Below, piece after piece: positions 1-30,052 of a DNA stretch of 30,052 bases. Source of the stretch: a virus; IMG/VR virus record IMGVR_UViG_3300032116_000956, positions 1-30,052 of that record. The stretch is one strand, 5' to 3'. A program made the position numbers and the translations under genes. Below the pieces are notes generated by a model. The model was not told the DNA's origin. It searched no databases and saw only the letters and a list, made by a program, of their open reading frames with translations. The first letter of the stretch is position 1. Each line of letters begins with the position of its first letter.

Positions 1-210
1 GTCGGGGAACTCTTCTGGATAGATAGATTACCATCTTTTTATAAAGTGTTCGGCGCATTCCAAATATTAAGTATTGAAGATGTTATCGACGTTTCTGGGT
101 GGAAAACTAAAATTCATGCACGATTTAATTTTCTAGGTAATAATTGGAAGACTGCTATTGCAGAAAAATTTAGACGAGAAACAAACAATGCTAGAACCCA
201 GAGTGGTTGA
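1..210 (+). CDS. C-terminal fragment of a probable tail/baseplate protein (partial)
   Basis: The frame is open from the first base of the window to a TGA at 208-210, giving the last 69 residues of a protein that begins upstream. The fragment includes 'GELFWIDRLPSFYKVFGAF' and, further on, 'GWKTKIHARFNFLG'. A W-x-T-x-I strand pattern followed by a basic tail occurs at the C-termini of baseplate-hub-type proteins of contractile-tailed phages, but the resemblance is weak. The next gene begins inside its last 23 bases in another frame, and the two following genes are virion-type proteins, which supports a structural role. The coding frame is well supported; the function is not identified. Confidence 0.5.
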   Translation, partial: VGELFWIDRLPSFYKVFGAFQILSIEDVIDVSGWKTKIHARFNFLGNNWKTAIAEKFRRETNNARTQSG

Positions 211-598
211 AGAATTATATAAAAAGAAAGAACAGAAATTGAAGGAGCTATTAAACATATATCCAACATCAATACGTCCGATAGTAACACAGAAAGATGT
301 TACATTGGGATATATTATGCGGTATTTCATTCGACCCGTGAATGATAAGACTGTTGTTATGGAAATTGATAAAAATCAATATGAAAACTTAAAATCAAAT
401 ACACGGTTTATAACTGCGTCGGTTAAATGGAAAATTGTGGGCGTTAAAGAAACACGAACGTTACTAACGGGTATTACTATTTATGGCATAGGTGATATGA
501 ATAGAATAGAAGTTGCAAACGTAGATTTGAATTTTGGTGGATTAAAAACCTATATAAGTGACTATTTAGAATTTTGGTTTTCTGAATCGTTAGTATGA
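188..598 (+). CDS. Conserved virion structural protein of T4-like type (putative)
   Basis: This encodes 136 residues from ATG 188. A TTG at 158 in the same frame would add ten residues, but it lies deeper inside the upstream gene and ATG 188 is preferred. The N-terminus (about residues 1-25) is charged and probably helical (EELYKKKEQKLKELL). The remainder alternates strands, with the segment 'GYIMRYFIRP' followed by 'VVMEIDKNQYENL' and 'SVKWKIVG'. As I recall, this pattern of a tyrosine/arginine-rich 'RYF' strand, an 'EI...Y..L' strand and a W-x-I strand occurs in small virion proteins of marine T4-like phages, next to baseplate genes. No enzymatic motif is visible. It overlaps the upstream gene by 23 bases and is followed within eight bases by the fibre-like gene. 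Confidence 0.6.
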   Translation: MLEPRVVEELYKKKEQKLKELLNIYPTSIRPIVTQKDVTLGYIMRYFIRPVNDKTVVMEIDKNQYENLKSNTRFITASVKWKIVGVKETRTLLTGITIYGIGDMNRIEVANVDLNFGGLKTYISDYLEFWFSESLV

Positions 599-605
599 GT
601 TAAAT

Positions 606-1439
606 ATGACAATAAAATCTTTTCCCTATGGTATACCGTTTAGTAGTTCACATGCACTAACTGCAAGTTATGCACTAACTGCAAGTGTTATTTCTACACA
701 AACTGCATCATTAGCAGATTTCATAACGGGATTTGTTGGACCCAGCGGGTCTACAGGGTCAACGTTAGATAATAATGGACAATTCACCACAGTACCATCG
801 TATAACATACAGTTTATCGGTAGTGCACATAATCCATCCGGTTCACCCACGTTTCCAAGCCATCAAACCGGTGATTTTATTATTTTATATGGTGAAACCA
901 CGGCATCGTCAGCTCCATTATTATCGGCGGGAACCGGTTGGGTAGTGGTATCTTCTACATCAAGTCCCTCTACAATTTTCGCAACCAAGATTGCATCATC
1001 AAGTGCAGAAACGTTTCCATCATTTGCAGCTAGACCACCTATAAATAATGCGGTCGTGGTATATAGAAATGTGGACAATATTAACATAGGTGGTTCAGTG
1101 TCGTGTAATAATTGTTCAACGATGCAATTTGGGGCCACGTCTCCAACAGATTTTACAGATAACAGAAACCATTGGATAATGATATTACAACGTGCAACAA
1201 ATGTAGTAAATTCACTAACGCCCGCAGAAGTGCCACGTGGCGGATTTGTTAATAGATTGATTGGGTATTCTGGAAGTCTTGCCACCCCGAACTCCCGATT
1301 GTACGCCATACATGATTCAAACGCAGTTACCGGTTCAATTTCTGGTGGCGGCACGGTTTCGGTTAATGCATCCACATCGTATACTTCTGTTGCATTTACC
1401 TTACGAGCAAAATTGAATTACTCACAATTTGAATCTTGA
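606..1439 (+). CDS. Ser/Thr/Gly-rich tail-fibre-like virion protein
   Basis: This encodes 277 residues of low-charge, Ser/Thr/Ala/Gly-rich sequence typical of exposed phage fibre or appendage proteins. Residues about 14-38 carry a short tandem repeat, 'SHALTASYALTAS' then a variant, a pattern common at the start of phage fibre proteins where it packs as a trimeric shaft. A short collagen-like 'GPSGSTGS' follows at about residue 45. The rest (from about residue 70) is a beta-rich domain beginning 'GSAHNPSGSPTFPSHQTGDF' and continuing with 'GWVVVSS' and 'RNHWIMILQRAT', which resembles a jelly-roll-like head domain. Cys168 and Cys171 form a CNNC pair. The TGA stop (1437-1439) lies inside the -35 box of the next promoter. 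The receptor target cannot be inferred. Confidence 0.65.
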   Translation: MTIKSFPYGIPFSSSHALTASYALTASVISTQTASLADFITGFVGPSGSTGSTLDNNGQFTTVPSYNIQFIGSAHNPSGSPTFPSHQTGDFIILYGETTASSAPLLSAGTGWVVVSSTSSPSTIFATKIASSSAETFPSFAARPPINNAVVVYRNVDNINIGGSVSCNNCSTMQFGATSPTDFTDNRNHWIMILQRATNVVNSLTPAEVPRGGFVNRLIGYSGSLATPNSRLYAIHDSNAVTGSISGGGTVSVNASTSYTSVAFTLRAKLNYSQFES

Positions 1440-1464
1440 CAAGATACCTTGTTCTGTTTATATT
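1436..1464 (+). promoter_or_regulatory. Sigma70-like promoter for the polymerase A-like operon
   Basis: TTGACA at 1436-1441 and TATATT at 1459-1464 are separated by exactly 17 bases. The -35 box contains the stop codon of the fibre-like gene. Transcription would start near 1471, about 22 bases before the ATG at 1493. The same spacing and nearly the same boxes recur at 4084, 4961, 17402 and 29331. Confidence 0.7.
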
Positions 1465-1494
1465 ATGGTGTACACTATGATTACATCATAATAT
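1460..1494 (+). promoter_or_regulatory. Hairpin that would sequester the start of the polymerase A-like gene
   Basis: ATATTATGGTG (1460-1470) pairs with CATCATAATAT (1484-1494), eleven pairs with one G-U and a 13-base loop. The 3' arm includes the first two bases of the start codon at 1493. A transcript initiated at about 1471 from the overlapping promoter would lack the 5' arm, so only read-through RNA from the structural genes could fold it. This resembles the T4 strategy in which some transcripts hide a start site. The pairing is seen; the regulatory role is inferred. Confidence 0.45.
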
Positions 1495-2752
1495 GATTAT
1501 AACAACACACCAAGAATATACAGAATTATTAGAACGAATGAATCGGGATGAGTGTATACTTACCCCGATTTTTCGTGACCCATATTATCATGAAACGGAG
1601 AATACTTTATTATGTGCTGGAGTTACTTTTATAGATAATAGTACCTATATTGTTTCTATATCACATGAGGATGCGCCCACCTTTAACATTCCTGTGGGTA
1701 GTAAAGTATTGTCGGACACGGACATTCAAATTCTTGCATATGTGAATAATCAACCAATACTACAAAAACAATTAACCGTATATATAACAAATACGTATCA
1801 ACAATTTTCTGGTATTAGGGATACGAACAAGATTGTACCGCTTATGGTGTGGACCAACGTATTACGGGAATATCACACGCAACTACTTGGCGTATTAAGA
1901 GAGTATTATAATACGATAAATGAACCAGCATACATCTTTGTTAAACAATTATCGGATACATTGAAAGAAATTGAAACTGCTGGAATCAAGGTAAATACGG
2001 AATTGTTGGAACAGTATTATGATAAGCGCGTGAAACGACATTTTAAACATGACATGGTATACACGCAGTATAATGTTTTCACCACAACGGGACGGCCTAG
2101 TAACCGATTTGGGGGAATTAATTTCTCTGCCTTAAATAAGAGTGATGGAAGTAGAGAAGTATTTATTAGTAGATATACAGACGGTGTACTCGTACAGTTT
2201 GATTTTGAAGCATATCATTTGCGATTAGTTGCAGACGAGCACAAGATTACACTTCCCACGGGTTCACTGCATATGGAATTGGCTAAAAAGTATTTTGATA
2301 CTAATGATATTACAGACGAACTATATGCAGCAAGTAAGCAAAAAACGTTTGAAATTATGTATGGCATGTCCGATGAAACGTATGGCGTGGAACTCTTTGA
2401 GAGTATCGTACATATCCGACGATTCTACAAAGATGTAACTGGGCCATTTGTATTACCAAGTGGCGTTACCGTCAATTTTACTGAACCTAACATAAGTAAG
2501 ATGTTTAACTATCATGTACAATCACTTGAGATAGTGAAAACACTACCGAAATTACAGAAAGTGTTGGAACTACTTAAAAATACAACGAACCACTTGGTAT
2601 TGTATACTTATGATAGTATATTACTGGATATGCAGACGCTTGATAAGAATATCATTCAAGAGGTTGTGAAAATTCTAGAAGAAAATAAAAAATTTCCGGT
2701 AAGAATTCATGCGGGAAATACATATAATAATATCACGGAGATACGGTTATGA
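1493..2752 (+). CDS. Divergent, reduced family A (Pol I-like) DNA polymerase protein
   Basis: This encodes 419 residues, much shorter than E. coli Pol I (928). From about residue 150 the family A palm and fingers can be followed. 'LKEIETAGIKVN' matches the start of the Pol I polymerase domain, and 'TTGRPSNRFGGINFSAL' matches the TGRLSS..PNLQ region. Motif A is 'VQFDFEAYHLRLVADE', the O-helix/motif B is 'ASKQKTFEIMYGMS' and motif C is 'LYTYDSILLD'. Both metal-binding Asp are kept. By alignment, K758, F762 and Y766 equivalents are present, R754 is Tyr, the steric-gate E710 is His, and E883 is Ser. The first 140 residues have no intact 3'-5' exonuclease motifs. It has its own promoter and its stop overlaps the next start (ATGA). 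A separate family B replicase lies at 14889, so this is an accessory polymerase or a repurposed one. No clear Shine-Dalgarno is seen. Confidence 0.75.
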   Translation: MIITTHQEYTELLERMNRDECILTPIFRDPYYHETENTLLCAGVTFIDNSTYIVSISHEDAPTFNIPVGSKVLSDTDIQILAYVNNQPILQKQLTVYITNTYQQFSGIRDTNKIVPLMVWTNVLREYHTQLLGVLREYYNTINEPAYIFVKQLSDTLKEIETAGIKVNTELLEQYYDKRVKRHFKHDMVYTQYNVFTTTGRPSNRFGGINFSALNKSDGSREVFISRYTDGVLVQFDFEAYHLRLVADEHKITLPTGSLHMELAKKYFDTNDITDELYAASKQKTFEIMYGMSDETYGVELFESIVHIRRFYKDVTGPFVLPSGVTVNFTEPNISKMFNYHVQSLEIVKTLPKLQKVLELLKNTTNHLVLYTYDSILLDMQTLDKNIIQEVVKILEENKKFPVRIHAGNTYNNITEIRL

Positions 2753-3606
2753 ACTTTGAAGTTGGAATTATTGGATTAGGATTTGTTGGTGGCGCAGTTT
2801 TAAATGCATACCAACTAAAAGGACATCATGTACACACATTCGATGTCGATGTAAGTAAAAATCCAACATGCTCCTCGTTTGAGGAGTTTTTAACGAACGC
2901 AAATCTAATTTATGTTGCAGTACCAACACCGATGAATAGTTCTGGTGAATGTGATACGTCTATAGTAGAACGGGTGGTTCATGACCTTTGTATGACGGAT
3001 TCGCAGAAGGTAATTATCATTAAGTCCACAGTTCCGCCTGGTACCACCGAGCGGTTACAGGAACGATATCCAAATCATTATATTCTATTCAATCCAGAAT
3101 TTTTGACAGAAGCAAACTATTTGGATGATTATTTAAATCAAGATGTGCTTGTCATGGGGAAGTCTGACAATACACCTCATGATATTGCTGAAGCAGTATT
3201 AATGAATCAAGTACGGGTAATTAACTCTGTACGATTCGTACAAATCACTACAGCAACTACAGCTGAACTACTGAAGTACACTGCAAACACATTTCTTGCA
3301 GTGAAGGTGTCGTTTGCAAATGAACTGTACGATATTGCAACAGCCGCAGGAGTTGAATGGGAAACTCTACAATCGTTGTTAGTCCAGGATGCTCGTTTGG
3401 GTAAGAGTCACTGGAAAGTTCCAGGTCCCGATGGCCACCGAGGATTTGGTGGCACGTGTTTCCCGAAAGATATTTCGGCATTAATTAACTATGCAAAAAC
3501 AAAAGACGTACAGACCCCACTTTTACGTGCAGCATGGAATAGAAATGTTATTGTAGACCGTCCAGAACGTGATTGGGAAACGTTAAAAGGTAGAGCAATT
3601 TCTTAG
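2749..3606 (+). CDS. Short UDP-glucose/GDP-mannose dehydrogenase-like protein
   Basis: This encodes 285 residues of the nucleotide-sugar 6-dehydrogenase family, which oxidises UDP-glucose-type substrates to uronic acids with two NAD+. The Rossmann motif GLGFVGGAV is at residues 9-17. 'AVPTPMNSSGECDTS' covers about 57-71, 'NPEFLTEA' 115-122, the 'LLKYTANT' Lys/Asn pair 176 and 180, and the catalytic-cysteine motif 'GFGGTCFPKD' 232-241 (Cys237). The usual enzymes are about 390-450 residues; this one ends shortly after the central dimerisation helix, so the C-terminal UDP-binding domain is missing. It is translationally coupled to the polymerase A-like gene (ATGA at 2749-2752). A role in supplying or altering nucleotide sugars, for DNA glycosylation or surface glycans, is inference. 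Confidence 0.85.
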   Translation: MNFEVGIIGLGFVGGAVLNAYQLKGHHVHTFDVDVSKNPTCSSFEEFLTNANLIYVAVPTPMNSSGECDTSIVERVVHDLCMTDSQKVIIIKSTVPPGTTERLQERYPNHYILFNPEFLTEANYLDDYLNQDVLVMGKSDNTPHDIAEAVLMNQVRVINSVRFVQITTATTAELLKYTANTFLAVKVSFANELYDIATAAGVEWETLQSLLVQDARLGKSHWKVPGPDGHRGFGGTCFPKDISALINYAKTKDVQTPLLRAAWNRNVIVDRPERDWETLKGRAIS

Positions 3607-3675
3607 TAATTAATTATTGGTTTTTCATACGTCGGTAATATTTATTAAGAGATTTACTTTTAATGGATATTGCCG

Positions 3676-4077
3676 ATGGAAATTACCACTCAATTATTGT
3701 GTACATTTGTTAATACGAATAATTTGAACGAAATTATACAACAGATACAAAACACGTACACCTTGGCTTTTAATAAAATATATGTCTTAGAAAACATCAA
3801 CGATGAAACTCAGTTGGTATTAACATATAATGTAGAAAAACGTGATTTGTTGACTGCGGTTCCTCCTTTGTCAACTATATCCGTCCATCGTAAAAAGCAA
3901 ACGAATACGATTTACACGATTAATGCAATCAATAGATTAATTGAAGAAAAAAATAATGGTGTATTAGACAAATCATTTAGAATTGATTGGAATGATTTGA
4001 AAAATATGATATTAGTAACTGCGTATGGAAAGTTAAAAATCGTAAACACAAAATTATCAAGTATCATTACTATATAA
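3676..4077 (+). CDS. Conserved phage protein of unknown function
   Basis: This encodes 133 residues beginning MEITTQLLCTFVNT. An in-frame TTG at 3670 would add two residues. A separate ATG at 3663 opens only a 16-codon frame and is not favoured. The sequence has alternating strands and helices: 'LLCTFVNTNNLNEIIQQIQN', 'FNKIYVLENIND', 'LVLTYNV', then 'NTIYTINAINRLIEE' and 'IDWNDLKNMILVT'. This layout resembles a small protein seen near the gp32 or tail genes of marine T4-like phages, but I cannot name its activity. No signal peptide or membrane segment is apparent. No strong Shine-Dalgarno is present. It precedes the SSB promoter and hairpin. Confidence 0.7.
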   Translation: MEITTQLLCTFVNTNNLNEIIQQIQNTYTLAFNKIYVLENINDETQLVLTYNVEKRDLLTAVPPLSTISVHRKKQTNTIYTINAINRLIEEKNNGVLDKSFRIDWNDLKNMILVTAYGKLKIVNTKLSSIITI

Positions 4078-4083
4078 GACCAC

Positions 4084-4112
4084 TTGACATTTAAGCAGGG
4101 CCCTATTACTAT
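4084..4112 (+). promoter_or_regulatory. Sigma70-like promoter for the SSB gene
   Basis: TTGACA at 4084-4089 and TACTAT at 4107-4112 are separated by 17 bases. Initiation would fall near 4119, giving a leader of about 50 bases before the SSB start. The -10 box lies inside the hairpin at 4101-4123. Confidence 0.6.
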
Positions 4113-4123
4113 ACAGTATAGGG
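4101..4123 (+). terminator. Hairpin overlapping the SSB promoter; probable terminator of the upstream gene
   Basis: CCCTAT (4101-4106) pairs with ATAGGG (4118-4123), and ACT/AGT continues the stem inside a one-base bulge with an ATAC loop. A short T run follows (4127-4130). It could end transcripts from the 3676 gene. Alternatively, in read-through RNA, it could serve as the structured element upstream of the SSB operator described next. Confidence 0.5.
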
Positions 4124-4128
4124 AGTTT

Positions 4129-4162
4129 TAAACTCACTAAACATTCTAAACACTAAAAGGAG
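4129..4162 (+). promoter_or_regulatory. Candidate gp32-type autogenous translational operator and strong RBS
   Basis: The SSB leader is unstructured and lacks G until the RBS. It contains four TAAA units at 4129, 4138, 4147 and 4154, spaced 9, 9 and 7 bases, leading into AAGGAG at 4157-4162, six bases before the ATG. T4 gene 32 mRNA is repressed by its own product through repeated UAAA-type sites next to an upstream structure and covering the RBS. The repeats are seen; autogenous control here is inference by analogy. Confidence 0.45.
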
Positions 4163-4168
4163 TACACT

Positions 4169-4954
4169 ATGTCGCTAAACATCGCAGCACTCAAGGCTAA
4201 ACTGAATCAGTTCACCAAGCAGACCTCTTCAAGTGAGGCACTGTGGAAGCCCACGGAAGGTAAGCACGTCATTCGTATCGTTCCGTGGAAGGAAAATCGG
4301 GAAAATCCCTTTATCGAATTGTATTTCCACTATCTCGGAAATAAGACGTATCTCTCCCCCACCTCAAACGGCAACCGTGACCCTATCATGGAGTTTGCCG
4401 AAGCACTTGCCGCAGGTGGTACGAAGGATGATTGGGCACAGTCCCGTCCCTTCCGTCCAAAGCTTCGTACCTTTGTTCCTATCATCGTACGTGGAGAGGA
4501 ATCTAAGGGCGTTCGTTTCATGTCGTTCGGTAAGACGGTGTACACGGAACTTCTTTCCATCATCTCCGACCCCGATTACGGGGATATTACCGATGTAAAG
4601 AACGGTCGTGATATTGTGGTGGAGTACATCCCACAGGAAAAGAGTGACACGAGCTTTGCAAAGACGATGGTTCGTCCTAAGCCGAATCAGACGCCACTTG
4701 TCCCAGACGCTGCTCAGATTCAGCAGTTTCTCAGTGAACAGCCGGACATTCGTTCCATTTTCAAGGAACCCTCGTATGAGGAAATGAAGGTCGCTCTTGA
4801 ACGGTACCTTGACCCGAGCGCACCCACAGGGCCAGTGGCCGTTAATACCGAAGTAGAAACAAAGACTACTTCGCCTACCGCAACAAAGTCCGTTGAGATG
4901 AAGTCAACCGCCGTCAAGGATATGATTGACGAATTTGACGAAGTATTTAACTAA
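4169..4954 (+). CDS. 32: Single-stranded DNA-binding protein, T4 gp32-like
   Basis: This encodes 261 residues. The N-terminus MSLNIAALKAKLNQF and the following 'WKPTEGKHVIRIVPWK' are typical of gp32-type SSBs of T4-like phages, the first corresponding to the basic cooperativity region and the second to the first OB-fold strand. 'YLSPTSNGNRDPIMEF' stands where T4 gp32 has its zinc site, and the zinc-binding cysteines are absent, as in many distant relatives. The C-terminus is a Ser/Thr-rich linker ending in an acidic tail, 'MIDEFDEVFN', the part that recruits replication partners. The gene has the strongest RBS in the area and G/C-rich, apparently optimised codons, consistent with high expression. 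It is followed by a terminator/promoter and uvsX. Confidence 0.92.
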   Translation: MSLNIAALKAKLNQFTKQTSSSEALWKPTEGKHVIRIVPWKENRENPFIELYFHYLGNKTYLSPTSNGNRDPIMEFAEALAAGGTKDDWAQSRPFRPKLRTFVPIIVRGEESKGVRFMSFGKTVYTELLSIISDPDYGDITDVKNGRDIVVEYIPQEKSDTSFAKTMVRPKPNQTPLVPDAAQIQQFLSEQPDIRSIFKEPSYEEMKVALERYLDPSAPTGPVAVNTEVETKTTSPTATKSVEMKSTAVKDMIDEFDEVFN

Positions 4955-4960
4955 TCACAC

Positions 4961-4989
4961 TTGACTATAATCTAAAGGCCCACTATATT
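4961..4989 (+). promoter_or_regulatory. Sigma70-like promoter for the uvsX operon
   Basis: TTGACT at 4961-4966 and TATATT at 4984-4989 are 17 bases apart. The start would fall near 4996, inside the 3' arm of the terminator hairpin. AGGAA at about 5016-5020 serves as the RBS for the ATG at 5028. Confidence 0.65.
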
Positions 4990-5005
4990 ACTGTAGTGGG
5001 TCTTT
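4974..5005 (+). terminator. Intrinsic terminator after the SSB gene, overlapping a promoter
   Basis: AAAGGCCCACTA (4974-4985) pairs with TAGTGGGTCTTT (4994-5005), twelve pairs with one G-U, around an eight-base loop. The stem is strong and its 3' side ends in a short T run. The promoter at 4961-4989 lies across the 5' arm, so RNA begun there cannot fold this hairpin. Confidence 0.75.
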
Positions 5006-5027
5006 ACATTATTTATAGGAATAATCT

Positions 5028-6164
5028 ATGGCAAAAGAAAAGAAAACTATTGATGAACCAAATCGTGATGAATTAGCATCACTTATTGCAGAATCATTGA
5101 ATAAAATGAATAAGGACAGCGACCAGATTGCATTCTTTCTAGATGGTCGTGAAGAAACTCCCACCGATTTCACAGACTTTATTTCCACCGGCGCAACCAT
5201 CCTAGACGTAGCAATTAGTAATCGCCCACATGGGGGTATTGCAGTTGGACGTATCACGGAACTCACTGGTTTAGAGGGGTCAGGCAAGTCGCTATTGGGG
5301 GCACAATTGATTGCAAATACGCAAGCAAGGGGTGGAGTAGGGGTACTTATTGATACTGAAACCGCCGTAAATGCAGAATTTTTCAAGGCGGTGGGTATCG
5401 ATATTACTAAGTTAGTATATGTCCAGTTACAGACGGTTGAAGAAATTTTTGATGCTATTACCACCATTATCGAAAAGGTTCGTACTGGGAAGGACAAGAA
5501 CAAACTGGTTACGATTGTAGTAGACTCCGTTGCTGCTGCTTCTACCAAGAAGGAAATGGAAGCAGACTTCGGAAAGGATGGATACGCCACCGATAAGGCA
5601 ATCATTATTAGTAAGGCAATGCGTAAGATTACGGGCCTTCTTGGTCGTGAACGAATTGCACTGGTGTTCACGAATCAGCTCCGTCAGAAGATGAATGCAA
5701 TGGCATTCTCTGACCCGTGGACGACTTCGGGTGGTAAGGCAATTGCTTTCCACGCCTCGACACGACTTCGACTTGCAACCACTGGTAAGATTAGTAATTC
5801 TGCTGGTGATGTGATTGGTGTAAAGGTCAAGGCAAATGTTGTAAAGAATCGTTTGGGACCACCACATCGTACGGCCGAGTTTGAAATTTATTTTAACCGT
5901 GGAATTGATGATACGGGTGCTTGGTTGACTATCATGAAAGAAAACAAGTTGGTGAAGCAGGCAGGTGCGTGGTATACCTACGTTGACCCGACCACTGGTG
6001 AGGAAACCAAGTTTCAGTCGAAGGAGTTTGCCAAGTTCTTGGAAGAGAATAAGGAACGTAAGGAATATCTATATAATCAAATCTGTGATACGTTGATTAT
6101 GAAATATCAGTCGGAATTTGACCCTGATACCATTAGTATTATGGGGGCGTCGGACGATGATTAA
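5028..6164 (+). CDS. uvsX: UvsX-like RecA/RAD51-family recombinase
   Basis: This encodes 378 residues, close to T4 UvsX (391). It forms ATP-dependent filaments on single-stranded DNA for strand exchange, recombination-dependent replication and repair. Walker A is GLEGSGKS at 81-88, the Walker B strand is 'LVTIVVDSV' with Asp166, and the ATP-sensing region 'LVFTNQLRQK' is followed by 'TTSGGKAIAFHAS' as in RecA-fold proteins. The N-terminus is charged and the C-terminus ends in an acidic 'GASDDD' tail. It lies directly downstream of the SSB and overlaps the next small gene. SSB, UvsX, helicase and polymerase act together at recombination-initiated forks. Host RecA is excluded by the UvsX-type spacing and the neighbourhood. 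Confidence 0.93.
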   Translation: MAKEKKTIDEPNRDELASLIAESLNKMNKDSDQIAFFLDGREETPTDFTDFISTGATILDVAISNRPHGGIAVGRITELTGLEGSGKSLLGAQLIANTQARGGVGVLIDTETAVNAEFFKAVGIDITKLVYVQLQTVEEIFDAITTIIEKVRTGKDKNKLVTIVVDSVAAASTKKEMEADFGKDGYATDKAIIISKAMRKITGLLGRERIALVFTNQLRQKMNAMAFSDPWTTSGGKAIAFHASTRLRLATTGKISNSAGDVIGVKVKANVVKNRLGPPHRTAEFEIYFNRGIDDTGAWLTIMKENKLVKQAGAWYTYVDPTTGEETKFQSKEFAKFLEENKERKEYLYNQICDTLIMKYQSEFDPDTISIMGASDDD

Positions 6165-6399
6165 TACACAACTGGAAAGATTGGTGCAGATTGCATTGCA
6201 ATCACACGAGAGTGTATATGGAACAAGTGAACAAATAAAGTTGTTTGAATTACATTTTCGTAGAAATTTGATGCAGTGTTATTGTAATGATACATCGCAG
6301 AAAACTACTCACACTTATACAATTAATCCCGGAACTGTTACCGGAAAATGGACTACGCGGGAATGTCCACCATCCACTAGCCAATTACTAAATGGTTAA
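6157..6399 (+). CDS. Small protein of unknown function between uvsX and the exonuclease
   Basis: This encodes 80 residues from ATG 6157, which overlaps the uvsX stop by eight bases (ATGATTAA). A longer frame opens upstream but lies wholly inside uvsX. The N-terminal half is helical and charged (NTQLERLVQIALQSHESV); the C-terminal half has two close cysteines (CYC), several Thr and a Pro-rich end. In position it matches where T4-like phages may place recombination or helicase accessory factors. The sequence shows no motif I recognise, and I assign no function. The end overlaps the exonuclease start by eight bases. Confidence 0.6.
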   Translation: MINTQLERLVQIALQSHESVYGTSEQIKLFELHFRRNLMQCYCNDTSQKTTHTYTINPGTVTGKWTTRECPPSTSQLLNG

Positions 6400-7444
6400 C
6401 ATCAACGAAGTTTTTCAAAATATGAAGTTTGAAAACGACGAACAGGGCATGACTTATAATAGTCGTGTCCTGTTGGTCGATGCAATGAATCTCTTTATCA
6501 GAAGTTATACGGCAGTACCGTCAATGGACGATAACGGTAATCATATCGGTGGCATGATAGGCTTTTTGAAAAGTCTTGGTCTTGCTATACGAACGTTTAA
6601 ACCTACCCGCTGTATTATTGTATTTGATGGGAAGGGTGGTAGTCAGCGTCGAAGAAAGATTTACCCACAGTATAAGGCAAACAGAAAACCTGCCGTACGA
6701 TTGAATCGTGCCTACGACATGACGACCGACGAACAAGAACGGGAGAACATGAAGTGGCAGTTGGTCGAACTGGTGCAGATACTAGAATGCCTTCCAGTAA
6801 CGATTTCTGCTATAGATAACGTGGAAGCGGATGATGTGATTGCGTACCTAACGCAGTTAATTACTGCAGACGGTGGTAAGAGTATTATTTATTCTACCGA
6901 TAAAGATTTCTTCCAACTGGCATCAGAGTCGGTAAAGATTTATAATCCTGTTCGAAAGAAGACCTTTGATGAACAGGTTATTCTAGAAGATTATGGTATT
7001 CATCCAAAACATTTTCATTTCTTCCGTGCATTAAACGGAGATAAGAGTGACAACATTGATGGCGTGAAAGGCGTTGGTGAAGTAACTTTGAAAAAGTATT
7101 TGCCTGAAATTGCCGACCCAACAACGGAAATTTCTTTTGACATGATACAGCAAAAATATACGGGTCAGAAGAAAATTCCGAAAATGATTGAGAATATACT
7201 AAATAATAAAGATGTAGTAGAACGTAATTTGGTATTGATGAACTTACACGAAGGAATAATGTCAGTAGATGCACGTATGAAAGTGGCGGGTAAGTACCGT
7301 GACAGTTCCGTGGAACTACAGAAATACACCTTGACACAACTACTCATGCGTTCTAAGTTACTAAGTGCGTTCCCGAACTATGATTCGTGGATTACACAAA
7401 ACTTTATTCCTCTAAACAGATTTACTCATGACAGCAACATTTGA
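6392..7444 (+). CDS. 5'-3' exonuclease / flap endonuclease (T4 RNase H-like, FEN family)
   Basis: This encodes 350 residues. The FEN/PIN catalytic acidic residues are all visible: Asp30 in LLVDAMN, Asp79 in 'CIIVFDGKGG', Glu145/Asp147/Asp148 in 'VEADDVIAYL', Asp170/Asp172 in 'YSTDKDFFQL', and Asp217/Asp220 in 'NGDKSDNIDGVKGVG', which runs into a helix-hairpin-helix DNA-binding motif. Basic 'QRRRKIYPQYKANR' is the helical-arch region. The family removes RNA primers and 5' flaps during lagging-strand synthesis and so partners with the polymerase and ligase. T4 RNase H is 305 residues; this is somewhat longer at both ends. It overlaps the next gene by 17 bases, consistent with translational coupling to the helicase. 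Confidence 0.92.
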   Translation: MVNINEVFQNMKFENDEQGMTYNSRVLLVDAMNLFIRSYTAVPSMDDNGNHIGGMIGFLKSLGLAIRTFKPTRCIIVFDGKGGSQRRRKIYPQYKANRKPAVRLNRAYDMTTDEQERENMKWQLVELVQILECLPVTISAIDNVEADDVIAYLTQLITADGGKSIIYSTDKDFFQLASESVKIYNPVRKKTFDEQVILEDYGIHPKHFHFFRALNGDKSDNIDGVKGVGEVTLKKYLPEIADPTTEISFDMIQQKYTGQKKIPKMIENILNNKDVVERNLVLMNLHEGIMSVDARMKVAGKYRDSSVELQKYTLTQLLMRSKLLSAFPNYDSWITQNFIPLNRFTHDSNI

Positions 7445-8813
7445 TACAAACGTAGATAACCTAGCAAAATACGGACCAACCTTTCAGGCTAAAGTATTAG
7501 CAAATCTTTTTTCTTCTACCGAGTTTCTACAGCAGTCGTTAGATGTATTAAATCCGAAATTCTTTGAATCAGATGCTGGTCAGTGGATTGTAGAAAAGAC
7601 TATTGACTATTATACAGATTATAAGGCAATTCCAACACTGGAAGTGTTCAAGATTGAACTGGACAAGCAGAAGGATGACGTTCTGAAGGTTGCAGTGAAA
7701 GAACAACTGAAAATGGCCTTTCAGAGAAAGAACGATGATGACCTTGAATACGTCAAAGATAGTTTCTTAGACTTCGCAAAGAATCAAGCATTGAAGTCGG
7801 CAATCGTGAGGTCCGTAGACCTTCTACAGATGGGACGATATTCCGATATTAAAACCCTCGTAGATGCTGCGTTGAAGTCTGGTCAGCCCCGAAACATCGG
7901 ACATGATTGGAAAAAGGATATTGAACTACGATTGGCAGGACAGTCGAGAAATACTGTTGCTACGGGATGGGATGCAATTGATACGTTGATTGGTGGCGGA
8001 CTTGCTGCCGGTGAATTGGGTGTTATTGCTGCTCCCTCTGGTATTGGTAAGAGTTGGGCACTTGCTACGATTGGTGCCAATGCTGCTCGTAACGGAAAAC
8101 GTGTGGTGTATTATACGTTGGAACTGAATGAGAATTATGTGGGACTACGGTTTGATACCATTTTTACGGGAATTGAACCGAGTAGTATTCCCGATAATGC
8201 GGACAGTGTACGGTTGACGGTTGATAGTATTGCCGGTGATATTATCATCAAATACTATCCCGCAAGCGCCATCACGGTTCACACCATTCGTGCCCACTTG
8301 GATAACTTGACTGCTTCGAAGATGAAGCCCGACTTGGTAATTATTGACTATGCGGACTTGATGCGGTCAGCCGACAGAGTGGAAGCACGACACCAAGAAC
8401 TTGGAGAAATCTATAAAGAAATTCGTGGTATGTCGGGTGAATTGGGTGTACCGATTTGGACGGCCTCACAGACACAACGTAGTTCTATCCAAGATGATAT
8501 TATTGAAGCCGATAAGATTGCGTCATCATATGAAAAGATTATGAATGCAGACTTGGTGATTTCATTGTCACGTAAACTGGAAGATAAGGCAAATCATACT
8601 GGACGAGCGCATGTGATGAAGAACCGATTTGGTTCGGATGGTGTAACACTTCCGGTGTATATGAATACTTCTATCGGTAAAATTGAAATTTATGACGAAA
8701 ATTCATCGAAGGGCATGCTGTTGAAGAAGCAGATGCAGTCCGGTGAAACCCTACTAAAAAAGACACTGGCTAAGAAATTCTCAGAGTTACATGACGATTT
8801 TTCTGACGAGTGA
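7428..8813 (+). CDS. 41: Replicative DNA helicase, DnaB/gp41 type
   Basis: This encodes 461 residues. The N-terminal 150 residues are a helical domain like those of DnaB-family helicases. The C-terminal RecA-like core has Walker A 'APSGIGKS' at 202-209, Walker B 'PDLVIIDYADLM' with Asp307, 'WTASQTQRS' (motif H3) and the arginine-finger region 'KNRFG'. The protein is expected to form a ring hexamer that moves 5'-3' on the lagging-strand template and recruits primase. T4 gp41 is 475 residues. No separate primase gene is in the window. The C-terminal tail is acidic (HDDFSDE). The start overlaps the exonuclease gene, and a 50-base gap precedes the RNR. Confidence 0.93.
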   Translation: MTATFDTNVDNLAKYGPTFQAKVLANLFSSTEFLQQSLDVLNPKFFESDAGQWIVEKTIDYYTDYKAIPTLEVFKIELDKQKDDVLKVAVKEQLKMAFQRKNDDDLEYVKDSFLDFAKNQALKSAIVRSVDLLQMGRYSDIKTLVDAALKSGQPRNIGHDWKKDIELRLAGQSRNTVATGWDAIDTLIGGGLAAGELGVIAAPSGIGKSWALATIGANAARNGKRVVYYTLELNENYVGLRFDTIFTGIEPSSIPDNADSVRLTVDSIAGDIIIKYYPASAITVHTIRAHLDNLTASKMKPDLVIIDYADLMRSADRVEARHQELGEIYKEIRGMSGELGVPIWTASQTQRSSIQDDIIEADKIASSYEKIMNADLVISLSRKLEDKANHTGRAHVMKNRFGSDGVTLPVYMNTSIGKIEIYDENSSKGMLLKKQMQSGETLLKKTLAKKFSELHDDFSDE

Positions 8814-8863
8814 CCCACTACTTATATGAACCTACATACCTTAACTAATCTGGAGAAGTATAG

Positions 8864-10714
8864 ATGTTGTTAGAATCAAAGCTATTGTCGGAAATTACGA
8901 CATTTATGAAATATGCGAAGTACATACCAGAACTACAACGCAGAGAAACATGGGAAGAATTGGTGACCCGTAACAAAAATATGCACCTACAGAAGTTTCC
9001 GCACTTGAGTGCAGAAATCGAAGACGCATATACATTTGTCTACGAGAAGAAGATTCTCCCCAGTATGCGCTCGTTGCAGTTTGCTGGTAAACCAATTGAA
9101 ATTAATAATGCACGATTGTATAATTGTTGCTTTCTTCCTATAGACCATCCAGATGCCTTTAGTGAAGTCATGTTTTTATTGTTGTCTGGTACAGGTGTAG
9201 GGTATTCAGTACAGAGACAGCACGTTGAAAAGTTACCAGAGATTACGAAGCCATCCAAGACTCGTCGCTATCTCGTTGGTGATAGTATTGAAGGATGGGC
9301 AGATGCAGTCAAGGTATTGGTAGCTTCGTATTTAAAGGGCAAGCCTCTTCCATTATTTGACTTCCGTGACATTCGTCAGAAGGGTGCATTACTTCTTACG
9401 TCGGGTGGGAAGGCGCCTGGTCCAGAACCGTTGAAGGATGCACTTCACAATATCCAAAAGATTTTTGATCGTAAACAGAACGGTGAACAACTTAGTACGA
9501 TTGAAGTGCATGATATTCTTTGCTACATTGCTGATGCAGTACTCTCTGGTGGTATTCGTCGTTCCGCTATGATCTCTTTGTTTGACTTGGACGATGATGA
9601 CATGCTCACATGTAAGTTCGGTAATTGGTGGGAGAATAATCCACAACGCGCTCGTGCTAATAACAGTGCTGTTATCGTTCGTCACAAGATTGAAAAGGAA
9701 ACATTCTTGGAACTCTGGAAAAAGATTGAATTGAGTGGTTCTGGTGAACCGGGCTTTTTCTTCACGAACGATGCAAGTTGGGGGCTGAACCCGTGTGCGG
9801 AAATTTCTCTCCGTCCCTTTCAGTTCTGTAATCTTACTACCATTGATGCAGGAAGTGTGGTAGACCAAGATGACCTGAATGCCCGTGCACGGGCAGCCGC
9901 CTTTATTGGTACCCTTCAAGCAAGTTATACGAACTTCCACTATTTGAGAGATATATGGAAAAAGACTACCGAACGCGAAGCACTGATTGGCGTATCTATG
10001 ACCGGTATTGCCTCTGGTGCGGTACTAAAGCTGGATATGAAGGAAGCAGCAAATCTAGTGAAGGCGGAGAACGAAAGAGTAGCGGAATTACTTGGCATCA
10101 AGAAAGCTGCCCGTACTACTACGGTCAAGCCCGAAGGTACCTCTTCGCTGGTACTTGGGACTTCCTCTGGAATTCATGCTTGGCATAACGAGTATTACAT
10201 CCGTCGTATTCGTGTCGGTAAGAATGAAAGTATTTACTCGTACTTGTTGTTCAACCACCCAGAACTCTTGGAAGACGATTACTTCAAGCCGAACATTCAA
10301 GCCGTTATCGGTATCCCACAACGTGCTCCAGAAGGAGCAGTTACCCGTCAAGAAACGGCACTTGATTTACTTGGTAGAGTAAGTAAGGTTTGGAAGGATT
10401 GGGTGAAGACGGGCCATCGTAAGGGTGAGAACAAGAATAATGTTTCGGTCACCGTGTCCATCAAGGATGGGGAGTGGGAAGAAGTTGGAGAATGGATGTG
10501 GACCAATAAGGAAAACTTCACGGCACTCAGTGTGTTACCGTTCTCTGACCATAGCTATGTGCAGGCCCCATTTGAAGACATCACGAAGGAAAAGTATGAA
10601 GAGCTTCTAACACACTTACATATGATTGATTTAACGCAAGTGGTTGAATTGGAAGACGTAACAAACCTTGCCGGTGAAGTTGCATGTGGTGCTGGAGGAT
10701 GTGAGGTTATTTAA
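8864..10714 (+). CDS. nrdJ: Adenosylcobalamin-dependent (class II) ribonucleotide reductase, monomeric RTPR type
   Basis: This encodes 616 residues. It converts ribonucleotides to deoxyribonucleotides, using adenosylcobalamin rather than a second subunit to make the thiyl radical. The radical cysteine and its partner glutamate are in 'NPCAEI' (Cys311, Glu313). The reducing pair is Cys88 or Cys89 ('YNCCF') with Cys322 ('FCNLTT'). The C-terminal relay pair is Cys608 and Cys613 ('ACGAGGCEV'). The spacings 311-322 and 608-613 equal those of Lactobacillus leichmannii RTPR (408-419 and 731-736). It is shorter than that enzyme (739). A GGAG RBS lies nine bases upstream. No NrdB-like subunit is in the window. 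The thioredoxins downstream are its natural electron donors, and the TonB-dependent receptor follows 17 bases later. Confidence 0.92.
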   Translation: MLLESKLLSEITTFMKYAKYIPELQRRETWEELVTRNKNMHLQKFPHLSAEIEDAYTFVYEKKILPSMRSLQFAGKPIEINNARLYNCCFLPIDHPDAFSEVMFLLLSGTGVGYSVQRQHVEKLPEITKPSKTRRYLVGDSIEGWADAVKVLVASYLKGKPLPLFDFRDIRQKGALLLTSGGKAPGPEPLKDALHNIQKIFDRKQNGEQLSTIEVHDILCYIADAVLSGGIRRSAMISLFDLDDDDMLTCKFGNWWENNPQRARANNSAVIVRHKIEKETFLELWKKIELSGSGEPGFFFTNDASWGLNPCAEISLRPFQFCNLTTIDAGSVVDQDDLNARARAAAFIGTLQASYTNFHYLRDIWKKTTEREALIGVSMTGIASGAVLKLDMKEAANLVKAENERVAELLGIKKAARTTTVKPEGTSSLVLGTSSGIHAWHNEYYIRRIRVGKNESIYSYLLFNHPELLEDDYFKPNIQAVIGIPQRAPEGAVTRQETALDLLGRVSKVWKDWVKTGHRKGENKNNVSVTVSIKDGEWEEVGEWMWTNKENFTALSVLPFSDHSYVQAPFEDITKEKYEELLTHLHMIDLTQVVELEDVTNLAGEVACGAGGCEVI

Positions 10715-10731
10715 ACCTTTATACTAATCTT

Positions 10732-13410
10732 ATGTTGAGAAAATTATTAACTGCTGTTTTCATATTGTGTCCAACATTGGTTCAGGCACAAACTGGTCAG
10801 ATTGTTGGAAAAGTCCTTGACGCTACGACAGGTCAAGGTATCGTGGACGCAGGAATTCAAGTCGTAGGTACCACAACGGGTGGTGCCTCCGGCTTGGACG
10901 GACGGTATCGGTTGAAGGTAGGAGCTGGCACCGTAACCCTGCAAGTTCGTCGTATTGGATACACCCCAAAGACTATCACTGGGATTGTTGTCCCCGTCGA
11001 TGGTATTATTAATCAAGATGTGTCACTGACTGCTGCAAAAATTCAACTCGCGGCAGTGAGTGTCACGGCAGCAAAAGAAAAGGGAACGATTAGTGAAGCA
11101 TTGAATCAACAAAGAAATTCGACAAATGTGGTCAATGCTATTACCGCAGAACAAATCTCTCGTTCCCCCGATGGAGATGCGGCACAAGCAGCACAGCGTA
11201 TTAGCGGTGTTACGGTACAAGATGGGAAATACTTACAAGTTCGTGGATTAAGTGAACGGTATACGACGGCAGCATTAAACGGTGTTCGTATTCCAAGCCC
11301 AGAACCAGAACGTAAAGTTGTTCCGTTAGATTTATTTCCTACATCACTACTTCAAGATATTAGTACCAGTAAAACATTCTCTCCAGACCAACCTGGTGAC
11401 TTTGCTGGAGCAAATATTAATATTCGTACGAAGGAATTTCCTGCAAATCGTGAAGTGAATTATTCAGTTGGGTTTGGTGGAAACTCGGTGGTACTCAATG
11501 AATATATGCCGACTGCTCCACGAGTTGGCGGTGAAAGACTTGGATTAGTCGGTTCATCACGTAACATGCCAACCGCATTGCAGCAAGCAAATTTTTTTGG
11601 TACAGTAACTCCACAGCAGATGCAGGATATTGTAACTCAGCAACGTAATGTTTGGTCACCCATTTATCGAAATGGAATGGGAAATGGGTCAGTGGGGGTA
11701 TCTGCCGGTGGAAACAGTATTCTTGGAAAACGTATTGGATATGTTGTTAGTGCCAATTATGGATATTCTGAAGAACGAAAGGCTGATGAAGTTACTGCCG
11801 TAGGTAATCAAGGAGCAAACAATACCGTGGTACCACTTACCACGTTACAAGGTACCACCGGCAGAGTTGGTGTACAGTGGGGAGGAATAGCAAATCTTTC
11901 GGCAATGTTAGGTCAAAACTCTCGTATAGCATTGAACACTACCCTTACCAGAAATGCTGATAATGAAGCACGAGTAGACGGTGGATTTGATGAAAATCTA
12001 AATGACAGTATTGCTCGTACCACGTTACGATATGTTGCCCGTGGAGTGGTGAACATGACCGCACTGGGTGAACATCAAGTATCCAATGCAAATAAAACTG
12101 CATGGTCATTGACATATGGTAACACTGTTCGAAAAGAACCCGACCGTTCTGATGTGGTATATTCTCGTGTATCTGCTGGTACCTATCGTATTTTGTCTTC
12201 GTTAGACGGTGCTCGTCGTGTCTATTTCGATTTGGGAGAAACCAATATCGTAGGACAAGTAGACCACACGTTTACGTTGAATCAAAATCTTATTAAGGTG
12301 GGACTATATAGTAGAACCACGAATAGAACGGCAGAGGCACCGATATATGCATTTATATCCAGAGCAAACGAAGAGATTACTGCACAACCTGCTAATGTAA
12401 TTTTCAGTAAAGAACAAGCTACTACGGTAAATGTACAACCTATCGGACAAGCCGGTTCATATACCGCATCCGACGTAACACAAGCTACTTATGCAATGTC
12501 AGAATGGCAATTAACGGATAAGGTACGAATGATTGCTGGTGGACGTTTGGAATCAGCAACCATCAAAGTAAATACCAGAACCCAAGGTGGATTTGAAGCT
12601 GGGTCTGGGTTAGAAAACATGGATGTATTACCGTCATTATTAATTAATACAAAATTAACAGACGCACAAAATCTTCGATTTGCTGTGTCTCGCACACTAT
12701 CTCGTCCAGAGTATCGGGAACTATCACCGGTTACATTCCGTGACGTATTAGGTGGTGTGAGTATTACTGGAAATAGTAATCTCCAACGAGCACTCATTAA
12801 TAATGTAGATATTCGTTACGAATGGTTTCCAACGAATTATGAAGTCATAAGTGTTGGTGTATTCAGCAAACACTTTATCAACCCCATAGAACGATTGGAA
12901 CAGGCAACGTCTGGGGCATACCAAGCACGATTCCAGAATGCCATCTCTGCAACAAATTATGGCGTGGAACTAGAACTTCGTAAACAACTCTTGACACATG
13001 TGAGTACATTTAGTAATATTACTTTGATGCATTCGTTGGTACAATTAGATACCACGCAAGCATTAACGGTGACGGACAAATCCAGAGCCTTGGTTGGACA
13101 AGCACCGTATGTCATGAACACGGGATTGACGTATTCATCATTGGATGGTAAAACCAACGCAACCATTCTCTTTAATAGAGTGGGTGACAGAATCTTTGCA
13201 GCAGGTGTTATGCCGCTTCCCAATATCGTGGAAAAGGCCAGAAACTTGTTAGATGTCACAGTTAAAATGCCGGTGGCTCACAATGTCACCGCACGATTAG
13301 ATATGCGTAATTTGTTGGACGCTCGTTATAGTTATACACAAGGAACTATGGAGCGTGAAGGATTTAATGCAGGACGAACACTTTCATTTGGAGTTTCAAT
13401 AAAACAATGA
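10732..13410 (+). CDS. TonB-dependent outer-membrane receptor encoded by the phage
   Basis: This encodes 892 residues. The N-terminus is a signal peptide (MLRK, hydrophobic to 17, cleavage likely after Ala19 of VQA). Residues about 23-100 form a carboxypeptidase-regulatory-like beta domain ('VGKVLDATTGQGIVDAGIQV', 'GLDGRYRLKV', 'VRRIGYTPKTITGI'). A Ton-box-like 'AVSVTA' is at 108-113. The plug follows, with 'RGLSERYTTAALNGVRIPSP' at about 171-190, 'VVPLDLFPTSLL' at 197-208 and 'PDQPGDFAGANINI' at 218-231. The remainder is a beta-barrel ending 'GRTLSFGVSIKQ'. Family members use TonB/ExbBD energy to import siderophores, cobalamin or glycans. It lies 17 bases after the B12-dependent RNR and its stop overlaps the thioredoxin start. 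No frameshift is seen and its A/T-rich codon use matches its neighbours. The substrate is unknown. No clear RBS is seen. Confidence 0.93.
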   Translation: MLRKLLTAVFILCPTLVQAQTGQIVGKVLDATTGQGIVDAGIQVVGTTTGGASGLDGRYRLKVGAGTVTLQVRRIGYTPKTITGIVVPVDGIINQDVSLTAAKIQLAAVSVTAAKEKGTISEALNQQRNSTNVVNAITAEQISRSPDGDAAQAAQRISGVTVQDGKYLQVRGLSERYTTAALNGVRIPSPEPERKVVPLDLFPTSLLQDISTSKTFSPDQPGDFAGANINIRTKEFPANREVNYSVGFGGNSVVLNEYMPTAPRVGGERLGLVGSSRNMPTALQQANFFGTVTPQQMQDIVTQQRNVWSPIYRNGMGNGSVGVSAGGNSILGKRIGYVVSANYGYSEERKADEVTAVGNQGANNTVVPLTTLQGTTGRVGVQWGGIANLSAMLGQNSRIALNTTLTRNADNEARVDGGFDENLNDSIARTTLRYVARGVVNMTALGEHQVSNANKTAWSLTYGNTVRKEPDRSDVVYSRVSAGTYRILSSLDGARRVYFDLGETNIVGQVDHTFTLNQNLIKVGLYSRTTNRTAEAPIYAFISRANEEITAQPANVIFSKEQATTVNVQPIGQAGSYTASDVTQATYAMSEWQLTDKVRMIAGGRLESATIKVNTRTQGGFEAGSGLENMDVLPSLLINTKLTDAQNLRFAVSRTLSRPEYRELSPVTFRDVLGGVSITGNSNLQRALINNVDIRYEWFPTNYEVISVGVFSKHFINPIERLEQATSGAYQARFQNAISATNYGVELELRKQLLTHVSTFSNITLMHSLVQLDTTQALTVTDKSRALVGQAPYVMNTGLTYSSLDGKTNATILFNRVGDRIFAAGVMPLPNIVEKARNLLDVTVKMPVAHNVTARLDMRNLLDARYSYTQGTMEREGFNAGRTLSFGVSIKQ

Positions 13411-13673
13411 TTCATGTAACACGATTTAGCGCACCTTGGTGCGGCCCTTGTAAACTCTTAGCACCCGAGTTTAAAAAGTTGGAAGAACAATTTACCGATG
13501 TAAAATTTATTACCGTAGATGTTGATGAGAAGCCGATGATTGCACAACTCTATGCAATTAGAAATGTTCCAACGGTAATTATTGAGAAAGACAACCAGAC
13601 GATAGATAGAATGGTTGGACTACAATCAAAACAAAAATATATTGATGCAATTACTTCGGCTTTAAGTGACTAA
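13407..13673 (+). CDS. Thioredoxin, short form
   Basis: This encodes 88 residues with the classic active site WCGPC at 11-15 and the cis-proline 'NVPTVII' near residue 53. It is shorter than E. coli thioredoxin (about 108), lacking the first strand and helix, a form common in phages. It would reduce disulfides, most plausibly the C-terminal cysteines of the class II RNR encoded upstream. The start codon overlaps the stop of the TonB-dependent receptor gene (ATGA at 13407-13410), so the receptor, thioredoxin and RNR are likely on one transcript. T7 DNA polymerase uses host thioredoxin for processivity, but nothing here shows such a role. Confidence 0.93.
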   Translation: MIHVTRFSAPWCGPCKLLAPEFKKLEEQFTDVKFITVDVDEKPMIAQLYAIRNVPTVIIEKDNQTIDRMVGLQSKQKYIDAITSALSD

Positions 13674-13676
13674 TAT

Positions 13677-14039
13677 ATGTGTAGTAAAAAACGTTCATCG
13701 TTAAATAAAATTGAACAAAAAGTCTATGATATTTTGAAACGGTTGAATGTAAAATTTGAGGCACAGATAGAGATTGATAAATACAATGTTGACTTCTTGG
13801 TGAATGGCGAGTATATTATTGAATGTTATGGAGATTTCTGGCATTGTAATCCACAAAAATATAAACCGAGTTATTTTAATAAAGGAAAAAAGAAAACTGC
13901 TCAAGAAATTTGGGTTAGAGATTTAGAAAGAAAAACTAGATTTCAAGAACTTGGTTATAAATTTATCCATCTCTGGGAAGCTGATATTAATAGTAATACC
14001 AAAAAAATAAAATCAAAACTCAAACGTTATTTGGAGTAA
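13677..14039 (+). CDS. Vsr-superfamily (PD-(D/E)XK-like) endonuclease, probable mobile/homing type
   Basis: This encodes 120 residues. The Vsr/EDxHD fold pattern is visible: 'NKIEQKVYDIL' helix, 'VDFLVNGEYIIECYGDFWH' with Asp39, Glu49 and His56, then 'WVRDLERKTRFQELGYKF' (the RD of Vsr proteins) and 'HLWEADI'. Vsr cuts at T-G mismatches; phage relatives of this size act as homing endonucleases. The GYGDFWH-like segment replaces the GCFWH of true Vsr, so mismatch repair is less likely. It sits between two thioredoxin-like genes with three- and four-base gaps, is more A/T-rich and lysine-rich than its neighbours, and looks like an inserted selfish gene. Confidence 0.75.
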   Translation: MCSKKRSSLNKIEQKVYDILKRLNVKFEAQIEIDKYNVDFLVNGEYIIECYGDFWHCNPQKYKPSYFNKGKKKTAQEIWVRDLERKTRFQELGYKFIHLWEADINSNTKKIKSKLKRYLE

Positions 14040-14043
14040 TAAT

Positions 14044-14427
14044 ATGGTCACGGAAATTACCATGGCTGAGATGATTGAGCCTCTTCCATACCAAGATAGT
14101 ATAATTAGGGTAGTAATGTTTTATGGTCCCACATGTGGTCCCTGTAAAGCTACTATGCCCCACTACGAGGCAGTTTCAACCTTGTTTGAAGGTATGCCAG
14201 TTGATATTCAATTTTTTAAGATAAATGCGTGGGAACCTGTAGAACAAAAGGAGTTTGTGTCTACCACGTATGGAATCAATGGAGTCCCTCACTTTAAGTC
14301 GTTTTTTCGTGGCCAGAATGCTACTGAAAAAATTGGTGGTGGTGATGAGGCTACAATGAAAAAGTTTATATATGAAGTAATAGATGAAGTGTTTAAACAA
14401 CATGGGGGTAAAATAAATGAAGGTTAA
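14044..14427 (+). CDS. Second thioredoxin-like protein (CGPC)
   Basis: This encodes 127 residues with 'YGPTCGPCKATMP' (CGPC at 31-34) and the cis-proline region 'INGVPHFKSFF'. The preceding Thr replaces the usual Trp of WCGPC. A longer helical C-terminus ('DEATMKKFIYEVIDEVFK') distinguishes it from the short thioredoxin at 13407. It may be a glutaredoxin-like or RNR-specific thioredoxin, or may act on other targets; substrate specificity cannot be read from the sequence. Its stop overlaps the dUTPase start by eleven bases, placing it in the same nucleotide-metabolism operon. Confidence 0.85.
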   Translation: MVTEITMAEMIEPLPYQDSIIRVVMFYGPTCGPCKATMPHYEAVSTLFEGMPVDIQFFKINAWEPVEQKEFVSTTYGINGVPHFKSFFRGQNATEKIGGGDEATMKKFIYEVIDEVFKQHGGKINEG

Positions 14428-14836
14428 AAAGTTATTTTTTGATGCAGGACTACCGCAAAAAGCACATGCCGGTGATTTGGGATATGACCTATTTAGTTTG
14501 GGAGTCACCACGATTTATCCGGGCCAAACGGAATTGGTGGGTACAGGAGTGTGTATTCAATTCCCAGAGGGATACGGAGCACTTATCCGTGACCGTTCCA
14601 GTGTGGCAACTAAACGAAATTTGTTTGTTGTCGCAGGAGTCATTGACAATGGGTATACGGGAGAAATTAAAGTTGCTCTCCACAACGCGGGTGAAGATGT
14701 TCAACGGATTAGCCACGGAGAAAAGATTGCACAGTTAATTCTAGTACCTACGGTGGATTTTATTGTAGAAGAAGTGACGCAATTAGAATCTTCTGATGGT
14801 AGAAATGATAAGGGATTTGGTTCAACAGGGACTTGA
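14417..14836 (+). CDS. dut: dUTPase (deoxyuridine triphosphate nucleotidohydrolase)
   Basis: This encodes 139 residues, the usual trimeric dUTPase length. All five motifs are present: I 'HAGDLGYDLFS', II 'RDRSSVATK', III 'GVIDNGYTGEIKVAL' with the catalytic Asp, IV 'HGEKIAQLIL' and V 'GRNDKGFGSTG', whose Phe closes on the uracil. It hydrolyses dUTP to dUMP, keeping uracil out of DNA and supplying dUMP together with the dCMP deaminase at 26805. The stop codon lies inside the stem of a strong terminator. It is the last gene of the RNR-receptor-thioredoxin block. Confidence 0.96.
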   Translation: MKVKKLFFDAGLPQKAHAGDLGYDLFSLGVTTIYPGQTELVGTGVCIQFPEGYGALIRDRSSVATKRNLFVVAGVIDNGYTGEIKVALHNAGEDVQRISHGEKIAQLILVPTVDFIVEEVTQLESSDGRNDKGFGSTGT

Positions 14837-14856
14837 GTTTCAAGTCCCTTTGTTGT
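14828..14856 (+). terminator. Intrinsic terminator at the end of dut
   Basis: GGGACTTGA (14828-14836) pairs perfectly with TCAAGTCCC (14840-14848) around a GTT loop, followed by TTTGTTGT. The dut TGA is part of the 5' arm. It separates the nucleotide-metabolism block from the polymerase gene. Confidence 0.85.
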
Positions 14857-14861
14857 ATGTT
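14833..14861 (+). promoter_or_regulatory. Sigma70-like promoter for the family B polymerase
   Basis: TTGAGT at 14833-14838 and TATGTT at 14856-14861 are 17 bases apart, with the -35 box in the terminator stem. A second possible -10, TATACT at 14862, is too far from this -35. It is weaker than the other promoters in the window, but spacing and placement agree with them. Confidence 0.45.
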
Positions 14862-14888
14862 TATACTATACCCTAGCATTTATAATTT

Positions 14889-17399
14889 ATGGCATATCAA
14901 AATATTTATATTGACCAAAACACCGATGAACAAACCGTTTATGTATGGGACGATGTAAAAGGATTGGTAACGTGTCCGTTATCAGAATTTAATTATGCAT
15001 ACGTAAAAGACCCGAGTGGAAAATATCTGAGTATGACCGGTGAACGAGTGTCTAAGACTCGCCGATTTACGAAGGGTCATCCAAGTGTGTTCGAAAGTGA
15101 TTTGAGTAAGGAAACTCGTGTGTTAACTGATTTATACTTACACGAAGATAATCCGTCCGAAGGAAACGTTATTATGTATTTTGACATTGAGGTGTCGATG
15201 GCAAACGGCATCCCAAATACTCAGAATCCAAATAACGAAATTACTTCTATTGCGGTATACGACCCAACGATAGAAAAATATTCCGTATTTGTGTTGGACG
15301 CGCAACAACTGTATACGGATAGAAACACGGAAGTAGCAGATATTATGTTCTGCCATTCTGAACAAGACTTATTACATAAGTTCATAACCGTGTACGAACA
15401 AATTCAGCCCACAATTTTGACGGGTTGGAATAGTAATGGATTCGACGTACCGTATTTGTACAATCGTTTGAAGCAAGTTTGTGGAACCGGTATTGCAAAT
15501 CGGCTCAGTCCTATTGGAAAGGTAAAGTACTCTGAACGATTAGAACGTTACAGAATTGCTGGCGTATCCTGTCTGGACTATCTCGACTTGTATAAGAAAT
15601 TTACTTACACGCAACTTCAGAATTATCGTTTAGACACGGTTGCTCGCACAGAACTAGGACGAGGTAAGGTAGAATACGATGGTTCACTCGACCAACTATT
15701 CCGTGATGACCTCAATAAGTTTATTGAATATAACCTGGAAGACGTGCGTCTTATTGTAGACCTTGACAAGAAATTGAATCTAATTGAATTGGTACGTGGC
15801 ATTTGCCATATCGGTCATGTTCCGTATGAAGATTATAACATGTCATCCCGTTTCCTAGAAGGAACTATCGTTACCTATCTACATCGCAAAGGGATTGTTG
15901 TAACTGATAAACCCGACGGCGGTCGTGATAAGATGGAGTCAGAGGGCGACGGGTTCGTTGGAGCATTTGTAAAAGACCCTATTCCTGGATTGTATGATTG
16001 GGTGTATTCACTCGACTTACAATCTCTGTATCCAAGTATTATTATGAGTCTCAACATTAGTCCTGAAACGAAGATTGGGTTTGTGAGAAATTGGAATATG
16101 GAACAACATTTCCGTAAAGAAATTGTTGCGTATGTTGTGGAGGAGAAGGGAACAACTGCATCGATGGAAATGGATTACAACACGTTCATGGAATTTCTCA
16201 CAGAGAATAATCTAACGATTAGTTCGAACGGGGTGCTGTATTCCAATCAGAAACGGGGAATCATTCCAGAAATTCTTGAAACATGGTTTGCACAACGTGT
16301 TGAGTATAAGAATCTAATGAAGAAGTATGTAAACGAAGGTGATAAGGACAAGGCATCGTATTATGACCGTCGTCAGCATATTCAAAAGATTTTCTTGAAT
16401 TCTCTATACGGTGTTCTTGGTCTTCCCGTTTTCCGTTTCTATGACGTTGATAATGCCGCCGCCGTAACGATTACGGGTCAAGACGTAATTAAATCTACTG
16501 CTAAGGTGGTAAATAAGCATTACGAGAAGTTATTGGGTATGGAAGGGGACCATGTAACATATATTGATACTGATTCCATCTATGCATCTGCAACGCCCAT
16601 CATGCCCAATGGTTGTGATTGCAAGCAGTTTACGATTGATAAGGCTCGGGAAATGGAAGCTACATTAAATCGTTTTTATGATACATTTGCTAAGAAAGCA
16701 TTTAACTGTGATAATCACAAATTATTCATTAAGGGTGAATCAGTTGCCTCGACCGGCTTCTGGGTATCCAAGAAACGATATGCTCTTGATAAGGTGTATG
16801 ATTTGGAAACAAACCAAGACGTAAATAAAATGGTGGTGAAAGGGTTGGACGTAGTACGTTCCAGTTTTCCTAAAGTGTTCCGTGAATTCATGACGCAACT
16901 TCTAAAGGATATTCTTAAAAAAGTTTCCAAAGATATTATTGATAACAGAGTATTGGAATTGAAACAATCTTTGGAGACGGTTAATTACTTGGAAGTTGCA
17001 AGAAATACTTCGGCAAACAACATATCGGAATATGATTCGGAGCCCACGAATGCATTAAATAAGTTTAGGAAAGGAACACCTGCGCACATTAAGGCGGCAA
17101 TCGTATACAATAGATTATTAAAGTATTATGGTATTCATACACAGTATGAAAAGATTTCTGATGGGGAAAAAATCAAATATGTATATCTGAAAAATAATCC
17201 ATTACAAATCGATGCGGTTGCTGTTAAGGGATATCATGACCCGAAAGAAATTATTGACTTAGTTGATAAATTCATGGATACTGATGCCCTATTCGATAAT
17301 GAATTAAAAAATAAATTAGAAGATTTTTATACCGCATTAAATTGGGGGAACATACCCACGGAGGTAAATCAAAATGCGAGTGATTTCTTCGCATTCTAA
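14889..17399 (+). CDS. 43: Replicative DNA polymerase, family B (T4 gp43-like)
   Basis: This encodes 836 residues (T4 gp43 is 898). The 3'-5' proofreading domain has Exo I 'YFDIEVS' (Asp99, Glu101), Exo II 'GWNSNGFDVPYL' (Asp186) and Exo III 'YNLEDVRLIV' (Asp285). The polymerase has motif A 'YSLDLQSLYPSII' (Asp376, SLYPS), motif B 'KIFLNSLYGVLG' (Lys500, Asn504, Tyr507) and motif C 'YIDTDSIY' (Asp560, Asp562). 'KGESVASTGFWVSKKRYAL' (about 620-640) matches the thumb-side KKRY motif. All catalytic residues are intact, so this is the working replicase. It needs the gp45-like clamp, gp44/62-like loader and SSB, all encoded here. No clear Shine-Dalgarno precedes the ATG. Confidence 0.97.
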   Translation: MAYQNIYIDQNTDEQTVYVWDDVKGLVTCPLSEFNYAYVKDPSGKYLSMTGERVSKTRRFTKGHPSVFESDLSKETRVLTDLYLHEDNPSEGNVIMYFDIEVSMANGIPNTQNPNNEITSIAVYDPTIEKYSVFVLDAQQLYTDRNTEVADIMFCHSEQDLLHKFITVYEQIQPTILTGWNSNGFDVPYLYNRLKQVCGTGIANRLSPIGKVKYSERLERYRIAGVSCLDYLDLYKKFTYTQLQNYRLDTVARTELGRGKVEYDGSLDQLFRDDLNKFIEYNLEDVRLIVDLDKKLNLIELVRGICHIGHVPYEDYNMSSRFLEGTIVTYLHRKGIVVTDKPDGGRDKMESEGDGFVGAFVKDPIPGLYDWVYSLDLQSLYPSIIMSLNISPETKIGFVRNWNMEQHFRKEIVAYVVEEKGTTASMEMDYNTFMEFLTENNLTISSNGVLYSNQKRGIIPEILETWFAQRVEYKNLMKKYVNEGDKDKASYYDRRQHIQKIFLNSLYGVLGLPVFRFYDVDNAAAVTITGQDVIKSTAKVVNKHYEKLLGMEGDHVTYIDTDSIYASATPIMPNGCDCKQFTIDKAREMEATLNRFYDTFAKKAFNCDNHKLFIKGESVASTGFWVSKKRYALDKVYDLETNQDVNKMVVKGLDVVRSSFPKVFREFMTQLLKDILKKVSKDIIDNRVLELKQSLETVNYLEVARNTSANNISEYDSEPTNALNKFRKGTPAHIKAAIVYNRLLKYYGIHTQYEKISDGEKIKYVYLKNNPLQIDAVAVKGYHDPKEIIDLVDKFMDTDALFDNELKNKLEDFYTALNWGNIPTEVNQNASDFFAF

Positions 17400-17401
17400 C
17401 C

Positions 17402-17430
17402 TTGACATTCTAGGTCATATTCAGTATATT
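17402..17430 (+). promoter_or_regulatory. Sigma70-like promoter for the ligase operon
   Basis: TTGACA at 17402-17407 and TATATT at 17425-17430 are 17 bases apart, directly after the polymerase stop. AAGGA at 17447-17451 is the RBS. A weak six-pair A/T stem (ATATTA 17426-17431 with TAATAT 17452-17457) spans the -10 box and RBS. Confidence 0.7.
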
Positions 17431-17460
17431 ACAGTGTAACCCTTTCAAGGATAATATTAT

Positions 17461-18561
17461 ATGGTTATTATCAAAACCAGTGATTGGCTGATTGGTGAAA
17501 ATAAGTCCGGCGGAAAAAAGTTCTGGCGATTGCACATTCTTCTGGACGGCGACCAGTACTTCACACAGACTGAATGGTATCAAATCAGTAAGACAGGTAA
17601 GGAAACTAAGCGCCAGTTTTCGGAACCTTACTACGCTACACCTACTAATGAGGGTCGTGCAAACGCTCGTGATAGTAAGGAACAGGCTGAGTTTGAGTTT
17701 GATGCTATTATCAAGAAGCAACGAGACAGAGGATTCGGATATGACGGGGAAACTCGTCAGATGTATCCCATGCCGATGCTAGCACACAAGTTCTCTGACC
17801 ATAAGGGTAAGATGGATTTTCCTGTATTCGTGCAACCCAAACTGAATGGCATGCGTATGCTGTTTGATGGATTTGAGGGATGGAGTCGGGGTAATAAGCA
17901 GGTGATTCCCGATGTAATTAAGCACCTCGCGTTCGATACGGCGGGATTTATTTTGGATGGTGAACTCATGCTACCGGGTAATCAACTCCTACAGGAAAGT
18001 ATGAAGGCAATCAAGAAGTATCGTCCAGAACTGTCTTCTAAGTTGCTCTATCATGTGTATGATATTGTAGATGCCGATTTGCCGTATGTAGAACGGTATC
18101 GAATTATCGAAGATATTTGTCGGAATGCGCCGGAGAATATCAAGATTGTTAATACGGTACGAGCAGACGATGAATCACAAGTAATGCATCTTCACCGATT
18201 GTTTGTGAGTGATGGGTTTGAGGGAACAATGGTTCGTGACCCCGCATCTTTCTATGAAATCGGTAAACGTTCGTATTCACTTTTGAAACTCAAGGATTTT
18301 GTTGATGCAGAATATCGTATTGTTAATGTTGTTGACGGCGACGGTTCTGATACCGGCCTCGCAATTTTTGAATTGGAGACTGATTCTGGTGCACGGTTTA
18401 ATTGTCGCCCGGAGGGTTCGCAGGAGAATCGTGCTGAACTCTATAAGAACCGTAAGGAACTGGTCGGCAAGTTTCTCACTGTACGATTCTTTGAGCTGAG
18501 TAAGGATGGTATTCCAATTTTCCCTGTGGGTGTGAGTATCCGAGAATACGGAGAGTTTTAA
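17461..18561 (+). CDS. ATP-dependent DNA ligase with WGR-like N-terminal region
   Basis: This encodes 366 residues. Residues about 1-95 ('GGKKFWRLHILLDGDQYFTQ', 'RANARDSKEQAEFEFDAIIK') resemble the WGR-type domain found at the start of some phage ligases. The nucleotidyltransferase core has motif I 'VQPKLNGMR' with adenylated Lys127, motif III/IIIa around 'FILDGELM' (Glu168), motif IV 'GFEGTMVR' (254-259) and motif V 'SLLKLKDF' (Lys276, Lys278), followed by an OB-fold. Motif I reads K-L-N-G rather than K-x-D-G, which is tolerated in some phage ligases. It would seal Okazaki nicks after the exonuclease acts. Its stop overlaps the next start (TAATG). Confidence 0.92.
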   Translation: MVIIKTSDWLIGENKSGGKKFWRLHILLDGDQYFTQTEWYQISKTGKETKRQFSEPYYATPTNEGRANARDSKEQAEFEFDAIIKKQRDRGFGYDGETRQMYPMPMLAHKFSDHKGKMDFPVFVQPKLNGMRMLFDGFEGWSRGNKQVIPDVIKHLAFDTAGFILDGELMLPGNQLLQESMKAIKKYRPELSSKLLYHVYDIVDADLPYVERYRIIEDICRNAPENIKIVNTVRADDESQVMHLHRLFVSDGFEGTMVRDPASFYEIGKRSYSLLKLKDFVDAEYRIVNVVDGDGSDTGLAIFELETDSGARFNCRPEGSQENRAELYKNRKELVGKFLTVRFFELSKDGIPIFPVGVSIREYGEF

Positions 18562-19361
18562 TGTTAATGGTGCGGCAAATTCCCAAGAATGAGGCAGTAG
18601 ACTTTATTCACCGCTATCATTATAGTAAAATTCTCCCGCGACTCACTAAATATTATTTAGGGTATTTTGAAAATGATATACTGGTGGGCGTGGTAACACT
18701 TGGGTGGGGAACTCAGCCACTACAGACAATCAAAAAAATTCTATACAAGCATGACGTAATTACTACCGATTATTACGAAATTGGTAAGATGTGTTTCTTA
18801 CCAGAAAAGAACAAAAGTAATTTCGGTTCGTTTGCAATGAAACTGTTGATTGATTGGGCTAAACAGAATACGACTGTCAAGTTTATTTATACGATGGCAG
18901 ATGGTATTATGGGCAAATGTGGGTTCGTATATCAGGCAGCAAACTTTCGATATCTTGGAAGTTTTAAAACCGATGTCTATATGGATAGAATTACGGGTGA
19001 AAAAATGCACCCTAGAAGTATTAAACCACTACATATAGAAAATGCCAAAATGATTGGAAAGGACAAGGTTTTTTGGCTGACACCAGACTTCTGTGAAGTT
19101 AAAGGAATTGATAGAATTAGAGGTCTGATGTTTCGATATATGTATCCACTGGATAAGAAGGCACGTAAGATGTTGGACAGTTATCCAGAATATGTAAACA
19201 AACCGAATCCAAAAGAAAAAGATTTGGTATTTGAAAAACGTGTACTGACGGGTAAATATGAAGTCATTCCACAACCAAATTTTAATATGAACGTGTTCAC
19301 CCACAATTATCAAAAGTATAAGGTAAATAAAGTGGCAGAAGAATTTTTTAGTATTTCATGA
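18561..19361 (+). CDS. Mom-like GNAT-fold protein, probable DNA-modification or acyltransferase
   Basis: This encodes 266 residues. The N-terminal 150 residues show the Mom/GNAT-like pattern: 'FIHRYHYSKILPRLTKYYLG', 'NDILVGVVTLGWGTQPLQ', 'YEIGKMCFLPEKNKSNFGS' and 'ADGIMGKCGFVYQAANFRYLG'. Phage Mu Mom carries out an N6-carbamoylmethyl-type adenine modification that protects DNA from restriction, and distant relatives are common in large phages. The C-terminal 110 residues ('RYMYPLDKKARKML') are basic and could bind DNA. A second Met two codons in is an alternative start. It sits after the ligase and about 1.75 kb before a TAGT/methyltransferase cluster, suggesting a shared DNA-modification role (inference). 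Confidence 0.75.
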   Translation: MLMVRQIPKNEAVDFIHRYHYSKILPRLTKYYLGYFENDILVGVVTLGWGTQPLQTIKKILYKHDVITTDYYEIGKMCFLPEKNKSNFGSFAMKLLIDWAKQNTTVKFIYTMADGIMGKCGFVYQAANFRYLGSFKTDVYMDRITGEKMHPRSIKPLHIENAKMIGKDKVFWLTPDFCEVKGIDRIRGLMFRYMYPLDKKARKMLDSYPEYVNKPNPKEKDLVFEKRVLTGKYEVIPQPNFNMNVFTHNYQKYKVNKVAEEFFSIS

Positions 19362-19368
19362 TAAGTGT

Positions 19369-19471
19369 GGCAGTGCGGACTGTCGGGAAGTCGGTAGTAA
19401 ATTGGGTTCGCTACTCGTTATAACTTTTACTACGCTAGGCCAAGGAATGAGGTTCGAATCCTCCACTGCCT
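19369..19471 (+). ncRNA. Aberrant tRNA-like element
   Basis: A seven-pair acceptor-like stem joins GGCAGTG (19369-19375) and CACTGCC (19464-19470). A canonical T-arm core GAGG-TTCGAAT-CCTC (19449-19463) sits directly inside it. GACT/AGTC (19378-19392) with loop GTCGGGA could be a D-arm. In the anticodon-arm position there is instead an eight-pair stem GTAGTAAA/TTTACTAC (19394-19433) with a 24-base loop. No five-pair, seven-base-loop anticodon arm can be found. At 103 bases it is too long for an ordinary tRNA. It may be a tRNA with an insertion in the anticodon loop, a decayed tRNA or another structured RNA. It fills the only sizeable gene-free gap (19362-19485). Confidence 0.45.
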
Positions 19472-19485
19472 CTTTGGAGAATTAT

Positions 19486-20010
19486 ATGATTAAACTGATG
19501 TTATTGTTACAATTAACTGGAACACAACCAAAAGTTGTAGAACAGTTATTACCACAACGAAGGGTACAAATACGAGATACAAGTAGAAACTATATTATTA
19601 TCCATAATGATGGTGGCTCTGGTGGATACAATTCGGCTCGTGCAACATTAATTAAACGTCGATTAAGTTATCATTACTATGTAAAACGTGATGGGACGAT
19701 AATGAAACTGTTAGACCCGAAATATGTAGCATCTCATGTTGGATACTCTGTATGGAAAGGGCTGTTTAGAATCAATAAATACAGTATTGGTATTTGTTTA
19801 GAAAATGGTATAACAAAACCATATACACAGTTACAATATCAAAGTACTGCATGGCTCATAAAGCAACTAAGAACACGATATAAAGATACAACAACGTATA
19901 CTGTCGTAGGACATTCAGATGTTGCTTTACCATTAGGACGTAAAGATGACCCTGGACGTAACTTTGATTGGAAAGAATTATCAATCTTATTGAATTCACA
20001 GGAGATGTAG
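19486..20010 (+). CDS. N-acetylmuramoyl-L-alanine amidase (amidase_2 / PGRP fold), probable endolysin
   Basis: This encodes 174 residues from ATG 19486, preceded by GGAG. The frame opens upstream, but that part lies in the tRNA-like element. The amidase_2 zinc site is visible: His40 in 'YIIIHNDGG', His143 in 'TVVGHSDVA' and Asp155 in 'GRKDDPGRNFDW'. 'SYHYYVKRDGTIMKLL' and 'ASHVGYSVWKG' are the family's substrate-groove segments. It cleaves the amide between muramic acid and the peptide stem. Leucines at residues 4-10 (MIKLMLLLQLTG) are too short and unclear to call a signal. No holin is recognised next to it. A role in lysis is most likely; a role in DNA entry is possible. Confidence 0.9.
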   Translation: MIKLMLLLQLTGTQPKVVEQLLPQRRVQIRDTSRNYIIIHNDGGSGGYNSARATLIKRRLSYHYYVKRDGTIMKLLDPKYVASHVGYSVWKGLFRINKYSIGICLENGITKPYTQLQYQSTAWLIKQLRTRYKDTTTYTVVGHSDVALPLGRKDDPGRNFDWKELSILLNSQEM

Positions 20011-20011
20011 T

Positions 20012-20374
20012 ATGGGAATGTTTGATGAAATTCGGGTGCAGCAGATACTGCCCGGTGAATACGAAATTACCGATACGTGGTATCAGACGAAATCGTTAGA
20101 TTGTGCATTATATAAGTATGTAATAACTGCTAATGGTGAATTATATAGGGAAGATTGGGACCATGAATGGGTGGACGATTTAAATTCTCTTTTAAAGGGA
20201 TATATTAAAAAAGTTGATGGAACATATCGTCGTGAATACTTGACAGACTTTCATGGGGATATTATATTTTATACAAGTAAACCGATGGATGGAAATCGTA
20301 TGTGGCGCGATTACCATGCACGATTTACAGACGGTAAGTTATCAAGAATTTGGTTTGAAGATAAACAATATTAA
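20012..20374 (+). CDS. Conserved protein of the 'MGMFDEI' type, unknown function
   Basis: This encodes 120 residues. 'MGMFDEIRVQQILPGEYEI', 'YQTKSLDCALYKYVITANGE' and 'RMWRDYHARFTDGKLSRIWF' match a small protein widely scattered in phages and bacteria, where Q-T-K-x-L-D-C and a later Trp/Arg-rich strand are conserved. The fold is beta-rich with no membrane segment. No activity is known to me. It follows the amidase by one base and precedes the clamp by 17 bases, with AAAGGA as the RBS for the clamp. Confidence 0.65.
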   Translation: MGMFDEIRVQQILPGEYEITDTWYQTKSLDCALYKYVITANGELYREDWDHEWVDDLNSLLKGYIKKVDGTYRREYLTDFHGDIIFYTSKPMDGNRMWRDYHARFTDGKLSRIWFEDKQY

Positions 20375-20391
20375 ATAACAAAGGAACGGTT

Positions 20392-21108
20392 ATGCAAAAG
20401 ACAAAGTTTGAAAAGTTTATTAGTAAGTACAATCTTGGTGGGTCATGTGAAAGTGTAGTGTTCAAGTCAAACGGAACGGACCTGTCGGTCAGAGCAATTT
20501 CGGATGATAAGAATGTATTGGGTGAAGTTGTATTTAAGAATGCTACTTTCCCTGAAGGTGACTTTGGTGTATATGAAACAAAGAAACTGCGTTCAATTCT
20601 AAGTGTTCTTGATGAAAATTTGGAAATCAAAACCAGTTCGGCTAACGAGAAAATCACGGGTCTGAATATCACGGATGGTGCTACGAAGGCAACGTTCGTT
20701 CTTGCGGATATCTCCGTGGTTCCAGCTGTACCAGAACTGAAGAAGCTTCCGCCCATGGACTTTACCATTACATTGGACGAGAAGTTTGTTAACACCTTTA
20801 TCAGAGCAAAAGGTGCATTGAGTGAAGTGGATACGTTTACGGTGATTAGCGAAGGAAAGGATACCACTGCAACGGTGGTGATTGGACACTCCAATCTCAA
20901 TACCAATCGCATTGCAATTAACGCCACTACTGACAAGACGGTTGAACTTACTCCGATTAATTTTTCTGCGAAGTATTTCAAGGAAATTCTTGTAGCAAAT
21001 AAAGATGCTACAAATGGAACTCTTGAAGTTTCTTCAAAGGGATTGGCACGTGCTACCTTTGAAGTCGATAATATTTCAACTGTATACTATCTCGTCCAAG
21101 AGAAGTAA
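20392..21108 (+). CDS. 45: DNA polymerase sliding clamp, T4 gp45-like
   Basis: This encodes 238 residues (T4 gp45 is 228). The protein has the gp45/PCNA-like pattern of two repeated beta-alpha-beta domains: 'TKFEKFISKYNLGGSCESVV' helix-strand opening, 'LRSILSVLDENLEIKTSS', a linker with 'PAVPELKKLP', and a second domain ending 'AKYFKEILVANKD...LARATFEVDNISTVYYLV'. The C-terminal 'VDN...YYLVQ' strand is typical of gp45. It would form a trimeric ring that tethers the family B polymerase, loaded by the gp44/62-like complex. In T4 the order 45-44-62 is contiguous; here three modification genes separate it from the loader. Confidence 0.9.
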   Translation: MQKTKFEKFISKYNLGGSCESVVFKSNGTDLSVRAISDDKNVLGEVVFKNATFPEGDFGVYETKKLRSILSVLDENLEIKTSSANEKITGLNITDGATKATFVLADISVVPAVPELKKLPPMDFTITLDEKFVNTFIRAKGALSEVDTFTVISEGKDTTATVVIGHSNLNTNRIAINATTDKTVELTPINFSAKYFKEILVANKDATNGTLEVSSKGLARATFEVDNISTVYYLVQEK

Positions 21109-21111
21109 TTT

Positions 21112-22332
21112 ATGACTGTGGAAGTTGTAAAGATACATACGAGTAACAAAGAAAAATTAGAACACATACTGAATACAACGGTAATCCCAGGCGACTTCTG
21201 GGATTACACGTTGTCGTATGAATATGATTTCAAAAATCATGATTTCTATGATTTAGATAATGAACATTATTTTAACCTACCAGAGTTTGTTTGGTCGCCG
21301 TATTTAAAAGAACGACATTTAATGGTGGTCACTGTAAAAAGTCAACAAGAAAAAGATATTCTTTTTAATGCGCTAGGTATCAAAGAAAACAAAACTGGAT
21401 ATGTTCATTTTGAATTGGAAGACAATCCATTCAAGGATTATGAGTATGAATACACGCATAAGATTCATCCGAAATATCCAATTTATGTTATTACGAAGGG
21501 TCGTTGGGAACGCACACTTACAATTGATACGTTAGAGGAAATGGGTATTGATTTTAATATTTGCGTGGAACCCGACGAATACGATAGTTATGCGGCTAAT
21601 GTGGATGTAAATAAAATTATCAAACTCCCAGAGAATTTTAGTAAACAAAAACGGGGAAGTATTCCGGTGCGTAACTTTGTCTGGCAGCACTCCGTTGACC
21701 ACGGACATAAGAAGCATTGGGTAATTGATGACAATATTCTTGGCTTCTTCCGATGGAATCACAATATGAAAAAGCGTATTCGTGATGGTGTGTTCTTTAG
21801 AATCATGGAAGATTTCAGTGACCGATATGAAAATCTAGGATTGGTAGGGTGTCAGTATGCATCGTTCGTACCTGCAACTGAGCCTGGTCGAGGCCAATTT
21901 ATTAAGAATACTCGTGTCTATAGTTGTATTCTAATTAATACGGAACTATTAGACCAACGGTTAGATGAACGGTGGCGTGGTACGTATAACGAAGATACGG
22001 ACTTATCTTTACGTGTATTGTCAACGGGTGATTTGTGTACGGTGAACTTCAATAGTCTTCTCAGTGGTAAACAAACTACGGGAACTATGCGAGGTGGTAA
22101 CACAGACACGATTTATGAAGGCGGCACGAATTCTGGTTATCAAAAAAAGTTTGATGAGTTAAAAAAGAATTGGGGTAAGATTGTTAAACTTACAAATGAA
22201 ATGCATGTGGATGGCCGTCCGCACCACTACATTCCATACACCAGATTGTTTAAACAGGATTTGGTATTAAAACCTGGCATTGAGAAAACTCCAACCATTA
22301 ATGAATATAATATGACATTCGTTAAGAGGTAA
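21112..22332 (+). CDS. TAGT-like glycosyltransferase with extra N-terminal domain (putative DNA modification)
   Basis: This encodes 406 residues. From about residue 122 it matches the TET/JBP-associated glycosyltransferase (TAGT) type: 'YPIYVITKGRWERTLTIDTL', 'ICVEPDEYDSY', 'GSIPVRNFVW', the acidic metal motif 'HWVIDDNILGFFRW' (Asp206, Asp207), then 'YNEDTDLSLRVL' and a C-terminal 'GTMRGGNTDTIY'. TAGT proteins are proposed to glycosylate hydroxymethylated or hypermodified bases. The first 115 residues form an unassigned domain with many Tyr and acidic residues. A second related protein follows at 22337 and a methyltransferase after it. No TET/JBP or hydroxymethylase gene is in the window. Target base is unknown. 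Confidence 0.75.
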   Translation: MTVEVVKIHTSNKEKLEHILNTTVIPGDFWDYTLSYEYDFKNHDFYDLDNEHYFNLPEFVWSPYLKERHLMVVTVKSQQEKDILFNALGIKENKTGYVHFELEDNPFKDYEYEYTHKIHPKYPIYVITKGRWERTLTIDTLEEMGIDFNICVEPDEYDSYAANVDVNKIIKLPENFSKQKRGSIPVRNFVWQHSVDHGHKKHWVIDDNILGFFRWNHNMKKRIRDGVFFRIMEDFSDRYENLGLVGCQYASFVPATEPGRGQFIKNTRVYSCILINTELLDQRLDERWRGTYNEDTDLSLRVLSTGDLCTVNFNSLLSGKQTTGTMRGGNTDTIYEGGTNSGYQKKFDELKKNWGKIVKLTNEMHVDGRPHHYIPYTRLFKQDLVLKPGIEKTPTINEYNMTFVKR

Positions 22333-22336
22333 TACT

Positions 22337-23218
22337 ATGGTAGACATATACTCTTTTACCGACACGGGGAAACCATTTGATTTAATCGATTTAAATGAAA
22401 TGGTATATAATTTTATGGACGCAGGGAAACCTTTAGCATCTAAAAACAAATATACTATCTATGTTCCGTCTAAAGGTAGACCATCAACCACAACTGCCAC
22501 GGTGTTGAGTAAAATTGGTTTGGATTATAAATTGGTTATAGAACCACAAGATTACGATAGTTACTGCAAAGTACATTCCCCCGATAAAATAGTAGTATTG
22601 GATAAAAATGACGGGGGATTACGATATGCACGTAAGTTTATAAAACGATATTCCAGAGCCGCTGGTGAAGAAAAGCATTGGGAACTGGACGATGATGTAG
22701 AAAAATTTTTCATTAGACCCAAAGGTTCAACAAAAAATGTAGTAGCGGACCCATTGCTGTGTATGTCTATCGTAGAGTATTGTATGGACATGTTTTCTAA
22801 TGTCGCACTCAGTGGAATATGTAGTTATGCATATGCATTTTCAAAAAACTATGCAGTACAAAAAAATAGACACGTATACCAATGTGTACTATTTGATAAT
22901 TCCGTGAGTGTTGAAGATGACTGTGCATGTGCTATTGAAGATTGGGACCATACGTTGCGTGTATTGGAGGCAGGATATTGTACATTAGCCTTTCATCATA
23001 TTATGCAACAATGTACGCCTACAATGAAACTTCCTGGTGGCGCTACTACCACCGTATACGCCGGTGACAATCGTAAATTGGCATACGAAGCATTTAGTAA
23101 ACTTTGGCCGGGACGATTTGCAGTAAAGGAATACCCCGATTCCATAAAAAGATGGAGACTGCAACATGTACGTAAATTTTTCAATGATTACAAACAAACT
23201 CCAATTTTGAAAACATAA
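22337..23218 (+). CDS. Second TAGT-like glycosyltransferase
   Basis: This encodes 293 residues. The segments 'YTIYVPSKGRPSTTTATVLS' (about 39-58), 'LVIEPQDYDSY' (66-76), 'LRYARKF' and the metal-binding 'HWELDDDVEKFFI' (Asp118-120) align with the gene at 21112. The late part 'CAIEDWDHTLRVLEAGYCTL' replaces its 'YNEDTDLSLRVL', and 'GGATTTVYAGDN' its 'GGNTDTIYEGG'. The two are therefore diverged paralogues, this one lacking the long N-terminal domain. GAGG upstream is the RBS. Cysteines are unusually frequent in the middle (CVLF, DDCACAIE). Role in DNA glycosylation is inferred from family and neighbours. Confidence 0.75.
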   Translation: MVDIYSFTDTGKPFDLIDLNEMVYNFMDAGKPLASKNKYTIYVPSKGRPSTTTATVLSKIGLDYKLVIEPQDYDSYCKVHSPDKIVVLDKNDGGLRYARKFIKRYSRAAGEEKHWELDDDVEKFFIRPKGSTKNVVADPLLCMSIVEYCMDMFSNVALSGICSYAYAFSKNYAVQKNRHVYQCVLFDNSVSVEDDCACAIEDWDHTLRVLEAGYCTLAFHHIMQQCTPTMKLPGGATTTVYAGDNRKLAYEAFSKLWPGRFAVKEYPDSIKRWRLQHVRKFFNDYKQTPILKT

Positions 23219-23219
23219 T

Positions 23220-24437
23220 ATGTATCAATCATACTTTGACAAATTCCTGAACATGACACCTTACCTAGAAATAGGTGAGGAGGAATGGGAACATATTAAA
23301 CAAACGTTTTCCGTAGAAGATGTTAAAGAAAGTATGGCTACCATCTGCATGACGTATCCTATTCCATATAATGATTTAACGGAAGAAGACGCATATAAAA
23401 GTTATATGGATTTGAAGGGAATTCGATGGAATGAGTTGTTGAAGGATGGCGAATGGTTCTATCGTTCCACGAATTCCAGATATGATTTGAGCACGCAATA
23501 CTTTTCAAAAACGAATGTGGGAAGTGTTGCATCTAATTATTTTCAGCAAGAGAATCGGTGGGAGGCAAACTCTAACAGAAGTCCTGGGCCAGCAAAGACG
23601 TGGCGTACGAAGAAGAACATGATTACCCTTATGGGGTCGTTGTTCACATTGAAGGTGGCTCGTATTGATAAAGGAACGTTACGTGGCTGCCTCCACCTCA
23701 GAAAATATACGTGCTCGCAATTCAGACCGAGTGTGGCAAAGGCACTGTATGATAAGTTTGAGGCGAAGACTGTATTAGATTTTTCTATGGGATGGGGTGA
23801 CAGACTTGCAGCCTTCTATGCGGGGAACACGACGGAGCATTATGTCGGATTAGACCCGAAGACAGATAATCATCAATTGTATAATAAACAACGAGACTTT
23901 TATAATAAACATACCAGTTTCTTTGAAAACAATAAACGGAGTGATTTTTATGCAATTCCTGCGGAAGAATTCGATTTCAATAAATATGATAATTATTTCG
24001 ATGTGGTATTTACTTCACCACCATATTATAATGTAGAACATTATAGTCAGGATGATACCCAAAGTTTTAAACGATATAAAACAATTAGTGATTGGAACAC
24101 AAATTTTTTACACAACGTATTGACTAATCTATACCAATCAGTTAGACTACAAGGAGTGGTCGCAATTAATATTGCGGATGTATTCTCCACATCGGATGGT
24201 GGAATGAAACGGTGGTTAGAAATTACGAATCCTATGAATGACCATTTAAAATCATTGGGTATGGAATATATGGGTGCTATTGGTATGGAAATGTCGAAAC
24301 GACCCAACAGTGCTGGAGCAGGTATGGTATTTCAAGGAAGTGCTCCAAATGAATGGACGGATGATACAATGAACCGTGCAGATAATTCAATAAATAAAAC
24401 GTTCTGTGAACCAATTTGGTTATGGAGAAAGGTATGA
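23220..24437 (+). CDS. SAM-dependent methyltransferase with SPPY motif (DNA N-methyltransferase-like)
   Basis: This encodes 405 residues. The SAM-binding motif I is 'TVLDFSMGWGDRLAAFYA' (about 184-201), and 'YVGLDPKTDNH' supplies the acidic ribose contact. The catalytic motif is 'DVVFTSPPYYNVEHYS' (SPPYYN at 266-271), typical of exocyclic-amino DNA methyltransferases (N4-cytosine or N6-adenine). About 180 residues precede motif I, with 'GCLHLRKYTCSQFRPSVAKALY' just before it. No restriction endonuclease accompanies it. With two TAGT-like proteins upstream and a Mom-like gene nearby, it may take part in base hypermodification or protect against host restriction. Its stop overlaps the next start (ATGA). 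Confidence 0.82.
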   Translation: MYQSYFDKFLNMTPYLEIGEEEWEHIKQTFSVEDVKESMATICMTYPIPYNDLTEEDAYKSYMDLKGIRWNELLKDGEWFYRSTNSRYDLSTQYFSKTNVGSVASNYFQQENRWEANSNRSPGPAKTWRTKKNMITLMGSLFTLKVARIDKGTLRGCLHLRKYTCSQFRPSVAKALYDKFEAKTVLDFSMGWGDRLAAFYAGNTTEHYVGLDPKTDNHQLYNKQRDFYNKHTSFFENNKRSDFYAIPAEEFDFNKYDNYFDVVFTSPPYYNVEHYSQDDTQSFKRYKTISDWNTNFLHNVLTNLYQSVRLQGVVAINIADVFSTSDGGMKRWLEITNPMNDHLKSLGMEYMGAIGMEMSKRPNSAGAGMVFQGSAPNEWTDDTMNRADNSINKTFCEPIWLWRKV

Positions 24438-25348
24438 GTGAAAATAGTTTGTGGGTAGAACGTTATAGGCCGGATACACTTGAAGGTTATGTAGGGAATG
24501 ATATCCTTCGTTCCAAGCTGGAACAGTATATCACAACACAAGATATTCCACATATTTTGTTTTATGGTACTGCGGGAACTGGAAAGACGACTGCAGCAAA
24601 GATTCTCATCAAGAATATTGATTGTGATTATATGTTCATTAATGCATCCGATGAACGTGGTATTGATACAATGCGTGAGAAGGTGAAGGGTTTTGCCTCC
24701 ACAACGGGTTTCAAATCATTGAAGATTGTTGTATTGGACGAGATGGATGCAGTGACACCCGATGGTCAACGTGCCCTCCGCAACATGATGGAAGCTTACT
24801 CAGACACCACTCGGTTCATTCTTACTGCTAATTATATTGAACGAATCATCGAACCATTGGTGAGTAGAACGCAGGTGTATAAACTTACACCACCGTCGAA
24901 GAAGGAAGCCGCCAAACGAATGGCGGATATCCTAAAGAACGAGGGCGTGGAATATGATACGAAGACGATTGCACAAATCGTAAACGCGTACTATCCAGAT
25001 ATTCGTAAGATTATTAATACTTCTCAGTTACAGACTCGTGATAAGAAACTCCATATCAGTGTTGAAGAACTGATTGGTCAAGATGTAAAACTACAAGTTA
25101 TTGATGTACTTACCGGCAACCTTCCATTGAAGGATAAGATAACTGGTATACGTAAAATTGTAGCAGATGCACAGATACAAGATTTCACTGAATTATATCA
25201 GACGTTGTATCAAAACGTTGAAATATATGCACCAACAAAAATACCTCAAGCAGTTGTTGCAATTGACGACGGGCAGTTTCGTGATGGACAGGTGCCGGAT
25301 AAAGAAATTACTTTTATGGCAACATTATATAGAATATTAACAAACTAA
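24434..25348 (+). CDS. 44: Clamp loader large subunit, RFC/T4 gp44-like AAA+ ATPase
   Basis: This encodes 304 residues from ATG 24434 (ATGA overlap with the methyltransferase; GGAGAAAGG RBS). 'LWVERYRPDTLEGYVG' is the RFC box II opening. Walker A is 'FYGTAGTGKTTAAK', Walker B 'KIVVLDEMDA', sensor 1 'RFILTANYIERI' and the arginine finger region 'PLVSRTQVYKL'. 'YYPDIRKIINTSQLQ' is the sensor 2 helix. The product should form the ATPase ring that loads the gp45-like clamp, with the gp62-like subunit at 26228. T4 gp44 is 319 residues. All motor residues are intact. Confidence 0.95.
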   Translation: MSENSLWVERYRPDTLEGYVGNDILRSKLEQYITTQDIPHILFYGTAGTGKTTAAKILIKNIDCDYMFINASDERGIDTMREKVKGFASTTGFKSLKIVVLDEMDAVTPDGQRALRNMMEAYSDTTRFILTANYIERIIEPLVSRTQVYKLTPPSKKEAAKRMADILKNEGVEYDTKTIAQIVNAYYPDIRKIINTSQLQTRDKKLHISVEELIGQDVKLQVIDVLTGNLPLKDKITGIRKIVADAQIQDFTELYQTLYQNVEIYAPTKIPQAVVAIDDGQFRDGQVPDKEITFMATLYRILTN

Positions 25349-25361
25349 TAAGGAGTACGTT

Positions 25362-25634
25362 ATGAAAAATCAGCAACCACCTGTTAATTTAGACCTTAGT
25401 AATGCACAAGATGTTGTGTGCGATAATTGTGGTAATTATACGTTTACTGAAGTTGTATTGATGAAGCGTATTTCTGCACTCGTTTCGCCAACCGGTAAGG
25501 AAGCTATTGTTCCTATTCCAACCTTTTCGTGTAATGCGTGTGGATTTATCAACAAACAGTTTTTACCAGTAAAAATTTCGGATAGCGAAGAAGCGCCGCG
25601 AGATACTACCTCTCGTATCAAGTTAGAGAAGTAA
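25362..25634 (+). CDS. Small zinc-ribbon protein
   Basis: This encodes 90 residues with two CxxC knuckles, 'VVCDNCGNY' (Cys20, Cys23) and 'FSCNACGFINK' (Cys57, Cys60), separated by a beta-rich 'FTEVVLMKRISALVSP'. This is a zinc-ribbon, as found in small phage replication, transcription or adaptor proteins. The C-terminus is charged and likely disordered. AAGGAG lies upstream. It sits between the two clamp loader subunits, in one tight operon, so a role at the replication fork or in late transcription (which uses the clamp in T4) is possible but unproven. Confidence 0.7.
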   Translation: MKNQQPPVNLDLSNAQDVVCDNCGNYTFTEVVLMKRISALVSPTGKEAIVPIPTFSCNACGFINKQFLPVKISDSEEAPRDTTSRIKLEK

Positions 25635-25635
25635 G

Positions 25636-26223
25636 ATGTTAGCCAATAATATGCAGGACATCCAAGGATATATCATGCAAGATTATCGTCCCAGTACATT
25701 GTCCGATAATGGTGTGTTTTATTTCTCAAACGAATTTTCGACATCAACTACGAAAGAAGTAATTACGTGGATTCTGGATAGTAATTTGTCCCAGACGAAT
25801 AAGTTTGAACAGTTGACGTTGATGATTACTAGTTACGGCGGCGACCTCATGGCTGCATTTGCTCTTATTGATGTGATGCGAGGAAGTGCCATTCCTGTAC
25901 ATACGATTGGGTTGGGTGTGATTGCCAGTGCGGGACTCATGACGTTTATTGCCGGTGAGAAGGGCCATCGACTCATTACACCAAATACGAGTATTTTGTC
26001 CCATCAGTGGTCAGCCGGTGCCTTTGGTAAGGAGCATGAACTTCTTGCAACGGGTCGTCAGTTTGACTTGACAACCAAACGTATGATTGCTCATTATAAG
26101 AAGTGTACGGGATTGGATGAACAAACGATTCGTGAAAAGTTACTTCCACCACAAGACGTTTGGCTGTCTGCTCAAGAAGCAAAGAAATATAATCTTACTG
26201 ATTCCGTAAAGGAACTACGATAA
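25636..26223 (+). CDS. ClpP-like serine protease subunit
   Basis: This encodes 195 residues, the normal ClpP length. The catalytic triad is complete: Ser98 in 'GVIASAGLMTFIAG', His123 in 'SILSHQWSAG' and Asp174 in 'PPQDVWLSAQEA'. The 'MITSYGGDLMAAFALIDVMR' segment carries the oxyanion-side glycines, and 'VWLSAQEAKKYNLTD' is the family's C-terminal signature. It lacks the fully hydrophobic N-terminal loop of housekeeping ClpP. It may pair with host ClpX/ClpA or act alone. T4 uses gp21 for capsid maturation; a capsid role is conceivable, but this gene lies between the clamp loader subunits. Confidence 0.9.
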   Translation: MLANNMQDIQGYIMQDYRPSTLSDNGVFYFSNEFSTSTTKEVITWILDSNLSQTNKFEQLTLMITSYGGDLMAAFALIDVMRGSAIPVHTIGLGVIASAGLMTFIAGEKGHRLITPNTSILSHQWSAGAFGKEHELLATGRQFDLTTKRMIAHYKKCTGLDEQTIREKLLPPQDVWLSAQEAKKYNLTDSVKELR

Positions 26224-26227
26224 TACT

Positions 26228-26689
26228 ATGAAAAAGACTAACGGAAACCAAGGAAAAGAACTGTTCGATTTTATTGCCGGTATCACCGAAAATCAAACAA
26301 CAGAATTTTTTGATTCATTAACCGAAAGTGAACGAAAGAAATATAAGGCTTCTCGGTATATGATTCACAGGTTTCTGTCTATGAATAGTAATTACTTACC
26401 GGTCGTGGATGAACTACAAAAGTATACAGGGATTCCCGACCGGTGTCATTACTTGTTTCTTACGAACATACTTCCTCGTGGTAGACAGTTCAATAAATAT
26501 ATTAAAGGCAATAAAGAAGGAAAATATGAAAAGTGGTTGGTGGACTTAGTTGCTAAACACTTCCATGTATCCACTGTGGAAGCAATACAATACATCGAAA
26601 TATATTATTTGCATGATAAGTCTGGTTTGCGGGAACTGTGTGAGAAATATGGAATTGACAGTAAAACTTTAAAGAAGGTAAAACTATGA
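26228..26689 (+). CDS. 62: Clamp loader small subunit, T4 gp62-like (putative)
   Basis: This encodes 153 residues. 'YMIHRFLSMNSNYLPVVDEL', 'HYLFLTNILPRGRQFNKYIK' and 'WLVDLVAKHFHVSTVEAIQY' follow the helical pattern of gp62 in distant T4-like phages, where a 'MINRFLS...' helix and a 'P+..+F.KW/YIK' helix are conserved. T4 gp62 is 187 residues. It has no ATPase motif, as expected for the subunit that bridges the gp44 ring. Placement a short way after the gp44-like gene supports the call. It ends in ATGA with the next small gene. Confidence 0.75.
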   Translation: MKKTNGNQGKELFDFIAGITENQTTEFFDSLTESERKKYKASRYMIHRFLSMNSNYLPVVDELQKYTGIPDRCHYLFLTNILPRGRQFNKYIKGNKEGKYEKWLVDLVAKHFHVSTVEAIQYIEIYYLHDKSGLRELCEKYGIDSKTLKKVKL

Positions 26690-26808
26690 CAGAAGAAGAA
26701 TTACGAGAAATTGAAATTAATTGCAACCGTGAGGACATTCCTCGTCTAGTGAAACGTATTAGACACTTACAGGTAGTTATTGAACTGTGTCAGGAGATTC
26801 TTAAATGA
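26686..26808 (+). CDS. Small 40-residue protein, unknown function
   Basis: ATG 26686 overlaps the stop of the gp62-like gene (ATGA) and the TGA at 26806-26808 overlaps the start of the dCMP deaminase gene (ATGA). The product MTEEELREIEINCNREDIPR continues to a hydrophobic-charged helix ending QEILK. It is almost entirely helical and acidic at the start. The two precise overlaps argue that it is a true coupled gene. I recognise no family. Confidence 0.6.
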   Translation: MTEEELREIEINCNREDIPRLVKRIRHLQVVIELCQEILK

Positions 26809-27254
26809 AATGGGAACAATATTTTCGTTCGATAGCAAACCAAGTGAAGATGAAGTCTAAGGACGAGAACACGCAAATTGGTGCAGTAATCGTAGGGTCA
26901 GATAATGAAATTGTATCCACTGGATATAATTCATTTCCTCGTGGAATTGACGACAACGTAGACAGTCGGCAAGAACGTCCTGAGAAGTATTTCTGGTTTG
27001 AACACGCGGAACGTAATGCATTATACAATGCCGCACGAATTGGTGTAAGTACAAAGGGATGTACTATGTATTTAACCTGTGGTATTCCGTGCGCCGACTG
27101 TGCCCGGGGAATTATTAACTCTGGTATTTCCAAAATTGTCTGCGAGAACCATCTAACGTTTGGAGAAAGTACGCAGAAGTGGTATGAACACGCCAAACGT
27201 AGTCTGATTATGTTTGAAGAAGCTGGGGTTGAGGTGGCGTATTATGAATGGTAA
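26805..27254 (+). CDS. dCMP deaminase
   Basis: This encodes 149 residues. It belongs to the cytidine/deoxycytidylate deaminase family, with the zinc and proton-shuttle motif 'WFEHAERNALYNA' (His67, Glu69) and 'TCGIPCADCARGI' (Cys96, Cys99). 'DENTQIGAVIVG' and 'NSFPRGIDD' are typical of the dCMP form. It makes dUMP, the precursor for thymidylate or for a modified pyrimidine, and complements the dUTPase at 14417. No thymidylate synthase or dCMP/dUMP hydroxymethylase is in the window. The start overlaps the preceding small gene, and its 3' end overlaps the next start by eleven bases. Confidence 0.92.
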   Translation: MKWEQYFRSIANQVKMKSKDENTQIGAVIVGSDNEIVSTGYNSFPRGIDDNVDSRQERPEKYFWFEHAERNALYNAARIGVSTKGCTMYLTCGIPCADCARGIINSGISKIVCENHLTFGESTQKWYEHAKRSLIMFEEAGVEVAYYEW

Positions 27255-27510
27255 AGGCGATACTCCACGACCGTTTAGCGTAGACCAAGAAACATATAAA
27301 AATAACTGGGAACGTATCTTCAATAAAGATATGTGTGAGTATAGTGGATTACCGAATACTTCTAGTTATGATGAGCCTGACAAGGAATATGCGGAATTAC
27401 TTGCATCTGGAATGTTTTGGGAATTATTTCCTGGCTTAACTGGAGTTTGGTCGGAAGATAAAATTCGGTGGGAAGCTATTCTATTAATGCGTAACATGCG
27501 TGAGAAGTAA
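27244..27510 (+). CDS. Conserved 'MNGKGDTPRP' protein, unknown function
   Basis: This encodes 88 residues from ATG 27244, inside the dCMP deaminase end. The opening 'NGKGDTPRPFSVDQETYKNN' followed by 'WERIFNK' is a recurrent pattern in small phage proteins. The middle is acidic and rich in Trp and Phe ('GMFWELFPGLTGVW'). No catalytic motif is visible. The upstream in-frame extension to 27214 would lie within the deaminase gene and is not favoured. Confidence 0.7.
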   Translation: MNGKGDTPRPFSVDQETYKNNWERIFNKDMCEYSGLPNTSSYDEPDKEYAELLASGMFWELFPGLTGVWSEDKIRWEAILLMRNMREK

Positions 27511-27511
27511 T

Positions 27512-27736
27512 ATGATTACCGGAAAGGAAATCAAAAAAACTTCTAAAGGAAACACGTATGTTATTTATCAAGACTCCCCCTCAACATTTCATGTGAGTGT
27601 GAGTATCGGAAACTTTGTCAGTTATGATTTTATAGAAGCGCCATCAAGTGTCCATGCATTACACGAACACATTGAGGCGTTAGAATCGGAATTGGAAATG
27701 AAAATTAATACGAACCCGATACAAAATAACACATAA
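27512..27736 (+). CDS. Small protein of unknown function at the end of the plus-strand operon
   Basis: This encodes 74 residues from ATG 27512, two bases after the previous stop. A GTG at 27500 in frame is an alternative start. 'GKEIKKTSKGNTYVIYQDSP' and 'VSVSIGNFVSYDFIEAPSS' suggest a small beta domain followed by the helix 'VHALHEHIEALESELE'. It overlaps by 32 bases at its 3' end with a convergent minus-strand gene. Function is unknown. Confidence 0.6.
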   Translation: MITGKEIKKTSKGNTYVIYQDSPSTFHVSVSIGNFVSYDFIEAPSSVHALHEHIEALESELEMKINTNPIQNNT

Positions 27737-27908
27737 CAGAACCACCGCCCGTTTCGTTTAACGATGACATCGGAACTACATTAACTAAGTTCCAACTGCC
27801 ACTTGGCGCACCAGTAAGAGAATGGGAAACGTTTGAACCGATTTGATTTAACCATGCACCGTTCATTGAACCGGATGGCATTGCAGCAATATAATATCTA
27901 AAAGGCAT
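27705..27908 (-). CDS. Small virion-type protein on the minus strand (putative)
   Basis: This encodes 67 residues beginning MPFRYYIAAMPSGSMNGAWL, rich in Ser, Asn and Gly (VSHSLTGAPSGSWN) and with no charged segments, similar in composition to phage fibre or tip proteins. It follows the minus-strand fibre-like gene by 18 bases, and the same orientation suggests one transcript. It could be a chaperone-like or tip subunit of that structure. It may also be a degenerate piece of a larger gene. Confidence 0.5.
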   Translation of the reverse strand: MPFRYYIAAMPSGSMNGAWLNQIGSNVSHSLTGAPSGSWNLVNVVPMSSLNETGGGSVMCYFVSGSY

Positions 27909-27926
27909 ACGTGTACTCTATAAAAG

Positions 27927-29288
27927 TTAATAGACTTCAGACCATAACATAGAACCGCCGACATTGGTTGTATTGGCAGTCATATTTTTGGCAACTAAGA
28001 CATAGATCTCACTGTCGTTACTGTCAAAGTTCTGTGCAATAAAGTTTTGTTTATTGGTAACACCCGCATGAGATTGTACCAGTGGGTTGGCTTGATTGAT
28101 ATTCAGGGAGTTTGCTCCGACGAATCCCGACAGTAAAATTTTTCCGTTCGTATATCCCGTGGCAGATGTATTATATTCTACCACCGATTGGTTATCTACG
28201 GATTCCCATGCACTTGCCGTAGTTAACATGGAACCACTGTTTAACTTGGTAAGTACATATCTAACAGATTGTTGGTCAGTAAATACGGACGAATCGTTAA
28301 TACGAACATATGCACGATTGGGTAAACCGCCCACAGAATTCTTTAAACGAATTGCTAACACGGGAAGTGTTGACCCACTACCCAACGTTCGGAACGATGG
28401 ATTGGCAAACGAGAATGCTCGACCTGCTTCTACATATCCCCCTTCACTTGCCACCGTAGAACAGATTTGTTCCATGTATGATGCAGTAGTGACTGAGTTT
28501 CTAATCTCACATCGCATCGGAAGATTGGGGTTTTGCATGTAGGCAACATCTAAAATATTACTATGGTCAAACACATGGGTAATAACCGTAACACCACTGT
28601 GTACGAATCCGCATCGAACACGACCAACCGCTAACCATTGGAAGTCTATATAGAATAATTGGGTTTTCGTTACATCCAACGTGAAATCGCCTTCTAATAA
28701 GGTATTCACATTCCAGTTTTCTTGTTTGACACGTTGTTCTGTAACCGACCCTGTACCACTGGTGGCAGAACGAATTACGATTTGTAAACTTCCCGTCGCA
28801 TCTTGTTCTAAGAAGATACCATTGAGGTCATCAAAGTACCCTGTCCGTTTTATAGACCCACTGACCGGTGTACCAAATATGAAACTGGAAAGAATTGTTT
28901 GACTCTTTCCTGGCATATAATGATGATACATTTTGGTTTGGTGAATTGCATAACTCGTACTACTCGTTGCTGCAAGGATTACTGATGCACGATTTATGTT
29001 ACCGGTAATACTACCATCCCCATTTACTTTATTGATAAACGCATCATCAATCGTACTGGGTTTATAATCACCTAATGTAAATGGTTCGGACATACGAACT
29101 CTTCCAAACGCATCAACTGCAGCATTAAGCGACCCACTGGCAACGGAGCCGCCCGTTGAGGTCTTCATAAAGGCATGTTGATTATATATATGTAATAATT
29201 CCCATCCTTCTTTACCGATTGTATTTAAAAATGTTTCGGCCTCCGGCGTATTCCAGTCGGGTATTTTAATAATTTTATGTTGTGACAT
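27927..29288 (-). CDS. Large minus-strand virion/fibre protein with a DUF4177-like N-terminus
   Basis: This encodes 453 residues. The first 40 ('HKIIKIPDWNTPEAETFLNT' then 'GKEGWELLHIYNQHAFMK') resemble the small DUF4177-type domain ('lN..g.eGWel'). From about residue 48 it becomes a Ser/Thr/Gly-rich, beta-strand protein: 'LNAAVDAFGRVRMSEPFTLGDYK', 'KMYHHYMPGKSQTILSSFIFG', 'FHVFDHSNILDVAYMQNPNLPMRCEI'-like strands and 'IYVLVAKNMTANTTNVGGSM'. The 'AFGR.R.SEP.TL.D' motif occurs in structural proteins of T4-like and other large phages. A receptor-binding or head-decoration role is likely. It is one of only two minus-strand genes in the window. Confidence 0.75.
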   Translation of the reverse strand: MSQHKIIKIPDWNTPEAETFLNTIGKEGWELLHIYNQHAFMKTSTGGSVASGSLNAAVDAFGRVRMSEPFTLGDYKPSTIDDAFINKVNGDGSITGNINRASVILAATSSTSYAIHQTKMYHHYMPGKSQTILSSFIFGTPVSGSIKRTGYFDDLNGIFLEQDATGSLQIVIRSATSGTGSVTEQRVKQENWNVNTLLEGDFTLDVTKTQLFYIDFQWLAVGRVRCGFVHSGVTVITHVFDHSNILDVAYMQNPNLPMRCEIRNSVTTASYMEQICSTVASEGGYVEAGRAFSFANPSFRTLGSGSTLPVLAIRLKNSVGGLPNRAYVRINDSSVFTDQQSVRYVLTKLNSGSMLTTASAWESVDNQSVVEYNTSATGYTNGKILLSGFVGANSLNINQANPLVQSHAGVTNKQNFIAQNFDSNDSEIYVLVAKNMTANTTNVGGSMLWSEVY

Positions 29289-29297
29289 ATATTTCTC

Positions 29298-29328
29298 GGT
29301 AATGAATCTTTATATAAGTATCATTACC
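29298..29328. repeat. Perfect inverted repeat between divergent genes
   Basis: GGTAATGA (29298-29305) and TCATTACC (29321-29328) form eight perfect pairs with a 15-base A/T-rich centre that itself contains CTTTATATAAG. It sits between the start of the minus-strand fibre gene (29288) and the -35 box of the rightward promoter (29331). It may be an operator, a terminator-like hairpin for antisense RNA, or cover a late promoter (TATATAAAG-like on the minus strand). Only the repeat is certain. Confidence 0.6.
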
Positions 29329-29330
29329 AC

Positions 29331-29359
29331 TTGACAATATCAAGATTATTGTGTATATA
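29331..29359 (+). promoter_or_regulatory. Sigma70-like promoter for the rightward small-gene operon
   Basis: TTGACA at 29331-29336 and TATATA at 29354-29359 are 17 bases apart; TATAAT at 29358 overlaps but is spaced 21. CGGAG at about 29374-29379 serves the ATG at 29386. It is divergent from the minus-strand fibre gene and adjacent to the inverted repeat. Confidence 0.65.
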
Positions 29360-29385
29360 TAATACATCATCTCTCGGAGACGTTT

Positions 29386-29748
29386 ATGAAAAAGGATGTA
29401 GAATTCGTACCAGGCTGTTTTTATTTAAAAGGTTATAATAGAGAACAAGCCTTACAGTCGGTAGGCCATGGCTGGTCAAGGCTGGTTCATAAAGTATTTG
29501 ATAAACTGGAAGAATATCCGAATATTATTATTGATACGGTAAAAGAAAAGTGGGGCGGTTTACGTATTTATACTGCACCCATGCACGAAGATTTTGATAG
29601 GTTTGTTATTAGTGTAGAACTGGAAAGTTTCAAGGTGTGCGAAGCATGCGGTAGACCGGGCGACCTTCGCTCAAGGCACGAAGTTCTTCCAGACTATAAG
29701 ACATTGTGTGATATTCATGCGGATGGCTTACCAATTATTACTCCGTGA
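29386..29748 (+). CDS. Conserved small metal-binding protein, unknown function
   Basis: This encodes 120 residues. 'YPNIIIDTVKEKWGGLRIYT', then 'VELESFKVCEACGRPGDLRS' and 'YKTLCDIHADG' match a family of small phage and bacterial proteins with a 'K-E-K-x-G-x-L-R-x-Y' strand and a likely zinc site (Cys-x2-Cys and Cys-x2-His). The N-terminus includes 'HGWSRLVHKVFDKLEE', a helix. Function is not known. It has its own promoter. Confidence 0.7.
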   Translation: MKKDVEFVPGCFYLKGYNREQALQSVGHGWSRLVHKVFDKLEEYPNIIIDTVKEKWGGLRIYTAPMHEDFDRFVISVELESFKVCEACGRPGDLRSRHEVLPDYKTLCDIHADGLPIITP

Positions 29749-29754
29749 GGAAGT

Positions 29755-29967
29755 ATGGCCGAGATTAAATTTACCTTTACAGGTAAGATGAGTATATTGA
29801 TTGAAGTGGAAGAACACGGGCCAATCGTATACAACGTGAATGACTTGCAGGTAGTAAAAGATGTTGTGGGGATTATACTGGATGCGACAAATGATACTAC
29901 ACCCGTGAGTTCTTATAATAAGAAAGAACAAGCCAAATTTACCAAGATACTGGATGGGTTTACGTGA
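29755..29967 (+). CDS. Small protein of unknown function
   Basis: This encodes 70 residues, MAEIKFTFTGKMSILIEVEE and then 'VVKDVVGIILDATNDTTPVS', a strand-rich start followed by a helix and a Lys-rich C-terminus. It lies six bases after the previous gene, with GAGG upstream, and its stop overlaps the following GTG start (GTGA). I recognise no family. Confidence 0.6.
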   Translation: MAEIKFTFTGKMSILIEVEEHGPIVYNVNDLQVVKDVVGIILDATNDTTPVSSYNKKEQAKFTKILDGFT

Positions 29968-30052
29968 GCAAAAGAATTAGTTATAGTCAATATTCAATGT
30001 GGGAAAACTGTGCACATGCATGGAAACTAAAATATGTGGACGGCCACAAACT
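29964..30052 (+). CDS. N-terminus of a probable PD-(D/E)XK (RecB/Cas4-like) nuclease (partial)
   Basis: The frame opens at GTG 29964, overlapping the previous stop, and continues past the window edge. The 29 full residues visible begin 'SKRISYSQYSMWENCAHAWK' and continue 'LKYVDGHK'. 'I-S-x-S-Q/R-Y-S-x-W-x-x-C-x-x-x-x-x-L-K-Y' is the characteristic opening of PD-(D/E)XK exonucleases found in T4-like phages and of RecB-type nucleases. The catalytic residues lie beyond the window, so the call rests on this opening only. Confidence 0.6.
   Translation, partial: MSKRISYSQYSMWENCAHAWKLKYVDGHK

Follow-up and report, generated by a model that had tools for sequence, protein, structure and literature searches.

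The 30-kb virus record examined here (IMGVR_UViG_3300032116_000956, all 30,052 nucleotides of it; hereafter, the window) contains a T4-like replication cluster, found by Pfam. The cluster encodes a gp32-like protein, UvsX/RecA, a 5'-3' exonuclease, a DnaB-type helicase, an RNR, a TonB-dependent receptor and thioredoxins, followed by a dUTPase, a family B DNA polymerase, a ligase and a clamp loader (Table 1). A first-pass annotation of the same DNA had placed the receptor 17 bases after the RNR and had its end overlapping a thioredoxin start at ATGA; the gap, the overlap and the coordinates of all three genes were exact on recheck. The presence of a complete 892-aa TonB-dependent receptor, under purifying selection, within a phage replication operon is genuine. 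The DUF559/MTES_1575 nuclease-like gene (13677-14039), which the annotation overlooked, varies in position among relatives.

Table 1. Features of the RNR-receptor-thioredoxin region and of the clamp-loader end of the window
Feature	Position	Strand	Evidence and remarks
Class II RNR	8864..10714	+	616 aa; 1L1L sole PDB match; weak Pfam RNR-II insertion domain; PHROG 367
TonB-dependent receptor, very probably of the Gemmatimonadota Pho-locus type	10732..13410	+	892 aa; PF13715, PF07715 and PF14905; 65-69% identity to Gemmatimonadota genes
Receptor signal peptide, residues 1-20 (...LVQAQ)	10732..10791	+	Read from sequence
Receptor CarboxypepD_reg-like N-terminal domain, residues 24-111	10801..11064	+	PF13715, E 1.9e-11
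Ton-box-like segment QLAAVSVTA, residues 105-113	11044..11070	+	Kept in phages and host orthologues
Receptor plug domain, residues 127-214	11110..11373	+	PF07715, E 1.1e-10
Receptor C-terminal outer-membrane barrel match, residues 573-866	12448..13329	+	PF14905, E 1.4e-17
Thioredoxin 1 (CGPC)	13407..13673	+	Pfam; start within receptor stop (ATGA)
DUF559/MTES_1575-type nuclease-like gene, between the two thioredoxins	13677..14039	+	Pfam
Thioredoxin 2 (CGPC)	14044..14427	+	Pfam
dUTPase	14417..14836	+	PF00692, E 6e-26
Gap between clamp-loader gp62 and dCMP deaminase (receptor site in L110 and L112)	26690..26804	+	

Several other features of the window deserve mention. An apparent DNA hypermodification cluster (18561-24437) consists of a Mom-family protein, two TET-associated glycosyltransferases (TAGT) and a methyltransferase-like gene. 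A short UDP-glucose dehydrogenase-like ORF of 285 aa (2749-3606) has the NAD-binding and central domains without a C-terminal domain match. A ClpP-like protease gene (25636-26223) lies within the clamp-loader cluster and is retained in relatives, and the end of the replication cluster is marked by a virion structural protein on the opposite strand (27927-29288, minus strand; PHROG 1645).

By family, the window RNR is a class II enzyme with a predicted dependence on adenosylcobalamin: its PDB match (E 1.9e-32) is an adenosylcobalamin-dependent RNR, and it retains NPCAE and a C-terminal CxxxxC (CGAGGC). It is also an ordinary, well-known phage gene, with a relative in more than 1,000 phage records (1183). 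One such relative, the class II RNR of Microcystis phage Mel-JY01, is 64% identical to that of the window; a plug domain was sought throughout Mel-JY01, and none was found. Compared with the divergent phage L114, the RNR has a dN/dS of 0.05, at synonymous sites that are near saturation.

The receptor scores well above the Pfam cut-offs for its plug domain (PF07715, 42.4 bits against 23.9) and barrel (PF14905, 64.3 bits against 27), and its signal peptide and Ton box are present by reading of the sequence and alignment. PHROGs contains no family for it. A fold search returned TonB-dependent receptors, mostly siderophore receptors; the AlphaFold model, built from 7 phage sequences, is of low confidence (pLDDT 52) and was used for the TonB-dependent receptor fold alone.

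The first-pass annotation had named an assembly chimera as one finding that would undo its reading. That possibility is contradicted by a virus contig of 145,753 bp that shares a 23-kb stretch with the window at 99.98-99.99% identity, so the arrangement is no one-off chimera, and by independent viral contigs whose receptors, 42-85% identical, stand in phage context.

The distribution of the receptor among phages speaks against a special tie to the RNR. We retrieved 80 viral loci with related RNRs, and 58 loci other than the window had at least 3 kb downstream on which gene order could be read; the receptor followed the RNR in none of the 58. In the nearest loci (L004-L006, RNR 89-92% identical) thioredoxin comes directly after the RNR and the receptor is missing from the gap, and thioredoxin 1 likewise adjoins the RNR in several receptor-less relatives. 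Three phages among those RNR loci carry a receptor 68-70% identical to that of the window, at the clamp-loader end instead: it sits between gp62 and dCMP deaminase in L110 and L112, and after gp62 and one extra ORF in L116. Since gp62 and dCMP deaminase adjoin in the window with no intervening gene, the two receptor sites are reciprocal.

Viral contigs were also searched with a profile, which identified 10 receptor carriers. The RNR-receptor order recurs in one of them, L114, which is a different phage from that of the window, judging by the identities of its receptor (85%), RNR (81%) and helicase (64%). Elsewhere, the receptor follows PolB (L117), occupies yet another place in a phage of the same group by its flanks (L109), or has flanks unrelated to the window phage group (L111, L113 and L115). 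Because its position varies and the RNR-receptor order is rare, the receptor is a mobile, recurrent phage gene for which the RNR link is not defining. The functional link proposed in the first-pass annotation finds no support in the 58 loci, in L114 as the single other instance, or in sister phages that carry the receptor elsewhere; at most, RNR and receptor share their timing in a DNA-precursor operon. The receptor-carrying relatives of the window are a group of freshwater phages.

Two of the unrelated phages have a permuted tmRNA directly downstream of the receptor (L111 12710-12927 and L113 6243-6432; RF04321, 107-118 bits). A relative of the window phage encodes a different TonB-dependent receptor of 1051 aa downstream of PolB (P0005; L096 1297-4452, minus strand, in the record of L024). 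The best match to P0005 in the Gemmatimonadota set searched was 59% identical, and this relative adjoins a generic two-component system with no clear Pho locus.

Cellular relatives of the window receptor were taken from phylum-wide protein searches. The 298 Gemmatimonadota genomes yielded 13 full-length relatives at 65-69% identity and some 70 more at 40-54%; the best among 394 Bacteroidota genomes reached 36%. In a maximum-likelihood tree, eight phage receptors form one clade (100/100) that is sister to the 13 Gemmatimonadota genes, and the L117 receptor groups with another Gemmatimonadota gene (100/98). These two separate placements point to at least two acquisitions from Gemmatimonadota. 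In the lineage of the window the acquisition from the host phylum is most likely an old one: the GC3 of the phage receptor is 0.30, against 0.83 in a host orthologue, and such a phage-like value suggests long residence in phage. Overall GC is 39.6% in the window and 65% in the host orthologue, a large gap, comparable to that between T4-like cyanophages and their hosts.

A Gemmatimonadota host is probable for the window phage, and the tmRNA of its 145-kb sibling is consistent with this assignment (L104 9784-10122, minus strand, equivalent to 142784-143122 of IMGVR_UViG_3300031857_000028; Rfam RF00023, 128 bits). The tag it encodes is GNYNLALAA, and Gemmatimonadota tags are of 9 residues and of the form ANNNLALAA; among the Gemmatimonadota tmRNAs compared, those of G091 and G071 best match its 3' end. 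L109 also has a tmRNA (2252-2599, minus strand). A DNA search of Gemmatimonadota with the first 20 kb of the window returned neither a CRISPR spacer nor a prophage link, and its matches were for the most part to the receptor and to a short piece of the RNR; the host assignment therefore rests on the other evidence. A literature search found no paper on phages of Gemmatimonadota, and the present group offers a handle on them.

The genomic surroundings of the cellular orthologues are informative on function. In each of the 17 Gemmatimonadota loci retrieved around them, the receptor lies side by side with a lipoprotein of about 600 aa, which is beta-helix-like by reading and has no Pfam match. 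This pair has PhoB/PhoR-like genes and/or PstS in reach in all 17 loci (in L191, PhoB/PhoR fall beyond the contig end). As far as the stretches extend, the order is phoB-phoR-receptor-lipoprotein-pstS(-pstAB-phoU or ppx-ppk), with a small lipoprotein, PstS and then PstA/PstB/PhoU or Ppx/Ppk downstream. PstS (360 bits against a cut-off of 205), PhoU (207 against 130) and PstA all exceed their curated cut-offs; the PhoB-like protein matches the PhoB model best, below the cut-off, and the kinase matches PnpS/WalK/PhoR models, below theirs. The same pair of receptor and lipoprotein is found repeatedly in Bacteroidota, and one of these loci has PstS-PstA-PstB-PhoU directly beside it. Most of the Gemmatimonadota Pho loci examined for it (L156-L168, e.g. 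L168 11737-12669) have a divergent Sir2-family gene between phoR and the receptor.

Upstream of the host gene we found by eye a conserved 11-bp direct repeat, CGTGAC-n4-TCGTTGCA-n3-CCGT. Its spacing makes it a candidate Pho box, with putative PhoB binding; no clear site of the classic E. coli type (CTGTCAT repeats) was seen near the host or phage receptor. The motif CGTGACnnnnTCGTTGCAnnnCCGT, present before the host receptor gene, had no match in the window at three or fewer mismatches. In Flavobacterium johnsoniae, the TonB-dependent transporter Fjoh_0545 of the phoBR operon has the domains PF07715, PF13715 and PF14905, and under phosphate depletion it is induced with a log2FC of 8.0 and its neighbouring lipoprotein FII (Fjoh_0546) with one of 9.9 (PMC8115612). 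This low-Pi induction concerns a distant member, to which the Gemmatimonadota genes may be likened through domain match and gene context. A phosphate-starvation receptor is thus the likeliest identity of the cellular family, and the phage gene is, by sequence and tree, orthologous to the one TonB-dependent receptor that the Gemmatimonadota Pho locus contains. We hold its identity as a Pho-locus receptor with high confidence. To our knowledge, no member of this receptor family has been assayed for transport.

The phage copies have kept the parts of the protein that transport would call upon, namely signal peptide, Ton box and plug. Plug residues 131-240 are 85% identical between phage and host, against 65% for the barrel; 404 of the 540 columns that are invariant in hosts are likewise invariant in phages, and the barrel stretches vary at much the same places in both. 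Together with a dN/dS of about 0.09 between the window and L114, the conservation of Ton box and plug indicates that the phage receptor is under selection. As expected of an auxiliary metabolic gene, it is host-derived, conserved in phages and subject to purifying selection. A loss of the C-terminal beta-signal in phages was considered and rejected, as the host proteins end much alike (WRQ / IKQ) with no clear difference.

The lipoprotein partner is missing both in the window and in the complete 145-kb sibling, so phages of the window type would depend on the lipoprotein of the host. Neither PstS nor PhoH was found in the sibling; PhoH is present in the record of L111 and in LR745206. A related receptor, directly adjoined by a Pho-locus-type lipoprotein, occurs in two phages that have no relation to the window group (L097 8572-11798, and L083 8644-12484 in the 634-kb LR745206). 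LR745206 also has a second plug domain at 138255-138581.

Our preferred reading, to which we give a probability of roughly two in three, is that the receptor benefits the phage by importing phosphorus. Because the cellular relatives lie in a phosphate-starvation block, phosphorus import is likelier than the supply of vitamin B12 to the neighbouring enzyme. A receptor captured from the host phylum at least twice, and moving between positions and phages, would be expressed from the DNA-replication and precursor operon of the phage, alongside the DNA-precursor enzymes and free of the host upstream motif. The protein would be exported by Sec, inserted into the outer membrane and energised by the TonB of the host. 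Phosphate or organic phosphate would then pass into the periplasm and on to the host Pst transporter, and the phosphorus could feed the synthesis of phage DNA irrespective of the state of the host's own Pho response.

The serious rival is superinfection exclusion or a decoy function, in which the phage would make its own copy of an outer-membrane protein that serves it or its competitors as receptor; this copy would protect the cell under infection, or bind up tail proteins on vesicles and cell debris. TonB-dependent receptors often serve phages for adsorption, as FhuA does for T5, and 8a8c is among the fold matches of the window protein. The mobility of the gene among phages that are inferred to share a host would suit such a role, as would the different Gemmatimonadota-type receptor P0005 in another relative, as if any receptor would do; some receptor-shielding roles, too, would call for the transport residues to be kept. 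However, few parts of the protein are as conserved as the Ton box and plug, the barrel varies as it does in hosts, both acquisitions resolved in the tree are of Pho-locus receptors, and two unrelated phages add a lipoprotein partner that a decoy would not need. We therefore consider this explanation unlikely, if worth serious attention.

A receptor for iron-siderophores or carbohydrates is less probable still. Most fold matches are siderophore receptors, and carbohydrate uptake was proposed for the related proteins of LR745206 and Mar_Mega_1 (PMC9723777), but the fold matches reflect the common TonB-dependent receptor fold and a poor model, whereas Pho genes surround the orthologues throughout.

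The reading put forward in the first-pass annotation, that the receptor takes up cobalamin for the class II RNR, has become very improbable. The RNR family needs adenosylcobalamin, and the two genes adjoin in the window and in the divergent L114; against this stand the Pho context of the orthologues (17/17), the RNR relatives without a receptor there (58/58) and the sister phages that carry it away from the RNR. The BtuB family model did not match the receptor (the NCBIfam search gave TIGR01782 below its cut-off and a weak siderophore-receptor match), and no cobalamin riboswitch was matched by Rfam in the window, where the neighbours are DNA-replication genes. The cobalamin link is thus rejected on order conservation, BtuB models, riboswitch search and host gene context; the annotation was probably right to suspect a nutrient importer, and wrong or unsupported as to cobalamin as substrate and a functional tie to the RNR. 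Although phages commonly acquire host DNA, a non-functional captured gene or an assembly artefact is scarcely credible given the repeat of the arrangement at 99.98% in a second contig, the 10 viral contigs with the receptor, the low dN/dS (also 0.06-0.07 in the L110-L112 pairs) and the phage-like GC3.

Taking the phosphorus reading more broadly, the balance tips modestly towards a general pattern in which phages of Gemmatimonadota, and separately phages probably of Bacteroidota, repeatedly capture the Pho-locus receptor, sometimes with its lipoprotein, and express it from replication operons that escape Pho control by the host. Viral outer-membrane phosphorus importers would then form a class absent from the literature and the phage protein families searched. 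The case also illustrates that gene context within a phage may be a false guide to function; here it was the host neighbourhood that was informative.

Known systems resemble the window receptor in part. BtuB shares the TonB-dependent receptor fold, and differs in its family model, N-terminal domain and gene context. The Fjoh_0545/FII system has the same Pfam set, and its neighbourhood of PhoB/PhoR and a large downstream lipoprotein is found again around the cellular orthologues; unlike it, the phage copy belongs to a replication operon and has neither PhoB/PhoR nor the lipoprotein nor the host upstream motif beside it. The statement in the first-pass annotation that no phage example was established needs qualifying, since a putative SusC-like TonB-dependent receptor, annotated for carbohydrates, has been reported in the megaphages Mar_Mega_1 and LR745206 (PMC9723777). 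That of LR745206 is, like ours, phage-encoded and TonB-dependent (26% identical to that of the window), although these are huge phages without an assigned host. The gene beside it encodes a homologue of the Pho-locus lipoprotein, which suggests a receptor for phosphorus and not for carbohydrate; such a function would explain the unexplained ‘SusC-like’ receptors of megaphages.

A close functional parallel lies with pstS, phoA and phoH, the phosphorus-acquisition auxiliary genes of cyanophages and other phages (PMC11170926, PMC9958192). Like these, the window receptor is a host-derived Pho-regulon gene in a phage of T4-like gene content. The cyanophage genes are reported to be under host PhoB/PhoR control, whereas no such site was found for the window receptor. 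Their products act in the periplasm, with an inner-membrane system, or in the cytoplasm, whereas the phage receptor would be an energised protein of the outer membrane. The phosphorus auxiliary genes known from phages concern the periplasm and inner membrane; with an energised receptor in the outer membrane, viral control over nutrient supply would reach the cell surface.
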